A stretch of 64,000 nt of DNA from Bacillota bacterium (lineage in GTDB: Bacteria > Bacillota > DSM-12270 > Thermacetogeniales > Thermacetogeniaceae), in the NCBI GenBank assembly GCA_029907475.1, contig JARYLU010000001.1, positions 62,001 to 126,000 of the forward strand, read 5' to 3'. Positions 1-64,000 of this stretch are shown here, piece by piece; position 1 is the stretch's first letter; the number at the start of each line of letters is the position of its first letter. Under the pieces are notes generated by a model, which saw nothing but the letters and a program-made list of their open reading frames with translations, did not search any database and was not told the origin of the DNA. The translations under genes were made by a program, and so were the position numbers.

Positions 1-1
1 G

Positions 2-553
2 CTGGGGGATCCAACTCCCCGCTACCAGGGGAGGCTTACCCTAAATCCCTTTCAGCACATTGATCCACTTGGTTTTTTGCTCCTTCTCTTTGCAGGTTTT
101 GGTTGGGCAAAACCGGTACAGGTTAATCCCCTCAATTTCCGGGGAGACCGGCGAAAAGGAATGATGCTGGTAGCGCTGGCGGGACCTTTGATGAATCTTT
201 TAGTTGCTTTTACGGGAGCTTTGATTATGAGTCTCGCACTTCCCGATCAAATGGCCATCACTTCAGTTCACCCCTTAGTGGGAATTCTGCGGGGAATTAT
301 GATCATCAACGTTTATTTGGCCCTCTTTAATTTAATACCTGTTCCCCCCTTAGATGGTGCGAAAGTTCTTACCGGAATCTTCCCCTCTTACGAACTTATT
401 AGTAGTCGTTTAGAAGCCTACGGCCCAATCATCTTGCTTATTTTAATCTTTACACGTTTTATAGAAATGGTTATCCTCCCCCTGGCTGCTTTTATAATCA
501 AACTGATAAGCCTCATTGCCCAATCGCTTGCACTCCTTTTTACAGGCTTTTAA
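2..553 (+). CDS. Site-2 protease family (M50) membrane metalloprotease, 5' end outside window
   Basis: The reading frame is open from base 2, so the start and the HExxH zinc site lie upstream of the window. What remains (about 183 residues) has the features of the small M50/YwhC-like rhomboid-independent intramembrane proteases. It opens with a GDPTPRYQGRLTLNP stretch and continues with GFGWAKPVQVNP, then several hydrophobic segments. The family's second metal-binding motif is present as NLIPVPPLDGAKVL, with its DG aspartate. Known for the family: zinc-dependent cleavage of transmembrane substrates. The substrate here is unknown. The gene is followed 36 bases later by trpS, the usual clostridial order (M50-trpS-scpA-scpB), so it is probably cotranscribed with them. 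Confidence 0.9.
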   Translation: MGDPTPRYQGRLTLNPFQHIDPLGFLLLLFAGFGWAKPVQVNPLNFRGDRRKGMMLVALAGPLMNLLVAFTGALIMSLALPDQMAITSVHPLVGILRGIMIINVYLALFNLIPVPPLDGAKVLTGIFPSYELISSRLEAYGPIILLILIFTRFIEMVILPLAAFIIKLISLIAQSLALLFTGF

Positions 554-589
554 GATGAAAAGAAGAACTCCAGAAAAGAGGGGATGAAA

Positions 590-1603
590 ATGCCGCAAAG
601 CACGATTTTAAGTGGAATGCGACCTACGGGCCGCCTGCATTTAGGACATTTAAGTGTTTTAGAAAACTGGGCCAGGCTTCAGGAAAAGTACCGGTGCTTT
701 TTTATGGTTGCCGATTGGCACGCGCTTACAACTGCCTTTGACGAACCGGAGCAAATATTAGAAAATACCAGGGAAATGGTGCTGGACTGGCTGACGGTCG
801 GTCTTGATCCTCGTAAAAGCACGATCTTTGTCCAGTCACACGTTAAGGAGCACGCGGAATTACACCTGCTCTTTTCCCTCATTACCCCTGTTGCCTGGCT
901 TGAACGTTGCCCCACATATAAAGATCAAATTCAGCAGTTTCGGGAACAGGGAAAAGATATTACGACGTACGGATTTTTAGGGTATCCCCTGCTTCAGGCT
1001 GCGGATATTTTGATCTATAAGGCCGATCTCGTTCCGGTCGGAGAGGATCAATTGCCTCACCTGGAATTGTGCCGGGAAGTAGCGCGCCGCTTTAATTATC
1101 TTTATCAAATAGATTTGTTTCCCGAACCCCAGGCTTACCTCGCCGAGGTGGCCCTTATTCCCGGGATTGACGGGCGAAAAATGAGCAAGAGCTATGGGAA
1201 TGAAATCCCTCTTGCGAGTTCGCCGGAAGAAATAGAGAGAAAGGTCCGGATGATGGTTACGGATCCGGCGCGCATTCACGCCCGGGATCCGGGGAACCCA
1301 GAGGTTTGTACAATCTATGCCTTCTATCGCTTTTTTAATCAAGAAAAAGTGAAAGAGCTGGATCAGGTTTGCCGCCGGGGGGAAATCGGGTGTGTTCCCT
1401 GCAAAAAGGAGTTAGCCCAAATCATGATTCAATTCCTATCACCTTACTGGGAGCGGCGCCGCGAACTGGAAAAAAATTTGAATTACGTTTGGGATGTGCT
1501 GAGGCAGGGGGGAAATCTGGCTCGCTTGCAAGCAAGCCAGACCATGGAAGAGATACGGGCGGCGATGGGATTTGAGCTACCGCGTGAAGTTAGAGGCTTT
1601 TGA
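590..1603 (+). CDS. trpS: Tryptophanyl-tRNA synthetase
   Basis: Charges tRNA-Trp with tryptophan using ATP in the cytoplasm (class Ic synthetase). Seen: the N-terminal GMRPTGRLHLGHL segment carries the HIGH-type signature (HLGH) in the Rossmann fold. The KMSKS loop is GRKMSKSYGN near residue 200. The protein is about 337 residues, normal for bacterial TrpRS. Two ATGs compete for the start. The one at 584 abuts the GAGGGG ribosome site with no spacing, while the one at 590 has six bases of spacing, so I prefer 590. The 3' end overlaps scpA by 32 bases, which suggests translational coupling. I see no T-box in the short gap upstream. Confidence 0.96.
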   Translation: MPQSTILSGMRPTGRLHLGHLSVLENWARLQEKYRCFFMVADWHALTTAFDEPEQILENTREMVLDWLTVGLDPRKSTIFVQSHVKEHAELHLLFSLITPVAWLERCPTYKDQIQQFREQGKDITTYGFLGYPLLQAADILIYKADLVPVGEDQLPHLELCREVARRFNYLYQIDLFPEPQAYLAEVALIPGIDGRKMSKSYGNEIPLASSPEEIERKVRMMVTDPARIHARDPGNPEVCTIYAFYRFFNQEKVKELDQVCRRGEIGCVPCKKELAQIMIQFLSPYWERRRELEKNLNYVWDVLRQGGNLARLQASQTMEEIRAAMGFELPREVRGF

Positions 1604-2345
1604 GGGGCCACTCGACCTTCTTCTCAAACTGATTGAAAAGCAAGAACTGGCAGTTACTTCTATTTCGGTGCATGAGATCATAGAGCAATTTTTTAATTAT
1701 TTCGCAGAAATTGATTTCGCAAATGTCGAGGAAGGAAGCCGGTTCCTGGTACTGGCGGCTACCCTACTTGCAATTAAGGCCCAGCTCGTTTTGCCCCAAC
1801 CTGAACAGGAGATCGAGTTGGAGCCTGGTCTTTTCCCTCGAGAAGAAATTAAAGAAATTGTACAGGGACCGGAACTTTTAACTTATCAACAGTTTCGGGA
1901 AGCGGCAGTTGTTCTCGAAACATCCGCCAAAAACTGGCGGTTGTGCTATAAACGCCCTCCTTCCGGTTTTCAGAAAAGGCCTGCACACCGGGCAAGGCGC
2001 GAGGATATTCTCCGCCTTGTCCAGGCTTTTAAAGAGGTTGTGGCACAAAGAACATCACTTCCCGAACCCTATGAAGTAAAGCCGGTTCCGGTAGATCTCG
2101 AAAAGAAGATGGAGTTTATTTTAAACCAACTTCAGTGTAAACCCGAAGGCCTGCTTTTTTTAGAACTTTTTTTTCCTCCCCCGCCCAGGGAGGAGGTTAT
2201 TGTTACCTTTCTCGCCCTTTTGGAGTTGGTTTACCAGCGAAAAGTGAAAGTCGCCCAGGCACACGGTCAGGGAGAGATTGTTCTTGCCCTGGCGGATTCA
2301 GAAAGAGATCTCAGGAGGAAAAAAGATGCCGGTATTTTTTCCTGA
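1572..2345 (+). CDS. scpA: Segregation and condensation protein A
   Basis: Kleisin subunit of the SMC-ScpA-ScpB condensin that organises and segregates the chromosome. Seen: the N-terminus begins YRVKLEAFEGPLDLLLKLIE, the diagnostic ScpA segment that contacts the SMC neck. The C-terminal winged-helix part runs near residues 175-245 (FILNQLQ to LALLELVYQRKVKVAQ). Length is 257 residues, usual for the family. Translation starts at a TTG inside the end of trpS. ScpB starts inside the end of scpA, so the two partners are translationally coupled. Confidence 0.95.
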   Translation: MSYRVKLEAFEGPLDLLLKLIEKQELAVTSISVHEIIEQFFNYFAEIDFANVEEGSRFLVLAATLLAIKAQLVLPQPEQEIELEPGLFPREEIKEIVQGPELLTYQQFREAAVVLETSAKNWRLCYKRPPSGFQKRPAHRARREDILRLVQAFKEVVAQRTSLPEPYEVKPVPVDLEKKMEFILNQLQCKPEGLLFLELFFPPPPREEVIVTFLALLELVYQRKVKVAQAHGQGEIVLALADSERDLRRKKDAGIFS

Positions 2346-2856
2346 GGAGGCAATGGCTATTTTAGATTCCCTTCTTTTTGTTTCACCGGAACCCCTCTCG
2401 GTAAAAATGCTCAGTCAGCTTACGGGTGTTCATCCGGACGATGTCAAGGAACTCTTAAATCGATTGAAAGAGCTCTACGACCAGCCGGGACACGGACTTC
2501 GGCTTGTAGAGGTCGCGCACGGCTATCAATTGGTGACCCGTCCCCAATATCATTCTTATATTGAAAAACTTCACCAGGAAAAAGAAAGGACACTTTCTCT
2601 CTCCCGGGCTGCCCTCGAAACCCTGGGTATTATTGCTTACTGCCAGCCGGTAAGCAAGGCGAAGATTGAAGCGATCCGGGGGGTCAGGGTTGATCACGTT
2701 CTTGCAAATCTCCTGGAACGGGGGCTTATTAAAGAAGTGGGACGGAGCGAGGGTCCGGGTAGACCTGTTCTTTACGGAACAACCGCAAATTTTTTGGAGT
2801 ATTTCGGTCTTAAAGACATCACCGATTTACCTCCGCTCGATTCTGTTAAAGTCTGA
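2326..2856 (+). CDS. scpB: Segregation and condensation protein B
   Basis: Dimeric winged-helix partner of ScpA in the SMC condensin complex. Seen: LDSLLFVSPEPLSVKML at the N-terminus and a central ALETLGIIAYCQPVSKAKIE followed by IRGV, both hallmark ScpB sequences. Then comes GRSEGPGRPVLYGTT. The ATG at 2326 is chosen because AGGAGGA lies at the right distance in front of it; upstream in-frame codons belong to the scpA overlap. About 176 residues, a normal size. It ends the trpS-scpA-scpB cluster, and a 250-base gap with a promoter-like site follows. Confidence 0.95.
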   Translation: MPVFFPEEAMAILDSLLFVSPEPLSVKMLSQLTGVHPDDVKELLNRLKELYDQPGHGLRLVEVAHGYQLVTRPQYHSYIEKLHQEKERTLSLSRAALETLGIIAYCQPVSKAKIEAIRGVRVDHVLANLLERGLIKEVGRSEGPGRPVLYGTTANFLEYFGLKDITDLPPLDSVKV

Positions 2857-3011
2857 ATTGGTACCATTCATCGCCGATTTCGCAAGTGGTCTGGGCCGGC
2901 TCACACATCCTGTCTCCAACCCCGGTTGCTCTGATTGCCTTTAATTTTTTTGCTAATAGGGCGCGATAAGGGACCTTTGGAAGAAATAAAGCAACACGAT
3001 AACTGAAGAAT

Positions 3012-3040
3012 CTTACATGGCAGAGTTAAAATGGTATACT
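3012..3040 (+). promoter_or_regulatory. Probable sigma-A promoter before DUF2953/gerW
   Basis: CTTACA and TATACT are separated by 17 bases and lie about 70 bases before the next gene. The -10 box matches 5 of 6 consensus positions and the -35 box 4 of 6. The rest of the scpB-DUF2953 gap shows nothing I recognise. Confidence 0.45.
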
Positions 3041-3109
3041 TTTCAACACCTGCGCAAAACTTATGGTTAGATCAGCCTTTGAATTAATCCTCCGAGGTGA
3101 ACAGGTTTT

Positions 3110-3742
3110 TTGCGTGCCGGCCACACGATCCTCATTTTTCTGTTGTTGGGAGCAGGGGCTTTTTTATTACTTGCTTTACCAGTCCAAATTCGTTTTTTAT
3201 TCGAGAGAAAGGGAGGAAAACACTCTCTTTTCTTAAGAGTTGGAATTTTTAACGGAAAAATCGGGATCGGAACGAAATTTTTTACCGGCGCAAAGCAGAA
3301 AGCGCGCTCCGGTCGCCTCAAGGTTATTGGGAAATTAAGGGTAAAAAGCGTTTCCCAGCCTCACCGGGTTGCCCGCCTCCACCGCCTCTTATCTCTCCGA
3401 GAGTTTTATTTTTATTATCGTAAAATGAAAAGAATACGCTTGCTTTTCCAGGATTTTTTGCGAAAGAGTTATTGTTCACGGCTGCACTGGGAAACTACCG
3501 TCGGCCTGACAGATTATGCCGCAACGGGGATAGCCACGGGAATGGCATGGGCCTGGAAGGGGATTTTGCTCGGTTTCATATCTCGCTCTGTGGCAATTTC
3601 TCCGTCTGGCATGAAAATCCTGGTGAGCCCGGATTTTGGCAAACCTCATTTTGAGAGCAGGCTCGATTGCATATTAGAAACCCGTTTGGGCCATATTATT
3701 ATTGAATTCTTGAGATTTTTTGCGTGGTGGAGAAAAATTTAA
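3110..3742 (+). CDS. DUF2953 domain protein
   Basis: Function unknown. Seen: about 210 residues with one N-terminal membrane segment (ILIFLLLGAGAFLLLALPVQ), then a basic soluble region and a C-terminal part near ISPSGMKILVSPDFGKP that resembles the family. The TTG start is supported by GAGGTGA nine bases upstream. DUF2953 proteins commonly sit next to gerW/ytfJ in spore formers, as here, which suggests (inference only) a role connected with the forespore or spore envelope. A spurious frame overlaps it and was not kept. Confidence 0.8.
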   Translation: MRAGHTILIFLLLGAGAFLLLALPVQIRFLFERKGGKHSLFLRVGIFNGKIGIGTKFFTGAKQKARSGRLKVIGKLRVKSVSQPHRVARLHRLLSLREFYFYYRKMKRIRLLFQDFLRKSYCSRLHWETTVGLTDYAATGIATGMAWAWKGILLGFISRSVAISPSGMKILVSPDFGKPHFESRLDCILETRLGHIIIEFLRFFAWWRKI

Positions 3743-3775
3743 CGGAAAGACTGGACGTGCAAGGAGGTGGAATGA

Positions 3776-4177
3776 TTGGCCAATCATCCGATTGAAACAC
3801 TCATGAAAACGGCAATGGAAAGCATTAAAGAGATGGTGGATGTAAATACGATCGTTGGTGATCCCGTAGAAACCCCGGACGGGAGCGTCATTATGCCTGT
3901 TTCCCGGGTAAGTTGCGGTTTTGCAGCCGGCGGGGCAGATTTTCAACCAGAGGGCCGCCGGGAGGGTCAAGAAGTTCTTCCCTTTGGGGGCGGCAGCGGA
4001 GGAGGTGTATCTGTGCAGCCGGTTGGTTTTCTCGTCGTGGGACATAACCAGGTACGTCTTTTGCCTGTTGATGGAAATCCTATTGCAGACCGGTTGATTG
4101 ATTTGGCACCGACCCTTTTAGAAAGGTTTCAGGGCATGATCCGGCGCGAGCCTGTTGCGCCATCTGTAACACCATAA
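3776..4177 (+). CDS. gerW: GerW (YtfJ) family spore protein
   Basis: Spore protein; in Bacillus subtilis GerW (YtfJ) is needed for normal germination in response to L-alanine. Seen: HPIETLMKTAMESIKEMVDV at the start, then the conserved DTIVGDPVE-like stretch (here NTIVGDPVET), VIMPVSRVSCGFAAGG and a glycine-rich run (GGGSGGGVSVQP). Length is 133 residues, as usual. The TTG start follows a very strong AAGGAGGTGG site, and the gene ends at an intrinsic terminator. It is preceded by DUF2953 and followed by dacF and spmAB, so this is a sporulation neighbourhood. Confidence 0.93.
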   Translation: MANHPIETLMKTAMESIKEMVDVNTIVGDPVETPDGSVIMPVSRVSCGFAAGGADFQPEGRREGQEVLPFGGGSGGGVSVQPVGFLVVGHNQVRLLPVDGNPIADRLIDLAPTLLERFQGMIRREPVAPSVTP

Positions 4178-4192
4178 AAAGTTTAGCAATCA

Positions 4193-4221
4193 GGGGGGAA
4201 AGCAACTCCCCCCGTTTTTTT
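4193..4221 (+). terminator. Intrinsic terminator after gerW
   Basis: Six G and six C residues pair across a short loop (4193-4198 with 4208-4213) and are followed by seven T. Confidence 0.85.
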
Positions 4222-4340
4222 GTTCTTGAAGTCTCCCGGGGCATGTATGGGATTTGGGTGGGGTCGAATATCGGACAGAAAAATCAACTGCTGGCAGGAA
4301 TTTTATCGGAACTGCAGAATTAATGAGGCTCAGGGGTTGA

Positions 4341-5504
4341 GTGTGTCTTTATGTGGCGGAGAAAACTACCTTGTCTCATTTTATTTTCTCTTATGGTTTT
4401 TTTTGTTTTTTCAGCCGGGGGTTATGCGGAACCCAACCAAATCTTCCCGAGATTAAAGGGGTTGCAGCAATTCTCATAGATGAAGTGTCGGGTCGTGTCC
4501 TTTATGAAAAAAATTCCCACCGGAGAATGTCCCCCGCCAGTCTGACGAAAATCATGACCGCTTTGATGGTGTTGGAACATGGTTGCCTGGCCCAAAAGGT
4601 TCAGATCAGCCAAAATGCGGCAGAAACGGGGGAAAGCTCAATTTGGCTGGAGACCGGGGAGGTATTGAGCAGGGAAGAACTGCTCTATGCTCTCATGTTA
4701 AATTCGGCTAACGATGCTGCAGTAGCCCTGGCAGAAAGTGTTTCCAAAACGGAGCGTTCATTTGTAGAACAAATGAACCGGCGCGCCCGTCAGTTGAATT
4801 TAAGCAATACGCATTTTGCAAACCCTCACGGATTAGAGGACCCTGCTCATTATGCTTCAGCTTATGACCTTGCTTTTCTGACCAGGGAAGCCCTGGCAGT
4901 TCCTTTATTTCGGAAGATTGTTGCTACCCGGGAAAAATTTATCCCCTGGCCCGGCCACCCCTGGGACCGGCTCTTGATTAACAAAAACAGGTTGCTTGAC
5001 CGCTATTCCGGAGCGCTTGGAGTTAAGACCGGTTATACGAAAAAAGCTGGTAATTGCCTGGTAGGGGCGGCCCAGCGTGGACCATTGAGGTTAATTGCTG
5101 TTGTTCTTAATTCTCCCCAGGTTTATGAAGATGTCGAAAGTTTATTCAATTACGGATTTACTGAGTATCAAGGCGTTTTTGTGGAGAGAAAGGATCGAAC
5201 TCAAGGTAAAGTGAGGGTGCAAAAGGGTGATTCCAGGTTTATTGAGGTAAGACCGGTACAGGATGTAATTGTGGCATTGCGGCCCGGGGAGGAAGAAGAG
5301 CTGGATTTTAAAGTAACTACTTTAGAACGGGTTGAGGCTCCGGTCGCAAAGGGAGATGTACTTGGTTACTACCGGATTTACTTAAAGGGGAAAGAAATCG
5401 GGGGGGTAAAGCTCGTTGCAGAAGCCGATGTCTCACTGAAACCCCCTCTCTGGTCAACCCTGCTCGCCCGGGTTAAACTGTTTCTGAACCGGGTTTTCGG
5501 ATAA
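4341..5504 (+). CDS. dacF: D-alanyl-D-alanine carboxypeptidase (DacF/PBP5 type), 5' end split between frames
   Basis: Low-molecular-weight penicillin-binding protein that trims the terminal D-Ala from peptidoglycan stem peptides. Seen: the three active-site motifs are SLTK (after RMSPA), SAN (in MLNSANDAA) and KTG (in GVKTGYTKKAG). A beta-rich C-terminal domain follows. The 5' end is odd. The frame carrying the enzyme opens only at a GTG at 4341 with an unconvincing leader. A textbook signal peptide (MWRRKLPCLILFSLMVFF, then FSAGGYAEP) is encoded from ATG 4351 in the frame one base over. That frame stops at about 4489. Either one base is missing in 4380-4445, or a -1 slip on the T8 run at 4397-4404 joins the two frames. 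The catalytic part is intact. Located between gerW and spmA, as dacF-type genes often are in spore formers. Confidence 0.9.
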   Translation: MCLYVAEKTTLSHFIFSYGFFCFFSRGLCGTQPNLPEIKGVAAILIDEVSGRVLYEKNSHRRMSPASLTKIMTALMVLEHGCLAQKVQISQNAAETGESSIWLETGEVLSREELLYALMLNSANDAAVALAESVSKTERSFVEQMNRRARQLNLSNTHFANPHGLEDPAHYASAYDLAFLTREALAVPLFRKIVATREKFIPWPGHPWDRLLINKNRLLDRYSGALGVKTGYTKKAGNCLVGAAQRGPLRLIAVVLNSPQVYEDVESLFNYGFTEYQGVFVERKDRTQGKVRVQKGDSRFIEVRPVQDVIVALRPGEEEELDFKVTTLERVEAPVAKGDVLGYYRIYLKGKEIGGVKLVAEADVSLKPPLWSTLLARVKLFLNRVFG

Positions 5505-5607
5505 AACAGCTTTTTTAAACGAATAATGTTTCGGCCGGATAGGTGGTCTATTTATTTTCTTTCCTACATAAAGGTGGAAATAGGAGAAACTGGAGGAGGG
5601 AAAATAA

Positions 5608-6213
5608 ATGCTCAACCTGATCTGGCTTTTCTTGCTTATCAGTGGGATATTGGTTGCAGCTCTGAACGGAAGAATTGAACTGGTCACGGAGACCCTCTTT
5701 AGCGGGGCAAATGAAGGGGCTAAAATGTGTTTAGATCTGATTGGGCTTATGGCACTTTGGCTGGGAATGCTGGAAGTTGCCAAGCAGGCCGGCCTGATCC
5801 GGCTTCTTGCCCGTCTGCTACGCCCCCTGACTGTTCTTCTTTTTCCAGAAGTGCCCCCCAACCATCCTGCCTTAGGTGCTATTATTATGAATATCAGCGC
5901 TAATATTCTGGGTTTAGGGAATGCCGCAACTCCCTTCGGGTTAAAGGCGATGGAAGAACTCCAAAAACTTAATCCTCATCCCGAGAGGGCTTCTGATGCC
6001 ATGTGTACCTTTTTAGCCACAAACACTTCGTGTCTTACCTTAATACCTGCAACGATTATCGGGGTTCGGGTTGCCGCCGGTTCGCGCGACCCCACCGAAA
6101 TTGTGGGGCCCACCATTCTGGCAACAGGTTTATCAATGGTTGTTGTCCTTACAGTGGATTTCTTTTGGCGTACCTATTTCCGCGTCAGGTACCGGAGGTT
6201 AAAAAAGTGTTAG
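5608..6213 (+). CDS. spmA: Spore maturation protein A
   Basis: Membrane protein of the nucleoside-recognition (Gate) family. With SpmB it is required for spore-core dehydration and heat resistance in Bacillus. Seen: about 201 residues with several hydrophobic helices, the conserved MNISANILGLGNAATPFGLK segment near residue 95, and TNTSCLTLIPATIIGVR further on. ATG 5608 has GAGGAGGG in front. The end overlaps spmB by seven bases, so the pair is coupled. Confidence 0.95.
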   Translation: MLNLIWLFLLISGILVAALNGRIELVTETLFSGANEGAKMCLDLIGLMALWLGMLEVAKQAGLIRLLARLLRPLTVLLFPEVPPNHPALGAIIMNISANILGLGNAATPFGLKAMEELQKLNPHPERASDAMCTFLATNTSCLTLIPATIIGVRVAAGSRDPTEIVGPTILATGLSMVVVLTVDFFWRTYFRVRYRRLKKC

Positions 6214-6743
6214 AGTTAATTCTTAACCAGGTTTCCCGCTGGGCGATCCCCGTCCTTTTTTTTATCTTTCTTTTTTTGGGGTGGGTCCGCCGCGTCCCGG
6301 TTTATGAAGCTTTCATTCATGGGGCGTCCGAAGGATTTCAAACTGCGGTCCGGATCATCCCCTACCTGGTTGCAATGTTTGTAGCAATTAAAGTGTTCCG
6401 GGTCTCGGGGGCAATGGAACTTCTGACGCGACTCCTTGCTCCCTTTCTTGAGCTTTTAGGGTTACCTGCCGAGGCCTTTCCTCTAGCGGTAATGCGTCCT
6501 CTTTCCGGTAGCAGCGCACTGGGTATTGCCACTGAATTAATTAAAACTCATGGACCCGATTCTTTTATCGGCAGACTTGCCTCCGTAATGCAGGGAAGTA
6601 CTGATACAACTTTTTTCGTCCTCACGATATATTTCGGATCTGTAGGAGTGAAACGTTACCGGCATGCGGTAGCGCTGGGACTTCTTGCCGATTTAACGGG
6701 ACTGATCGGCTCTCTTGTAATCTGTCATTATTTATTTGGTTGA
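6207..6743 (+). CDS. spmB: Spore maturation protein B
   Basis: Partner of SpmA in spore maturation, same Gate family. Seen: an N-terminal hydrophobic helix ([15 protein letters not shown]), then [20 protein letters not shown] and the family signature [12 protein letters not shown] with [18 protein letters not shown]. Several longer in-frame starts exist. I chose GTG 6207 because GGAGG lies eight bases upstream and gives the standard length of about 178 residues, beginning [14 protein letters not shown]. Confidence 0.93.
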
Positions 6744-6816
6744 ATTAATGAAAAAAATGTTGTATCAAGAAGGAAAATGGAAAAATATAGCGAATTGCTC
6801 AGCAGGAGGGGAGAAC

Positions 6817-7674
6817 ATGATTCATGTTGGGATTGTCGGAGCAGGTCAAGGCGGGAGTGGAGTCCTGAGGGCTACCCATGGACTTCCGGATGTAAAGATA
6901 GTTGGGATTGCCGATTTGAACGAGAGTGCCCCTGGAATGGTGCTGGCGCGGGAGCTTGGCATCAGGACCTTCCAGGACTGTCTGGAGCTTTTACAACAGC
7001 CGCGCTTAGAGATCGTGATTGAGGCGACAGGAAATCCCAAAGTTCAGGAGCTTTTGCACAGCAAAAAGAGGGGAGAGACAACTGTTGTTGATGCCCATGT
7101 CGCCCGCTTGATGATGACGATGGTTGATGCGAAGCAGGACATGATCAAAGAGCTTCATGCTCAAGCTCAGCAGCTTGCTGCCATGGCGGATGAACTGACC
7201 AAGAGCGTGAAGCAGATCGCGGCAACCGCTCAGGAACTGGCGGGAGGAGCAGAAAATCTCGCTGCCCAGGGGCAGAACCTGGGCGTAACCGCCGGTACTG
7301 CGAAGCGCCACGTCCAGGATACAGGAGAGGTGCTCAATTTCATTAAAAAAGTTGCTACCCAAACCAAACTCCTGGGCTTAAATGCCGCGATTGAAGCAGC
7401 CCGCGCCGGAGAGCACGGGCGCGGCTTTGCCGTTGTTGCCAATGAGGTACGGAAGCTTGCAGAGGATAGCGCCGTATCTGCCGAGCAAATTGGGGCAATT
7501 CTTCGTAATATAGAAAAATCTGTAGGAGAAATAATAGTAGGGATCGAAGTTACAGCAGGTGTAAGTGAGCGCCAGGCTGCGGCGACCGAAGAAGTGGCGG
7601 CAACTATTGAACAACTGGAAAAAATGGCGGGAGAGCTCGAAACATTTTCCCAGCGTCTGGCGGTCCTTACCTAA
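6817..7674 (+). CDS. Soluble methyl-accepting chemotaxis-type protein with N-terminal Rossmann domain
   Basis: A fusion of a nucleotide-binding fold with a chemoreceptor signalling hairpin. Seen: residues 1-110 are a Rossmann/GFO-IDH-like half domain ([16 protein letters not shown], then [36 protein letters not shown]). Residues about 115-285 are an MCP signalling coiled coil with the conserved tip [20 protein letters not shown] followed by [13 protein letters not shown]. There is no membrane segment, so it should be cytoplasmic. ATG 6817 has AGGAGGGG in front; upstream in-frame codons lack a ribosome site. Known: the MCP tip contacts CheA/CheW. Inferred: the Rossmann part may report a dinucleotide or metabolite. 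No che genes are in the window. Confidence 0.88.
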
Positions 7675-7695
7675 CATTTAGGGGGCGGATCAAAG

Positions 7696-8436
7696 ATTAC
7701 CCTGGAACGAATCCAGAAAGTACTGGCAAGGGCCGGGGTTGGGGCCCGGCGTACCTGTGAAGAGTTAGTGCGGGCCGGAAGGGTTCAGGTTGGTGGAAAA
7801 GTTGCCACAATTGGGATGAAAGTAGACCCGGCGCGGGCCACCATTTATGTAGACGGAAAAAGGATTCACGTTTCTCAAAATTACGTATATTGTTTGCTTT
7901 ACAAACCTAAGGGTTACGTTTCTACAGTAAAGGACCCCCAGGGGAGACCCAAGGTGACGGACCTGGTTCATGTTTCTGGGGTGCGCCTGTTTCCCGTTGG
8001 AAGGCTTGACTTTGATACAAGCGGTTTAATTCTTTTAACAAATGATGGGAAACTTGCATACCTTTTAACTCATCCCAAGTACGGGGTCTGGAAAACCTAC
8101 CAGGCACTTGTCAGGGGAAGACCCGCCCCGGCCGCGTTAGCGCAACTGGAGAAAGGAGTACTTCTCCCTGAAGGCAAAACCACCCCGGCTCACGTCAGGT
8201 TACTGAAGCAGTCCGGGGATCAGGCGTGGCTGGAGATTAGTTTGCGTGAAGGAAAGAAGCGCCAGGTCCGGAAAATGTGCGAGGCTGTCGGTCATCCTGT
8301 TCTGGATCTGAAGCGCACTAAACTTGCATTTCTCGATCTCAAAGGCCTGCACCCCGGTCAATTTCGCTTGCTGAGCACGGAGGAAGTGCTTCGCTTGAAA
8401 AAGATTGCCTTAAACGGTGCTTCGAGGCAGGATTAA
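7696..8436 (+). CDS. rluB: rRNA pseudouridine synthase (RluB/RsuA family)
   Basis: Converts a uridine in ribosomal RNA to pseudouridine. Seen: an N-terminal S4 RNA-binding domain (ERIQKVLARAGVGARRTCEE), then the catalytic domain with GRLDFDTSGLILLTNDG, whose aspartate is the nucleophile, and the C-terminal EGKKRQVRKMCEAVGHPV. The S4 domain needs residues encoded upstream of the first ordinary start (GTG 7768). Between the preceding stop at 7672 and there, only ATT 7696 or CTG 7702 could serve. GGGGGCGG at 7681-7688 is well placed for ATT 7696. The start is therefore non-canonical or altered by mutation or error. Confidence 0.9.
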   Translation: MTLERIQKVLARAGVGARRTCEELVRAGRVQVGGKVATIGMKVDPARATIYVDGKRIHVSQNYVYCLLYKPKGYVSTVKDPQGRPKVTDLVHVSGVRLFPVGRLDFDTSGLILLTNDGKLAYLLTHPKYGVWKTYQALVRGRPAPAALAQLEKGVLLPEGKTTPAHVRLLKQSGDQAWLEISLREGKKRQVRKMCEAVGHPVLDLKRTKLAFLDLKGLHPGQFRLLSTEEVLRLKKIALNGASRQD

Positions 8437-8488
8437 CCTTACGGTGAGTAGAATTAAAAGACCATCGGGCATCCTTCACGGTAAGGTT
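8435..8488 (+). repeat. Inverted repeat between rluB and the BtuF-type gene
   Basis: AACCTTACGGTGA (8435-8447) pairs with TCACGGTAAGGTT (8476-8488), 12 of 13 positions, around a 28-base loop. It overlaps the rluB stop codon and ends about 15 bases before the ribosome site of the next gene. No T-run follows, so it is not a simple terminator. It could be an operator or an RNA structure controlling the uptake operon. I find no B12-box. Confidence 0.5.
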
Positions 8489-8516
8489 GGGTTTAAGTTA
8501 AGGAGGTTTTTCCTGA

Positions 8517-9485
8517 ATGAAGCACGGAGTGAGGCGGTTTATTTGCTTTTGGAGCCTGATTACCCTGATACTATTTTTTTTCTTAAGCGGTTGCCGGGCT
8601 GCTCAAAATGAAAAAGCGGGAGGGAGCGCCAATCCTCCCCCTGCTCCGGTTACGGTTAAAGATGATTCAGGTACTGTTCTGGAGTTCAGCGCTTTCCCCA
8701 AGCGGATTGTTTCCCTTGCCCCGAGCAACACGGAAATCCTCTTCGCTTTAGGCTTGGAAGACCGGATTGTTGGTGTTACATCATACTGCGATTATCCTCC
8801 GGCAGCAAAGCATAAAACCAAAGTAGGCGATCTCCAGGCAAATCTAGAACAGATCATGGCGTTAAAACCGGATCTCGTTGTAGCTAAATGGACCCTCAAC
8901 AAAGATGCAGTAAGTAAGTTGCGAAAGTTAAAGATTCCTGTATTGTGCGTCGAGCCCGAGAGCATGGAAGGGGTCTACCGCGCGATCTTAATGGTTGCCC
9001 AGGCAACCGGTACCGAAGAAGCCGGAAGAAAAATTGTAGAGGAGATGAAGGCTAAACTTCGCAAAGTTGAGGAGAAGCTTGCGGGACTGCCTGCTTCCGA
9101 GCGGCTGAGGGTTTTTATTGAAGTAGGAGACGATCCCCTCTTTACCGCCGGGAGCAAAACCTTTATCAATGAGCTGGTGAATCGTGCCGGTGGGATTAAT
9201 ATCGCTCAGGACGTGCAGGGCTACCAGATGTATAGTAGTGAGGCTGTGGTAGAAAAGAACCCGGATGTTATTCTTGCTCCGGATAGTTATTATGTAGATG
9301 TCAGACAGATCATTAAAAAGCGTCCTGGCTGGGTACAAATTAAAGCCGTCCGGAACAATCGCATTATTCATGAACTTGATTCAAATTTAATCAACCGCCC
9401 GGGGCCCCGTGCGGCCGAAGCTGTGGCAGCAATTGCACGGGCATTTTATCCCGAAATTTTCCCGGAAAAATCCCAGGATGAATGA
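8517..9485 (+). CDS. btuF: ABC transporter substrate-binding lipoprotein (BtuF/FhuD fold)
   Basis: Captures a corrinoid or iron chelate outside the membrane and delivers it to the BtuC-type permease. Seen: a basic N-terminus, a hydrophobic stretch and a lipobox (FFFLSGC, lipidated Cys about residue 26). Then comes a class-III binding fold with RIVSLAPSNTEILFALGLED and VGVTSYCDYP near residues 65-100, and DVILAPDSYYV later. The context favours corrinoid, because cob(I)alamin adenosyltransferase is the fourth gene of the set. The exact ligand cannot be read from sequence. ATG 8517 follows AAGGAGG. The stop overlaps the next start (ATGA), so the system is one operon. Confidence 0.85.
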   Translation: MKHGVRRFICFWSLITLILFFFLSGCRAAQNEKAGGSANPPPAPVTVKDDSGTVLEFSAFPKRIVSLAPSNTEILFALGLEDRIVGVTSYCDYPPAAKHKTKVGDLQANLEQIMALKPDLVVAKWTLNKDAVSKLRKLKIPVLCVEPESMEGVYRAILMVAQATGTEEAGRKIVEEMKAKLRKVEEKLAGLPASERLRVFIEVGDDPLFTAGSKTFINELVNRAGGINIAQDVQGYQMYSSEAVVEKNPDVILAPDSYYVDVRQIIKKRPGWVQIKAVRNNRIIHELDSNLINRPGPRAAEAVAAIARAFYPEIFPEKSQDE

Positions 9486-10537
9486 TCATGTCCGGAACTA
9501 ACTGGTACTTCCGTTTGCTCTGTTGCCTCCTTATTCTTTTTTTGTTGCTTATTGTTTCTGCTTTGTTTAGCATAACGCTGGGAAGCGCGGCGATAACTCC
9601 CTGGGCGGCTTTAAAGGCACTGTTTATGCACCTTCCAGGGGGCGCAGCTTTAGCAAATAGCGGTTTGGACCCCACAGTTGAAGCGATCATCGTCCAGATC
9701 CGTCTCCCGCGCGTGATTTTAGCTCTTTTTGTAGGGGCCGCTTTGTCTACAGCCGGGGCTGCTCTTCAGGGGCTTTTGCGAAACCCTCTAGCAGACCCTT
9801 ATACGCTCGGAGTCTCCTCGGGGGCTGCGGTGGGGGCGGCGCTTACCTTAATTATCCTTCGCCAGGGTTCTCCCCTGGAAACGGCGACCCTGCCCCTGGC
9901 CGCTTTTCTGGGTGCCCTGGTTACAGGGCTCCTGGTTTACCACCTGGCACAAGTCGAGGGATACCTTGCAGTAGAAACCCTAATTCTTGCAGGGGTGATC
10001 ATGAGTTCTTTTATGTCCGCGATTCTCTCGTATTTGCTTACCGTTGCGGGGGAAAATCTCCACCAAATTGTATACTGGTTGATGGGGAATCTCGCGCTTC
10101 GAGGGAGTGAATATTTCATCTATACTTTGCCTTACCTGGCTGGTGGCATCATTGTGATGTGTTTATTCGGGCGCGAATTAAATATCATGACATTTGGCGA
10201 GGAAACAGCAGGACAACTGGGCATAGCAGTAGAAAAAACCAAACGAATATTACTCTTGGTTGCCACGCTCCTGACAGGTGTTGCCGTTGCCCTGGCGGGG
10301 ACGATTGGTTTTGTAGGGTTAATTGTTCCACACCTTATAAGGCTTCTTTTGGGTCCCGACCACCGGATCTTGCTTCCCGTTTCTGCCGCAGGAGGAGGTA
10401 TTTTTTTGATCTGGGCAGATACTGTTGCCCGGACAATCCTGGCACCCGTAGAACTTCCGGTAGGAGTGGTTACCGCCTTTTTAGGTGCCCCCTTTTTTGT
10501 GTATCTTTTGCGGACCCGGAAGCGCCGGGGTTTTTAG
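9482..10537 (+). CDS. btuC: ABC transporter permease (BtuC/FecCD family)
   Basis: Ten-helix permease that forms a homodimeric channel for corrinoid or siderophore import. Seen: about 351 residues, many hydrophobic helices, the family signature RLPRVILALFVGAALSTAGA, then LQGLLRNPLADPYTLGVSSG. The cytoplasmic coupling region is TIGFVGLIVPHLIRLLLGPDHR. Its ATG overlaps the stop of the binding-protein gene. The ATPase gene follows after 44 bases. Confidence 0.92.
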   Translation: MIMSGTNWYFRLLCCLLILFLLLIVSALFSITLGSAAITPWAALKALFMHLPGGAALANSGLDPTVEAIIVQIRLPRVILALFVGAALSTAGAALQGLLRNPLADPYTLGVSSGAAVGAALTLIILRQGSPLETATLPLAAFLGALVTGLLVYHLAQVEGYLAVETLILAGVIMSSFMSAILSYLLTVAGENLHQIVYWLMGNLALRGSEYFIYTLPYLAGGIIVMCLFGRELNIMTFGEETAGQLGIAVEKTKRILLLVATLLTGVAVALAGTIGFVGLIVPHLIRLLLGPDHRILLPVSAAGGGIFLIWADTVARTILAPVELPVGVVTAFLGAPFFVYLLRTRKRRGF

Positions 10538-10581
10538 GTTAACAGTCAACTCAGCAGGATTTCGCTTGGGGAGATTCTGAG

Positions 10582-11907
10582 ATGGAGGCAGTCCTTAAAG
10601 TACATGACGTCGAGTGTCGTTACGGAGCCCACCCTGCCCTTCAGGGGGTGAGCCTGGTAGTTCCGCGCGGCATTTTCCTCGGATTAATTGGCCCTAATGC
10701 CGCCGGCAAATCTACCCTTCTGAAAACCCTGGCAGCCACTCTTAAACCAAAAAGAGGAGTAGTTCTTTTTAACGGTACCGAGCTAGATAAAATTTCAAGA
10801 CGCGCCTTTGCGCAACACGTTTCTGTTGTTCCTCAGGAAGCAACCGTGAGCTTCCCCTTTTCCGTTTATGAGGTGGTCATGATGGGACGCCACCCTCATT
10901 TAGGGAGGTTTATCCGGGAAAGCGAGCGGGATTTTGCCATTGTCAGGGAGGCAATGGATGCGGCAAACTGCTGGCATTTAAGGGACCGCAATATTCTTGA
11001 AATCAGCGGAGGAGAGCGCCAACGGGTAATTCTGGCACGGGCGCTTGCACAGGAACCAGAAGTAATTTTATTGGATGAGCCGACAAACCATCTTGATCTA
11101 ACTGCCCAGTTAGAGATCCTCGGCGTTCTTAAGAACCTCAACGCCCAGCGGGGGTTAACGGTGCTCGCCGTTTTTCACGATCTTAATCTTGCCTCCCAAT
11201 TCAGCGATCAGTTGATTCTACTTCACGAGGGAAAGATTTTTTCCGCGGGTACCCCGGAAAGCGTTCTTACAAGAGAAATGATCCGGGCTGTCTACGGGAC
11301 CGATGTCCTGGTCATTAAACATCCCTTGACAGGTTCGCCCCAGGTTGTCCTTTTACCCCGTTTTCACGAGAGAAAACCTGCGCTTTCTCAACTCCACTTC
11401 CATCTCATTTGCGGTGGAGGCATAGGGGCACCTTTAATGGGTCAGTTAACCAGAATGGGGTATCTTGTTTCGGTAGGGGTTCTGAATATCAAGGATACGG
11501 ATTGGGAGGTTGCGCAGGCTCTTGGTCTACCTGTTGCTGAAGAAAAGCCTTTTTCTCCGATTGGGAACGAGGCATATCAGGCAAATTTAAAGTTGGCCCG
11601 GGCAGCTGATGCGGTTTTCCTTTTGGATATTCCTTTTGGTTACGGCAACCTTCCTAACGTCCAGATCCTCGAACCTCTTCTTGCTTCCCAAAAACGTTGC
11701 TTTTTAGTAGACCCCGTACATTTGCCGGAACGGGATTATACGGGGGGAAGGGCGGTAGGTCTGGTTGCAGCACTCCGGGAACGGAGTTTATCTTGCATCC
11801 CCGACCAGCAAGCCGTTCTTCAGGTGATCCACGGGCTAGGAAAGGAGAAGGACAATGCAGAGACCGCGGTTAGAGAAGGGTCTTATTCAGGTTTATACAG
11901 GAAATAG
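10582..11907 (+). CDS. btuD: ABC transporter ATPase (BtuD-like) with extra C-terminal domain
   Basis: Drives the BtuC-type permease by ATP hydrolysis. Seen: residues 1-255 form a standard ABC domain with Walker A GPNAAGKSTLLK, signature ISGGERQRV, Walker B VILLDEPTNHLD and H-loop VFHDLN. Residues about 270-440 are an extra domain of roughly 170 residues starting HLICGGGIGAPLMGQLTRMG and containing FLLDIPFGYGNLP and CFLVDPVHLPERD. It looks like a glycine-rich alpha/beta nucleotide-type fold. It does not resemble CbiZ, the amidohydrolase known to be fused to some corrinoid ATPases, and I cannot assign it. The 3' end overlaps the adenosyltransferase gene by 53 bases. Confidence 0.9.
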   Translation: MEAVLKVHDVECRYGAHPALQGVSLVVPRGIFLGLIGPNAAGKSTLLKTLAATLKPKRGVVLFNGTELDKISRRAFAQHVSVVPQEATVSFPFSVYEVVMMGRHPHLGRFIRESERDFAIVREAMDAANCWHLRDRNILEISGGERQRVILARALAQEPEVILLDEPTNHLDLTAQLEILGVLKNLNAQRGLTVLAVFHDLNLASQFSDQLILLHEGKIFSAGTPESVLTREMIRAVYGTDVLVIKHPLTGSPQVVLLPRFHERKPALSQLHFHLICGGGIGAPLMGQLTRMGYLVSVGVLNIKDTDWEVAQALGLPVAEEKPFSPIGNEAYQANLKLARAADAVFLLDIPFGYGNLPNVQILEPLLASQKRCFLVDPVHLPERDYTGGRAVGLVAALRERSLSCIPDQQAVLQVIHGLGKEKDNAETAVREGSYSGLYRK

Positions 11908-12451
11908 CAAAGGTAAAACTACTGCCTCCCTGGGGCTTGCCCTGCGCGCGATCGGACACGGCTTTCGGGTTTGCGTGGTCCAATTTTTAAAGGGAGGGGC
12001 CTATACCGGGGAATTGTTTGCTGCGCAGAGGCTGTACCCCAATCTCGTTGTTCGCCAGTATGGAATAACCTGCCCGTACAGCGCCTTAATCAGGCAGGGA
12101 GAGGCAGCTTGCCGGGGGTGTGGCGGGTGTTTCACCGAAAAAGGTAAGGGTACGGAAGAAAATCGAAAACTTGCTCAACTGGGTCTAAGAGCGGCTGAAG
12201 ATATCATCCGTTCAGAAGAGTACGATGTCGTCATCCTTGACGAAATTAATAACGCTTTTTACTACGAGCTTCTTTCTGTAGATGAGGTCCTGCCGTTACT
12301 TGCCGGCAAACCTCCTCAAGTTGAAGTGATTCTCACGGGACGCCATGCTCCCCCTGAAATAATTGCGCAGGCGGATTTAGTTACCGAAATGAATTTGGTT
12401 AAGCACCCTTATGAAAAGGGAGTTCCCAGCCGGCGCGGGATTGAGTATTAG
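11855..12451 (+). CDS. cobO: Cob(I)alamin adenosyltransferase (CobO/BtuR type)
   Basis: Transfers the 5'-deoxyadenosyl group of ATP to cob(I)alamin or its precursors. Seen: the P-loop GLIQVYTGNSKGKTTASLGL at the N-terminus, VCVVQFLKGG, and a Walker B-like VVILDEINNAFYYELL. The end is HPYEKGVPSRRGIEY, as usual in the family. Between residues about 69 and 90 there is a cysteine-rich stretch (TCPYSAL, then CRGCGGCF) that could bind metal. ATG 11855 follows AAAGGAGAAGG. The gene completes an uptake-and-activation operon for corrinoids. Confidence 0.93.
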   Translation: MQRPRLEKGLIQVYTGNSKGKTTASLGLALRAIGHGFRVCVVQFLKGGAYTGELFAAQRLYPNLVVRQYGITCPYSALIRQGEAACRGCGGCFTEKGKGTEENRKLAQLGLRAAEDIIRSEEYDVVILDEINNAFYYELLSVDEVLPLLAGKPPQVEVILTGRHAPPEIIAQADLVTEMNLVKHPYEKGVPSRRGIEY

Positions 12452-12490
12452 CCCTTAAAGAGGAATTTCTCAAGCAAAGGACGAAATTAC

Positions 12491-12985
12491 TTGAGGGTTG
12501 GAGAATTTATCGCGGGGAGGTTAGAAAGATTATCGATGGTTGAAAAAATAAATAACCAGAAGCTGCGTTTAAAAGTTCGATTTGACTACCGTGGGGAAGG
12601 GAAATCCGGGCGTGTTTTTTGGAGAAACAAAGAGGGAGAACAGGTTGCAGAAGAAATCAGGGAGCAAAAAGCAATTCTACTGCGCAATATTCCAATCCAG
12701 GGTGTCCAAATCTTGGAAATCAACACAAATGGAGAAATTTACACAGTCAGGGACGACGGTTCGGGTCGGGATGTTGCCTTTGCGCCTATAGAGTTTATTG
12801 TTGAGGCAGATACCATCGAAGACGTTCTTTCCTTTCTTTTAAGAGAAGAATTCCGAAAAATAGAAGTACTTCATCCGGCTGAATTTACTTTAGACAGGCA
12901 TGAGATTGAGCGGATCATCTATAAAATGAACGAGGAGTTGCGAACTTACCGGCTTTACCTGGAAAAAAGGTTAGCTTCCAAGTAA
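12491..12985 (+). CDS. Uncharacterised protein, 164 residues
   Basis: I do not recognise this protein. Seen: a soluble, strongly charged sequence without membrane segments or signal peptide. The centre is beta-rich (AILLRNIPIQGVQILEINTN) and the C-terminus helical and basic (IERIIYKMNEELRTYRLYLE). Codon use matches the neighbours. TTG 12491 has AAAGGA nine bases upstream; ATG 12536 is an alternative with a ribosome site somewhat too far away. It lies 39 bases after cobO, but nothing in it suggests corrinoid metabolism. Confidence 0.65.
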   Translation: MRVGEFIAGRLERLSMVEKINNQKLRLKVRFDYRGEGKSGRVFWRNKEGEQVAEEIREQKAILLRNIPIQGVQILEINTNGEIYTVRDDGSGRDVAFAPIEFIVEADTIEDVLSFLLREEFRKIEVLHPAEFTLDRHEIERIIYKMNEELRTYRLYLEKRLASK

Positions 12986-13063
12986 CTTTCGCTTAAAGAA
13001 TTTCAATTGTTAAAGCGATAATTATTGAAAGGTATTTAAAAAGGCTTTAACGCATTTCCGGGG

Positions 13064-13930
13064 GTGGCATGGGTGAAAGTTTCTCCTGATCAGATCGTGC
13101 AGCGCGTTAGGGATCTACCTGCTTTACCCCAAATTGTTGCCCGGGTTTTAAAACTTACGGACGATCCTGACTCTACCGTTAAAGAACTGAACGACGCCAT
13201 CTGCCAGGATCAGGCGCTCACAGCGAAGGTGCTCCGGCTGGCGAACTCTGCTTATTACGGATTTCCCCGCCGGATTAGCACCATTATTGAAGCAATTGTC
13301 ATTTTAGGTTTTAACACGATTCGAAATTTAGTACTTGCGGTTTCGGTTCATAATTTACTCAGCAAGGAGGTACCGGGTTACCAGTTAGGGCGCGGAGAAT
13401 TATGGCGCCATTCGATTGCCTGCGCGATGGCGGCGCGAACCCTGGCCCGGCGCACCCGGTTCCCGTCTCCTGACCAGGCCTTTATTGCGGGGCTTTTACA
13501 TGACATCGGCAAGGTGATCCTGAGTGTTTATGTCAGCGAAACGTTCGGTGAATTGATTAAAAAAGTACATGAAGCAAAAATTCCATTTCCGCAGGCGGAA
13601 GAAGAGATTTTAGGGTTTACGCACGCAGTGATCGGCTCAAAAGTAGCAGATAAATGGAATTTGCCCCTTCCCCTCGTGGAAGCAATTGCCTTTCATCATA
13701 GTCCCCTGAATGCGAAGGAAAATCCCAAACTTACTGTTCTCGTACACCTTGCGGATGCCCTCTGCATGATGATGGGAATTGGTCTGGGGGGAGATGGTTT
13801 ATATTATCCTCTCGTTCCGGAGGCACTTTCCATAGTGGGTTTGAAAGCGGAAGATCTTGAGGTGATTATGGGAGAATTAGGAGATTTGTTTGCGGATGAA
13901 AACACCTTCCTCTCCGGTGACGAAAAATAG
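13064..13930 (+). CDS. HDOD domain protein
   Basis: Signal-output protein of the HD-related HDOD class. Seen: residues about 10-210 match the domain: RDLPALPQIVARVLKLTDDP, then ICQDQALTAKVLRLANSAYYG, ISTIIEAIVILGFNTIRNL, and an HD-like AGLLHDIGKVIL with AIAFHHSP. Some HD residues are kept, though the family is generally non-catalytic and not all phosphodiesterase ligands are evident. Length is 288 residues. GTG 13064 is preceded by a G-rich ribosome site. It stands between unrelated genes, so its pathway cannot be inferred. Confidence 0.88.
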   Translation: MAWVKVSPDQIVQRVRDLPALPQIVARVLKLTDDPDSTVKELNDAICQDQALTAKVLRLANSAYYGFPRRISTIIEAIVILGFNTIRNLVLAVSVHNLLSKEVPGYQLGRGELWRHSIACAMAARTLARRTRFPSPDQAFIAGLLHDIGKVILSVYVSETFGELIKKVHEAKIPFPQAEEEILGFTHAVIGSKVADKWNLPLPLVEAIAFHHSPLNAKENPKLTVLVHLADALCMMMGIGLGGDGLYYPLVPEALSIVGLKAEDLEVIMGELGDLFADENTFLSGDEK

Positions 13931-14006
13931 CCGGCCTGCATAAAAAGCAAGCAAAATGCGTAAACAGATCATAGCTTGAATTGTTCCAGGAATTGGGGGA
14001 GTGATA

Positions 14007-14483
14007 GTGCCAGGGAGTTTTTTTGACAGATTGGAAAGATGGGAAAAGAGTTTACATGGTTTTTTACTCGTTTGCTTTCTTGGTCTGGTGACCTTACAAG
14101 CGTTGTTCACAAAAGAACCCTTTCGGTTCTATTTAAGTTTTGCAGAACGGCTGGAAGGGGTTTCCTGGCCTGATCAGGAACTTCCTGCTGTGGGCCGGGC
14201 GGAGGAGCGCGTGGGGAAGATCCAAATCACTTTGGTCGGGTACTTTTCTCTGCCCCGCGCTGCGGTTTTGATCAACGGCCGGCAGGTAGCAAATTTTAAG
14301 GAACGGGAAATTTGGGTTAAAGTAAAAGAAGGAGACGAAATTGAAATTGACGGTTCTGCTTATGCGTGTCCTTTAACTTTCCGGGTTTCACAAGTTTCAC
14401 CGGCAGTAATCTCACCGCGGGTAAACTATCGGATTGGGACCGCTGGTACGCGGGTAAGTCTGGGTGAGGTAAGGATGAAATGA
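14007..14483 (+). CDS. Uncharacterised single-pass membrane protein
   Basis: Not recognised. Seen: about 158 residues with one N-terminal membrane helix (FLLVCFLGLVTLQALF), followed by an extracytoplasmic beta-rich part with VGYFSLPRAAVLINGRQVAN and KVKEGDEIEIDGSAYAC. The pattern resembles a small carbohydrate- or wall-associated domain, but I claim no function. GTG 14007 is favoured over GTG 14001 because GGGGGAG (13995-14000) then sits at a workable distance. Only 21 bases separate it from the hutP-family gene, so cotranscription is likely. Confidence 0.65.
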   Translation: MPGSFFDRLERWEKSLHGFLLVCFLGLVTLQALFTKEPFRFYLSFAERLEGVSWPDQELPAVGRAEERVGKIQITLVGYFSLPRAAVLINGRQVANFKEREIWVKVKEGDEIEIDGSAYACPLTFRVSQVSPAVISPRVNYRIGTAGTRVSLGEVRMK

Positions 14484-14504
14484 AAGGTTTTTGAGGTGAT
14501 AAAC

Positions 14505-14921
14505 TTGAACGGATATGGAAGCCGGCAGGTTGCTGCAATTGCTGTTTTGATGGCCCTTACAGAAACCCGCGAGGAAGAGGTCAGGAAAAAGGCCGAGTTT
14601 GCGAAATTGGGCATCAAAACCGCCGCCGTGGACCTGGGGGGAGAATTTATTGGTTCGGTGAAAAAATTTATCGAGCGCGGCATTGTTGCCGCTAAAAGAG
14701 AAGGTGTCATTAAAGAAACGCACAGTGACGAGGGAGCGGTTGCCGGTGCCGCGCGAGAAGCTCTGAGCCAGATCAGCCCGAAGGCGATTGGTTTTAATGT
14801 GGGAGGTAAGATGGGAATCGCTCGTTACAAGGATCACATCAGTGTCGCCGTTTTTTTCGGGATCGGACTCCTTCATTTAGACGAGGTTGCGATTGGTTTG
14901 GGCCACCGCGCCGTCCCTTGA
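14505..14921 (+). CDS. hutP: HutP-family RNA-binding protein
   Basis: In Bacillus, HutP is a hexameric, L-histidine- and Mg-dependent antiterminator that binds NAG triplets in the hut leader. Seen: GYGSRQVAAIAVLMALTETR at the start, KTAAVDLGGEF, DEGAVAGAAREALSQISPKA and the C-terminal IGLLHLDEVAIGLGHRAVP, where family histidines are retained. About 138 residues, slightly shorter than the Bacillus protein (about 148). TTG 14505 is chosen because GAGGTGAT lies just in front; GTG 14496 is inside that ribosome site. No hut genes are nearby. It is followed by aroH and, 1.1 kb on, by the GAG-repeat trp leader, so an aromatic-pathway target is possible (inference). Confidence 0.85.
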   Translation: MNGYGSRQVAAIAVLMALTETREEEVRKKAEFAKLGIKTAAVDLGGEFIGSVKKFIERGIVAAKREGVIKETHSDEGAVAGAAREALSQISPKAIGFNVGGKMGIARYKDHISVAVFFGIGLLHLDEVAIGLGHRAVP

Positions 14922-14933
14922 GGAGGGTTGGGA

Positions 14934-15305
14934 GTGAGAGAGGTTTGGGTCCGGGGCATCCGCGGGGCCGTTACAGTACCGGAAAATTCACCGCGCGCGA
15001 TCTGTGAAGCTACCAAGGAGTTGCTTACATTAATTGTTAAGGAAAATCAAATCAGTGTTGAGGATATCGTCAGTATTATTTTTTCCGTTTCGGTCGATTT
15101 AAATGCTACCTTTCCTGCGGAAGCGGCCCGGGAACTCGGTTGGACGATGGTCCCCTTGCTTTGTACGACAGAAATACCCGTTCCCGGCTCCCTGGAAAAG
15201 TGTATCCGGGTTTTAGTTCACGCGTACCTGGCACGGTCGCAGGCGGAGGTACGGCATGTTTACCTTGGGGATGCCGTAAAATTGAGACCGGATCTTCGTG
15301 GCTAA
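14934..15305 (+). CDS. aroH: Chorismate mutase (AroH class)
   Basis: Isomerises chorismate to prephenate, the branch toward Phe and Tyr. Seen: a compact monofunctional AroH trimer-type protein of 123 residues. Active-site positions match B. subtilis AroH: Arg in VRGIRGAVTV, Glu in CTTEIPVPGSLE, Arg in KCIRVL, Tyr in RHVYLGDAVKLRPDL. GTG 14934 is chosen because GAGGAGG precedes it by seven bases. The gene sits 13 bases after the HutP-family gene and upstream of the trp-aro block, consistent with a shared aromatic locus. Confidence 0.95.
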   Translation: MREVWVRGIRGAVTVPENSPRAICEATKELLTLIVKENQISVEDIVSIIFSVSVDLNATFPAEAARELGWTMVPLLCTTEIPVPGSLEKCIRVLVHAYLARSQAEVRHVYLGDAVKLRPDLRG

Positions 15306-15574
15306 ACCACCTCCCCACGAAAAGAGTTTTTCCGCTCCACCGAGCTTGCTCTACTTCAGTTGTTCCTGAATTCAGGGCGCCCCCTGCCTTTTGCCCTGCC
15401 AGCACTCTCTTGCGGACTTGATGGAATCTGGCAGTTCTTCCCTGCGAGTTGGAACCTAAGCAATATCTGCCCCATTTTCCTGGTTTTCAGCGGCTTTAAA
15501 AAGAGGGAACCTCCTTATCGCAGGGAATTATGTTGAGCGGATACCACAAAGAAAAGAACAAGCCTAAAAAATAG
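15306..15574. other. Gene-free stretch between aroH and the ferredoxin promoter
   Basis: About 270 bases with no open frame that shows family features. A small palindrome (CCTGAATTCAGG near 15366) is visible. There is no clear terminator for aroH and no RNA gene I can fold by eye. It could hold a decayed gene, but I see no recognisable remnant. Confidence 0.4.
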
Positions 15575-15604
15575 TTGACAGATCTTTTTCGGTCTTGCTA
15601 TTAT
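15575..15604 (+). promoter_or_regulatory. Sigma-A promoter for ferredoxin (and perhaps trp operon)
   Basis: TTGACA (15575-15580) and TATTAT (15599-15604) are separated by 18 bases, with an AT-rich upstream stretch. Transcription would start about 35 bases before the ferredoxin ATG. No terminator lies between the ferredoxin and the trp leader, so it may also serve trpE. Confidence 0.8.
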
Positions 15605-15648
15605 CAATAGGGCTATTTAATTTTTAAAAAGGGAGAGGAGATACAAGG

Positions 15649-15828
15649 ATGCCGCCGAAAGTTGATCTCGACAAGTGTACTGGTTGTGGGACGTGTGTGG
15701 ATGTTTGCCCGAGTGAAGTCTTCGTAATCGAAAACGAAAAATGTAAAGTTGCGCGACCGGATGATTGCACGGCGTGTGAGAGTTGCACCGAAGAGTGTCC
15801 CGAGGAGGCCATTACTTTAGAGGAGTAA
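15649..15828 (+). CDS. 4Fe-4S ferredoxin, 59 residues
   Basis: Small soluble electron carrier with two [4Fe-4S] clusters. Seen: two cysteine motifs, DKCTGCGTCVDVCPSEV near residues 8-24 and DDCTACESCTEECPEEA near residues 38-54. Each provides CxxCxxC plus a distant CP, and the tail is acidic. The ATG follows GGGAGAGGAG. The gene has its own strong promoter. It lies directly ahead of the trp leader, but its partner enzyme cannot be named from the sequence. Confidence 0.96.
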   Translation: MPPKVDLDKCTGCGTCVDVCPSEVFVIENEKCKVARPDDCTACESCTEECPEEAITLEE

Positions 15829-15955
15829 TTTTGGGAAGCCCTCTACTCGAAAGGGGACATAGAAAAGGCGGCCAGGAGACGAAACGGATGTAGTTTTATG
15901 CTGCAAGGGGGGAGCCGCGCAGTTGAGTCCTCCTAAGAGGGGGGTCAGTACAAAA

Positions 15956-16010
15956 GAGAATATTGAGATGAGATGAGTCGAGTTGAGAAAGGAGAGAAAG
16001 TCGAGATGAG
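15956..16010 (+). promoter_or_regulatory. GAG-triplet array in the trp leader (TRAP-type RNA-binding site)
   Basis: GAG triplets begin at 15956, 15965, 15970, 15975, 15980, 15985, 15992 (overlapping one at 15994), 16003 and 16008, with AAG at 15998. Five successive triplets have the exact two-base spacing used by TRAP (MtrB), which binds about eleven (G/U)AG repeats in trp leaders when loaded with tryptophan. The last triplet ends 16 bases before a terminator hairpin, close to the Bacillus geometry. The array also covers the AAAGGAG ribosome site and ATG 16006 of trpE, so binding could block translation as well as act on termination. mtrB itself is not in the window. A HutP-family protein, which also reads NAG triplets, is encoded nearby. 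Confidence 0.75.
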
Positions 16011-17508
16011 GCGTATTGGAAAGCAAACCAGCGCCCATTTGGGCGCTGGTTTTTTCATTTCTAGACGTAAAACAAAAAAAGTCCGGATTTTAAAACCTCT
16101 AATCCGGGAAATTCCTGCCGACTGCGAAACCCCGGTCTCTCTATTTGCAAAACTCTGCCCTCACCCGCCTGCTTACTTACTGGAAAGTGTCGAAGGGGGG
16201 GAACGCATTGCCCGTTACTCTTTCATCGGGTGCGTTCCGTTTGCCGTTTTCCGCGCCAAAAACGGCTATGTAGAAGTTCAAGAAGGAAGAAAGAGAACAA
16301 TTTTTAAGCGGGACCCCCTTGCAGTGCTTTCCCAAATTTTTGAGCAGTTTCGGGTCCTGAGCGAGGAACCACTCCCTCCTTTCGTGGGTGGTGCCGCGGG
16401 TTACTTTGGGTACGATTTCGCCCATTACTACGAACGCCTGCCCAGAAAAGCGGTAGACGATCTTCAGGTTCCTGATTGTTATTTAGTTTTAAGCAGAGCC
16501 GCGGTTGTGTTCGACCACGTGCAGGGTGTAATTAAAATTATCGTGCTCGATGAAATGGGAGAGGGGAGGTTTTCAGAGACAGGAAAGATACTCCTGGCTC
16601 ACCTTGAAGCGCGAATTCTAGCCGCCTTGCGCCGTCCGGTTTTTTTTAGAAGGCACGAGAATGAAACTTTCCATGCCGGCAGGATTGAAAGCAACTTGAA
16701 GAAACCGGAGTTTCTGGCACGCGTCCGGGTCGCCAAGCAGTACATTGAAGCGGGCGATATTTTTCAAGTTGTAATTTCGCAACGCCTCAAGGTTCCTTTT
16801 CAAGGAAGCCCCTTCTTTCTGTACCGTACCCTCCGCCGCGTGAATCCTTCGCCTTACCTGTTTTATTTCTCGCTTCCGGAAATGCAGATCATCGGTTCTT
16901 CTCCCGAGATGCTTCTCAAGCGTCAGGGAACCTTGCTGATTACCCGTCCCCTGGCGGGAACACGCCCCCGCGGAAAAAATGAAGCCGAGGATTTCCAGTT
17001 CGAAGAGGAGCTTCGCAATTGTCAGAAAGAGCGGGCCGAGCATGTAATGTTAGTCGATTTAGGCAGAAATGATTTAGGCCGGGTTTCCCGTTACGGTTCT
17101 GTAGCAGTAACCGAGCTTCTCGAAATTGAGCGCTACTCTCATGTGATGCACCTCGTTTCGGAAGTAAGGGGGAACCTGGCTCCAGATCAAACCGTTTACG
17201 ATGCTTTAAAAGCCGTTTTTCCCGCAGGTACTGTTTCCGGCGCCCCGAAAATCCGGGCGATGGAGATTATCGAAGAGTTAGAACCCCAGCGCAGGGGGAT
17301 CTATGCGGGAGCAGTGGGTTATTTAAGCCTGACGGGGCACCTCGATACCTGCATCGCCATCAGAACGATTTTAATTAAAGACGGGTATTTTTTTGCCCAG
17401 GCGGGAGCCGGAATTGTTGCAGATTCCGATCCTGAACGGGAGTATGAAGAAACCTGCAACAAGGCAGCGGCGTTACTCAAGTCTTTATCCCCTGAGGTAA
17501 GGAGGTAA
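16006..17508 (+). CDS. trpE: Anthranilate synthase component I
   Basis: Makes anthranilate from chorismate, using ammonia released by a TrpG glutaminase. Seen: TrpE proper begins near LKPLIREIPADCETPVSLF. The chorismate-binding domain includes SSPEMLLKRQG, RPLAGTRPRGKN, HVMLVDLGRNDLGRV, and FPAGTVSGAPKIRAMEIIEE. Start: no ATG, GTG or TTG lies between the terminator hairpin and the conserved region. ATG 16006, with AAAGGAG eleven bases upstream, is the best candidate. That choice puts the hairpin at 16027-16055 inside the coding sequence as codons for about ten leader residues. About 500 residues. No trpG follows; trpD starts five bases after the stop. Confidence 0.93.
   Translation: MRRIGKQTSAHLGAGFFISRRKTKKVRILKPLIREIPADCETPVSLFAKLCPHPPAYLLESVEGGERIARYSFIGCVPFAVFRAKNGYVEVQEGRKRTIFKRDPLAVLSQIFEQFRVLSEEPLPPFVGGAAGYFGYDFAHYYERLPRKAVDDLQVPDCYLVLSRAAVVFDHVQGVIKIIVLDEMGEGRFSETGKILLAHLEARILAALRRPVFFRRHENETFHAGRIESNLKKPEFLARVRVAKQYIEAGDIFQVVISQRLKVPFQGSPFFLYRTLRRVNPSPYLFYFSLPEMQIIGSSPEMLLKRQGTLLITRPLAGTRPRGKNEAEDFQFEEELRNCQKERAEHVMLVDLGRNDLGRVSRYGSVAVTELLEIERYSHVMHLVSEVRGNLAPDQTVYDALKAVFPAGTVSGAPKIRAMEIIEELEPQRRGIYAGAVGYLSLTGHLDTCIAIRTILIKDGYFFAQAGAGIVADSDPEREYEETCNKAAALLKSLSPEVRR
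16027..16055 (+). terminator. trp attenuator terminator, inside the trpE reading frame
   Basis: ACCAGCGCCC (16027-16036) pairs perfectly with GGGCGCTGGT (16041-16050) around ATTT, and six T follow (16050-16055). It lies after the GAG array and before conserved trpE sequence, so it is an attenuator rather than an end-of-gene terminator. It is translated in frame if trpE starts at 16006. Confidence 0.85.
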
Positions 17509-17513
17509 GGTAA

Positions 17514-18542
17514 ATGGTTAAGGAATTTTTGGAAAAAGTAATTTCTCGTGAGCACCTCTCGGAACAAGAGGCGGAGGTAGTGATGGGGGAATTAATGCAG
17601 GGCAACCTCACCAACACCCAGATCGGAGCCTTTCTGGTTGCGTTAAGAATGAAAGGAGAAACTCCGGGGGAGATCTCGGGATTCGCGCGGGCAATCCGGA
17701 GCCGTGCCCGTTCTGTTCAAATTTCCCCTCTTCCCGGGCCGGTTGTTGATACTTGCGGAACCGGCGGGGATGGTAAACACACTTTTAATATCTCGACCGC
17801 AGCAGCCTTTGTTGCAGCAGGAACCGGACTTGTAGTTGCGAAACACGGAAACCGTTCTATTTCAAGCAGGACGGGGAGTGCCGACCTCCTGGAGGCGCTG
17901 GGGCTAAAAATTGACCTTCCTGTAGAAGCAACGGTTGCCTGCTTAAGGGAGGTCGGGATCGCATTCTTTTTCGCGCCACTGTTCCACCAGGCGATGCGCT
18001 ACGCCCTGGGCCCCCGGCGTGAGCTGGGGATTCGCACCGTTTTTAACCTTTTGGGCCCTTTAACGAATCCTGCAGGAGCGGATATCCAGTTGGTTGGAGT
18101 CTATCATGCGGATCTAACCGAGCTTGTCGGTGATGCTTTGCGGCGCCTGGGTTGTCGCTCTGCCCTGGTGGTGCACGGGTGTGACGGACTGGATGAAATC
18201 TCCATCACAGGTCCCACGAAAATTACCGAGGTGAAACCCGAGGGGCTATCAACTTATTATTTACATCCGGAAGAACTGGGGTTGCCACTGGGAAGGCTTG
18301 ATGAATTAATTGGGGGGTCCCCGGAAGAAAATGCAAAGATTTTTTACGAAGTACTTCAGGGGGTGCCCGGGAGCCGCCGGAATGTGGTTTTACTTAATAG
18401 CGCTGCGGTGTTATTAGCCGCGGAAAGGGCACCGGATTGGGAAACAGCGCTTGCGCTGGCGGAGGAAAGCATTGACCGGGGTGCGGCCTTTGCAAAGTTT
18501 GAGGCTTTGAAGGCTTTTACGGGGAGGGAGATTCCGTGCTGA
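17514..18542 (+). CDS. trpD: Anthranilate phosphoribosyltransferase
   Basis: Joins anthranilate to PRPP, the second step of the Trp branch. Seen: an N-terminal helical domain (GELMQGNLTNTQIGAFLVAL), then the PRPP-binding DTCGTGGDGKHTFNISTAAA near residue 80. KHGNRSISSRTGSADLLEALG and GIRTVFNLLGPLTNPAGAD follow. Length is 342 residues, a stand-alone TrpD without a fused TrpG. ATG 17514 follows AAGGAGG. The stop overlaps the trpC start. Confidence 0.96.
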   Translation: MVKEFLEKVISREHLSEQEAEVVMGELMQGNLTNTQIGAFLVALRMKGETPGEISGFARAIRSRARSVQISPLPGPVVDTCGTGGDGKHTFNISTAAAFVAAGTGLVVAKHGNRSISSRTGSADLLEALGLKIDLPVEATVACLREVGIAFFFAPLFHQAMRYALGPRRELGIRTVFNLLGPLTNPAGADIQLVGVYHADLTELVGDALRRLGCRSALVVHGCDGLDEISITGPTKITEVKPEGLSTYYLHPEELGLPLGRLDELIGGSPEENAKIFYEVLQGVPGSRRNVVLLNSAAVLLAAERAPDWETALALAEESIDRGAAFAKFEALKAFTGREIPC

Positions 18543-19378
18543 ATGCAATTGTAGCCGTGCGCCGGATTGCGGTAAAGGAATACCGGGCCCGCCATTCTCC
18601 TCGAGAGCTAGCTGCAAGGTTAGCCCAAGTACCCCCGCCGAGGGACTTTGCCCTGGTACTTCGGCGAAAAGAAGGAGAATCCATGAGGTTGATTGCGGAA
18701 ATTAAGGTTGCTTCTCCCTCGGCGGGTATCCTGTGCCGAAACCTGATTCCCTCGCAGTACGTCCGTGCGTATGAAAACGGGGGGGCCTCTGCCTTATCTG
18801 TGGTAGTCGAACCCCGGTTTTTCCTGGGGTCGGGAGATTTGTTGCGGGAGGTTAAAAATTTAACCAGCCTCCCGGTTTTAGCCAAAGATTTTATCATTGA
18901 TCCGGTTCAAATCTACCTGGCTCGGACCCAGGGGGCAGATGCTGTGCTTCTCCTGGCTTCACTTCTTTCGCTGGAAACATTACGAGAATTTGTGGCTCTC
19001 GCGAACTCCCTGGGCATGGCTTCCCTTGTAGAAGTACACGATGAAGAGGAATTAACCCGGGCGCTGGAATCGGGAACAAACTTAATCGGGATTAACAACC
19101 GGGACCTGAACACTTTTCAGATCGATCTCAGCACTACGGAAAGATTGAAAAAATTAATTCCTGCGGAGTATTTGAGTGTCAGTGAAAGCGGAATTAAAAC
19201 CAAATTGGATTGGGAACGGATCGCCCAAACCGGGGTAGATGGCGTCTTAATTGGAGAAGCGTTCATGCGCGCCCAAAACCCCACTGCACAAATGCTTACT
19301 TTTCTGGGGCTTCGCCGGCATCCGGAGAGTAGCGAAGGAGGAAGAGAGGATGGCATTAACGGGAACGTTGCCCGATAG
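18536..19378 (+). CDS. trpC: Indole-3-glycerol-phosphate synthase
   Basis: Closes the indole ring from carboxyphenylamino-deoxyribulose phosphate. Seen: a TIM barrel with the catalytic lysine in [63 protein letters not shown] and [12 protein letters not shown]. Length is 280 residues, so there is no fused TrpF. The start is GTG 18536 with GGGGAGGG upstream. It overlaps trpD by 7 bases and trpB by 29. Confidence 0.96.
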
Positions 19379-20555
19379 CCGGGGAAGGTTTGGAAGCTAT
19401 GGGGGAAGGTTTGTCCCCGAAACCCTGTCCGCAGCGCTGGAAGACCTGGAACAGGCCTACCGGGAGGCCCAGGCCGACCCCCTTTTTAGCGAGCAATTGC
19501 GTGCTTACTTACGGGACTATGTGGGCCGTCCCAGCCCGATTTACTACGCCCGCCGGCTTACAGAAAAATTGGGAGGGGGCCGGATTTTTTTAAAACGGGA
19601 GGATCTTAACCACACAGGTGCCCATAAGATCAACAATGCCCTGGGACAGGGTCTGCTGGCTCGCCGGATGGGGAAGTCGCGGCTCATTGCAGAAACCGGT
19701 GCGGGGCAGCATGGCGTAGCGACGGCTACGGTAGCGGCCCTTTTAGGGTTGCAGTGTGATGTTTTTATGGGGGTTCACGACATTAAACGGCAGCACCTCA
19801 ATGTCCTGCGGATGGAAATTCTGGGGGCGCGGGTGATTCCGGTTCCGCACGGTACGGGTACTTTAAAAGACGCGACAAGTGAAGCGATGCGAGATTGGGT
19901 TACGAACGTCGAAACTACCTATTACTTGATCGGATCGACTGTAGGCCCCCACCCTTACCCGATGATGGTCCGCGATTTTCAAAGTGTGATTGGGGAAGAG
20001 GTGAAGGCCCAGGCGCAGGACTTGTGGGGGCGCCTTCCCGATTATGTAATTGCCTGTGTTGGGGGAGGAAGCAACGCCCTGGGGATTTTTGCCCCCCTTT
20101 TGGATGAAAGGATTAGCTTGATTGGGGTTGAGGGTGCCGGCAAAGGCTTAAATTCAGGGCACCACTCTGCCAGTTTACAAAAGGGGAAACCCGGGGTTTT
20201 ACACGGTTCCTACAGCTATCTCCTCCAAGATGAATGGGGGCAGATTCAAGAGGCTTACTCCCTTGCCGCGGGTTTAGATTATCCTGGGGTCGGCCCCGAA
20301 CACAGTTTCCTTAAAGATTGCGGCAGGGTCACCTATACCGCAGCAACCGATCGCGAAGCCCTCACGGCCTTCTTTTTATTGAGTGAAACGGAAGGAATTT
20401 TACCCGCTCTGGAAAGCGCCCATGCCCTTGCTTATGCCTGTAAGCTGGCTCCTACTTTAAACAAGGAAAAGATTGTTTTGATTAATCTCTCGGGGCGTGG
20501 AGATAAGGACGTTGAGGTCATTGCTGGGGAAAGGAGAATTATATATGAGTCCTGA
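19350..20555 (+). CDS. trpB: Tryptophan synthase beta chain
   Basis: PLP enzyme that condenses indole with serine. Seen: [15 protein letters not shown] at the N-terminus, the PLP lysine in [31 protein letters not shown], and the phosphate-binding [12 protein letters not shown]. The C-terminus includes [12 protein letters not shown]. Length is 401 residues (the TrpB1 type that pairs with TrpA). ATG 19350 has GAAGGAGG in front and lies inside the end of trpC; the longer in-frame extension is the trpC overlap. Confidence 0.97.
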
Positions 20556-21366
20556 TCACCCGGATTTCTTCTTTTCGTCCTGTGAATCACAATCTGAAAA
20601 AAGACTGGTTGCCTACCTTTGTGCGGGAGACCCGGACCTGGAAAAATCGGTGCTCTGGGCTCAAGCCCTGGTGGAAGGAGGCGCTGATTGCCTTGAGCTC
20701 GGTGTACCCTTTTCCGATCCTTTAGCCGATGGCCCGGTGATCCAGGCAGCGGCACAGCGAGCCCTGGCTGCAGGCGTTAACCTGGAAAAAGTACTCGGTT
20801 TGGGAGAGGTGCTCATGAAAAGGCTTCCCAAACAGGTTCCCCTTGTGTTAATGAGTTACCTAAATCCGATCCTGCAATACGGAACGCAAAAGTTTGCCAC
20901 CGACCTGGCCTCCCGGGGCTTTAGAGGGGCTATCATTGTGGATCTTCCTTATGAGGAGGGGGATGTTTTGCGAGATCTTTTAAGTCGCGAAAAAATTTCT
21001 TTAATTCCCCTTGTTGCTCCTACGACGCGGGAAGAGAGGCTTCAAAAAATTGTCCGGGCGGGAACGGGATTTGTTTATTGCATTTCCGTCACCGGTGTGA
21101 CAGGCCCGCGGGATACCTTAGATCCTCGAATTTGTTCTTTAATTTCACGCATTAAAGACTTGAGTACGCTCCCGGCGGTGGTTGGTTTCGGTGTAAGCAA
21201 ACCCGAACAAGCTGCCGCGATTGCCTCCTTCGCTGACGGCATCGTGGTTGGAAGTGCTTTTATACGTCTTATCGGTTCAGCTCAAGGGGATCCTGAAGCG
21301 ATCCAGAAACAACTCAAGGAACTCGCGGAAAACTTAAAAAATGCCCTCACCCAACACGCAAGGTAA
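20545..21366 (+). CDS. trpA: Tryptophan synthase alpha chain
   Basis: Cleaves indole-glycerol phosphate to indole, which is channelled to TrpB. Seen: a TIM barrel with [15 protein letters not shown], the catalytic Glu in [19 protein letters not shown], and an Asp in [12 protein letters not shown]. Later come [13 protein letters not shown] and [12 protein letters not shown]. Length is 273 residues. ATG 20545 follows AAAGGAG and overlaps trpB by 11 bases. It is the last gene of trpEDCBA. About 140 bases on there is an intrinsic terminator. Confidence 0.96.
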
Positions 21367-21503
21367 TTGTTGCTCTCCTTCAAGGGTTATGATAAGATAT
21401 TAGAAACCCGGGGAGAAGTACGGCAGGAATAGGGTGTACCCGGTAAGCAAAGAAATACTAAATGATGGTAGGACGGTAGAACGGCAGGGAGAAGTTCATA
21501 AAG

Positions 21504-21529
21504 GGTACTCCTTGCAGGAGTACCTTTTT
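21504..21529 (+). terminator. Terminator after trpA or attenuator before aroF
   Basis: GGTACTCC pairs perfectly with GGAGTACC around TTGCA, and five T follow. It lies 138 bases after trpA and 54 before the aroF start. It therefore either ends the trp transcript or, if a promoter lies in 21367-21480, regulates aroF. I see no T-box consensus in the leader. Confidence 0.8.
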
Positions 21530-21582
21530 GCCTTCCGACTTGTTGTTCTCCTTAAGTAAAAAGATTAAGGAGGGTATTTATC

Positions 21583-22632
21583 GTGATCATCGTCATGGAG
21601 GCCTCAGCAACGCAGAAGGAGATTGAGGCGGTACAGGCAAGATTAATTCAGGAGGGGTTTTCGGTCCATCTCTCTCAGGGAGTTGCGAGAACCATCATCG
21701 GTGTAATCGGAGATCGAACCAGGGCGCTAAGTTTATCTTTAGGTATGATGCCGGGCGTGGAAAAGGTAGTTCCTATTCTTAACCCCTTTAAGCTGGCCAG
21801 TCGAGAGTTCCGGCAAGAAAATACAATAATCGAGGTCGGGCCCCACCTCCTGGGCGGCAAGCAAATCCATATCATTGCCGGGCCATGTGCCGTTGAGGGT
21901 AGGGATCAACTGCTGGAAACGGCATTTACGGTAAAAGAGGCCGGCGCTACCTTTTTACGGGGTGGGGCTTTTAAACCCAGGACCTCTCCCTACTCCTTCC
22001 AGGGGCTTGAAGAAAAGGGATTGGAAATCCTGGCCGAGGCCCGGCAAAAGACCGGACTCTTGATCGTAACCGAAGTCATGGACCCCAGATTAGTTCCTCT
22101 TGTTGCTGCTTATGCCGATATCTTACAAATCGGCGCCCGTAATATGCAGAATTTCTTCCTACTGCGGGAAGTTGCAAAAATTGAAAAACCTGTTTTGTTA
22201 AAACGCGGTCCTTCAGCAACCATCGAGGAGTGGTTGATGGCAGCGGAATACATTATGCTCGGCGGCAATCACCAGATCGTCCTCTGTGAGCGGGGAATTC
22301 GCACTTTTGAAACATTTACCAGGAATACCCTTGATCTAAGTGCCGTACCCGTTATCAAACAACTATCTCACCTTCCGGTAATTGTTGATCCCAGTCATGG
22401 CACGGGCAAGTGGTGGCTGGTTCAACCCATGGCGCGGGCCGCCGTCGCGGCGGGAGCCGATGGACTGATGGTAGAAGTGCATCCATCCCCTAGCGATGCC
22501 TTGTCTGACGGGCAGCAGTCCCTGACCCCGGAAAACTTTCGTTCGCTGATTGCCGGAGTCCGGGAAGTGAGCCAGGCTGTCGGACGGTGCTTTGCGGAGG
22601 CCGGGGTTGGCCGGAGGGAGCAACTGGTGTGA
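21583..22632 (+). CDS. aroF: 3-deoxy-7-phosphoheptulonate synthase (type I-beta, with N-terminal regulatory domain)
   Basis: First step of the shikimate pathway: PEP plus erythrose-4-phosphate to DAHP. Seen: residues 1-65 form a small ferredoxin-like regulatory domain ([18 protein letters not shown]). The barrel then has [62 protein letters not shown] and the metal-site [11 protein letters not shown]. Length is 349 residues, like the feedback-controlled Thermotoga-type enzymes. GTG 21583 follows AAGGAGGG. The stop overlaps the start of the pheA remnant (GTGTGA). Confidence 0.96.
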
Positions 22633-22838
22633 AAAGAATCGGGTACTTGGGGCCGGCAGGAACTTATGCAGAACGGGCAGCCAGGACTTATGCTAAGATG
22701 GGGTAATTATATTTTTTCTGGATTGCTTAGGTCATGCCGCACTGCCCCGTCCGGGAGGTGCTCGAAAGTTTGAAAGAGTACACGGTAATGCTTAAAAGCC
22801 TGGGATCGTATCCGTGCGCCCCGGGTGTTGACTGCTAA
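22629..22838 (+). pseudogene. pheA: Prephenate dehydratase remnant, internally deleted
   Basis: Only the two ends of pheA are left. From GTG 22629, overlapping the aroF stop, the sequence encodes [20 protein letters not shown] and YAKMG, the classic PheA N-terminus, then a stop (TAA 22704). From about 22749 the same frame encodes VREVLESLKEYTVMLKSLGS followed by YP, the characteristic end of the PheA ACT domain, to TAA 22836. A second stop (TAG 22728) lies between. Intact PheA is about 270-280 residues, so roughly 600-650 bases, including the catalytic TRF region, are gone. The gene is dead, and Phe synthesis must rely on another dehydratase or be lost. Confidence 0.88.
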
Positions 22839-22850
22839 GGGTGAGCTGCG

Positions 22851-23942
22851 ATGGAAAAGAAAAAAGTTGCCATTATCGGGTTAGGCGTGATCGGGGGTTC
22901 CCTGGGGATGGCTCTCGTAGCACGCGGAAATTACCACGTGGTAGGAGTCGATCGGGATCCCTTGATCCTTCAGGTGGCACAGGAAACCAATGCTGTTTCC
23001 GAGGTTACCCTGGACTGTTGTGAGGGTGTTTCCGGAGCCGATGTTATTTTTCTTGCCGTCCCGATCGGAGAAATTTTCAAGGTTGCAGAGAAGATTAAAG
23101 ATTTTGTTACGCCTTCGGCTGTCATTACCGACGTGGGAAGCACGAAGGGTCTTGTTGTCGCGGGGCTGGAAGAAATGTTTTCTTCCCGCTTCGTAGGCGG
23201 GCACCCCATGACCGGTTCCGAGTATGCAGGAATCAAGGGAGCAGACCGCTATCTTTTCGAAAATGCGTTATATGTTCTAACACCTACACCTCGCACCGAT
23301 CCTGCGGCCGTTGCAGAGATTAAAAAGATCGTTGCAGAAGTAGGGGCGCGTAATCTGTGTCTTTCTCCTCATGAACACGATTTAATTGTAGCTACCGTCA
23401 GTCATTTACCTCATTTTTTAGCCTTAACTTTAATGAATTACGCGGGCAAGCTTGCTTTAAGCCATCCTGAAACCTTGCTCCTGGCTGCGGGTGGGTTTCG
23501 GGACGTAACCCGGGTTGCCTCAGGTCATCCTGCGATTTGGCGAGATATTTACGCCAGTAACCGCGAACATCTCGTAAATACGTGCCGTCAATTCCGGGAG
23601 CTTTTAAGAGAAATGGAACAGTATTTAGAGCAAGGAGACTTTGGGACACTTGTTACGATTATGGAAGAAGCGCGGCGGGAAAGAGAAAAGATCCCTCTGA
23701 AAATTAGAGGGTTTCTTCCTGCGGTTTATGAAGTAGTCGTAACTGTCCCCGACCGCCCCGGCACCATTGCACATGTGGCAGGAATCCTGGGGGAAAGAGG
23801 AATTAACATTATCGATATTGAAATTTTGCGCGTTAGAGAAGGAGATGGCGGCACGATCAGGCTGGCCTTTGCCAAAGAAGCGGAAGCCGAATTAGCTTTG
23901 CGCGCTTTGCGCGAAAATGGAGTTATTGTAAAAAGACGTTGA
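22851..23942 (+). CDS. tyrA: Prephenate dehydrogenase with C-terminal ACT domain
   Basis: Oxidatively decarboxylates prephenate (or arogenate) toward tyrosine with NAD(P). Seen: a Rossmann GLGVIGGSLGMALVARG, DVGSTKGLV, GGHPMTGSEYAGIKGADRYL and the catalytic-domain SPHEHDLIVATVSHLPHFLA. Residues about 290-363 form an ACT domain (VTVPDRPGTIAHVAGILGER) that probably senses tyrosine. Length is 363 residues. ATG 22851 is used. It follows the dead pheA, so the original order was aroF-pheA-tyrA-aroA. Confidence 0.95.
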   Translation: MEKKKVAIIGLGVIGGSLGMALVARGNYHVVGVDRDPLILQVAQETNAVSEVTLDCCEGVSGADVIFLAVPIGEIFKVAEKIKDFVTPSAVITDVGSTKGLVVAGLEEMFSSRFVGGHPMTGSEYAGIKGADRYLFENALYVLTPTPRTDPAAVAEIKKIVAEVGARNLCLSPHEHDLIVATVSHLPHFLALTLMNYAGKLALSHPETLLLAAGGFRDVTRVASGHPAIWRDIYASNREHLVNTCRQFRELLREMEQYLEQGDFGTLVTIMEEARREREKIPLKIRGFLPAVYEVVVTVPDRPGTIAHVAGILGERGINIIDIEILRVREGDGGTIRLAFAKEAEAELALRALRENGVIVKRR

Positions 23943-23958
23943 ACATTGGAGGTGCTCG

Positions 23959-25257
23959 ATGGAACTAAGAGTAATTCCAGGGGGAAAAATTGCAGGTTCG
24001 TGTACGGTCCCAGGCGATAAGTCAATCTCCCACCGGGCGGCTTTAATCGCTGCCCTCGCCGAAGGAACCACGACAATTAAAAATTTCCAGCAAGGAGAGG
24101 ATTGTTTGTGCACTCTCCGGTGTCTTGAGGCACTGGGGATTCCAATTGAACAGCGCGAAGGTGTGGTTCGCGTCACCGGTAAGGGCTTGGACGGGCTGGA
24201 GGAACCGGATGTTGTTTTGGATGCAGGAAACTCCGGAACAACGCTCCGGCTTTTGCTGGGAGTGCTGGCAGGTCAGGATCTCTTTGCCGTGATTACCGGT
24301 GACCAGTCTTTGCGCCAGCGTCCCATGGGTCGGGTTATCCAGCCTCTCCAAAAAATGGGGGCGCAAATTTGGGGCCGGGTCAGTGACTCAAGGGCTCCTC
24401 TAGCTATTAAAGGTTTTCCTGATTTGGTACCGCTCAATTACCGTCTTCCGGTGGCAAGTGCTCAGGTCAAATCGGCAATTCTTCTAGCCGGTTTAAATGC
24501 CGGGGGGATGACTACGGTGATCCAGCCGGCCCTTTCGCGCGACCATACCGAACGGATGTTGCACGCCTTTGGAGCCCGGATTGAAGTTGACGATCTGACG
24601 GTGCAAATCGAAGGGAAAGTGCCACTCCGGGGGCAGGAGATAGACGTGCCGGGGGATCTTTCTTCCGCCGCGTTTTTGCTCGTTGCAGCCAGTATTCTTC
24701 CCGAAAGCGAACTTCTCATCCGGAATGTTGGTATTAATCCTACCCGTACCGGTATTCTTGAAGTGCTGGAAGAAATGGGGGCAAAAATTGATGTAATCAA
24801 TGAGCGGCTCCAGGGAGGGGAACCTGTTGCCGATCTCCAGGTTCAATCCGCAAGCCTGAAGGGGGTAGAAATAGGAGGCGATTTGGTTCCCCGGCTTATT
24901 GATGAGATCCCGATTCTTGCAGTAGCTGCCGCAACCGCGCGTGGTATTACCGAAATCTTTGATGCTGCGGAACTCAGAGTAAAAGAAACAGATCGCTTGA
25001 GGGCAATTACACGCGAGTTACAAAAAATGGGGGTTGAGATTAAAGAAAAACCTGATGGCTTATGGATCAGGGGGGGTCAGGATCTGCACGGTGCGGAAAC
25101 AGCTTCCTGGGGGGACCACCGGATTGCGATGGCCCTGGCGGTTGCCGGATTAATTGGAACAGGTGAAACCATAATCCATAATGTTGAATGCATTGATGTT
25201 TCTTTCCCCGGCTTTGCTACACTCCTTCAAGACCTGGGGGCTTGCCTGGAAACCTAG
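23959..25257 (+). CDS. aroA: 5-enolpyruvylshikimate-3-phosphate synthase
   Basis: Adds enolpyruvate from PEP to shikimate-3-phosphate. Seen: CTVPGDKSISHRAALIAALA near the start, LDAGNSGTTLRLLLGVLAGQ, GDQSLRQRPMGRVIQPL, PVASAQVKSAILLAGL, and the C-terminal ELRVKETDRLRAI and WGDHRIAMALAVAGL. Length is 432 residues. The GNSGTTLR sequence suggests the class I/II variation cannot be settled by eye. ATG 23959 follows TTGGAGGTG. It closes the aromatic block. Confidence 0.96.
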   Translation: MELRVIPGGKIAGSCTVPGDKSISHRAALIAALAEGTTTIKNFQQGEDCLCTLRCLEALGIPIEQREGVVRVTGKGLDGLEEPDVVLDAGNSGTTLRLLLGVLAGQDLFAVITGDQSLRQRPMGRVIQPLQKMGAQIWGRVSDSRAPLAIKGFPDLVPLNYRLPVASAQVKSAILLAGLNAGGMTTVIQPALSRDHTERMLHAFGARIEVDDLTVQIEGKVPLRGQEIDVPGDLSSAAFLLVAASILPESELLIRNVGINPTRTGILEVLEEMGAKIDVINERLQGGEPVADLQVQSASLKGVEIGGDLVPRLIDEIPILAVAAATARGITEIFDAAELRVKETDRLRAITRELQKMGVEIKEKPDGLWIRGGQDLHGAETASWGDHRIAMALAVAGLIGTGETIIHNVECIDVSFPGFATLLQDLGACLET

Positions 25258-25302
25258 TCAGATCAAAAAACTTATGATAGAATATGCGGGGGAGTGATTG
25301 CG

Positions 25303-25980
25303 GTGCCCCGCATTCCAAATATCGCGATTGATGGCCCTGCAGGCTCCGGAAAAAGCACGGTCGCCAGGGCGGTAGCCCAGAAACTTGGTTTTTTATACGT
25401 TGATACAGGTGCCATGTACCGCGCCGTAACCTATCTGGCCTTAAAAGGATCATTTAATTTCTCTGATAAAGCATCTCTCGCTGCCCTTGCCGGGGAGGCG
25501 AGATTTTCTCTGGTTCATTACCTGAAACAGGGCGCGGTCGCACTCTGGTGTAATGGTGAAGATGTAACCCCTTTCTTGAGAACGCGTGAGGTTTCTCAAA
25601 AAGTTGCTCTGGTTGCGGCGATTTCTCAAGTTCGTCTCCACCTCGTCCGGTACCAGCGCCGGCTTGCAAAACACGGTGGGGTCGTGATGGAGGGGCGAGA
25701 CATCGGGACCTTTGTTCTTCCCGACGCAGACTATAAGTTCTTTCTTACTGCTTCGCTGGATGTACGTTTGGCCCGGCGGGAACAAGAGCTTAATGCCCAG
25801 GGCGTTTCCGCTCTTGAGCGAGAGGAATTACGCCGCGAGTTGATTTTCCGGGATCAAATGGACCTCGAACGGGAAATTGGTCCGTTAAAAATTGCACCCG
25901 ATGCTGTTGTGATTGACTGCACAGAGCTGAATGTTCCTCAAGTAGTAGATAAAATCCTGGAGGTTTACGGAGGAGGCTAG
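25303..25980 (+). CDS. cmk: Cytidylate kinase
   Basis: Phosphorylates CMP and dCMP. Seen: P-loop IAIDGPAGSGKSTVARAVAQ at the N-terminus, LGFLYVDTGAMYRAVT, and MEGRDIGTFVLPDADYKFFL. The lid carries LARREQELNAQG and RDQMDLEREIGPLKIAPDA. Length is 225 residues. GTG 25303 is preferred over GTG 25294, because GGGGGAG then lies nine bases upstream. It leads the clostridial set cmk-plsC-ispH. Confidence 0.96.
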   Translation: MPRIPNIAIDGPAGSGKSTVARAVAQKLGFLYVDTGAMYRAVTYLALKGSFNFSDKASLAALAGEARFSLVHYLKQGAVALWCNGEDVTPFLRTREVSQKVALVAAISQVRLHLVRYQRRLAKHGGVVMEGRDIGTFVLPDADYKFFLTASLDVRLARREQELNAQGVSALEREELRRELIFRDQMDLEREIGPLKIAPDAVVIDCTELNVPQVVDKILEVYGGG

Positions 25981-25982
25981 CC

Positions 25983-26612
25983 GTGTTTTACAAGTTTGTG
26001 CGGACCCTGTTCCGTTTTTTGTTTACCCTTTTTTGCCGTTGGGAGATCCAGGGTCTCGAGCACTTCCCAGCAGCGGGTCCGGTAATTGTGATCGCAAATC
26101 ATGTCAGTTACTGGGATCCTATTGTAGTCGGGAGCGCCCTTCCCCGCCAGGTATATTTTATGGCGAAACGGGAGTTATATTCTTATCCAGTTTTCGGATT
26201 CGTGCTGAAACTTTTAGGTGCTTTTCCGGTAAACCGGCAGCGGCCCGACCGGGCGGCTGTAAAAAGGGCCTTAACCCATCTGGAAAAAGGTGAAGTAGTT
26301 GGAATCTTTCCCGAGGGAACGCGTAGTAAAACTGGCGAACTTCTTTCTCCTTTCACCGGAGCCGCTTTTTTCGCATTACGAACGGGAGCTCTGGTATGCC
26401 CGGTTGCTTTAATTGGAACGACGAGAATTTTTTGCCACGGTTTTTTTCGGAAATTTCAGGTAAGAATTGGACCGGTAATTCAATTTAACCGACAAGAGAG
26501 ACGAGAACTCGAACTGGTAGCACGAAAGATGATGGAGAAAATTCAAGAATTATTGGATTTCACGTCAGAGCAAGCAGGAATCTCGTCCGTTCGTGCCGAA
26601 AAACCTTTATGA
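25983..26612 (+). CDS. plsC: 1-acyl-sn-glycerol-3-phosphate acyltransferase
   Basis: Second acylation of glycerol-3-phosphate in phospholipid synthesis, at the membrane. Seen: an N-terminal hydrophobic stretch (RTLFRFLFTLFC), the HX4D motif in NHVSYWDPIVVG, and the substrate motif GIFPEGTRSKTGELLSPFTG. Length is 209 residues. The GTG start lies two bases after the cmk stop. PlsY and GpsA, for earlier steps of the same pathway, are encoded about 11 kb downstream. Confidence 0.93.
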   Translation: MFYKFVRTLFRFLFTLFCRWEIQGLEHFPAAGPVIVIANHVSYWDPIVVGSALPRQVYFMAKRELYSYPVFGFVLKLLGAFPVNRQRPDRAAVKRALTHLEKGEVVGIFPEGTRSKTGELLSPFTGAAFFALRTGALVCPVALIGTTRIFCHGFFRKFQVRIGPVIQFNRQERRELELVARKMMEKIQELLDFTSEQAGISSVRAEKPL

Positions 26613-26680
26613 CGATGTAAATGAACACCCTAATGAACGTTACTTTTTAATGTTCATACGAAAGGGGTAGAAGATTTAAT

Positions 26681-28810
26681 TTGGAGATTATTCGTGCCCG
26701 TTCGGCCGGTTTTTGCTTTGGGGTCCGGAGGGCGCTGAGCCTTGCTGATCAGGCATTGGAAAAGTACGGCAGGATTTATTCGCTTGGCCCACTCATCCAC
26801 AATCATCATGTAGTTGATTCCTTGAAGCAAAGAGGGGTTGAAGTCATTAATGACCTGGCCGGGGCGGCGGGAAAGCCGGTATTGATCAGATCCCACGGTG
26901 CAGTGCCTCAGGTTTTTCAGAAAGCGCAGGAAGCAGGGATTGTTCTCATTGATGCAACCTGTCCTTTCGTGAGAAGAGTTCAGGCTTATGCCGAGGAGCT
27001 GGCACGTCAAAGTTATCAGGTGGTAATTGTGGGGGAGGCCGACCACCCTGAGGTAAAGGGGATCGTCGGTTGGGCCGGAGCGGGAGTTATAGTTATCCGT
27101 GAGCTTGAAGAAGTAGAAGATTTAAAGATTCACGAAAAGATTGGGATTCTGGCTCAAACTACCCAGACGCCCGCGAGGTTTTACGCGGTAGCGAGGGAGT
27201 TTCTCGGAAAAGCGCCGGAAGTGCGGGTTTATGATACAATTTGCAAGGCAAGCCTGGCGCGGCAGCAAGAGGCTGCTGAAATTGCTAGAAAAGTAGAAGC
27301 AATGGTTGTAATTGGGGGAAAAAACAGCGCTAATACCTGTCAGCTTGTTGAGCTTTGCCAGCAAGTCGTTTCTACCTATCATATAGAAGACTCTAGAGAT
27401 TTGGATTTTTCGCTACTCCGGCAAGTAAGTTGTGTAGGGGTAACTGCTGGGGCTTCGACCCCAGATTGGATAATTGAGGAGGTTATTGAAAGAATGACAA
27501 TTTTTGATGGCGAAGCGGGAAAAGCACTAGGAGAGGAGGTACAGGTCGACCCTCAGGAAGTTACTCCAAAAGCAGGGGAACTCGAGACATCTGAATTTAC
27601 CGGGCAGGAGAAGGACCCTTCCGAAATTCAGGAGGCACCGGACTCCGGACCGGAGGAAATGATGGATTTAGACCTTGCGGGAACGCCGCGCCAGATCCAG
27701 CAAGGTGATTTAATCAGCGGAACTGTCGTTCAGGTGCGGGATGACGAAGTTTTATTAGACATCGGAGGAAAATCTGAGGGAATTATCCCTCGCCAGGAGT
27801 TATCTTTAAAAAATATTGGGCATCCGCAAGATGTTGTTAAGGTTGGGGATGTCCTTGATGTATACGTCCTCCGTGTTGATAATGATGAAGGACATTTAAT
27901 TCTTTCTAAAAAGAGAGCGGACCGTGTAAAAGCCCTCGATTTTTTAGAGCAGGCACTGGAGGAAAAAACTGAGCTTGCGGGAGAAGTGATTAAAGTAGTG
28001 AAGGGCGGACTGCTCGTAGACGTTTTGGGGATCAGGGGTTTTTTGCCTGCTTCTCTGGTTGAACGTGGTTATGTTGCGGATCTCGAAAAATACATCGGAA
28101 AAAACTTGCGTTTACGAGTGATCGAGTTTGACCGGAACCGCGGTAAAGTGGTTCTCTCCCAAAAAGCAATTCTCCAGGAAGAATATCTGAAAGCCCAGAA
28201 AGAACTCTGGGAAACAATTCAACCCGGGGAAATAAGAAAAGGTACGGTTCGCCACTTAACAAATTTTGGGGCATTCGTAGATCTTGGAGGAGTAGATGGT
28301 TTGCTTCATATCTCGGAGATGTCCTGGGGAAGGGTCAACCATCCCTCGGAGGTGGTTCAAGAAGGTGATGAGGTAGAAGTTTGCGTTTTATCCGTGGATA
28401 AGGAGAACAAGCGGATTTCCCTCAGCTTGAAACAGGCACAGCCTAATCCCTGGGAAACGGTTGACGAGCGCTACCAGGTAGGACAAATTGTTTCAGGTAG
28501 AATTGTAAGACTGGTATCTTTTGGGGTTTTTGTCGAAATTGAACCTGGTGTTGAGGGTCTTGTTCACATCTCTCGTCTTGCAGACCACCGCGTTGGAAAA
28601 CCTGAAGATGTTGTCACGGTCGGGCAGGAGGTAAAGGTAAAAATTCTAGATATTAACAAACAGGATCGGAGGATCAGCTTAAGCATCCGGGATGCTAAGG
28701 TAAATAACGAAAAGGAGACTAAGAACCCTTCGAGCGGTTCGGAAGTGTGTTTAAATCTGGGTGACGTCTTCGGAGAATTATTCTCACGGGCCGAACAAAA
28801 AGTAGAGTAG
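26681..28810 (+). CDS. ispH: IspH (HMBPP reductase) fused to ribosomal protein S1-type RNA-binding repeats
   Basis: Residues 1-280 are 4-hydroxy-3-methylbut-2-enyl diphosphate reductase, the last step of the MEP isoprenoid route. They carry a [4Fe-4S] cluster on the cysteines of SAGFCFGVRRAL, IDATCPFVRRVQ and DTICKASLARQQ. After an acidic linker (residues about 285-330) come four S1 OB-fold repeats (for example GDLISGTVVQVRDDEVLLDI, GTVRHLTNFGAFVDLGGVDG, GRIVRLVSFGVFVEIEPGVE). Total 709 residues. This fusion is known in several Clostridia. It stands in for a separate rpsA here, and there is no frameshift at the junction. The start is TTG 26681 with AAAGGGG somewhat upstream. Confidence 0.95.
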   Translation: MEIIRARSAGFCFGVRRALSLADQALEKYGRIYSLGPLIHNHHVVDSLKQRGVEVINDLAGAAGKPVLIRSHGAVPQVFQKAQEAGIVLIDATCPFVRRVQAYAEELARQSYQVVIVGEADHPEVKGIVGWAGAGVIVIRELEEVEDLKIHEKIGILAQTTQTPARFYAVAREFLGKAPEVRVYDTICKASLARQQEAAEIARKVEAMVVIGGKNSANTCQLVELCQQVVSTYHIEDSRDLDFSLLRQVSCVGVTAGASTPDWIIEEVIERMTIFDGEAGKALGEEVQVDPQEVTPKAGELETSEFTGQEKDPSEIQEAPDSGPEEMMDLDLAGTPRQIQQGDLISGTVVQVRDDEVLLDIGGKSEGIIPRQELSLKNIGHPQDVVKVGDVLDVYVLRVDNDEGHLILSKKRADRVKALDFLEQALEEKTELAGEVIKVVKGGLLVDVLGIRGFLPASLVERGYVADLEKYIGKNLRLRVIEFDRNRGKVVLSQKAILQEEYLKAQKELWETIQPGEIRKGTVRHLTNFGAFVDLGGVDGLLHISEMSWGRVNHPSEVVQEGDEVEVCVLSVDKENKRISLSLKQAQPNPWETVDERYQVGQIVSGRIVRLVSFGVFVEIEPGVEGLVHISRLADHRVGKPEDVVTVGQEVKVKILDINKQDRRISLSIRDAKVNNEKETKNPSSGSEVCLNLGDVFGELFSRAEQKVE

Positions 28811-28832
28811 AGAGGAAGAGGAGGAAGAGAAG

Positions 28833-29081
28833 GTGCCTGTTTTCAGTTTCAGTTGTAGAAAATGCGGAGAAGAATTCACGAAATTGGTGAGAGGGCAAGA
28901 TCAGGAAAAGGTAGCATGCCCTCACTGTGGGAGCGAAGAACTGCAACAACTTTTTCGGCGCTTTAATTATGTCAGGATTACCCAGAAATATGATCCCGGT
29001 TGTGGTGTCGCGTGGAATTGCGTGAGTGCGAAGAGGTTTGGGTGCGGAAAATACGCAAAAAATAAACTGCCCGGCATCTAG
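28833..29081 (+). CDS. FmdB-type zinc-ribbon protein
   Basis: Small protein, 82 residues. Seen: the FmdB/CxxC_CxxC_SSSS start PVFSFSCRKCGEEFTKLVRG, with the second pair in ACPHCGSEELQQLF, forming one zinc ribbon. The tail holds further cysteines (DPGCGVAWNC, FGCGKYAK). It is predicted to be a regulatory or adaptor protein; the partner is unknown. GTG 28833 has GGAAGAGAAGG before it. It lies 13 bases upstream of mobA. Confidence 0.85.
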   Translation: MPVFSFSCRKCGEEFTKLVRGQDQEKVACPHCGSEELQQLFRRFNYVRITQKYDPGCGVAWNCVSAKRFGCGKYAKNKLPGI

Positions 29082-29094
29082 GGAGTTAAAAGGC

Positions 29095-29688
29095 ATGGAG
29101 GCGGCAGGGATCATCCTGGCGGGAGGCAAGAGCTCGCGTTTTCAGGGAAACAAAGCTTTTGCGGAGATCGCCTCCCAAAGGATAATTGACCGTATTATCG
29201 CACTTTTAAGGGATGTTTTTCCCAAGTTAATTGTTGTAACCAATTCCCCTTCTGAATACCAGGACCTGGAGGTAGAAGTTGTTAAGGATTTAATTCCATG
29301 CCGGGGGCCCTTAAGTGGAATACATACCGGACTGATAATTTCTCCTTATGCGCTCAATTTTGTTGCAGCCTGTGACATGCCTTTTATCTCCGGAGCGTTA
29401 GCAGCATATTTAGTGAAACAGGCAACTTCCGATGATGATGCAGTAGTCCCTTTAATCAGGGGGTATCCGGAACCTCTTTTTGCTGTTTACCGGAAAACCT
29501 GCCTTCCCTTTATTGAGACCTGTTTACAGGCGGGTAACTATAAAGTAACATCTTTTTATGATTCTGTCCGTGTCAGGTATGTACCTGAAGCAGAATTAAT
29601 ACCTCTTGGGGGATTAAAGAACTTTTTTAACATTAATACCAGAGAGGACTTAAAGCAAGCATCTAACATTGCTAATACCTTGAAGTAA
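29095..29688 (+). CDS. mobA: Molybdenum cofactor guanylyltransferase
   Basis: Attaches GMP to molybdopterin to make the MGD cofactor used by formate dehydrogenases such as the one at 57.2 kb. Seen: the nucleotidyltransferase start GIILAGGKSSRFQGNKAFAE, LIPCRGPLSGIHTGL, and the metal-binding VAACDMPFISGALAAYL. Then comes PLFAVYRKTCLPFIE and an NINTREDL end. ATG 29095 gives 197 residues and the usual N-terminus; upstream in-frame codons overlap the FmdB-type gene. A strong terminator follows. Confidence 0.93.
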   Translation: MEAAGIILAGGKSSRFQGNKAFAEIASQRIIDRIIALLRDVFPKLIVVTNSPSEYQDLEVEVVKDLIPCRGPLSGIHTGLIISPYALNFVAACDMPFISGALAAYLVKQATSDDDAVVPLIRGYPEPLFAVYRKTCLPFIETCLQAGNYKVTSFYDSVRVRYVPEAELIPLGGLKNFFNINTREDLKQASNIANTLK

Positions 29689-29708
29689 CAAATAACATTC
29701 AAGTAATG

Positions 29709-29740
29709 AGTGGCCCGGCAAAAACCGGGCCACTTTTTTT
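29709..29740 (+). terminator. Intrinsic terminator after mobA
   Basis: AGTGGCCCGG pairs with CCGGGCCACT around a six-base loop and runs into seven T. The following 210 bases to the next gene show one GC hairpin near 29810-29832 but no gene. Confidence 0.92.
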
Positions 29741-29949
29741 CTAATAGACTTCCACGTCACTTCTGGTGACACCAATAGAGCATGAAAATATTCGGCCGGG
29801 TCTACCAGCGAGCTCGACCGGAGTCCGGGAGCAAGCGCAAGGATAAATCAGGACATATTTTCAAGGCGGATGGTTAATTTTACCGTGTATCGATTCGTAA
29901 AGGTGTGGAAATTTAAAATTAAACTGAAAAAATAAGCTGCAAAAAGGGG

Positions 29950-30456
29950 GTGAAAAAGACGAAAAAGAGATTTTTGGCAGGGTTGCTGACAGTGACATTC
30001 TTGATTACAGGGTCCCTGCTGGGGGGTTGCCGGCCGGCCCGTAAACCAGCTCCATCTCCTTCACCTGCGACTCGGGAAACACCTTCACCGGCGCGCAAAC
30101 CTGCTCCGGAAACACCGACTGAAGCACGGCAGATGGCAGACCAGGTTGCCCGGGAAGCTGCAAAGGTGCCAGGGGTTCAGCGAGCTACTGTAGTTATTTC
30201 GGGTAAAACAGCCTTTATCGGATTGGACCTCAAGGCCAATGTTGAAAAATCCCGGACAACGGCGATTAAGAATGAAGTAGTGAGGCAGGTGAAAACGGCC
30301 GAGCCAAGCTTGACTACGGTGAATGTTACCTCCGATCCGGATCTGGTTGCCCGCTTGCGGAGAATCGCCGATGGTATTAAAAGAGGAAAACCAGTTACCA
30401 GTTTTGCATCAGAACTTGCAGAGATAGCGCGGCGAATTGCACCCCGAACAAGTTAA
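29950..30456 (+). CDS. YhcN/YlaJ-family sporulation lipoprotein
   Basis: Seen: a lipoprotein signal (RFLAGLLTVTFLITGSLLGG, lipidated Cys about residue 27), then a proline-rich linker (KPAPSPSPATRETPSPARKP), then the YhcN/YlaJ domain: QMADQVAREAAKVPGVQRAT, VVISGKTAFIGLDLKANV, EPSLTTVNVTSDPDLVARLR. About 168 residues. Known: members are forespore or spore inner-membrane proteins. Start uncertain. The GGGGGTGA site overlaps GTG 29950; ACG 29959 would have better spacing. Confidence 0.88.
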   Translation: MKKTKKRFLAGLLTVTFLITGSLLGGCRPARKPAPSPSPATRETPSPARKPAPETPTEARQMADQVAREAAKVPGVQRATVVISGKTAFIGLDLKANVEKSRTTAIKNEVVRQVKTAEPSLTTVNVTSDPDLVARLRRIADGIKRGKPVTSFASELAEIARRIAPRTS

Positions 30457-30488
30457 AAGCCTGGTTCTCTTCAAACCGGGCTTTTTTT
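30456..30488 (+). terminator. Intrinsic terminator after the YhcN/YlaJ gene
   Basis: AAAGCCTGGTT pairs with AACCGGGCTTT (one GT pair) around seven bases, followed by T residues. Confidence 0.88.
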
Positions 30489-30555
30489 ATTTTGCTTCTG
30501 TATATTGTCCTTTTGCTTTGCACAACCTACAAAAAAAGAAAGGAGATGTCACCCG

Positions 30556-31299
30556 TTGCCGCGAATTCCTGTCGGAATCATAATCCTCCTGATTATCTCG
30601 ATTCTCATTTATTTTGGAGTTGCTCAGCGTGTGCTGGACCGCCTCCGGTTATCTGACAGGGCAGCACTTGGTGTGATTGCCGCATTAATTATCGGGGGAT
30701 TTATCAATCTTCCCCTACCCAGGGGGCCCCGTTTGGAGGCTTCATTAAATATAGGCGGAGCACTTGTTCCATTATTTCTCGCGGGGTATTTAATTACCCA
30801 AACGGAAACCGCAAAAGAAAAGTTACGGGCTATAATAGGGATTCTCGTGACGGCGGGTGCTGTTTATTTAACAGGAATTGTCTTAGGGGCCGAACCCGAA
30901 AACATTTTCCTGGATCCCCTTTACGTTTATCCGTTAGTCGGCGGTATTGTCGCATATTTAATCGGCCGGTCGCGACGGAGTGCTTTTATTGCCGCAACGG
31001 TAGGGATTCTCCTGGTTGATGTCATTACGTACTTTCGCTTATTGATCACAGGAACTCCCGGTGCGGTGTTGATTGGAGGGGGCGGCGCTTTTGATGCGGT
31101 CGTAATCGCCGGTTTACTGGCCGTGCTTTTAGCAGAGTTTATTGGAGAGACAAGGGAGTGGCTCCAGGGCGGTCCCACCGCAACCGGAAAGGCACAGGCG
31201 CTCTTAAAGCATTTGCGTTCTCAATCTCATCAAGACAAGAAAAATAATCAAAAAAATCAAGAGGGAGGCGAGGACCTTGGCCCGGAGGAAAAATTTTAG
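30556..31299 (+). CDS. DUF1614 polytopic membrane protein
   Basis: Function unknown. Seen: about 247 residues with at least seven hydrophobic helices, starting PRIPVGIIILLIISILIYFG. The family's conserved stretch includes NIGGALVPLFLAGYL and the glycine-rich TPGAVLIGGGGAFDAVVIAG. The C-terminus is soluble, charged and asparagine- and glutamine-rich. TTG 30556 follows AAAGGAG. It overlaps spoIIP by 23 bases, implying coupled expression with a sporulation gene. Confidence 0.82.
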   Translation: MPRIPVGIIILLIISILIYFGVAQRVLDRLRLSDRAALGVIAALIIGGFINLPLPRGPRLEASLNIGGALVPLFLAGYLITQTETAKEKLRAIIGILVTAGAVYLTGIVLGAEPENIFLDPLYVYPLVGGIVAYLIGRSRRSAFIAATVGILLVDVITYFRLLITGTPGAVLIGGGGAFDAVVIAGLLAVLLAEFIGETREWLQGGPTATGKAQALLKHLRSQSHQDKKNNQKNQEGGEDLGPEEKF

Positions 31300-32428
31300 G
31301 ACTTTTGCATTTTTAATGGTACTTGTTTTTCTGGGCGTGATTGGATTAACGCACAAGGTGGCACCCGTTTGGTCTGGTTGGAAAGAGCTTTTTAGTCGTT
31401 TCGAAGTTGAACGGACCGATGGAGGCTACTATTCAGTTCTTGATGAAAATCATCAGGTGATTCACCGGACGGCGCATCGCCTCTACCGGGGTGACGAGTA
31501 CATCACGGCAAAAAATATGCGTTACCGGATCACCAGGGTAGAGGGAGATTTTGCCTACGCGCGCCTTGTTGGTAAAGAAGCAGAGGTAAAATTGACAACT
31601 TCTGAAACTTCAGACCCCACCCGGGCTCAAGTCATCCCGGGCCAGACAGCAGACCAGCGCAACGCGATTGCGATTTATCATACCCACAGCGATGAATCCT
31701 ATGTTCCAACAGATGGAACGGATAGTATCTATGCCAGCGGGGGTGTTCTCAAAGTAGGGAACGTTTTTGCAGAAAAATTGCGGTCGATGAATTTCAATGT
31801 TTTGCATAGTTTAAGGCCGCACGATCCCCATGATGCTAATGCTTACTACCGTTCACGGCGTACGGCGGCCCAGTTGCTCCAAAAACAACCCCTGGCTTTA
31901 ATCGATATTCACCGGGATGCCGTTCCGCCTGATGTCTACAGTGCTGTCATTGAGGATCAACCCGTCACAAAAATTAAACTTGTGGTGGGCCGGGAGAATC
32001 CCAGGATGAGTTCAAATCTTCAGTTTGCCAAGCAACTGAAGGCGGCTGTTGATGAAACCCATCCGGGTTTAATTGAAGGAATTCTTCTTTCCAGGGGTGA
32101 TTTTAACCAGGACCTGGCACCGCGTTCTATTCTAATTGAAGTGGGTTCCCACACAAACAGCCGCGAGGCAGCGCAGCGAGGGATAGCCTTATTTGCCGAG
32201 GCTTTACCTAAGGTTTTTGGAATTACAGGAATCAGGCCTGAAGTTGGCCCTCCTGCTCCCCCTACTAACCGGGGAGACTGGCGTGCCCTTTTCTGGGGAG
32301 TCCTGATTGTGGGAGGAGCGATAGCCGGATTTTTATATCTCAATACCGGGAGCTGGAAAGGAGCCTGGGAGCAATTCCGCAACTTTTTCCAGGTGGAGTT
32401 TCCGAACAAAAAAAGAGGAGAAAAGTAA
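31277..32428 (+). CDS. spoIIP: Stage II sporulation protein P (SpoIIP)-like hydrolase
   Basis: Peptidoglycan amidase/endopeptidase of the SpoIIDMP engulfment machine. Seen: an N-terminal membrane helix (TFAFLMVLVFLGVIGL) and the SpoIIP catalytic core with IYHTHSDESYVPTDG, LALIDIHRDAVPPDVY, and SILIEVGSHTNSREAAQRG. A second helix lies near the C-terminus (LFWGVLIVGGAIAGFLYL), as in the two-helix SpoIIP forms. Length is 383 residues. TTG start inside the DUF1614 gene with GAGGGAGGCGAGG upstream. Confidence 0.9.
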   Translation: MARRKNFRTFAFLMVLVFLGVIGLTHKVAPVWSGWKELFSRFEVERTDGGYYSVLDENHQVIHRTAHRLYRGDEYITAKNMRYRITRVEGDFAYARLVGKEAEVKLTTSETSDPTRAQVIPGQTADQRNAIAIYHTHSDESYVPTDGTDSIYASGGVLKVGNVFAEKLRSMNFNVLHSLRPHDPHDANAYYRSRRTAAQLLQKQPLALIDIHRDAVPPDVYSAVIEDQPVTKIKLVVGRENPRMSSNLQFAKQLKAAVDETHPGLIEGILLSRGDFNQDLAPRSILIEVGSHTNSREAAQRGIALFAEALPKVFGITGIRPEVGPPAPPTNRGDWRALFWGVLIVGGAIAGFLYLNTGSWKGAWEQFRNFFQVEFPNKKRGEK

Positions 32429-32495
32429 AAAAAATAGGAGTCCGGCCGTGCAAGAAGCTTGCGCATCAAGATAGGGAGGAGAGTAATCCAAACCG

Positions 32496-33383
32496 ATGCC
32501 TTTTGCGTGGAGTATTGTATTGGGCCTGGCTGCAGGAACACTGGCCAGGCTTTCTATGCTTCGGATAGACTACAGGCAGTACCCTACATATCCCCACGGC
32601 GTTTTGACTCATCTGGCTTTAGGTTTTATCGCGGCTTTAATTGGTTCCGTTCTTGTGCCTGCCCTGGTGTTCAAGGAATTTACTGCAGTGACCTTTTTGG
32701 CTCTCGCGGCGCAGGAATTCCGGCAGGTGCGGAACATGGAACGGGAAACTCTCACAAAATTAGAAGACGCAGAACTCGTACCGCGTGGTTTTGATTATAT
32801 CGAGGGAATTGCAAAAACCTTTGAAGCCAGGAATTACCTGACAATGGCCACAGCTCTGGCCGTTAGTGGGGTTGCTTTTGCGCTTGGTTGGAAGGTTGCC
32901 TTAGGAGTCGCCGTTTTGTTATTAATTGCTTCCCAATTTTTAATGAAAGGTAAGGTCGTGGGCGATCTCGCGGAGGTGGTCCCAGCGCGTCTTCATTTTC
33001 AAGGATCTCTCCTCATGGTAGATGACATTTTCATGATGAATGTGGGTCAGCCTGATGCAAGAGATAAAATACTGGCAGAGGGGCTTGCTGTTTTAATTAA
33101 ACCAAAAAACGATAACGGCAGGGCAACCCTTCACCATGTCGGACAGCGGCAGGCAATTCTTCATACTGCCGCCGCCTTGCTGGGAACAAAGCGGGAGATC
33201 GGGGAGTTGGAGTTTACCCCGCTGGCGCGGAAAAATATTGATACCGGTGCCGTCGGAGTGTTTATTTTGCCTATTGAAAAAGATTTCGACTGTCTCCGGG
33301 AAATCATCAACCGGGTTCCCGTTTTAGAAAGTGCATCCCGAAAACCCTTATCATCCCGGGCAGGAAGAATCGCAGCCGATTAA
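32496..33383 (+). CDS. YIEGIA family membrane protein
   Basis: Named for its motif, here GFDYIEGIAKTFEARNYLTM near residue 105. Known only as a family conserved in spore-forming Firmicutes. Seen: two or three N-terminal membrane helices (LALGFIAALIGSVLVPALVF), another pair after the motif, and a soluble C-terminal half with GSLLMVDDIFMMNVG and DTGAVGVFILPIEKD. Length is 295 residues. Immediately downstream is the small companion gene usually found with it. Confidence 0.88.
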   Translation: MPFAWSIVLGLAAGTLARLSMLRIDYRQYPTYPHGVLTHLALGFIAALIGSVLVPALVFKEFTAVTFLALAAQEFRQVRNMERETLTKLEDAELVPRGFDYIEGIAKTFEARNYLTMATALAVSGVAFALGWKVALGVAVLLLIASQFLMKGKVVGDLAEVVPARLHFQGSLLMVDDIFMMNVGQPDARDKILAEGLAVLIKPKNDNGRATLHHVGQRQAILHTAAALLGTKREIGELEFTPLARKNIDTGAVGVFILPIEKDFDCLREIINRVPVLESASRKPLSSRAGRIAAD

Positions 33384-33398
33384 GGGGCTGGAGAGATT

Positions 33399-33590
33399 AT
33401 GGGGACAGAATTGATCGGAGCAGTTTTGGCGGTCATTACGCTTGACCCGGGGCTTGTAACAGGTGGAGCGCCTATTTTTATCGCACATTCCCGGGAAGAA
33501 CAGGAAAGGATGGCCCTTGTTTTAAGCCGCATCTTAAAAGGAATGGTCCATGATTTAGAAAACGGCGTATTAATTATAGTCAAGCATTAG
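33399..33590 (+). CDS. Capping complex subunit for YIEGIA (63 residues)
   Basis: Small protein that accompanies YIEGIA. Seen: LIGAVLAVITLDPGLVTGGA with APIFIAHSREEQERMALVLS and a helical end; no membrane signal strong enough to call. ATG 33399 is preceded by GGGGCTGGAGAG. Biochemistry unknown. The pair and the next gene are nearly contiguous, so they form a unit. Confidence 0.8.
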   Translation: MGTELIGAVLAVITLDPGLVTGGAPIFIAHSREEQERMALVLSRILKGMVHDLENGVLIIVKH

Positions 33591-33599
33591 GAGTTGTTT

Positions 33600-34559
33600 A
33601 TGATCAAAGTTATTTATCACTGTTATGGCGGTTCTCACTCTTCCGTAACAACTGCGGGCATCCACCTGGGCCTTCTTCCGTGGGACCGCATCCCTAACGC
33701 TTCGGAGATTCTCCAGGTACCTCACTTCGACGGGAACGAGCCGATTGCCCACGGGCATTTCCGTTTAATCGGGTATGATTATGCGGGGAATGAAGTATAT
33801 GTCCTGGGGAAACGCACCCTGGGGCGGAATGTCACTTGTCTGTTACAAAAGGTAGCACAAATTATTGGATGTTCCCATGCTCTTTATCCTGTTGATACTA
33901 CAGCGCCCGTTAATCTTTTGATGATCTTCGGGGGGTTTTTGTCGAGGGGTTTAAAATTGGCCCCGCTGGGGAGACCGCTTGTCATCCTGGGAACCCAATT
34001 AGCATACTTTCGTTTTGTACAGCTCGCAGATCAGGTCGAGGAGAACCTGAGGAAAAGAAACAAGGAACAACTGAGCTCCCTGGAGCAGATTCCAACCCCG
34101 CGTGTGGTTTTTTATATCTGCCCTCAAGACTTCAGACTCGCCCTGCTTACCGCCGGTTTTCATTTATATTCGGAGGCGCCTGATGATTTTGTTCTTGAGT
34201 GGGCATTAGAACAAAAACAGTTTTCAGGTGAGATTGGAACTATATCATATCTGGGTTCTCACGAAGGGCATGATCTTTACCTTGTTGGCGCGGCAGGAGA
34301 GCCTCAAATTGTCGCCAGGACCCTGCGGGAACTGCGAAATCTTTTGAGAGTTTCCCGTGCTGATTGGTATGTGGTGGAATCGCACCTCACACCATCTCTG
34401 TTTTACAGGGGGGTTGCCCTCTTCTTTAAGCTATTAGGCTGGAGGAAGGCAATCCGTTTTTTTGAAAAGAGGGTTTTTCGTAAATTGATACATGCCTGCA
34501 GGCACGAGGGATACCGGGTTAAAGCCTCCTTAAAGGATGGGGTTCTTGACGAAACGTGA
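33600..34559 (+). CDS. DUF3189 protein with two copies of the domain
   Basis: Seen: two related halves. Residues 1-115 begin MIKVIYHCYGGSHSSVTTAG with LGLLPWDRIPNASEI. Residues about 165-280 begin PRVVFYICPQDFRLALLTAG and contain GTISYLGSHEGHDLYLVG. Both match the DUF3189 pattern (hydrophobic strand, H/C-rich turn, helix), although the second copy has lost the CYGGSHSS loop. DUF3189 often neighbours sporulation genes; function unknown. ATG 33600 is chosen over TTG 33594 because AGGAG lies six bases upstream. 319 residues. Confidence 0.78.
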   Translation: MIKVIYHCYGGSHSSVTTAGIHLGLLPWDRIPNASEILQVPHFDGNEPIAHGHFRLIGYDYAGNEVYVLGKRTLGRNVTCLLQKVAQIIGCSHALYPVDTTAPVNLLMIFGGFLSRGLKLAPLGRPLVILGTQLAYFRFVQLADQVEENLRKRNKEQLSSLEQIPTPRVVFYICPQDFRLALLTAGFHLYSEAPDDFVLEWALEQKQFSGEIGTISYLGSHEGHDLYLVGAAGEPQIVARTLRELRNLLRVSRADWYVVESHLTPSLFYRGVALFFKLLGWRKAIRFFEKRVFRKLIHACRHEGYRVKASLKDGVLDET

Positions 34560-34604
34560 TCACTCCGGGATAATGGTAAAAAAACATGGAGTTCGGGCTG
34601 AAGA

Positions 34605-35918
34605 ATGGACTACCGGAAGAGATCAGGAGTAACAATTGCAGGGGTAAAACCAGGTACGATCTCGGACGCTCTTAAGATCGCGGCAGGAGATCGCTTGCTT
34701 ACGGTAAACTGCGTGGTCCCACGCGACTTACTGGAATACAGGTACTTGATCAGCGGAGAAAAGGTGAAACTCAGGGTCCGCCGGCGAAGTGGAAAAACTG
34801 AACAATTTGTGATTGCCAAGGACTATGACGCTGACCTGGGGTTGACTTTTAGAACCGATTGTTTTGACGGAATCCGCCGTTGCAGGAATAAGTGCATTTT
34901 TTGTTTCATGGATCAACTTCCCCCGGGGCTCCGGCCTTCTCTTTATGAAAAAGATGACGATTACCGGCTTTCTTTTTTGCACGGAAGCTTTATTACCTTG
35001 ACCAATCTTGCTCCCCCGGACATCCACCGCATTCTTACTTTCCACTTAAGCCCCCTCTACCTTTCAGTGCACAGCACTGATCCTGTGCTCAGGGGAAAAA
35101 TTTTAGGGCGAAAAGAACCTGCCCCGATTTTGAACCAACTGGCTACCCTTGCCGGAGGTGGAATTACCATGCACATTCAAATTGTCCTGTGTCCGGGTAT
35201 CAATGACGGAGAACATCTCGCGCGAACAATCCGGGATCTAGAAAAATTCTGGCCCCACGTTAACTCAATCGGAATCGTACCTGTTGGCTTAACTAAGTTC
35301 CGGGAGAGGCTTCCCTTTTTGCGAGCCTTTACGAAACCGGAGTGCGCAAAATTGATTAAGCAGATTATGAGAATTCAGAAATTTTTCAGACGGGAGTTCG
35401 GGTCCACTTTTGTTTACCTGGCAGATGAGTTTTACCTCCGGGCAAACCTCCCCTTTCCCCCGAGTATTTTCTATGACGGGTTTCCTCAGCTGGAAAATGG
35501 AATCGGACTCACCCGGCTTTTTTATGACGAATTTCACCGCTGCCTGCCCCTCGCGCCCAGGAGCCTGCACCGGCCGCGCCGTTTTTTTATCGCGACCGGG
35601 ACTGCAGGGGCAAGAGTATTGCGTCCTCTAGTTGCACGGCTGAATCGCATTAAAAATTTGGATTTAGAACTCATACCCATTCCCAATACTTTTTTTGGCT
35701 CCCGGATTAATGTAACGGGGTTACTGACCGGGAAGGATCTTTTATGGGGATTAAAAGGGCTCGCAGGGGCGGATGTCCTGTTGCCCCGGGTTTTGTTGCG
35801 ACGTGGTAGCTCTCTTTTCTTAGATGGCAGTACTCTTGCAGAGGTAGGTTTTAAACTGGGTTGTAATCTTCATGTTATTGAACCCACCCCGCGCGCCCTT
35901 TTAGAAGCAATTTTGTAG
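34605..35918 (+). CDS. DUF512 radical-SAM protein (PDZ-radical SAM-DUF512)
   Basis: Seen: an N-terminal PDZ-like segment (GVTIAGVKPGTISDALKIAA) and the cysteine motif CRNKCIFCFMDQLP, a CX3CX2C radical-SAM site. A barrel with FLHGSFITLTNLAPPD, LYLSVHSTDP and MHIQIVLCPGINDGE follows. The C-terminal DUF512 domain includes FIATGTAGARVL and VTGLLTGKDLL. Length is 437 residues. Family reaction unproven. Conserved next to der in Clostridia, as here. Confidence 0.9.
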   Translation: MDYRKRSGVTIAGVKPGTISDALKIAAGDRLLTVNCVVPRDLLEYRYLISGEKVKLRVRRRSGKTEQFVIAKDYDADLGLTFRTDCFDGIRRCRNKCIFCFMDQLPPGLRPSLYEKDDDYRLSFLHGSFITLTNLAPPDIHRILTFHLSPLYLSVHSTDPVLRGKILGRKEPAPILNQLATLAGGGITMHIQIVLCPGINDGEHLARTIRDLEKFWPHVNSIGIVPVGLTKFRERLPFLRAFTKPECAKLIKQIMRIQKFFRREFGSTFVYLADEFYLRANLPFPPSIFYDGFPQLENGIGLTRLFYDEFHRCLPLAPRSLHRPRRFFIATGTAGARVLRPLVARLNRIKNLDLELIPIPNTFFGSRINVTGLLTGKDLLWGLKGLAGADVLLPRVLLRRGSSLFLDGSTLAEVGFKLGCNLHVIEPTPRALLEAIL

Positions 35919-35966
35919 TAACTTTGCCTTTTGGAAGTAAAAACCATGAAACAGGTGGAGAGAAAT

Positions 35967-37277
35967 GTGAAAAAACCAGTAGTAGCCATTATTGGTCGCC
36001 CTAATGTAGGAAAATCGACCTTATTTAATCGCCTGACCGGGGGTCGCGCCGCAATCGTTGCGGACCGCCCCGGAGTAACGCGGGATCGTCTCTACCGGGA
36101 TGTAGAGTGGGACCAGCATACCTTTACACTCGTAGATACAGGGGGACTCTTTTTAGAGGATCCCGAATTTGGTGCTCAAGTACATTCGCAGGTTCAAAAG
36201 GCAATCGAAGAAGCTGATTTAATTATTTTTTTAGTTGACGCCCGGGTCGGCCCCACTCCTGAGGAGGAAGAGATTGCGCGGGTACTCCAGAAAGGGAGAA
36301 AAAAGACGGTTCTTGCAGTGAACAAGGTGGATAACTTTAAAAACTCCCAGGTTATCTATGATTTTTTGGGCCTGGGATTGGGTGAGCCTGTTCCTGTTTC
36401 AGCCCTGCACGGCCTTAATATAGATGAACTTCTGGACCAGATTGTTGCTCTCCTTCCTCAAGAGGCTTTTGAAGAGCTGGAAGGGGAAGGTGTTCGCGTT
36501 GCCGTTGTGGGAAGACCTAATGTAGGTAAATCTTCCTTAGTAAATACCCTTTTAAGAGAGGAGCGGGTTATTGTCAGTGAAATACCCGGAACGACCCGGG
36601 ACGCCATCGATACTTTTTTAAGAAAAGAAGATAAAACATATGTAATTGTCGATACATCGGGGATCCGCAGGCGGAGCCGCGTTACTCCGGGCGTAGAACG
36701 TTTTAGCGTGATCCGTTCCCTGAAGGTGATTGACCGTGTAGATGTGGTGCTTTTTGTTATAGATGCGACCCAGGGTGTGGTTGAACAGGATAAAAAGATC
36801 GGTGGGTATATTGAAGAAACCGGTAAAGGAGTTATAATCATAATCAATAAATGGGATTTAATTAACGGGAACAAGATGAAACAATACGATCTTTTGATCC
36901 GGTCTGAACTTGACTTTCTTTTTTACGCTCCTATTCTTTACGTTTCGGCCCTGACGGGGAGAGGTGTGAACCGGATTTTAGAGCTCGTGGATTACGTTGC
37001 TGAACAGCGGGGAAAAAGGATTGGTACCGGAAATCTGAATAGCTGGCTAAATGAGTCAATTTATCTTAATCCCCCTCCGTCACCGAAGGGGCAGGAATTA
37101 AAATTTTACTACGTTGTTCAGGCCGGGACGAAACCTCCTGTCTTCGTTTTTTTCGTAAATGACCCTGCACTCGTTCATTTTTCTTATAAGCGCTATCTCG
37201 AGAACCAGCTTAGAAAAACTTATGGTTATGAAGGGATTCCTATCCGGTTGGTCTTTCGTGCCAGGCGTAAACGATAA
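35967..37277 (+). CDS. der: Ribosome-assembly GTPase Der
   Basis: Tandem GTPase required for 50S ribosome maturation. Seen: two G domains, the first with VAIIGRPNVGKSTLFN, DTGGLF and NKVD, the second with VAVVGRPNVGKSSLVN, DTSGIRR and NKWD. A C-terminal KH-like domain ends FYVVQAGTKPPVFVFFVND. Length is 436 residues. Of the possible starts (TTG 35931, ATG 35946, GTG 35967) I choose GTG 35967. AGGTGGAG lies six bases in front and the product starts like other Der proteins. Confidence 0.96.
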   Translation: MKKPVVAIIGRPNVGKSTLFNRLTGGRAAIVADRPGVTRDRLYRDVEWDQHTFTLVDTGGLFLEDPEFGAQVHSQVQKAIEEADLIIFLVDARVGPTPEEEEIARVLQKGRKKTVLAVNKVDNFKNSQVIYDFLGLGLGEPVPVSALHGLNIDELLDQIVALLPQEAFEELEGEGVRVAVVGRPNVGKSSLVNTLLREERVIVSEIPGTTRDAIDTFLRKEDKTYVIVDTSGIRRRSRVTPGVERFSVIRSLKVIDRVDVVLFVIDATQGVVEQDKKIGGYIEETGKGVIIIINKWDLINGNKMKQYDLLIRSELDFLFYAPILYVSALTGRGVNRILELVDYVAEQRGKRIGTGNLNSWLNESIYLNPPPSPKGQELKFYYVVQAGTKPPVFVFFVNDPALVHFSYKRYLENQLRKTYGYEGIPIRLVFRARRKR

Positions 37278-37298
37278 ATCAGCCAAGGAGGGGGTAGG

Positions 37299-37880
37299 GT
37301 GCATTTCTTTTTGCTTCTTGCAGGGAGTTATTTGCTCGGAGCGGTTCCTTTTGGTTATCTTTTTGGAAGGCTTAAAGGTATTGACCTGCGCGCTCACGGG
37401 AGCGGCAACATTGGGACCACCAATGCCTTTCGCGTGCTGGGGCGAAAAGCGGGGATTGTCATCTTTCTTTGTGACTTTACAAAGGGCTTGATTCCGGCGT
37501 TTTTGGGAGAAACACTCTTGGGACCGGGATGGGGTGTCGCGGCAGGGCTGGCTGCAATAATCGGCCATAACTGGTCAGTTTTTCTCGGTTTCCGGGGCGG
37601 TCGGGGGGTTGCCACGGGCGCCGGGGTGGTCCTTGCTCTGATGCCGGAAGTAATTTTGCTGGCTTTCGGGATCTGGGTGGTTGTTGTTTTTCTCACCGGT
37701 TACATCTCCCTGGCATCAATTGTTGCCGCTTTGTCTGTCCCTGTGATTGCCTTCTTTTTACATGAACCTTTGATTTACTTTTTGTTTGCAATTCCCGCCC
37801 CCCTTTTTATTGTTATTAAGCATCTACCTAATATTCGCCGCCTCCAGAAGGGTACCGAAACCCGGATTCGTTTTCGATAA
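37299..37880 (+). CDS. plsY: Acyl-phosphate glycerol-3-phosphate acyltransferase
   Basis: Transfers acyl groups from acyl-phosphate to glycerol-3-phosphate in the membrane. Seen: about 193 residues, five helices, and the three PlsY motifs: [35 protein letters not shown], and [19 protein letters not shown]. The GTG start follows AAGGAGGGGG. It partners gpsA, which supplies the glycerol-3-phosphate. Confidence 0.95.
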
Positions 37881-37909
37881 ACGCGGGTGAGCAGAAAGGA
37901 GGAAGAGGT

Positions 37910-38947
37910 TTGGGAGAACAGATTGCCATTCTGGGGGCAGGGAGTTGGGGTACGGCCCTTGCTGTTCATCTTGCTGCCAAGGGGGGAGCGGTTAGGCTCT
38001 GGGCGCGGTCCCCGGAGATGGCCCGGCAACTTTCGGAAAGCCGGGAAAACCAGAAATATTTACCTGGAGTTTATCTCTCCGTTAGCATCGAAGTCAGCTC
38101 AGACCTTCCGCTGGTCCTTAAAGATGCGGAGGTCGTTATTCTTGCTGTTCCTTCACAATGCATCCGGGAAGTGGCAAGATTGACCCGTTCTTTTATCCAC
38201 CCGCGGTGCTACCTGGTTAATGCTGCCAAAGGCCTGGAAAACAACACTTGTCTCCGCCTTTCACAGGTACTTTGCGAAGAATTGCCCGAATTTACCGGAC
38301 GGTTGACGGTACTTTCCGGGCCAAGCCACGCTGAAGAAGTAAGCCGGGGGATACCTACTGCCGTAGTAGTTGCGGCGCAGGACCAGAAGGCCGCCGAATA
38401 TATTCAAGATGTCTTTATGGCTTCAAGTTTTCGGGTTTATACGAATTCCGACCTGGTGGGGGTAGAGCTTGGGGGCGCGTTAAAGAATATCATTGCGCTT
38501 GGAGCGGGGATTGCCGAGGGTTTAGGCTTTGGGGATAATACCAAGGCGGCCTTGATAACGCGAGGTTTAACAGAAATTGCTCGCCTGGGTGTAGCCCTGG
38601 GCGCTAATCCCCTCACCTTTCTTGGACTTACAGGAGTAGGAGACCTGGTCGTGACCGCGACGAGTATGCACAGCAGGAACAGACGGGCGGGGATTCTTTT
38701 AGGCCAGGGGTTCGCTCTTCAAGAAGCCCTCCAAAAAGTGGGGATGGTCGTTGAAGGGATAACGACTACCAGCGCTGCATGCAAGCTTGCCTCTCGCTGC
38801 GGAATTGAAATGCCGATTACAGAACAAACCTACCAGGTTCTTTTCGCCGGTTTACCACCGCAAGTTGCTGTTTCAAACTTGATGTTAAGATCCAAGCGTC
38901 ATGAGGTGGAAGAGGTATTCTCGAACCGAATCGGTTGGACAATCTAG
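37910..38947 (+). CDS. gpsA: Glycerol-3-phosphate dehydrogenase [NAD(P)+]
   Basis: Reduces dihydroxyacetone phosphate to glycerol-3-phosphate for lipid synthesis. Seen: an N-terminal Rossmann [49 protein letters not shown], and the catalytic lysine region [34 protein letters not shown] then follows. TTG start after GGAGGAAGAGG. 345 residues. Ends at a terminator. Confidence 0.96.
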
Positions 38948-38985
38948 ACTTTCCGAATTGTTAAAAAGGTAATTTTTTTTGCTCC

Positions 38986-39011
38986 GGTTTCTCGTAAGAG
39001 AAACCTTTTTT
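38986..39011 (+). terminator. Intrinsic terminator after gpsA
   Basis: GGTTTCTC pairs with GAGAAACC around GTAA, followed by six T. The 150 bases between it and spoIVA contain an ACCGGT-based inverted repeat (39036-39070) and CATATACAT, a loose sigma-E -10 match that I do not call as a promoter. Confidence 0.85.
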
Positions 39012-39165
39012 ATTTGAAATGTTGTTTTCTGGTAATACCGGTTAATAACTTACATATACATATTACCGGTAGAAAAAACCGGAAAGAAACAAGTGTGTTA
39101 CACCTCGCGGAAATGGAATAAAGAGGGATCGTACTGCATAAAAAGAAGTAGGGAGGGGGTTACCC

Positions 39166-40647
39166 ATGGAAAGTCTTAATATTTTTCGTGATATTGCAGA
39201 AAGAACCGGCGGGGACGTTTACCTGGGTATCGTGGGACCTGTTCGGACCGGAAAGTCAACTTTTATTAAACGTTTTATGGAGCTGTTGGTATTACCTAAC
39301 ATTGTGAACCCTCACGATCGGGAAAGGGCAAAGGACGAACTACCCCAGAGCGGCGCCGGGAGAATGATCATGACCGTAGAGCCGAAGTTTATTCCTAAAG
39401 AAGCTGTAGAAATTTCTATTAAAAATGGACTCAAAATGAAGGTGAGAATGGTTGATTGCGTGGGGTATACGGTCGAAGGTGCTTTGGGGTATGAAGATGA
39501 AGAGAGCGTTCCCCGGATGGTCATGACACCGTGGTTTGAAGAGGCAATTCCTTTTCAGGATGCAGCAGAAATCGGAACGCGAAAGGTAATTGCAGATCAT
39601 TCAACAATTGGGATCGTTATTTTAACCGACGGTACAATTACAGAGATCCCCAGAGAGAATTACCTGGAATCCGAACAAAGAGTGATCGAAGAGCTAAAAG
39701 AACTGGGCAAACCTTTTATTGTCATTCTTAATTCACTTTATCCCGAAGCTTTAGAAACGGTAGAACTCGTGAGAAGTCTCGAGGAAAAGCATGACGTTTC
39801 CGTACTGCCGCTGAACTGTGCAGAAATGAGCCAGGATGATATTTTAAATATTTTACAGGAGGCCCTCTACGAGTTTCCCGTTCAGGAGGTTAGCGTTAAT
39901 CTGCCCCGCTGGGTTGAAGAACTTGAGATGATGCACTGGTTGCGTCAAGACTTTGAACGTGCCATCCGGGAGGCGGTTCAGAGCGTAAACAGGATTCGAG
40001 ATATTGACAGGGCAGTGGAACAAATTCGGGAGAACGAGTTTGTGGCTTCGGCAACACTTGAGGATATCAACCTGGGGACCGGCGTGGCGGTGGTTGATGT
40101 CAGGGCCCGGGAAGAACTTTTCTACAAAGTGCTTGAAGAAGTAAGTGGGCTTTCGGTAACTGGAGATCACGACATTCTCCGGTTAATGCGGGACCTGAGC
40201 AGGGCCAGTTCGGAGTTAGAAAAAGTGGCTCCTGCACTGGAAGAAGTACGTGAAACCGGATATGGGGTTGTAGCACCAAGTCTCGATGAGATGATTTTAG
40301 AAGAACCGGAACTGATCCGGCAAGGGAGTCGTTTCGGGGTACGATTAAAAGCAAGTGCACCCTCCCTTCATATTATTAGAGCCGATATCACTACCGAAAT
40401 TACTCCGATCATAGGAACAGAAAAGCAGTGTGAAGAACTTGTTCGGTACATGCTGGAAGAATTTGAAGATGATCCTCAGAAGATCTGGCAAAAGGATATT
40501 TTCGGAAAATCCCTGCACGAATTGGTGAGAGAGGGAATCCAAAATAAGCTGCATCGAATGCCTGAAAATGCGCAATCCAAGCTCCAGGAAACGGTACAGC
40601 GGATTGTGAACGAGGGGAGCGGGGGGCTTATTTGTATCATTATTTAA
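39166..40647 (+). CDS. spoIVA: Stage IV sporulation protein A
   Basis: Spore-coat morphogenetic ATPase that polymerises around the forespore. Seen: an N-terminal P-loop domain with GDVYLGIVGPVRTGKSTFIK, the conserved MVDCVGYTVEGALGYED, and TDGTITEIPRENYLESEQRV with an NSLYPE near the G4-like position. Central and C-terminal domains follow, ending in a short GSGGLICIII tail. Length is 493 residues, exactly the family norm. ATG 39166 has AGGGAGGGGG in front. Known regulation in Bacillus is sigma-E. Confidence 0.97.
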   Translation: MESLNIFRDIAERTGGDVYLGIVGPVRTGKSTFIKRFMELLVLPNIVNPHDRERAKDELPQSGAGRMIMTVEPKFIPKEAVEISIKNGLKMKVRMVDCVGYTVEGALGYEDEESVPRMVMTPWFEEAIPFQDAAEIGTRKVIADHSTIGIVILTDGTITEIPRENYLESEQRVIEELKELGKPFIVILNSLYPEALETVELVRSLEEKHDVSVLPLNCAEMSQDDILNILQEALYEFPVQEVSVNLPRWVEELEMMHWLRQDFERAIREAVQSVNRIRDIDRAVEQIRENEFVASATLEDINLGTGVAVVDVRAREELFYKVLEEVSGLSVTGDHDILRLMRDLSRASSELEKVAPALEEVRETGYGVVAPSLDEMILEEPELIRQGSRFGVRLKASAPSLHIIRADITTEITPIIGTEKQCEELVRYMLEEFEDDPQKIWQKDIFGKSLHELVREGIQNKLHRMPENAQSKLQETVQRIVNEGSGGLICIII

Positions 40648-40654
40648 GCTGAAA

Positions 40655-40678
40655 CGGTCATGTTTGGCCGATTTTTTT
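40655..40678 (+). terminator. Intrinsic terminator after spoIVA
   Basis: CGGTCA pairs with TGGCCG (one GT pair) around TGTT; after one A come seven T. Confidence 0.75.
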
Positions 40679-40833
40679 GGGGGCTAAATAAAAAAGGAGA
40701 TATTTTTACGAAAACAGGCTAAATCGAAATAAAAACGAAGTAAAGCAGGACTTGACCGCGATTGTCTCGAACTAAGTAAAAGTGTATAAAAAATAAGAAT
40801 GGCTATTTTCGATGGGAGCTAGGAGAGATGGCG

Positions 40834-42144
40834 ATGGAAGAAGTTATCGGCATCGGACTGCTGGGAGCAGGGACTGTTGGTTCGGGTGTGGTCAAGTTGC
40901 TTCAGGAAAACGCGCTGCAGATTATGCAGCGCGTCGGGAAACGGGTCGAAATCAAAAAAGTTTTGGAGCGGGACCCGGAAAAACCGCGCCTTTTAGGGAT
41001 ACCGAAAGAACGTGTCACAAATGATTTTGAAGCTGTTTTAAAAGATCCGGAGGTTCAGATAATTGTCGAACTGCTGGGCGGCAGCGAACCTGCGCGGCGC
41101 TACATCAAGGAGGCGTTACGGCAGGGGAAGCACGTAGTTACAGCAAATAAAGACGTTGTGGCAGCCTACGGGAAAGAATTATTTGAAGCGGCGGAGCAGG
41201 GACATGCCGATTTTTGCTTTGAAGCCAGTGTGGGCGGCGGAATTCCCGTAATCCGCATTTTAAAAGAAAGTTTGGCAGCCAATAAAATCGAAGAGGTAAT
41301 TGGGATTGTCAACGGTACGACAAATTATATTCTCACCCGGATGAGCGAGGAAGAATCGGACTTTACGACTGCACTTCAAGCCGCCCAATCGGCCGGGTAC
41401 GCCGAGGCGGACCCAACTGCTGATATTGAAGGATATGATGCCGCCCGGAAGATCGCGATTTTGGCTTCTATTGCTTTCAATACTCGTGTTACTCCTGATG
41501 ATGTCTTCGTCGAGGGAATTGCTAAAATTACTCCCGAAGATATTAACTACGCCCGGGAGCTTGGTTATGTAATTAAACTCCTCGCGATTGCCAGGGCGCG
41601 CGAGGAAGAAATTGAAGCGCGCGTTCATCCCGCATTTCTTCCCCAGGACCATCCCCTGGCTTCTGTCCGCGGGGTATTTAACGCGATTTTTATTAAGGGC
41701 AACGCGGTAGGAGAAACGATGTTTTATGGTCAGGGAGCAGGCCAGATGCCTACTGCGAGCGCCGTTGTGGGAGATATCATGGAAATTATTCGTAATATCG
41801 AGAGCGCCAGTACAGGACGTTTTTCCTGTACATGTTTTTTAACAAGAAAGATCCGGTCTCGGGGCAGAATTTCGAGCAAGTACTACGTCCGTTTAATTGT
41901 AAAAGATCAGCCCGGTGTTCTTGCAAGTATTGCGGGAGTTTTCGGTAACCACCAGGTAAGCCTTGCCTCTGTAATTCAGAAAAGGACACTGACTCTTTCC
42001 GGGGAAATGATGGCTGAAATTGTTGTTATCACCCATGAGGTTCAAGAACAGAACATCCAGGACGCACTTACCATTATCAAGGGCCTTTCTATTGTCGGTT
42101 CAATTGAGAATGTCATCCGGGTGGAAGGGAGCAGGCGAGTATGA
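40834..42144 (+). CDS. hom: Homoserine dehydrogenase with ACT domain
   Basis: Reduces aspartate semialdehyde to homoserine. Seen: Rossmann [34 protein letters not shown], the catalytic [27 protein letters not shown] and [17 protein letters not shown]-terminal ACT domain starts near residue 350 ([16 protein letters not shown]). About 436 residues. ATG 40834 has AGGAG eight bases upstream; ATG 40828 is too close to it. First gene of the hom-thrC-thrB-lysC operon. A loose TTGACC element lies about 75 bases upstream. Confidence 0.96.
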
Positions 42145-43205
42145 TCTGGCAGGGGGTAATTAAAGCCTACTCTCCTTTTCTTCCTGTAACCGAAAAGACC
42201 CCGGTGGTAACCCTTTATGAAGGAAATACGATCTTGCTCCCCGCTTCTCGTCTCTCCAGGCGCCTTAATATCGATCTTTATCTTAAGTTTGAGGGTCAAA
42301 ATCCTACCGGCTCCTTCAAGGACCGGGGGATGACCGTAGCTGTGAGTAAAGCCCTGGAAAACGGGGCGCGGGCGGTGATGTGTGCATCGACCGGAAATAC
42401 GTCGGCCTCCGCTGCTGCTTTTGCGGCGCGGGCGGGGATCAAGTGCATTGTCCTGGTGCCTGACGGTTATATTGCTCTGGGAAAGCTTGCTCAGGCATTA
42501 ATCTACGGGGCGGAGGTTATTGCAATTCAAGGCAATTTTGACGCCGCTCTGCAACTTGTACGCAAAATTACACAAGATTATCCCCTCACTCTGGTCAATT
42601 CTCTTAACCCCCACCGGATCGAAGGCCAAAAAACAGCAGCCTTCGAGGTATGCGACCAGTTGGGTTTTGCCCCTGATTACCTAGCGCTTCCGGTGGGAAA
42701 CGCGGGTAATATTACAGCCTACTGGAAAGGGTTTCAGGAATACTGCGCGGCGGGACGCACGGATCAAACCCCCCGGATGTTGGGTTTTCAGGCAGCAGGC
42801 GCGGCTCCGATTGTGCGCGGGGAGATGGTGCTCGAACCTCAAACCGTCGCGACCGCAATTCGCATTGGAAATCCTGCCAGCTGGCAGGGCGCTTTGCAAG
42901 CAGTTCGAGAGTCTGACGGAAGAATCAAGATGGTCACAGACGAAGAAATCCTCGCCGCTTATCAACTGATTGCCAGGGAGGAGGGGCTTTTTGTCGAACC
43001 GGCTTCGGCCGCGGCCCTAGCCGGGGTGATTGGGCTCGCGGGAGAAGGCTTTTTCCCTCCAACCAGCCGGGTTGTGTGCATTATGACGGGGCATGGCTTA
43101 AAAGACCCGGATACAACCCTGCGAACCTGTCACCTCCAGCCTGCGGTGGTTCCCGCGCGGGAAGAGATGGTCCTGGATATTTTGCGAAAAATTAACGTTC
43201 TATGA
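42141..43205 (+). CDS. thrC: Threonine synthase
   Basis: PLP enzyme converting phosphohomoserine to threonine. Seen: the PLP lysine in [37 protein letters not shown], the phosphate-binding [16 protein letters not shown], and [16 protein letters not shown]. Length is 354 residues, the short type. The ATG overlaps the hom stop by four bases. Confidence 0.96.
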
Positions 43206-43224
43206 TAGGACAAGGTGGGGCGTA

Positions 43225-44130
43225 ATGAGCAAAAAAGTTACTGTGAAGGTTCCCGCAACAACCGCGAATTTGGGACCCGGTTTTGACAGCCTGGGGATGG
43301 CCTTGAATTTATACAATACAGTTGTACTTGAGGAGGCGGAAAATTTAGGTTGCGAAATTGAAATTGTGGGGGAAGGAGAGACTTTCCTCCCCCGGGATAC
43401 TACTAATCTCGTTTTTCGCGCAGTCGAAACCCTCGCTAAACGGGCTTGTTATCGTTCCCGCGGCTGGAAACTTCGCCTGGAAAATAGAATTCCCTTGCAA
43501 CGCGGGTTGGGAAGTAGTGCCGCTGCAATTGTGGGGGGTTTAATTGCGGCAAACAGCATTACCGGAAACCGCTTCACTTCACATGAACTCCTGCTGCAAG
43601 CGATTGAAATAGAAGGTCATCCCGATAACGTCGTTGCGGCCTTGTTTGGAGGCGTTGTCGTTGTTGTTGAGCATGAAAACTCGTACCTTTATACGCGTTT
43701 TTTCCTGCCGCAGGGACTCAAAGTGTACGCGGTTGTGCCCGATTTCCCCCTTGCTACGAAAACCGCGAGGAGTGTTCTGCCGGAGACTGTTTTTTTTAAA
43801 GACGCCGTATTTAACCTGGCACGGGTTGCTTTATTGACGGCGGCGTTGCGGGAAGGTAATTGGGATTTATTAAGCGTCGCGGTTCAAGATCGCCTCCACC
43901 AGCCCTATCGCTCCGAACTGATTCCGGGCTTCAAGGAGGTTTTAAAAGCTGCCCATGATGCAGGTGCCTACGGAGCTTTTTTAAGTGGTGCCGGTCCTGC
44001 TGTAATTGCCTTAGCCCCTCCCGGTTCAAAGGCCGGAGAAGCCATGAAAGGTGCCTTTCGAAACCATGGTTTCGAGGCGGAAGTTTGGAATCTTGAACCG
44101 AGCCAGCAGGGTGCTCACGTTCTAGAATAA
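43225..44130 (+). CDS. thrB: Homoserine kinase
   Basis: Phosphorylates homoserine (GHMP kinase family). Seen: VPATTANLGPGFDSLGMALN at the start, the ATP loop LQRGLGSSAAAIVGGLIAAN, EIEGHPDNVVAALFGG, and the C-terminal GAYGAFLSGAGPAVIALAPP. Length is 301 residues. ATG 43225 follows AAGGTGGGG. Confidence 0.96.
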   Translation: MSKKVTVKVPATTANLGPGFDSLGMALNLYNTVVLEEAENLGCEIEIVGEGETFLPRDTTNLVFRAVETLAKRACYRSRGWKLRLENRIPLQRGLGSSAAAIVGGLIAANSITGNRFTSHELLLQAIEIEGHPDNVVAALFGGVVVVVEHENSYLYTRFFLPQGLKVYAVVPDFPLATKTARSVLPETVFFKDAVFNLARVALLTAALREGNWDLLSVAVQDRLHQPYRSELIPGFKEVLKAAHDAGAYGAFLSGAGPAVIALAPPGSKAGEAMKGAFRNHGFEAEVWNLEPSQQGAHVLE

Positions 44131-44155
44131 AAATTATTCTTAGGGAGGCTTATTG

Positions 44156-45382
44156 GTGCAGGTCGTAGTTCAAAAATATGGAGGTACTTCAGTCGCCAAT
44201 CCCGAATTAATTAAAAACGTAGCGCGAAGGGTGGTACAGACAAAAGAACAGGGGGTTCAGGTCGTTGTCGTCGCTTCAGCGCTGGGTCGTACAACTGACC
44301 AGTTACTGGAACTCGCCCAAAGCATTACATCTCAACCCCCGGCGCGCGAGGTGGATATGCTGCTTGCTACCGGGGAGCAGGTTTCTATTGCTTTACTTGC
44401 AATGGCGATAAATGAGCTGGGTTGCCCCGTTATTTCTTTAACAGGATTTCAAGCAGGGATTTTTACCGACCGGGCCCATACCAAGGCTCGCATTTTGAAA
44501 GTTGAACCGAGACGGATTCGCGAGGAGTTGGCCCGGGGGAAGATCGTAGTTGTAGCCGGGTTCCAGGGAATGACGGATGATCTCGAAATAACCACTTTAG
44601 GCAGAGGGGGCTCTGATACAACTGCAGTTGCACTTGCAGCGGCCCTTGAGGTTGGAATCTGCGAAATTTACACCGATGTCGATGGAATATATACGGCTGA
44701 CCCTAGGATTGTCCCCGAGGCAAGAAAGCTCTCCTCCATCTCTTATGACGAGATGTTAGAACTGGCAAGTTTAGGAGCTTTAGTATTGCACCCCCGGGCA
44801 GTAGAATTTGCAAAACAATACCATGTACCCCTCCATGTGAGATCGAGTTTTAATAATCAAGCTGGAACGCGGGTTGAGGAGGTTTCCAGAATGGAAAAGG
44901 GTCGTTTAGTAAGTGGTATTGCCCACGATCTTAATGTTGCAAAAATTGGTCTCTTTAATGTTCCTGACCGGCCAGGTATTGCGAAGCACCTTTTTAAAGC
45001 ACTGGCAGCAAAACATATTAACGTGGATATGATCATTCAAAGCTGGATGCATGACGGGCGGAACGACATTGCTTTTACAGTAACAAGGGATGATCTCCCG
45101 AAGGCCCTGCCGGTTGTCGAAGAAGTTGTCAAGGAAATTGGGGCCTCCGGAATGGCATACAACGATCGTGTCGCGAAAGTCTCTATTGTGGGAGCAGGTA
45201 TGGTCACAAATCCCGGCGTTGCCGCCACGATGTTCGAAGCCCTCGCCGACGAGGGAATCAACATCGAAATGATCAGTACTTCAGAAATTAAAATTTCTTG
45301 TGTCATCGAAGAAACTCATGCTCTGAAAGCGGTCCGGGCATTGCATACTCAATTTTTTAATAGCGAAAAGCAGCGGCCTTAA
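44156..45382 (+). CDS. lysC: Aspartate kinase
   Basis: First step of the aspartate family. Seen: [17 protein letters not shown] at the start, [36 protein letters not shown], and [18 protein letters not shown]. Two C-terminal ACT domains follow ([19 protein letters not shown], then [20 protein letters not shown]). Length is 408 residues from GTG 44156; TTG 44153 is possible, but GGGAGG is better spaced for the GTG. Feedback by lysine and/or threonine is likely from the ACT pair. I see no lysine riboswitch, and the gene is the last in its operon. Confidence 0.96.
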
Positions 45383-45393
45383 CTCTGCAAGCC

Positions 45394-45422
45394 TTGACTT
45401 TAAGGAGAAAAATTAATAAAAT
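45394..45422 (+). promoter_or_regulatory. Sigma-A promoter for tRNA-Pro
   Basis: TTGACT (45394-45399) and TAAAAT (45417-45422) with a 17-base spacer; the -10 box ends 15 bases before the tRNA. Confidence 0.78.
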
Positions 45423-45437
45423 TAGGTAAGGACTAAA

Positions 45438-45514
45438 CAGGGTGTAGCTCAGCTTGGTAGAGCGCTAGCTTGGGGTGCTAGAGGCCGCGGGTTCAAATCC
45501 CGCCACTCTGACCA
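45438..45514 (+). tRNA. tRNA-Pro (anticodon GGG)
   Basis: A full cloverleaf of 77 bases with encoded CCA. The acceptor CAGGGTG pairs with CACTCTG (one GT pair), discriminator A. The D arm is GCTC...GAGC. The anticodon stem CTAGC/GCTAG encloses the loop TTGGGGT, so the anticodon is GGG. The T arm is GCGGG-TTCAAAT-CCCGC. C1-G72 with A73 is the proline pattern. It is single, with its own promoter and terminator. Confidence 0.95.
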
Positions 45515-45523
45515 TTGCAAATG

Positions 45524-45550
45524 AAAACGGGGAGGAGCCCCCGTTTTTTT
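45524..45550 (+). terminator. Intrinsic terminator after tRNA-Pro
   Basis: AAAACGGGG pairs with CCCCGTTTT around six bases and continues into a T run. Confidence 0.88.
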
Positions 45551-45591
45551 ATTTGTTTAGGTATTTTTTTAATTTATTTTTTGGGGTGGTT

Positions 45592-46632
45592 ATGATTTAC
45601 AAAGTACTGCATGTAGTTCGGCCGGTCCAGGGAGGAATAAAAAAGCACCTCCTCGTTCTTCTCCAGGGTTTTAATAACAAGAAGTATCACTGCTTTCTAG
45701 CTGCCCCTCCCGATCATGATTTAGTCAGTTCACTGGGACCCTTTGCTCGGAAAATTTTTTCAGTTCCAATTGCTGAGGGTTGGTATCCTGCTCGAGACTG
45801 GCAGGTTGTGAGAATTCTTTGTGATATCATTAATAAAGAAAAGTTCGATCTTGTTCATACCCATGGTATCAGGGCCGGGATTTTAGGTCAGATGGCTGCG
45901 CTTTTAGCAGGACATCGTGCTGTTGTTGCGACAATTCATAATTCTCAAAATCCAAGGATACCATTTTTTACTTTTTTCCGGCTCTTGCAAGCTTTGCTGT
46001 ACAGGGTTTCCGTAAGTCACGTGATTGCTGTATCAGAGGCTCTCAAGGGAGAAATTCAAAAGTATGAGTGGATGCCAGCCGAAAGAATTACGGTAATTTA
46101 TAATGGAATCGATTATCGCGTTTTCAAAGGGTATGAAGCGCCACGAACCTTACCACCTTCCTTCGGGTTGTCTCGTGACTTACCTGTTATTGGTACCGCC
46201 GCTCGTCTTGAACCAAGAAAAGGGATTAAATACCTGATCGAAGCAATTCCTTTTGTTGACAAGTGGTACGGACCGGCTTATTTTATTATTGTGGGAGACG
46301 GACCAGAGCGGGAAAGCCTGGAAGGGCTTGTAAAAAAAATGAACCTTTCGGAAAGGGTTATTTTTACCGGATATCGTTCTGATATTCCACCCTTGCTATC
46401 TCATTTTGATCTGGTGGTCATCCCTTCGATTCAGGAGGGGCTTTCGATTTTCTGTCTCGAAGCTTTAGCGAGTGGCCGTGCGGTAATTGCCACTTCTGTA
46501 GGGGGTCTCCCGGAAATTATCCGGAATGGGAGGACAGGGGTACTGGTTCCTCCGGCAGATCCGGTAGCGCTGGCGCAGGCAATTGGAGAGCTGCTGAAAA
46601 ACAGGGAACTTGCTGTATATTTAGGCCGGTAG
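45592..46632 (+). CDS. Glycosyltransferase family 4 protein, ended early by an in-frame TAG
   Basis: Transfers a sugar from a nucleotide sugar, probably in the envelope; substrate unknown. Seen: N-terminal KVLHVVRPVQGGIKKHLLVL and LVHTHGIRAGILGQMAALLA. The GT-B donor domain has VIGTAARLEPRKGIKYLIEA, FIIVGDGPERESLEGLV, and the EX7E-type PSIQEGLSIFCLEALASGRA. The frame ends at TAG 46630-46632 after ...AVYLGR. The same frame goes on to TAA 46729-46731 and encodes GKELVTREFSHTQMIEKTEQ and VYKKILAEGLSP, the normal end of a GT4 enzyme. The product is therefore about 31 residues short, or the codon is read through. ATG 45592 with GGGGTGG before it; an upstream extension would run into the tRNA. Confidence 0.85.
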   Translation: MIYKVLHVVRPVQGGIKKHLLVLLQGFNNKKYHCFLAAPPDHDLVSSLGPFARKIFSVPIAEGWYPARDWQVVRILCDIINKEKFDLVHTHGIRAGILGQMAALLAGHRAVVATIHNSQNPRIPFFTFFRLLQALLYRVSVSHVIAVSEALKGEIQKYEWMPAERITVIYNGIDYRVFKGYEAPRTLPPSFGLSRDLPVIGTAARLEPRKGIKYLIEAIPFVDKWYGPAYFIIVGDGPERESLEGLVKKMNLSERVIFTGYRSDIPPLLSHFDLVVIPSIQEGLSIFCLEALASGRAVIATSVGGLPEIIRNGRTGVLVPPADPVALAQAIGELLKNRELAVYLGR

Positions 46633-46745
46633 GGAAGGGAACTGGTGACGCGGGAATTTTCGCATACTCAAATGATCGAGAAAACAGAGCAGGTTTATAA
46701 AAAGATTTTGGCTGAGGGGTTAAGCCCTTAAAGGAGACGGAAGGA

Positions 46746-48959
46746 TTGTCATTAAGGAGAGGGAGAATTTTCAAGCAATTTTTCTTGATTTTTATTTTAT
46801 TAAACCTTTTTCATTTTTCAAAACCAGGAGTAATTTGGGCTCAAGAACAGAGTCATTCCCGCCAGATAATCTTTCTTATTTGTAACTATCTGGAATTATA
46901 TGATTTAAATTCCCCCGATCTACCTCAATGCCGTACCTTTTTTGAAGAAGGCGGAGTGGCCCTTCTTAATACCAATACAGCCGGTTTACGGACCCCTTCT
47001 CATGTAGCGGCTACAATTAGCGCAGGCAATGTGGCCTTTGGGACACCCCAAGAAACCCTTGTCTTTGGCGGCAATGAAACCTACCAGCGGCAGGACCCTC
47101 TTTCGCTTTTCCGGGCACGTACAGGCTTTACTCCAGACCCGAAAAATCTCGTTGTGATTGATTTACCATTGATTGTCCGGGCAAACGAAACAGGCCAGGT
47201 TAAGGTATTCCCGGGAGCACTCGGGGATGCTCTACGCCAGAAAGGGCTGCGAACGGGGGTTCTGGGAAACGCTGATTTACCTGGTACTCCTCAGCGTTCT
47301 ATGGCTGTTATTGCGATGGATTCGCGCGGAATTATTGATGCCGGAAACACTTCTACTGAACTGCTGCGCTCCCATCAAGAGGGGTTGCTTGGATTTCGTA
47401 CCGACTATCAAGCATTAAAAACAAATTTCCTTTCGTTGCAAGAGGAAACCGATTTCCTTGTTATTGATTTGGGAGATCTTGTTCGTCTCGAGCAAAACAA
47501 AGATTATCTAAACAATGAGGTTTACTTGCGGGAAAGAAAACTCATCTTACAGGAGTTTGATCAATTTTTAGGATGGCTGTTAAAAAATACTGATCTCCGG
47601 CACAGTCAAGTAATCGTTGCCTCCTTAGTGCCGACCCCAGGTGCTTTAAGTGCCAAGAGGCTGTTTACTTTCATCGGTGTTTTGGGTGAGGAGACTAGCC
47701 CTGGTTTGCTTCTTTCTCCAACCACGCGCAGAGCGGGGATCGTTACTTTGTATGATATTGCGCCAAGTATTCTTAAATATTTAGGAGCACCCGGATTTAA
47801 CACTATGGGAGGGCGCCCCTGGACCGTTACACCTGCTGTTAATAACCTGGAGATCCTCAAGAATCTTGAAGCCAGAACGGTTTTCATTTCGAATCTTCGC
47901 CCGCCTTTAGTAAAAGGTTACGTCCTCCTCCACCTGATTGTCCTGGCCGGTATTCTTCTGTTCTTGTTGTTCGAGCCTCGTAAAAGCAAATATCTTTCTC
48001 CCTTTCTCCTGGCCCTAATTGCAGTCCCCTTTGTTTTGCTGCTTATGGGTTCATTCACCGCTTTCAGCACCTGGCTTTACATGATGTTATTCTTTAGTTT
48101 TGTTGCGATTCTTGTTCTAGGCAGTGTTTGGTTGGTACGAAATAAAGATCTAGATCCCCTTTTAGTTCTCTGTTTAGCAACCGTAGGGCTACTTTTAGGG
48201 GACACCCTTGCCGGAAGTATGCTTCAAAAAAACTCCGTTCTGGGTTACGACCCGATGGCAGGGGCACGCTTTTACGGAATTGGCAACGAATATATGGGTG
48301 TCCTTTTGGGCGCTACGTTAATGGGGGTCTCACTGTTTGTGCAACGGTTAAGGCGGATTTCCTGGGGGACGTTTCTTCTAGTAGGGATTATTATGCTGTT
48401 TATTGTCAGCTTAGTTGGCGCACCGCAGTGGGGAAGCAACTTTGGGGGAACGGTGGCTTTTTTAGTTGCTTTTAGTTATACTTTCTCCAGGTTTTTACAA
48501 ATTCCGATTCGCGGCAGAGAAGTGGTACTGATTGGAATTATAGTAATCGTTATTTGTTCCGGATTGTTTATTTTAGATTATTTCCGCCCTCCTGAACTTC
48601 GCTCCCATTTTGGGCAACTGATTTCTGCCCTCCGAACGACGGGCGGAACTGCTCTCTGGGAAGTGATAAATAGAAAATTAGCCATGAACTACCGGTTAAT
48701 CAAATATACCATTTGGACGCGAGTTTTAATCGGTACGCTGCTTGCCCTGGGGATCCTCTTTTACCGTCCCATAGGCATCTTCCGCCGGGTTTTGGAAAAG
48801 TACCCCGCCCTCGCGGCGGGACTGGAAGGGAGTCTGCTGGGCGCTTTAGTGGCTTTAGTTTTTAACGATTCAGGTATTGTTGCCGCTGCAACTGCGCTTA
48901 TTTTTCCTGCAGCGACGTTATTCTTTTTGGTTTTACGCGAGCAGGCATCCTCTTTTTAA
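46746..48959 (+). CDS. Large membrane protein with alkaline-phosphatase-like extracytoplasmic part
   Basis: Not assignable to a characterised protein. Seen: an N-terminal hydrophobic signal (FFLIFILLNLFHF...), then about 390 residues outside the membrane with features of the alkaline-phosphatase/phosphopentomutase superfamily: QIIFLICNYLELYDLNSPDL near the start, TPSHVAATISAGN, DFLVIDLGDLVRLE, VTLYDIAPSILKYLGAP. About ten C-terminal membrane helices follow, with the motif GARFYGIGNEYMGVLLGATL. Length is 737 residues. The metal ligands of true phosphatases are not all visible, so activity is doubtful. TTG 46746 follows AAAGGAG. It comes directly after the glycosyltransferase, suggesting cell-envelope polysaccharide work. 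Confidence 0.75.
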   Translation: MSLRRGRIFKQFFLIFILLNLFHFSKPGVIWAQEQSHSRQIIFLICNYLELYDLNSPDLPQCRTFFEEGGVALLNTNTAGLRTPSHVAATISAGNVAFGTPQETLVFGGNETYQRQDPLSLFRARTGFTPDPKNLVVIDLPLIVRANETGQVKVFPGALGDALRQKGLRTGVLGNADLPGTPQRSMAVIAMDSRGIIDAGNTSTELLRSHQEGLLGFRTDYQALKTNFLSLQEETDFLVIDLGDLVRLEQNKDYLNNEVYLRERKLILQEFDQFLGWLLKNTDLRHSQVIVASLVPTPGALSAKRLFTFIGVLGEETSPGLLLSPTTRRAGIVTLYDIAPSILKYLGAPGFNTMGGRPWTVTPAVNNLEILKNLEARTVFISNLRPPLVKGYVLLHLIVLAGILLFLLFEPRKSKYLSPFLLALIAVPFVLLLMGSFTAFSTWLYMMLFFSFVAILVLGSVWLVRNKDLDPLLVLCLATVGLLLGDTLAGSMLQKNSVLGYDPMAGARFYGIGNEYMGVLLGATLMGVSLFVQRLRRISWGTFLLVGIIMLFIVSLVGAPQWGSNFGGTVAFLVAFSYTFSRFLQIPIRGREVVLIGIIVIVICSGLFILDYFRPPELRSHFGQLISALRTTGGTALWEVINRKLAMNYRLIKYTIWTRVLIGTLLALGILFYRPIGIFRRVLEKYPALAAGLEGSLLGALVALVFNDSGIVAAATALIFPAATLFFLVLREQASSF

Positions 48960-48979
48960 ACATGAGGGGGAGGGATAGG

Positions 48980-49783
48980 ATGCGGTTTATACGCTGCTCT
49001 TATCAGCAAAAAAAGATCTGGGGACTGGTTGAGGGAAATTTTATTAGAATGATTAAGGGTAGCCCTTTTAAGGGGGGCTGGGTGCCCACGGAAGAGACGA
49101 TTCCATTAGCCGGGGCCAGCTTACTTCCCCCCTGTAACCCCAGTAAGATCGTTTGCGTTGCATTAAATTATCGGGATCACGCCCGGGAACTCGGAATGGC
49201 ATTACCTGACGAGCCCCTTCTTTTTTTAAAACCACCTTCTTCGGTAACCGGTTCCGGCCAGAAAATAGTGTATCCTCGCTGCAGCCGTCAAATTGATTAC
49301 GAGGGAGAGCTTGCGGTAGTCATCAAAGAAAAAACCAGGTATGTCGCGGAAACTGAAGCAAAATCAAAAATTCTCGGGTATACCTGCGGTAATGATGTCA
49401 CGGCCAGGGATCTCCAAAAAAAGGATGGCCAATGGACGAGGGCCAAATCCTTTGATACTTTTTGTCCGCTGGGCCCCTTTCTTGCTGTTGATTTAAATCC
49501 TGACTGCCTCGGGATAAAAGTCACGGTAAACGGTAAAATTCGCCAGGATTCGTCAACTCGGGAAATGATTTTTCCTGTAACACAGCTGGTGAGCTACATT
49601 TCGTTTGTAATGACTCTTTACCCGGGGGATGTGATTATGACAGGGACCCCTTTTGGCGTTGGTCCCCTGGAGGTGGGTGATTATGTTAGTGTTGAAATTG
49701 AGGGAATCGGTAGCTTGACCAATGAAGTTGTCCCTGAGGGGTGCCGTTTCGGCCGGCAAACCCTGCAAAATCAAGGCTTCTAG
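48980..49783 (+). CDS. Fumarylacetoacetate hydrolase family protein
   Basis: Family members hydrolyse or decarboxylate acylpyruvates and related oxo-acids. Seen: the conserved core VCVALNYRDHARELGMALPD, the metal-site YEGELAVVIKEK, GYTCGNDVTARDLQKKDGQW, AKSFDTFCPLGPFL and VIMTGTPFGVGPLEVGDYV. Length is 267 residues from ATG 48980, which has GGGGAGGG six bases upstream; ATG 48962 lies before that site. Substrate unknown; it could act as oxaloacetate decarboxylase or tautomerase like other prokaryotic members. Confidence 0.9.
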   Translation: MRFIRCSYQQKKIWGLVEGNFIRMIKGSPFKGGWVPTEETIPLAGASLLPPCNPSKIVCVALNYRDHARELGMALPDEPLLFLKPPSSVTGSGQKIVYPRCSRQIDYEGELAVVIKEKTRYVAETEAKSKILGYTCGNDVTARDLQKKDGQWTRAKSFDTFCPLGPFLAVDLNPDCLGIKVTVNGKIRQDSSTREMIFPVTQLVSYISFVMTLYPGDVIMTGTPFGVGPLEVGDYVSVEIEGIGSLTNEVVPEGCRFGRQTLQNQGF

Positions 49784-49830
49784 TTCACTCAAAGACCCAA
49801 AAGCGGTAGCGACCGTTCGTAAAAATTTTG

Positions 49831-49858
49831 TTGACAAAACTTAAAGAAGTGCTAAAAT
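49831..49858 (+). promoter_or_regulatory. Sigma-A promoter for speD
   Basis: TTGACA (49831-49836) and TAAAAT (49853-49858) with a 16-base spacer, in AT-rich surroundings. Transcription would give a leader of about 100 bases. Confidence 0.8.
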
Positions 49859-49863
49859 TTAAT

Positions 49864-49940
49864 AGGATTGGAATTGGGCGCCGGAGAAATGGAATTGGCT
49901 CCAATTTCTTTCCTATTTTAGCATCAAATTCATGCTAAAA
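49864..49940 (+). promoter_or_regulatory. Structured speD leader with competing hairpins
   Basis: AATTGG occurs twice (49872-49877 and 49893-49898), but its complement CCAATT once (49901-49906). A long hairpin (49864-49914, helped by AGGA/TCCT) and a short one therefore exclude each other. A second hairpin, TTTTAGCAT/ATGCTAAAA (49916-49940), ends about ten bases before the AGGAGG of speD. It matches no riboswitch I can name. Regulatory meaning is inferred. Confidence 0.5.
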
Positions 49941-49968
49941 AAGATTTTAAAGGAGGTTGAGACTATTA

Positions 49969-50355
49969 ATGACAAATCTGAACTCTTTGGGGCGCCACAT
50001 TTTAGCTGAAATTTATGGTTGCACATTCGAAATCTTAAATGATCTTGAAAAAATCCAGCAGTTAATGGTAGATGCTGCACTTGCAGCAGGGGCCGAGATT
50101 AGAGAATGTGTCTTCCATAAATTCAGCCCTCAAGGGGTAAGCGGTGTAGTGGTAATTTCCGAGTCCCATCTGGCAATCCATACCTGGCCTGAGTTGGGTT
50201 ATGCGGCAGTGGACGTATTCACATGCGGAGAAAAAGTCGATCCGTGGAATGCATGTAGATATCTTGTCGAAAAGTTTCAGGCTGAGCACATGACTGCTAC
50301 GGAAATCAGACGCGGTATTATGGATACAAGCCAGAGGGCGGCGGTAAATCTTTAG
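49969..50355 (+). CDS. speD: S-adenosylmethionine decarboxylase proenzyme
   Basis: Pyruvoyl enzyme that makes decarboxylated SAM for spermidine. Seen: the short class Ib form of about 128 residues. [13 protein letters not shown] leads, and the self-cleavage site [15 protein letters not shown] has its catalytic serine at about residue 66, followed by the acid/cysteine region [18 protein letters not shown] 49969 is used; AGGAGG is slightly far (12 bases), and TTG 49957 is an alternative. No speE follows. Ends at a strong terminator. Confidence 0.94.
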
Positions 50356-50403
50356 GAGGGATATTTATTTTAGACCGCCCAGAAAAACAAAAAGGTTAGC
50401 AAC

Positions 50404-50442
50404 TAAGCCTTACAAGCGGTATTGTAAGGCTTATTTGTTTTT
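50404..50442 (+). terminator. Intrinsic terminator after speD
   Basis: TAAGCCTTACAA pairs perfectly with TTGTAAGGCTTA around six bases, followed by TTTGTTTTT. Confidence 0.9.
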
Positions 50443-50541
50443 GGAGGAAAATAAAATTTTCTTTTACGAAGGAGGAATTATTCAGAAAAGAGAGAATAGA
50501 GATTAAAGGATATTTTTACGTTTTTTTAAGAGGGGGTCGCG

Positions 50542-51111
50542 ATGAGCGAATTTAATCTTTCGCAGGTCTTGGAAACGAACCGGTCTTTTGTGGACGAGGT
50601 CATCGCAGAAAGTGGCCAGGATATTCGACAATGTTATCAATGTGCCAAGTGTTCCGGTGGATGCCCCGGCACTTTTGCGATGGATTACCTTCCCAACCAA
50701 ATCATGCGGATGCTCATGCTAGGGATGAAGGAAGAGGTTCTTAAATCACAGACAATCTGGGTTTGCATGGCCTGTAACACCTGTACAACCCGGTGTATCA
50801 GAGATATTGACGTCGCCCGGGTAATGGATACTCTGCGCCAAGAAGCCGTTAAGCATGGTTACACAGAAAATGGAAGACTCGTACTTATTTTTAATGACGT
50901 TTTTTTGGGTACAGTTCGAAGCTACGGTCGTCTCTTTGAAGCGGGACTTTTGATGATGAACAATTTAAAAACAGGGAGTTTGTTTAAGGATGCCCAGTTT
51001 GGCCTTCCGATGATGCTCAAGGGCAAGGCTAAGCCATTCCCTCACCGGATAAAAGGGCGCAGGGAAATTAAGAAAATTTTTGATGAGACCAAGCGGAGGG
51101 AGGGAAAGTAA
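50542..51111 (+). CDS. hdrC: Heterodisulfide reductase subunit C-like iron-sulfur protein
   Basis: Electron-transfer subunit carrying two [4Fe-4S] clusters. Seen: CYQCAKCSGGCPGTF near residue 31 and CMACNTCTTRCIRDI near residue 72, the HdrC pattern, in a 189-residue protein with basic C-terminus. Known: HdrC passes electrons between HdrA and HdrB. In non-methanogens the pair works with other flavoproteins or membrane oxidoreductases. GTG-rich leader with AGAGGGGGTCGCG before ATG 50542. Contiguous with hdrB. Confidence 0.92.
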   Translation: MSEFNLSQVLETNRSFVDEVIAESGQDIRQCYQCAKCSGGCPGTFAMDYLPNQIMRMLMLGMKEEVLKSQTIWVCMACNTCTTRCIRDIDVARVMDTLRQEAVKHGYTENGRLVLIFNDVFLGTVRSYGRLFEAGLLMMNNLKTGSLFKDAQFGLPMMLKGKAKPFPHRIKGRREIKKIFDETKRREGK

Positions 51112-51987
51112 ATGGCAAAATATGCATTATATCCCGGCTGTTCCTTAGAAACCGGAGGAATCGAGTATGGGATGTCCAGCCATGCGGTTGCCGAAACTCT
51201 CGGAATTGAGTTTTACGAAGTTCCGGATTGGAATTGTTGCGGTGCATCTTCCGCTCATATGACAGATCATCTTTTATCCCTCGCTCTTCCAGCTCGTGTT
51301 TTTGCCCTGGCAGAAACCTTACCTGTAAATGAAATGGTTGCTCCCTGCGCGGCCTGTCACCAACGGTTTGCCGCCGTAGAGCATGAGCTCCAAGATGAGG
51401 ACTTGCGGCGAAAAGTTAATTCTTTACTGGAGCGTCCTTATACAGGCAAAGTTAAATTAAAAAGCTATCTGGATGTATTTGCAAACTCCGCGACCTTAGA
51501 CAAAATTCAGAAAAAGGTTGAGAGAAGCCTCAAAGGGTTGAAAGTTGCTTGTTATTACGGTTGCTTGTTTGTAAAACCACCAAAAGTCGTAAATTTCGTT
51601 GACGACCCTGAAAATCCTCAAGCGATGGATAACATCATGCGTGCCCTGGGGGCAGAACCTTTGCCATGGCCTTATAAAACCGAATGTTGCGGCGCTTCTT
51701 TAGGAATGACCAAGGAGGATGCCTGTACAAAGTTATGTAATGATATTCTCAGGATCGCGAAAGATGCCGGTGCTGACTGTATTGTGGCGGCGTGTCCTCT
51801 TTGCCAGCAAAATCTAGATATGCGGCAAATTAGCGTCGAGAAGAAATACGGCACTCAATACAGAATGCCAATCCCCTTTTTCACCCAGCTGATTGGATTG
51901 GCTTTCGGTCTTGATCCAAAGGTGCTTGGCTTCAAGAAGTTATTTGTAGATCCGGTAATGGTTCTGCGGAAAGTCGGTGTGGCCTAA
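51112..51987 (+). CDS. hdrB: Heterodisulfide reductase subunit B-like protein
   Basis: Disulfide- or thiol-active subunit with two CCG domains. Seen: YALYPGCSLETGGIEYGMSS at the start and the two CCG motifs, DWNCCGASSAHMT and TECCGASLGMTKED, with matching CxxC partners in APCAACHQRF and AACPLCQQNL. These bind the non-cubane clusters in methanogen HdrB. Length is 291 residues. Starts at the base after the hdrC stop. No hdrA is adjacent, so the electron source is unknown. Confidence 0.93.
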   Translation: MAKYALYPGCSLETGGIEYGMSSHAVAETLGIEFYEVPDWNCCGASSAHMTDHLLSLALPARVFALAETLPVNEMVAPCAACHQRFAAVEHELQDEDLRRKVNSLLERPYTGKVKLKSYLDVFANSATLDKIQKKVERSLKGLKVACYYGCLFVKPPKVVNFVDDPENPQAMDNIMRALGAEPLPWPYKTECCGASLGMTKEDACTKLCNDILRIAKDAGADCIVAACPLCQQNLDMRQISVEKKYGTQYRMPIPFFTQLIGLAFGLDPKVLGFKKLFVDPVMVLRKVGVA

Positions 51988-52067
51988 AAACCACCGGGTT
52001 GAGAGCAGAAAAAAAGAAAATATTATTTTAAGGGAAAACACTCTAGATAAATGATAAATAAATAGAG

Positions 52068-52100
52068 GGGGTTCTTGTATTGAAAAAGAACCCCTTATTT
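52068..52100 (+). terminator. Possible terminator between hdrB and the prenyl-synthase-like gene
   Basis: GGGGTTCTT pairs perfectly with AAGAACCCC around nine bases. The T tract (TTATTT) is weak. Confidence 0.45.
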
Positions 52101-52119
52101 ATGGGGAGGACTTTTTTCG

Positions 52120-52881
52120 ATGTCCCGGGAGTTCCCGGCCTTCTTTCAAGCGGTTCAGAAAGAACTGGAATTGGTTTTTGAAAAATTAGAAGTTGTACTG
52201 CAACCTCAAGCAAAATTAGTGCTTCAGAAATTTTTACCCCACTTTGATTTAGACAGGGTAATTCCGCCGGGGCTTGTTTTGTTAGGAGCACACCTTTTTG
52301 CAAAAACCGGGACTGCAATCTTGCCTGCCGTTTTTGTGGAACTTATTTATCTTGCGACTACTCTTCATAATCTACCTTGGAAAAGAGGGAAAGAAAGTCC
52401 GACTTTAATTCTTGGAGGAGATTATCTTTTTGGTCATCTGTTTTTTTTGCTCTGCGAGCATAATTGTCTTTTTTTATTAGATAGACTTGCCCGGCTCATC
52501 AAGGAAATGAGTGAGGGGTCTACTCTTTTGGAAACAGGCTGGCAAAAGGGGCGCGAATTGAACAGGCAGAGTATTTTAGAGGGGCTCAAAAAACAGTACG
52601 GCAGTTTTTTTGGAGAGAGTTGCGCACTGGGATGCCTTTTTGCAGGAGGAGACGAAGAAAAACAATTTTTAATTTCCAAGTTTGGCGTTGAGATCGGGAT
52701 CGCCTATGGTGCTAAAAGAATCGGTTTAGAGTCTTCTTTATCCCTCTTTCACCTCAACCGCGCTCTTTGTCTGTTAGCCTCCTTCCCGGCTCCCAGCGGT
52801 AAAAAAGAACTTGAAAAAGCAGCGCGAGAAATTGCTTTACTCCCCCCGGTAAAAATAACATCATACCCTGCTTTAATCTAA
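52120..52881 (+). CDS. Degenerate polyprenyl-synthase-like protein
   Basis: Seen: 253 residues that align, segment by segment, with the polyprenyl synthase encoded 2.3 kb downstream. FVELIYLATTLHNLPWKRGK stands where that enzyme has AIELIHMATLVHDDIIDGAS, and EIGIAYGAKRIGLESS where it has YIGMAFQISDDILDL. Both Asp-rich catalytic motifs are lost. LILGGDYLFGHLFFLL keeps the structural helix. Inferred: a non-catalytic subunit, comparable in role to the small HepS subunit of heptaprenyl diphosphate synthase, or a chain-length regulator. ATG 52120 with GGGGAGGA upstream. It ends at a terminator before ubiD. Confidence 0.72.
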   Translation: MSREFPAFFQAVQKELELVFEKLEVVLQPQAKLVLQKFLPHFDLDRVIPPGLVLLGAHLFAKTGTAILPAVFVELIYLATTLHNLPWKRGKESPTLILGGDYLFGHLFFLLCEHNCLFLLDRLARLIKEMSEGSTLLETGWQKGRELNRQSILEGLKKQYGSFFGESCALGCLFAGGDEEKQFLISKFGVEIGIAYGAKRIGLESSLSLFHLNRALCLLASFPAPSGKKELEKAAREIALLPPVKITSYPALI

Positions 52882-52894
52882 AACAAAATCACAG

Positions 52895-52923
52895 CGGTGC
52901 TTCCAGGCACCGTCTTTTGTTTT
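52895..52923 (+). terminator. Intrinsic terminator before ubiD
   Basis: CGGTGC pairs with GCACCG around TTCCAG and is followed by TCTTTTGTTTT. An upstream AAAACAAAA can extend the stem. Confidence 0.8.
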
Positions 52924-52934
52924 GGTCATCCTTA

Positions 52935-52963
52935 TTGTTTTCGCGAAAAATGTACGTTAAACT
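52935..52963 (+). promoter_or_regulatory. Weak promoter candidate before ubiD
   Basis: TTGTTT and TAAACT separated by 17 bases, just after the terminator; both boxes are imperfect. Confidence 0.3.
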
Positions 52964-53014
52964 AGGATAAGCACAAATAATCACTAACTTACAGGAATTT
53001 TGGGAGGGATAGAG

Positions 53015-54466
53015 TTGGCTTATCGTGATCTCCGGGAATTTATAGGTGTCCTCGAAAAACGAGGTTTATTGCATAGGGTTAAAGTTGAGGTCGATCCAAT
53101 TTTAGAAATTACTGAAATCACAGACCGGATTAGCAAGCAAGGCGGACCTGCTCTGCTTTTTGAAAAGGTGAAGGGTTCTCATTTTCCAGTGTTAATAAAT
53201 GCCTTCGGAAGTACAGAGCGAATGGAGTTGGCACTCGGGGTCGGCGATCTTGAAGAAATTGCTGTACGGCTCCGTAAACTGCTTCAGTTTCAGGATTTAT
53301 CGGGCTCCTTGCTGGATAAAATTAAACTTCTGCCTCGCCTTGCAGAAATGAATGCCTGGACCCCAAAATTAGTTAAAAATGCACCCTGCCAGGAGGTTGT
53401 TCACATTGATGATGCCTCCTTAGAGAGTTTACCAATTTTAAAATGCTGGCCGGGGGACGGAGGTCGCTACATTACCCTTCCGCTTGTTTTTACAAAGGAT
53501 CCCGAAACCGGCCAGCGCAACCTGGGGATGTACCGCCTCCAGGTTTTTGATACTCGGACAACGGGAATGCACTGGCACATTCATAAAAACGGCGCCGAGA
53601 ATTATAAAAAACATCAGGTTATTGGTAAGCGGATGGATGTTGCGGTTGCATTAGGCGGAGATCCGGCGACAATTTATGCCGCAACTACTCCCCTTCCCCG
53701 CGGCTTTGATGAGATTCTTTTTGCCGGGTTTCTCCGGCAACAGGCGGTGGAAATGGTTAAATGCATCACCGTTGATTGTGAGGTGCCCGCCCAGGCAGAA
53801 ATCGTTTTAGAAGGATACGTGGATTTGGAGGAAAAACGCCTGGAGGGGCCTTTCGGAGATCATACAGGATATTACTCCCTCCCTGACTGGTATCCGGTTT
53901 TTCATATTACTTGCATCACTCATCGCCGGGATGCCATTTATCCCGCGACCGTTGTAGGGAAGCCTCCGATGGAAGACTGTTTCCTTGCAAAGGCAACAGA
54001 GAGAATTTTTCTCCCAGTCATTAAGTTTTATCTTCCCGAAGTGGTTGATTTAAACCTTCCCCTTGAGGGAGTTTTTCATAGCTGCGCGGTTGTCGCAATA
54101 GAGAAGAGCTACCCCGGGCACGCGAAAAAAGTAATGTGCGCCCTGTGGGGTCTGGGACAGATGATGTTTACAAAAATGATTATTGTCGTAGATGCTCACG
54201 TAAATGTTCATGATATGGCAGAAGTATGGTGGAGGGTTTACAACAATGTCGATCCGAAGCGCGATTTCCTTTTTATCGAGGGGCCCGTCGAAGTGCTAGA
54301 CCATGCCTCTCCCTTTCCTGCTTACGGCTCGAAAGTAGGCATAGATGCCACAAAGAAGGGTCCAGGTGAAGGACATTTCAGGGAATGGCCCGATGAAATC
54401 GAGATGTATCAAGAAATCAAAGAGCGTGTTGCTGCGAGGTGGCAGGAGTACGGTTTTAGAACCTAG
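53015..54466 (+). CDS. ubiD: UbiD-family decarboxylase
   Basis: Prenylated-FMN-dependent decarboxylase of aromatic or unsaturated acids. Here it probably removes the ring carboxyl in quinone synthesis. Seen: YRDLREFIGVLEKRGLLHRV at the start, TTGMHWHIHKNGAENY, ALGGDPATIYAATTPLPRG, EGPFGDHTGYYSLPDWYPV with the E-x-D/R network region, and the end GPGEGHFREWPDEI. About 483 residues. TTG 53015 has GGGAGGG six bases upstream. ubiX, which makes its cofactor, follows after 15 bases. Confidence 0.93.
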   Translation: MAYRDLREFIGVLEKRGLLHRVKVEVDPILEITEITDRISKQGGPALLFEKVKGSHFPVLINAFGSTERMELALGVGDLEEIAVRLRKLLQFQDLSGSLLDKIKLLPRLAEMNAWTPKLVKNAPCQEVVHIDDASLESLPILKCWPGDGGRYITLPLVFTKDPETGQRNLGMYRLQVFDTRTTGMHWHIHKNGAENYKKHQVIGKRMDVAVALGGDPATIYAATTPLPRGFDEILFAGFLRQQAVEMVKCITVDCEVPAQAEIVLEGYVDLEEKRLEGPFGDHTGYYSLPDWYPVFHITCITHRRDAIYPATVVGKPPMEDCFLAKATERIFLPVIKFYLPEVVDLNLPLEGVFHSCAVVAIEKSYPGHAKKVMCALWGLGQMMFTKMIIVVDAHVNVHDMAEVWWRVYNNVDPKRDFLFIEGPVEVLDHASPFPAYGSKVGIDATKKGPGEGHFREWPDEIEMYQEIKERVAARWQEYGFRT

Positions 54467-54481
54467 GGAGGGATATCCAGG

Positions 54482-55078
54482 ATGAACACTTGGGTTTTTG
54501 CAATTACCGGCGCCACAGGTGCGATTTATGCCCAGAAACTTTTAGCAGCTTTAAAAGCGAAACAAGCCAGAATTTGCTTAACCATTACAGGGCCAGGCAT
54601 GCGTGTTGTGAAAGATGAGCTGGGCTGGTCCTTGGCGGGAACTCCTCAGGAAATTGAACGAAAATTCAGGGATTATTTAGGATACGGTTCTGAGGATCAA
54701 AACCTTTCTTATTTTGACTGGCAGGATATCGGGTGCTGTCTTGCGAGCGGCTCTTTCCCCACAAAAGGGATGCTGGTGGTTCCCTGCAGTATGGCGACAC
54801 TTGCGGGGATCGCGGGGGGGATGTCCCGTAACCTCGTGGAACGGGCCGCGGATGTGACTCTCAAAGAAAGGCGCCCCCTGGTTCTCGTACCGCGTGAAAC
54901 TCCACTTAATCCCATTCAAATTAAAAATATGCTTACCCTGGCAGAAATCGGGGTTCACATTGTTCCGCCGGTGCCTGCGTTTTATTTTGGGCCCCGGAGT
55001 ATTGACGATCTGGTAGAATTTTTTGTGGCGCGCCTCTTGAGTTTAATAGGGCTCGAAAATTGTGGTGACCGTTGTTAA
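54482..55078 (+). CDS. ubiX: Flavin prenyltransferase UbiX
   Basis: Attaches dimethylallyl phosphate to FMN to form the prenyl-FMN needed by UbiD. Seen: VFAITGATGAIYAQKLLAAL with the FMN-binding Ser/Thr region, GSFPTKGMLVVPCSMATLAG, NLVERAADVTLKERRPLVLV and PRETPLNPIQIKNMLTLAE. Length is 198 residues. ATG 54482 follows AGGGAGGG. Adjacent to ubiD. Confidence 0.95.
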   Translation: MNTWVFAITGATGAIYAQKLLAALKAKQARICLTITGPGMRVVKDELGWSLAGTPQEIERKFRDYLGYGSEDQNLSYFDWQDIGCCLASGSFPTKGMLVVPCSMATLAGIAGGMSRNLVERAADVTLKERRPLVLVPRETPLNPIQIKNMLTLAEIGVHIVPPVPAFYFGPRSIDDLVEFFVARLLSLIGLENCGDRC

Positions 55079-55188
55079 AAAACTAGGAAGATTATTGATG
55101 TCGTACTAAAAAGGAATTCCTGAGGGAGTTCACGAATTATTTATTAAATCAAAATAGGGTGAAGTATTGATGTAAAAAGGTGGGGTTC

Positions 55189-56157
55189 ATGAATTACCGG
55201 GGTATTTTAAGGGAAATTGCCAGCGATTTAGCCTATGTCGAAACCGAATTAGAAAAGCATGCCCTTACCTCAAACACTCTTCTAAGGGATACTTCTGACC
55301 ATTTGCTCAAAGCTGGTGGAAAAAGATTGCGCCCCGCCCTCGTGCTCCTGGCAGGGAAGTTTTTTAATTATTTACTCGAGCGCCTGGGGCCGCTTGCTGT
55401 TGCAATCGAGTTGATTCATATGGCAACACTTGTCCATGATGATATTATTGACGGCGCCTCTACGCGCCGGGGAATTCCTACAGTACGGGCACAGTGGGGG
55501 GATCCCGTTGCTTTATATACAGGAAGTTATCTCCTTGCCCAGGCCCTGACGCTTGTTGCCGAGCACGGAAACGCGCAGGTTGCCCGGGTTCTTGCTGATG
55601 TAAGCCTTAAAATGTGCGAAGGAGAAATTGAACAAATTGAAACAATTGGAAAACTGGATCAAGGGATGCGTGCTTACCTGCGCCGAATTAAACTGAAAAC
55701 GGCCCTACTGATTTCTTCATGTTGTTTAATTGGGGCCTTGGCCAGTGATGCACCACCTGCAGTTGCCAGATCTCTAAAAAAGTATGGCTATTATATAGGA
55801 ATGGCTTTTCAAATCAGCGATGATATTTTAGATCTCGTGGGGAGCGAAAAACAGTGTGGAAAACCGGTTGGAAGCGATCTACGTCAAGGAATTATTACCT
55901 TACCTGTAATTTATGCCCTAAAAGATCGAACGTGGGGATCTCGTTTAGCACAAATTATTTTAACGGAGAATAAAGAGGAATCGGAATGGGAAGAAATCTT
56001 TTGGTTAGTGAAGGTTTCGGGCGCGTTAAACTCTTCGCAAAATTTGTGTAACCTTTATCTTGCCAAGGCAAAACAGCAACTAATGGTGCTACCGGATCTT
56101 CCACCCCGGCGAATATTAGCTGCGATGGCGGATTTTGTCGGAAGTCGAGATTTTTAA
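55189..56157 (+). CDS. hepT: Polyprenyl diphosphate synthase
   Basis: Builds the isoprenoid side chain of a quinone (probably menaquinone) from IPP and an allylic primer. Seen: LLKAGGKRLRPALVLLAG, the first Asp-rich motif in HMATLVHDDIIDGASTRRG, the second in GMAFQISDDILDLVGSEKQC, and the KPVGSDLRQGIITLPVIYAL segment. Length is 322 residues. ATG 55189 with AAGGTGG upstream. The chain length cannot be read safely by eye. It likely works with the degenerate paralog at 52.1 kb or alone. Confidence 0.93.
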   Translation: MNYRGILREIASDLAYVETELEKHALTSNTLLRDTSDHLLKAGGKRLRPALVLLAGKFFNYLLERLGPLAVAIELIHMATLVHDDIIDGASTRRGIPTVRAQWGDPVALYTGSYLLAQALTLVAEHGNAQVARVLADVSLKMCEGEIEQIETIGKLDQGMRAYLRRIKLKTALLISSCCLIGALASDAPPAVARSLKKYGYYIGMAFQISDDILDLVGSEKQCGKPVGSDLRQGIITLPVIYALKDRTWGSRLAQIILTENKEESEWEEIFWLVKVSGALNSSQNLCNLYLAKAKQQLMVLPDLPPRRILAAMADFVGSRDF

Positions 56158-56182
56158 ATCCACTGCTAGAAGGAGGGACAGC

Positions 56183-56959
56183 ATGCCCGAGAGCGTATCT
56201 CAAGAGAAAGATCAGGAGGCAATGCCTTTACTGAAACACCTTGAAGAGCTCCGGAAAGTTATTATTGTTTCCCTGGTCGCCATCGGTGTAGCCAGCATTG
56301 GAGCCCTCTTTTTTGTAGATCAAATTTTAGCGATTCTGACTAAGCCTGTTCGTGATTTAGGTCACGCGATTGTATTTACCGCAATGACAGAGGGGATCTT
56401 TACAAAATTTAAGGTCGCTTTGCTGGCCGGGGCCGTCTTCGCCTCTCCCGTTGTGCTCTGGCAATTTTGGCGCTTTTTTGTCCCCGCGCTTTACCCCCAT
56501 GAAAAAAAGTATGTGCTAAGACTTGTTCCTGTTTCTATTTTACTTTTCGCGGGGGGAGTAGTTTTTGCTTATTTTGCGGTTTTTCCGTTGGCGGTTTTCT
56601 TTTTGATCAAGCTTGCCGGGGGATTTGAGCCGATGCTGACGATTAGTAGATATTTTTCTTTCACCCTCACTTTTTTAATTCCCTTTGGGCTAATTTTCGA
56701 GTTCCCCTTAATTATCTATTTTCTCAGTCTGATCGGGGTTGTTACTCCCGAATGGCTGGTACGAAATCGAAAATATTCAATTGTTTCTACGTTCATCCTT
56801 GCGGCGATTTTAACACCTGGTCCGGATCCTCTATCTCAGTCGATTATGGCCGCACCGATGCTTATTTTCTATGAAATCGGTATTCTCGTGGCTAAGGTGG
56901 TGGCCAGAAAAAAGCGTGCCAGGTTTAACGAACTCGCGAGCGAGGAAGGTACTATTTAG
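56183..56959 (+). CDS. tatC: Sec-independent protein translocase TatC
   Basis: Receptor component of the twin-arginine export pathway. Seen: PLLKHLEELRKVIIVSLVAI at the start, six predicted membrane helices, ALYPHEKKYVLRLVPVSIL, FGLIFEFPLIIYFLSL and the end AILTPGPDPLSQSIMAAPM. Length is 258 residues. ATG 56183 follows AAGGAGGG. No tatA lies beside it. The gene 250 bases downstream encodes a protein with a twin-arginine signal, a likely client. Confidence 0.95.
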   Translation: MPESVSQEKDQEAMPLLKHLEELRKVIIVSLVAIGVASIGALFFVDQILAILTKPVRDLGHAIVFTAMTEGIFTKFKVALLAGAVFASPVVLWQFWRFFVPALYPHEKKYVLRLVPVSILLFAGGVVFAYFAVFPLAVFFLIKLAGGFEPMLTISRYFSFTLTFLIPFGLIFEFPLIIYFLSLIGVVTPEWLVRNRKYSIVSTFILAAILTPGPDPLSQSIMAAPMLIFYEIGILVAKVVARKKRARFNELASEEGTI

Positions 56960-56976
56960 TGTGGAACTGCGGATCG

Positions 56977-56999
56977 TCCCCTTCCAGAGGGGATTTTTT
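56977..56999 (+). terminator. Intrinsic terminator after tatC
   Basis: TCCCCT pairs with AGGGGA around TCCAG, followed by six T. The remaining 200 bases before the formate dehydrogenase hold a 12-codon frame (57130-57168) with a good ribosome site, which I do not call a gene. Confidence 0.8.
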
Positions 57000-57207
57000 A
57001 ATTTAGAGATACAGCAGGATTTTTCAAGGAGACGGAGAATATAGAACAGGGACTGTATACTCTTCTTAAATATGGTTTTCTTAAGTTTTTAAAGCTTTTT
57101 GTAACCAAATGAAAAAATGAATGGAGGTGATGAAAAAGAGTAAAGATTTTGCAAACTTTTCTGAGTAAAGCAAGTTAAAAACAACTAAAAAAGGAGTGAG
57201 GGATTAG

Positions 57208-60200
57208 GTGAGATTAACAAGGCGCGAATTTCTTAAGATCTCTGGCGCCGCAGTTGCTACCTTACCGGCCCTCGGTTTTGACCTCACGCCTGTATTCGCA
57301 CAGGTTGGAGAGTTCCGGATCAAGAATATCCAACCAGTTCCTACAATTTGTCCTTATTGCGGGTGCGGGTGCGGTTTAGTAGTTTATGCCGCCGATGGAA
57401 AGGTAATCAATACCGAGGGAGATCCGGATCACCCCATTAATCAGGGATCTACATGCAGTAAAGGCGCCGCGCTCTACCAGATTTATGATAATCCGCGGCG
57501 GATGCAAAAACCCCTTTACCGCGCGCCAGGTAGTGACCATTGGGAAGAAAAAGAGTGGGATTGGGTTCTAGAAAAAATTACGGAAAAGGTAAAAGAAACC
57601 CGGGATGCCAGTTTTATTGCGAAGGAGAAAGTAAAAACAAAAGACCCGGAAACCGGAACCGAAAAAGAGGTAGAAGTTACTGTTAACAGGACGGAAGCCA
57701 TAGCCAGCCTGGGCGGGGCGGCTCTGGATAATGAAGAAGCCTACATTCTCTCAAAATTGATGCGAGGTCTCGGGGTCGTATATCTCGAGCATCAAGCACG
57801 GATATGACACTCTCCAACGGTTGCCGGTCTGGCACCATCTTTTGGCAGAGGTGTAATGACAAACCACTGGAACGACTTGCAGAATACCGACTGTGCGTTG
57901 ATCATCGGAAGCAACGCGGCGGAAAATCATCCCATGTCCTTTAAATGGCTGACAGTAGCACGGGAGAAGCGGGGGGCCAAAATTATCAGCGTAGATCCGC
58001 GCTTTACCCGGACTTCCGCGAAAGCGGATATTTATGCACCACTCCGTTCGGGTACAGATATTCCTTTTATCGGGGGCTTGATTAATTACGTCATTCAAAA
58101 CAAACTTTATCATCATGATTATGTAGTGAATTATACAAACGCCGCTTTTATCATGGATGACGGCTTTGATTTTAAAGACGGGCTCTTCAGCGGCTATGAC
58201 CCCGAAAAGCGTAAGTATGACCAGAAAACCTGGAAATACAAAACCGATGCCGAGGGTAAACCTTTAAAGGACCCCACACTCCAGGACCCGCGCTGCGTCT
58301 TTCAGCTTCTCAAGAAGCATTATGAGCGGTACGATGTAGATACTGTTTGCGAGATCACGGGAACCCCGAGGGATCTTTATTTAAAGGTGGCGGAAGCTTT
58401 CGGGGCAACAGGGGTGCCGGATAAATCCGGAGTGATCATGTATGCGATGGGGACAACCCAGCATACGGTGGGCTCCCAAAACGTCCGGATCTATGCAATC
58501 CTCCAGTTGCTGCTCGGTAATGTCGGGGTACCGGGAGGCGGTATCGCGGCGATGCGGGGTGAATCCAACGTCCAGGGCTCCACGGATATGGGGCTGCTCA
58601 GCCATCTCGTCACTGCTTACAACCCGGCGCCTACGAACGATCCGGCATACGCAACCCTCGAAGGCTATATCAATAAGGAGACCCCGAAGGCGGGTTTCTG
58701 GAGCAACAGGCCCAAGTTCCTCATCAGTATGCTGAAGTCGTGGTACGGAGATGCTGCAACCAAGGAAAACGAATTCGCTTACCAGTACCTTCCCAAACGG
58801 GATGCCAACCGGAACTACACTCATATCGGCCTCTTTGAAGCTATGTATGACGGCATTATAAAAGGACTTTTTGTTTTTGGCTCAAATCCCGTTGTCGGAG
58901 GCCCCAACACCAATAAAGAGGCCAAGGCCCTGGAAAACTTAGACTGGATGGTAGCCGTTGACCTCTGGGAGACCGAAACATCTGCCTTCTGGTCCCGAGA
59001 GGCCGGCGTTGATCCCGCAAAAATCAAGACAGAGGTTTTCTTCCTCCCTGCCTGTTCTTCCTTTGAGAAGCAGGGTACGGTTACAAACAGCGGGCGCTGG
59101 GTGCAGTTCCGCTGGAAGGCTGTTGAACCTGTCGGTGAATCCTGGAGCGATCTGGAAATTATTTATGAATTAGGCAAAGAAATTAAGCAACTGTATGCCG
59201 GGAGCACGAAACCGGAAGATAAACCAATCGTTGATCTCACCTGGAACTACAGCGAGGAGGAAGAAAAACTTTTAGATGAAGTCCAGCGGGAGATCAACGG
59301 CTATGATCTCACTACCGGGAAGCTCATGGGGAAATTCGGGGACCTTAAAGATGACGGGACTACCTCCAGCGGCGTTTGGGTTCTTTGTGGTATGTATACG
59401 GAGGAGGAAAACAAAACTCAGAAACGGGACAACAAAGATACTACTGGGATTGGTCAGTATCCAAACTGGGCCTTTGCCTGGCCAATAAACAGGCGGATTG
59501 TTTACAACAGGTGTTCTGCTGATCCGGAAGGCAGGCCCTGGTCCGAGGATAAAAAGGTGATCTGGTGGGATCCCACCCAAGGGGATCCGGCGAAGGGCGA
59601 GAAAGGAAAATGGGTGGGGCTTGATGTGCCTGATTTCAAGCCGACCGTGGCACCTTCGGATCCGGGCGGAAAAGACCCCTTCATCATGAAGGACGACGGT
59701 GTGGGCGGCCTTTTTGCCAAGATGGCCGACGGACCCTTCCCCGAGCACTACGAACCCTGGGAGAGTCCGGTACCGAATCTCCTCTCTTCAGTTCAGTTGA
59801 ACCCGGCTGTGAAGATCTGGAATACACCTATGAACGAGCAGGGTACCCCGGATAAATATCCGATTGTCGGGACAACATATCGGGTTTCCGAGCACTGGCA
59901 GGCGGGAGCGATGACCCGGAACTTACCGTGGCTCGCAGAGTTGATGCCTAATGTATTTGTGGAAATGAGTGAAGAACTGGCCCGGGAGCGGGGAATCGCT
60001 AATGGAGATGTTGTTACCGTAGAAACGGCCCGGGGCAAGGTATACGCGGTCGCTTGTGTTACCAGGCGGTTTAAGCCTTTTTACATCAACGGTAAAACGG
60101 TTCACCAAATCGGAATTTTGTGGCATTACGGTTATAAAGGAGTAGCTACCGGTGACCCGGCTAACCGCTTAACACCCCATATCGGCGATGCAAATACAAC

Positions 60201-60252
60201 AATACCAGAGTATAAAGCCTGGCTTTGCAATGTGTACAAGGGGGTGAGCTAA
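57208..60252 (+). CDS. fdnG: Formate dehydrogenase catalytic (alpha) subunit, selenocysteine-containing
   Basis: Oxidises formate to CO2 at a Mo/W-bis-MGD centre outside the membrane. Seen: a twin-arginine signal RLTRREFLKISGAAVATLPA, a [4Fe-4S] site with CPYCGCGCGLVV then STCSKGAALYQ, and an in-frame TGA at 57805-57807 (codon 200) flanked by YLEHQARI and HSPTVAGLAPSFGRG. That is the exact context of selenocysteine in FdnG/FdhF. The frame continues unbroken to 60252 with MTNHWNDLQNTD, ISVDPRFTRTSAKADIYAPL, and the C-terminal cofactor domain ending near GILWHYGYKGVATGDPANR. About 1,014 residues. GTG 57208 with AAGGAG upstream. Reading the TGA as a stop would split one gene in two. Confidence 0.95.
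57819..57836 (+). promoter_or_regulatory. SECIS element for selenocysteine insertion
   Basis: Starting 12 bases after the TGA: GG, a bulged T, TGCC, the loop GGTCT, GGCA, CC. The stem, bulged U and GGUCU loop match the E. coli fdhF SECIS that binds SelB. Confidence 0.88.
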
Positions 60253-60253
60253 A

Positions 60254-61051
60254 GTGGAAAACTTGGGATTACTCGTGGATACAACGAAGTGTACGGGTTG
60301 CCGGGGCTGTCAGGTGGCTTGCAAGCAGTGGAACCAGCTTCCTGCCGAGCCTACGACTTTTAAAGGGACCTACCAGAACCATCCGGACCTTACGGCGAAT
60401 AACTTTACGATCTTAACATATCACGAGTATGAAGAGGACGGGCAATTAAAATGGTACTTTACGAAGCGCCAGTGCATGCACTGCCTGGACCCCGCCTGCA
60501 TGAAGGTGTGCCCTCAAAAAGCGATTTCGCAAACGGCGACAGGCGCGGTTGTCCGGGATATGGCTAAATGTGTGGGTTGCCAGTATTGTACTTATGCTTG
60601 CCCCTTCCATGTTCCGAAATATAATGCCTCAATTGACAAGGTAACCAAATGCTCTTTGTGCGTGAACCGGGTTGCCGAGGGACTGGAGCCTGCCTGCGTG
60701 AAGGCGTGTGTTACCGGTGCGCTTCAGTTTGGAAAGAGGGACGAACTTTTAGCACTTGCAAAACAGCGGGTTGATTCCCTGCTGAGCCTCTATCCGCGGG
60801 CGAATATCTACGGTGAAACCGAGGCGGGTGGAACAAATATTTTGTATGTCCTGACGGACTTTCCCGGCAAGTATGGCCTTCCTGAAGATCCGAAGGTTTC
60901 TCCTGTTACGATTGCCTGGAACGATTACATTAAACCTTACGGGCCCTGGCTGATTGCTCTTACAGCGGCGGGTTCAATTTTAAGTTTCTTCACGACCCGC
61001 TTATTGGGAGCCGGCAAAGCTGCCCATGAGGAGGAAAAATTCCATGGCTAA
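60254..61051 (+). CDS. fdnH: Formate dehydrogenase iron-sulfur (beta) subunit
   Basis: Carries electrons from the alpha subunit to the cytochrome through four [4Fe-4S] clusters. Seen: CTGCRGCQVACKQWN, CMHCLDPACMKVCP, CVGCQYCTYACPFHVP and CSLCVNR with ACVKACVTGAL. A C-terminal membrane anchor follows (WLIALTAAGSILSFFTT). Length is 265 residues. GTG 60254 begins one base after the alpha stop. It has no Tat signal and would be exported together with the alpha subunit. Confidence 0.95.
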   Translation: MENLGLLVDTTKCTGCRGCQVACKQWNQLPAEPTTFKGTYQNHPDLTANNFTILTYHEYEEDGQLKWYFTKRQCMHCLDPACMKVCPQKAISQTATGAVVRDMAKCVGCQYCTYACPFHVPKYNASIDKVTKCSLCVNRVAEGLEPACVKACVTGALQFGKRDELLALAKQRVDSLLSLYPRANIYGETEAGGTNILYVLTDFPGKYGLPEDPKVSPVTIAWNDYIKPYGPWLIALTAAGSILSFFTTRLLGAGKAAHEEEKFHG

Positions 61052-61703
61052 AAGCGAAGAAAGAATTCTTAAGTGTAGCGGCGGAGCCCGGTTGGTGCAC
61101 TGGAGCCATACCATTTGTTGGTTCCTCTTGCTCTTAACGGGTCTGGTGATGTTTTCTGCCAAGTGGTGTGGTTGGCTTGCGCCGGTTTTTGGAGGAGTCA
61201 ACGGGGCAAATCTAGTACATAGAATTATGGCTGTAATCTTCATCGCAATTCCCTTAATTGGACTTCTGCTGAAGCCGCGCAGTTTTTGGGGCTGGATGAA
61301 GGAGGCAGTCAGTTGGGGTAAGGATGAAATCGAATTTATGATGAAGTTTCCCCTGGACTTCTTGGGTTTTCCTGTTAAGATGCCGCCCCAGGACAGGATT
61401 AATGCCGGTCAGAAATTTAACTCTTTCCTGTTCCCGATCATGGGTTTACTTATTGCACTTAGCGGCACCATCATGTGGTTCCCCAGTCACTTCCCTGCTT
61501 GGTTGGTTCGTCTTGCCTACCCGGTCCATGACGCGGCATGGATTATCGGAACAGCCCAGCTGATGTTTCACGCTTATCTTGGATCGTTGCACCCCGGTTC
61601 CGGAGAGTCCTTCTGGGCAATGTTTGGAGACGGGAAGGTAAGAGCCAGTTGGGCTAAACACCACCATACTAAGTGGTACAAGGAACTTTATGGAAAGGAT
61701 TAG
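61044..61703 (+). CDS. fdnI: Formate dehydrogenase cytochrome b (gamma) subunit
   Basis: Membrane di-heme cytochrome b that passes electrons to the quinone pool. Seen: about 219 residues, four helices, histidines placed as in the cyt b556 family (LVHWSHTICWFLLLLTGLV, VHRIMAVIFIAIPLIGLL, and the C-terminal AYLGSLHPGSGESFWAMFG). ATG 61044 is chosen because GAGGAGG lies ten bases upstream, inside the end of the beta gene. It is followed by a hairpin and fdhE. Confidence 0.93.
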   Translation: MAKSEERILKCSGGARLVHWSHTICWFLLLLTGLVMFSAKWCGWLAPVFGGVNGANLVHRIMAVIFIAIPLIGLLLKPRSFWGWMKEAVSWGKDEIEFMMKFPLDFLGFPVKMPPQDRINAGQKFNSFLFPIMGLLIALSGTIMWFPSHFPAWLVRLAYPVHDAAWIIGTAQLMFHAYLGSLHPGSGESFWAMFGDGKVRASWAKHHHTKWYKELYGKD

Positions 61704-61722
61704 TGGTGTTTGTTAAAATTTA

Positions 61723-61755
61723 AAAAGAGGGGGTTGGGAAAATACCCCCTCTTTT
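61723..61755 (+). terminator. Hairpin between gamma subunit gene and fdhE
   Basis: AAAAGAGGGGG pairs perfectly with CCCCCTCTTTT around eleven bases. Only four T, within the stem, so it may terminate partially and lower fdhE expression. Confidence 0.6.
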
Positions 61756-61804
61756 ACTCTTGTCATTATAAATTGCGAAGTGATAAGTTAAGGAGGAGCA
61801 TGTC

Positions 61805-62617
61805 TTGACAGAACTTAACAGCATTATCCAGGATGCTTTTAACCTGTTTGCTGAATTAATTGCACTTCAGAAAAGTTACCTGTCTAAAATAAGCCTTCCC
61901 CGACCTTTTGTTACTCAAGAAGAAATATACCAGCACCTGAGTCAGGGAGAAACCATAGTGAGCTTTTATTTGCCCAAAATTGATTCTCATTTACTTTCCG
62001 AATTAAGGCAGGAAATTTGCTGCTTAATATCGAAACACCGACCCGAGAAAGCAGGGCAGATCGAAAAAATTAATGGATACCTCAGCGATTATCCCCATAT
62101 TTATAAGGATTTTCTTCAAAAGGAGCAGGCCTTACCTATCCCGCAAGGAATGTTATCAGAAGAAAACGAACTCCTGAATTTCGTTGTTTACCAGACCATG
62201 CGGCCTTTTCTACAAAAATTCGCTTCTCAAACTCATTCTTTCATACAAGCCGACAGGTGGTTGCGGGATTACTGTCCTGTTTGTGGCGAAAAACCTACCT
62301 TCTCTTACCTGCGACGGGAGGATGGAAAGCGGGTTCTGGTATGTCCCCTTTGTGCTACTGAGTGGAATTATCGCTACCTTGTTTGTACCTGGTGCGGTAA
62401 TCAGGAGCATCAAAGTCTAAAATTTTTTGAAGTAATTGATGTGACAGGTTATGAGGTGTATGTGTGCGAAAAGTGCCGGGGTTATTTAAAGACTTTTAAT
62501 GAGAAGAAAGGAACGAATCATGATGATTGGCTCCTGGAGGATATTAAAACTTTAATGCTGGATATGATCGCTTTTCGAGAAGGATTTACGCGTCCCGGGG
62601 GGAAAATACTTCAATAG
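61805..62617 (+). CDS. fdhE: Formate dehydrogenase accessory protein FdhE
   Basis: Rubredoxin-like chaperone needed to assemble exported, Tat-dependent formate dehydrogenases. Seen: an N-terminal helical part and four CxxC pairs: YCPVCGEKPTFS, LVCPLCATEWN, LVCTWCGNQEHQ and YVCEKCRGYLKT, typical of FdhE. Length is 270 residues. TTG 61805 with AAGGAGGAG upstream. Its presence fits the Tat signal on the alpha subunit. Confidence 0.93.
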   Translation: MTELNSIIQDAFNLFAELIALQKSYLSKISLPRPFVTQEEIYQHLSQGETIVSFYLPKIDSHLLSELRQEICCLISKHRPEKAGQIEKINGYLSDYPHIYKDFLQKEQALPIPQGMLSEENELLNFVVYQTMRPFLQKFASQTHSFIQADRWLRDYCPVCGEKPTFSYLRREDGKRVLVCPLCATEWNYRYLVCTWCGNQEHQSLKFFEVIDVTGYEVYVCEKCRGYLKTFNEKKGTNHDDWLLEDIKTLMLDMIAFREGFTRPGGKILQ

Positions 62618-62660
62618 TAGTTTTACAACCGGGAGAGACTCCCGAGAGCGAGGCGCATTT

Positions 62661-63308
62661 ATGGAACAGGTGAACCTCTATCCCGTTTGCTTGAAGTTAG
62701 AGGGGCAAAGGTGCCTGGTGGTTGGGGGGGGCAAGGTTGCCCAGCGAAAAGTAGGGGGATTAAAAGAGTGTGGGGCGTTGATATTTTTAGTAAGCCCCGA
62801 AATAACCCCGAAACTGGCCCAGGCTGCCGGCAGGGGGGAGTTTCAATACTTCCGCCGCGGTTTTGAGGCGTGTGATCTTGAGGGAATGCGCGTGGTAATC
62901 GCTGCTACCGATAACAAGGCATTAAATGAACAAATTGCAAGGATGTGTGAGGAACGGGGTATTCTTGTTAATGTTGCGGATAACCCGGCTTTAAGCACTT
63001 TTTTTGTGCCTGCGCATTTTCACCGGGGCCCCCTTTGTATTAGCGTTTCTACAGGGGGGAGGAGCCCTCTCCTGGCGCGCCGCATCCGGGAATTTTTACA
63101 GTCTGAAATCGGTCCTGAGTTTGGCGATCTCGCTCTTCTCCTGGGTACGTTGAGAGAACGAACGCAAACAAGCATTCCCGACCAATTTCGGCGTCAGAAA
63201 ATTTTTGAAAAAATTTTAACAGAAGACTTCGTTCGGTTGCTAAAAACAGGCAATAAAGACTTGTTAAAGGAGCAGGTGGAGGCATGTTTGTCGTTGCCGT
63301 TGGAATGA
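62661..63308 (+). CDS. sirC: Precorrin-2 dehydrogenase/sirohydrochlorin synthase
   Basis: NAD-dependent oxidation of precorrin-2 on the way to siroheme or corrinoid; may also chelate metal. Seen: NLYPVCLKLEGQRCLVVGGG followed by KVAQRKVGGL, then VVIAATDNKALNEQIARMCE, the NVADNPALSTFFVPAHFHRG and ISVSTGGRSPLLARRIREFL signatures. Length is 215 residues, the stand-alone type without the CysG methyltransferase. Overlaps hemA by 25 bases, the common clostridial sirC-hemA start of the heme/corrin cluster. Confidence 0.93.
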   Translation: MEQVNLYPVCLKLEGQRCLVVGGGKVAQRKVGGLKECGALIFLVSPEITPKLAQAAGRGEFQYFRRGFEACDLEGMRVVIAATDNKALNEQIARMCEERGILVNVADNPALSTFFVPAHFHRGPLCISVSTGGRSPLLARRIREFLQSEIGPEFGDLALLLGTLRERTQTSIPDQFRRQKIFEKILTEDFVRLLKTGNKDLLKEQVEACLSLPLE

Positions 63309-64000
63309 ATCACCGGACAGCCCCTGTAGAAGTGCGAGAAAAATTTGCTTTTGGAAAAACAGGTCTGATTTCGGTACTGCGCGAAGTTAAGGAATTACCC
63401 CCGGTACAAGGCTGTGTAGTTCTTTCTACCTGTAATCGCACAGAAATTTATGCTGCTGTAACCCAAGTACAAGAGGGGCAAAAAATTCTGGAGGACTATC
63501 TTCAAAGCAAGGCCCAGCTGCCCGAGCAGGATGGAGCCAAGTATTTCCAAAACTGGACCTGTTACGAGGCCATCAGTCACTTGTTCCGCGTTGCAGCAGG
63601 TCTTGATTCGATGATTCTCGGCGAAACAGAAATTCTGGGGCAGGTCCGCGGGGCCTACGAACTGGCTTGCCGGTTAAAGGTCGGGAATAACGTTATTAAC
63701 ACTCTCTTTCAGGAAGCGATTAAAATTGGAAAACGTGTTCGTACCGTCACCGGAATTGATCAACACCCTGCTTCGGTTAGTTACGCTGCGGTGGAATTGG
63801 TCAAGCAAACGTTTGGTAATTTGGGAGGATGTACCGTACTCATTATCGGCGCAGGAGAAATGGGTGAACTTACATTAAAGCACCTGGTGGCGCAGGGAGT
63901 CAGTACCATCCTGGTTTCGAACCGCTCTTATGATCGGGCGGAAGCCCTGGCACGGTTGTACGGCGGGGAAGCGATCCGGTACGACCTGCTTTTCTCCCAA
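63284..64000 (+). CDS. hemA: Glutamyl-tRNA reductase, 3' end outside window
   Basis: Reduces glutamyl-tRNA to glutamate-1-semialdehyde, the entry to tetrapyrroles. Seen: the start FVVAVGMNHRTAPVEVREKF, the catalytic cysteine in CVVLSTCNRTEIYAAV, AAGLDSMILGETEILGQVRG, and the NADP-binding VLIIGAGEMGELTLKHL. The frame is open to the last base (239 codons seen of about 420). ATG 63284 follows GGTGGAGGC and lies inside sirC. Confidence 0.95.
   Translation, partial: MFVVAVGMNHRTAPVEVREKFAFGKTGLISVLREVKELPPVQGCVVLSTCNRTEIYAAVTQVQEGQKILEDYLQSKAQLPEQDGAKYFQNWTCYEAISHLFRVAAGLDSMILGETEILGQVRGAYELACRLKVGNNVINTLFQEAIKIGKRVRTVTGIDQHPASVSYAAVELVKQTFGNLGGCTVLIIGAGEMGELTLKHLVAQGVSTILVSNRSYDRAEALARLYGGEAIRYDLLFSQ

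What the first reader, a model, noticed from the sequence alone, without database searches (positions are those of the whole stretch)
52120..52881. Catalytically dead paralog of the polyprenyl synthase in the same cluster
Seen: segment-by-segment similarity to the active enzyme at 55189-56157, but both Asp-rich motifs are replaced (LHNLPWKRG and AKRIGLESS). Known: some medium-chain prenyl synthases need a non-catalytic partner (HepS/HexA). Those known partners are unrelated to, or very diverged from, the catalytic subunit. Inferred: this one arose by duplication and may set chain length.
Basis: partly seen in the sequence, partly recalled or inferred. Interest (0 to 1): 0.55.

Follow-up and report, generated by a model that had tools for sequence, protein, structure and literature searches.

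The report
HepS-like silent half of prenyl synthase
This gene encodes a protein shaped like a prenyl-chain-building enzyme but without its active site; it most likely works as the silent partner of the active enzyme encoded 2.3 kb away in making the menaquinone (vitamin K2) tail, and it looks like a less decayed cousin of the known partner protein HepS.

Summary
Window 52120-52881 (SSU, 253 aa) is a trans-prenyl synthase homologue (PF00348, 27.9 bits, cut-off 27; 25% identity over 161 aa to the active enzyme, LSU). Both Asp-rich motifs are gone, as are the GKR, RR, KT, Q and GK substrate residues, with a deletion after the second motif.

"Dead partner subunit" is well supported by comparison; "arose by duplication in this cluster" is not. 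SSU is present in 19 of 20 genomes of the order, mostly beside ubiD and LSU. It belongs to a wide Bacillota family that often sits where hepS sits (hepS-menG-hepT) and is fused to MenG in some genomes. Profile comparison links it to Bacillus HepS, and a tree puts all sampled SSU and HepS rows on one side of one branch. A clade of this order's SSUs with its own LSUs is rejected (p-AU 0.0006).

I read it as a HepS-type non-catalytic subunit that has decayed less than Bacillus HepS, pairing with the HepT-like LSU to make a C35 tail. Thermacetogenium phaeum, with the same cluster, is reported to contain MK-7. Contact and chain length are untested. P0001 itself misses the PF07307 (HepS) model, so I file it as a variant, not as a Pfam HepS member.

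The parts
52120..52881 (+). SSU: non-catalytic, HepS-type small-subunit homologue, 253 aa
   Evidence: model pLDDT 87.2; Z 25.9 to 3oyr_A
52369..52383 (+). SSU residues 84-88 at the first Asp-rich motif: NLPWK in place of DDIID
   Evidence: alignment
52396..52458 (+). SSU helix 93-113 (SPTLILGGDYLFGHLFFLLCE); best conserved helix over 68 SSUs and the one that shares most with HepS (within the 16 SSUs of the order alone helix 149-174 scores slightly higher)
52717..52731 (+). SSU residues 200-204 at the second Asp-rich motif: RIGLE in place of DDILD; deletion follows
   Evidence: alignment
52103..52111 (+). Shine-Dalgarno-like GGGGAGGAC
   Evidence: sequence
52058..52102 (+). hairpin just before the SSU ribosome site (-22.7 kcal/mol, z -2.8); role unknown
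52894..52913 (+). terminator-like hairpin after SSU (z -3.7 for 52880-52930); a similar one follows SSU in the same-genus genome (L035 5521-5538)
55189..56157 (+). LSU: catalytic HepT-like polyprenyl diphosphate synthase, 322 aa
   Evidence: TIGR02748 360.7 bits, below its cut-off 456.55
53000..54466 (+). UbiD-family menaquinone decarboxylase
   Evidence: TIGR03701 655.1 bits over cut-off 495.9
54482..55078 (+). UbiX-family flavin prenyltransferase
   Evidence: TIGR00421 187.4 bits over cut-off 108.9
49957..50355 (+). S-adenosylmethionine decarboxylase (SpeH), conserved neighbour
50542..51111 (+). HdrC-like iron-sulfur protein, conserved neighbour
51112..51987 (+). HdrB-like protein, conserved neighbour
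56183..56959 (+). TatC, conserved neighbour

Best explanation
52120-52881 encodes the non-catalytic (HepS/HexA-type) subunit of a heteromeric polyprenyl diphosphate synthase whose catalytic subunit is the HepT-like protein at 55189-56157. Shown here by computation: homology to catalytic synthases, loss of the substrate and metal residues, a full trans-prenyl-synthase fold in the model, conservation and selection, conserved position beside menaquinone genes and LSU, and profile and tree kinship with HepS. Inferred: SSU takes the place of the second subunit in the usual homodimer, supplies part of the wall of the elongation tunnel and so fixes the length, most likely C35 for MK-7. The family comes from an ancient gene duplication, not a local one, and keeps more of the ancestral fold and sequence than Bacillus HepS.
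For: Catalytic residues: at the aligned positions the 16 SSUs of the order hold none of GKR, the first Asp motif, RR, T171, Q208 or GK, against 35 of 35 LSUs that hold all of them; in the 52 other SSUs single residues survive. Model pLDDT 87.2, best Z 25.9 to a catalytic synthase and 23.7 to a mint GPPS chain whose length fits the non-catalytic small subunit. SSU in 19 of 20 genomes of the order. In 19 fetched stretches: UbiD 18, HdrB 18, SpeH 17, LSU 16. dN/dS 0.135. Elsewhere in the phylum 48 of 52 hand-picked SSU stretches hold at least one of MenG, UbiD, UbiA, MqnC or LSU; the next gene is MenG in 21 and fused MenG in 4 of 52, and MenG in 8 of 8 HepS loci. HepS profile against the order's SSUs: 94-95% probability, E 3e-8 to 1.5e-7; against other SSUs: 97.8%, E about 1e-12; against 8 unrelated neighbour families and 4 reversed profiles: at most 0.8%. 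Tree split of SSU plus HepS from LSU plus other synthases 100/96. The contig of G019 has exactly the 2,939,057 bp of T. phaeum, whose quinone is reported as MK-7 (passages).
Against: No interaction or product data. P0001 itself shows no PF07307 match in scans up to E 1 and E 10 (the filters drop most weak matches), and the confident HepS alignment covers only SSU residues 68-156. Weak PF07307 matches are not specific to SSU: of the 47 weaker rows, 19 lie on frames of 319 aa or more that are not SSU-MenG fusions and look catalytic, one of them over the cut-off; in T. phaeum the only match is on another synthase. HepS against LSU also gives 79%. A terminator-like hairpin separates SSU from ubiD, so co-transcription with LSU is not assured. 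The genome holds a second long-chain-type synthase (G000:C52) that could be the partner. No MenG reaches its cut-off in the own genome, and T. phaeum lacks recognisable head-group genes, so the menaquinone route here is incompletely understood. The helix 93-142 block is not significantly more conserved than others (29 of 253 rotations as high). Long branches are in the tree.
Confidence: 0.8

Rival explanations
1. SSU is a pseudoenzyme with another partner or duty: it pairs with the second long-chain synthase of the genome, or mainly tethers menaquinone-assembly enzymes such as MenG.
For: A second catalytic synthase of 346 aa lies on G000:C52. MenG is fused behind SSU in four inspected proteins. 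SSU may be transcribed alone.
Against: LSU shares the cluster in 16 of 19 stretches. No MenG was found in the 19 stretches of this order, and only 1 of 20 genomes has a MenG over the model cut-off.
Confidence: 0.13
2. One reading: a duplicate of the LSU that arose within this cluster.
For: Same cluster and same fold family.
Against: SSU-LSU clade of this order rejected, p-AU 0.0006; SSUs group with other SSUs and HepS, 100/96.
Confidence: 0.04
3. A decaying pseudogene.
For: Faster evolution than LSU: 36-71% against 60-82% identity to the window protein. Frame broken in the Syntrophaceticus schinkii assembly.
Against: dN/dS 0.135 between two species of the genus (dS 1.3, near saturation); full-length frames in 17 of the 19 genomes with a match, the other two being broken or cut by contig ends.
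Confidence: 0.03

Closest known systems
HepS, component I of Bacillus heptaprenyl diphosphate synthase (PF07307; PDB 9kp1 chain A)
   Same: Size, lost catalytic motifs, the GDY helix (10 of 21 consensus residues), position in a menaquinone-tail gene group with a HepT-type enzyme
   Different: P0001 misses PF07307 but passes PF00348; its C-terminal helix still aligns with that of catalytic synthases; UbiD, not MenG, is the next gene
HexA of Micrococcus luteus hexaprenyl diphosphate synthase
   Same: Non-catalytic small subunit proposed to set length through the cavity size (passages of the review PMC7839719)
   Different: Not compared directly; no HexA chain was among the rows shown
Dlp1/PDSS2, the D-less subunit of decaprenyl diphosphate synthase
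   Same: Asp-less synthase-type subunit, needed for activity (passages of PMC4049637)
   Different: Eukaryotic ubiquinone enzyme; heterotetramer; no direct comparison made
Plant geranyl diphosphate synthase small subunit (PDB 3oab, 3kra, 3qkc)
   Same: Fold of the P0001 model, Z 23.4-23.7; about 250 aa; lacks the Asp motif
   Different: Serves C10 synthesis; only 16-17% identity in the structural alignments

Membership tests
HepS (PF07307) | reaches the curated PF07307 score | tested here: not met
   P0001 has no PF07307 match listed at E up to 10; 15 of 17 A1 members match at E up to 10, best 5.7e-5; no match in the own genome at E 1; 0 of 20 genomes of the order over the cut-off
HepS (PF07307) | profile-level homology to HepS | tested here: met
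   95% probability, E 2.7e-8; HepS negative controls at most 0.8%
HepS (PF07307) | gene linked to a HepT-type catalytic subunit | tested here: met
   LSU in 16 of 19 stretches; TIGR02748 is its best NCBIfam model but below cut-off
HepS (PF07307) | hepS-menG adjacency | tested here: not met
   0 of 19 stretches in this order; 21 adjacent plus 4 fused of 52 in other SSUs; 8 of 8 HepS loci
HepS (PF07307) | forms an active complex with the catalytic subunit | not testable with these tools
   needs a bench assay or a complex prediction
Catalytic trans-polyprenyl diphosphate synthase (PF00348) | curated PF00348 score | tested here: met
   27.9 against 27 bits
Catalytic trans-polyprenyl diphosphate synthase (PF00348) | two Asp-rich motifs and the GKR, KT residues | tested here: not met
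Catalytic trans-polyprenyl diphosphate synthase (PF00348) | all-helical isoprenoid synthase fold | tested here: met
   model m27e0511dc128, Z 25.9, rmsd 2.5 over 234 residues to 3oyr_A
Plant GPPS small subunit | two CxxxC motifs (recalled) | tested here: not met
   one CxxxC (C168-C172) in P0001, present in 6 of the 17 rows of A1

The most novel reading that the evidence does not exclude
The SSU/HepS family may be a docking hub as well as a ruler: it would hold the elongating synthase next to the enzymes that finish menaquinone, so that the very oily tail is handed over. The natural SSU-MenG fusions would be the frozen form of that contact, and the clostridial SSUs the living intermediates between a catalytic synthase and HepS.
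Probability: 0.2. Interest if true: 0.65.

Novelty: new variant of a known kind. Interest (0 to 1): 0.42.

Why it matters
It supplies sequences that sit between catalytic prenyl synthases and the very diverged HepS. The order of residue loss in a pseudoenzyme subunit can be read from them, and chain-length control can be tested with a partner that still has a well-predicted synthase fold. It also suggests a function for a widespread family of Bacillota that the Pfam HepS model mostly leaves below its cut-off (of the 52 SSU genomes I looked at, 2 pass it; 16 of all 398 genomes do).

Tried and rejected
Local duplication was rejected by the AU test. Pseudogene was judged unlikely from dN/dS and intact frames. 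Stronger conservation of the helix 93-142 block as a sign of a dimer interface was not significant (29, 27 and 36 of 253 rotations as high in three row sets), so I do not use it. Two of my unrelated controls rang against SSU: HdrB (98.9% and 90.9%) and MenG (43.1% and 99.1%). The cause was rows in which SSU is part of the same frame: one HdrB-SSU frame that runs through an ambiguous base (L039), and SSU-MenG fusions. Without the 1 and 5 long rows both fall to at most 0.4%. A simple association with the futalosine pathway is uneven: PF02621 is strong (E at most 1e-40) in 37 of 52 chosen SSU genomes and in 60 of 331 others, but only in 6 of 15 genomes of the own family in that draw; the 331 may hold undetected SSUs and the genomes are not independent. 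Rfam at gathering thresholds gave one match in 45000-64000, a tRNA at 45438-45511. The 50 rows shown in each fold listing did not include chain 9kp1_A or a HexA chain; this is no evidence of difference. Among the titles and abstract starts listed in searches none named this family; the lists are capped and cover only open-licence PMC papers. Passages sought in PMC8578096, PMC12345219 and PMC13040438 gave nothing on the small subunit.

Rows dropped: from A1, the broken S. schinkii copy and the copy cut between two contigs of G017; from A2, one row with an internal stop and others without a full LSU; from the tree, 13 near-identical rows, three wrongly framed rows, then 30 more long or near rows for the 72-row tree. 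The 52 'other' SSUs were picked by hand (short or about 525-aa frames), accepted if they scored higher with the SSU than with the LSU profile; they are not exhaustive.

Full report
What is there. The ORF at 52120-52881 starts at an ATG behind GGGGAGGAC and encodes 253 residues. It is homologous to the polyprenyl diphosphate synthase at 55189-56157: 25% identity over 161 residues, E 5e-8; PF00348 27.9 bits, just over the cut-off of 27. The genome has four PF00348 matches: the LSU of this cluster, two further strong ones, and this one as the weakest.

What is lost and kept. In a joint alignment of 35 LSU rows, 16 SSUs of the order, 52 other SSUs and 8 HepS proteins, all 35 LSUs hold GKR, both Asp-rich motifs, RR, KT, Q208 and the GK..D..G..P residues. 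At these positions the 16 SSUs of the order hold none of GKR, the first Asp motif, RR, T171, Q208, the first two Asp of the second motif, or GK; K170 is present in 3 of 16 and the last Asp of the second motif in 2 of 16. In the 52 other SSUs single residues survive, for example K45 in 16, D88 in 21 and T171 in 15. A DDxxD or DDxxxxD string occurs anywhere in 1 of 16, 2 of 52, 0 of 8 and 35 of 35 rows of the order SSU, other SSU, HepS and LSU groups (all). The GDY helix is kept: its Gly is present in all 111 rows. In that helix the SSU consensus shares 10 of 21 residues with the HepS consensus and 5 of 21 with the LSU consensus. In the next helix an Asn before the Glu occurs in 13 of 16, 25 of 52 and 7 of 8 of the SSU, other SSU and HepS rows and in 0 of 35 LSUs; the window protein itself has Ser there, as 7 LSUs do.

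Fold. AlphaFold2 with 14 aligned sequences gives pLDDT 87.2, pTM 0.88, all helical. VIA-align gives Z 25.9, rmsd 2.5 over 234 residues to a Caulobacter polyprenyl synthase (3oyr_A), Z 23.7 to chain C of the mint heterotetrameric GPPS (3oab; its length fits the small subunit) and Z 22.5 to chain A of S. aureus heptaprenyl diphosphate synthase (5h9d). A shared fold does not show function, but here it says that the body of the synthase is kept although the active site is not.

Conservation. 19 of 20 genomes of the order match SSU; the one without is 76% complete. In 19 fetched stretches from 18 other genomes, some cut by contig ends, the neighbours are: HdrB 18, UbiD 18, SpeH 17, LSU 16, TatC 14, UbiX 12. 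The gene directly after SSU is UbiD in 17 of 19. Between the window and its same-genus relative dN/dS is 0.135 for SSU, 0.078 for LSU and 0.057 for UbiD. SSU changes faster than LSU: 36-71% against 60-82% identity to the window protein.

Wider family. I fetched 52 such loci. 48 of 52 stretches hold at least one of MenG, UbiD, UbiA, MqnC or LSU; the next gene is MenG in 21, and MenG is fused in 4. The fusion was checked in four proteins: residues from about 279 match demethylmenaquinone methyltransferase over the curated cut-off (264-268 bits against 235). The N-terminal part matches synthase models in L136 and L141; in L150 and L162 no synthase model is among the 25 listed, but the SSU profile scores 92 and 75 bits. 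[quoted passage not shown] The 52 SSUs match PF00348 in 45 cases and PF07307 in 19 at E up to 0.001; in two genomes (G240, G263) the SSU gene itself passes the PF07307 cut-off. So the family lies between the two Pfam models. A caution: PF07307 also rings weakly on frames that look catalytic (19 of the 47 weaker rows), so weak PF07307 hits alone prove little.

Kinship with HepS. hhalign: order SSUs against other SSUs E 2.5e-42; other SSUs against HepS 97.8%, E 7e-13; order SSUs against HepS 95.2%, E 2.7e-8, confined to SSU residues 68-156. HepS against eight unrelated neighbour families and four reversed profiles gave at most 0.8%. HepS against LSU directly gave 79%, weaker than against either SSU set. 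A profile of the order's SSUs finds HepS of 9kp1 (E 9e-5) and the HepS-family chain of 5h9d (E 9e-4) among solved structures, but catalytic synthases score better (best E 7e-14).

Tree. In a 72-row tree SSU and HepS together are one side of a branch with 100/96 support; LSUs are one group (99/97), order SSUs one group (100/99), HepS one group (100/99). Holding the order's SSUs together with its own LSUs lowers the log-likelihood by 43.7, p-AU 0.0006. Long branches are present, so the exact place of HepS inside or beside the SSUs is open.

Function. G019 is a single contig of 2,939,057 bp, the exact length given for Thermacetogenium phaeum (abstract and passage of PMC3551663). [quoted passage not shown] by order the SSU would be c15460 and the LSU c15430 (inference). 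That organism is reported to have MK-7 (passages). The product of the pair is therefore most likely heptaprenyl diphosphate. For known relatives the review PMC7839719 says that mint GPPS shows no activity without either subunit and that HexA may control length (passages), and PMC4049637 that Dps1 and Dlp1 are both needed (passages). I infer the same here: SSU replaces one half of the homodimer and lines the tunnel.

Against. No contact or product was tested. SSU is followed by a terminator-like hairpin with a counterpart in the same-genus genome and preceded by a stable hairpin, so it may be its own transcript. A second long-chain-type synthase stands on another contig beside a DUF2600 gene. 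No MenG is over its cut-off in the own genome, although MqnC is and a UbiA-family prenyltransferase is present. P0001 misses PF07307, so I do not call it a PF07307 member; I say it works like HepS and is kin to it.

Verdict. A real, conserved, catalytically dead synthase homologue; very likely a HepS-type subunit; ancient rather than local in origin; interesting mainly as a bridge between enzyme and pseudoenzyme and for its fusions with MenG.

Noticed in passing
L136 4370-5938, L141 6033-7604, L150 5903-7483, L162 5007-6578: SSU fused in one frame to a demethylmenaquinone methyltransferase (MenG) in four inspected proteins; one search lists ten genomes with SSU frames of 524-532 aa.
   Followed up: partly
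G019 (T. phaeum by exact length), whole genome: No PF02621 (MqnA/D) match at E 0.001, and no MqnC, MenD or MenG over cut-off, although MK-7 is reported and UbiD, UbiX, SSU and LSU are kept. How the head group is made is unexplained; PMC3551663 says all genes but one were found (passage). The own genome does have MqnC and a PF02621 gene on C11.
   Followed up: partly
L002 1378-2418 and 2419-3543 (G000:C52): A second long-chain-type prenyl synthase convergent with a DUF2600 gene (PF10776, 431 bits); DUF2600 includes YtpB, a C35 terpene cyclase (recalled).
   Followed up: partly
57208-60252: Formate dehydrogenase alpha gene with one in-frame TGA at 57805-57807, probably selenocysteine; the T. phaeum paper says the same of fdhA1/fdhA2.
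   Followed up: yes
52058-52102: Stable hairpin (z -2.8) directly before the SSU ribosome site; no Rfam match at gathering score; could be a terminator of hdrB or a control element.
   Followed up: partly
L206 and L051 (Syntrophaceticus schinkii Sp3): The SSU reading frame is split in two overlapping frames in this assembly; sequencing error or real loss, not decided.
   Followed up: no
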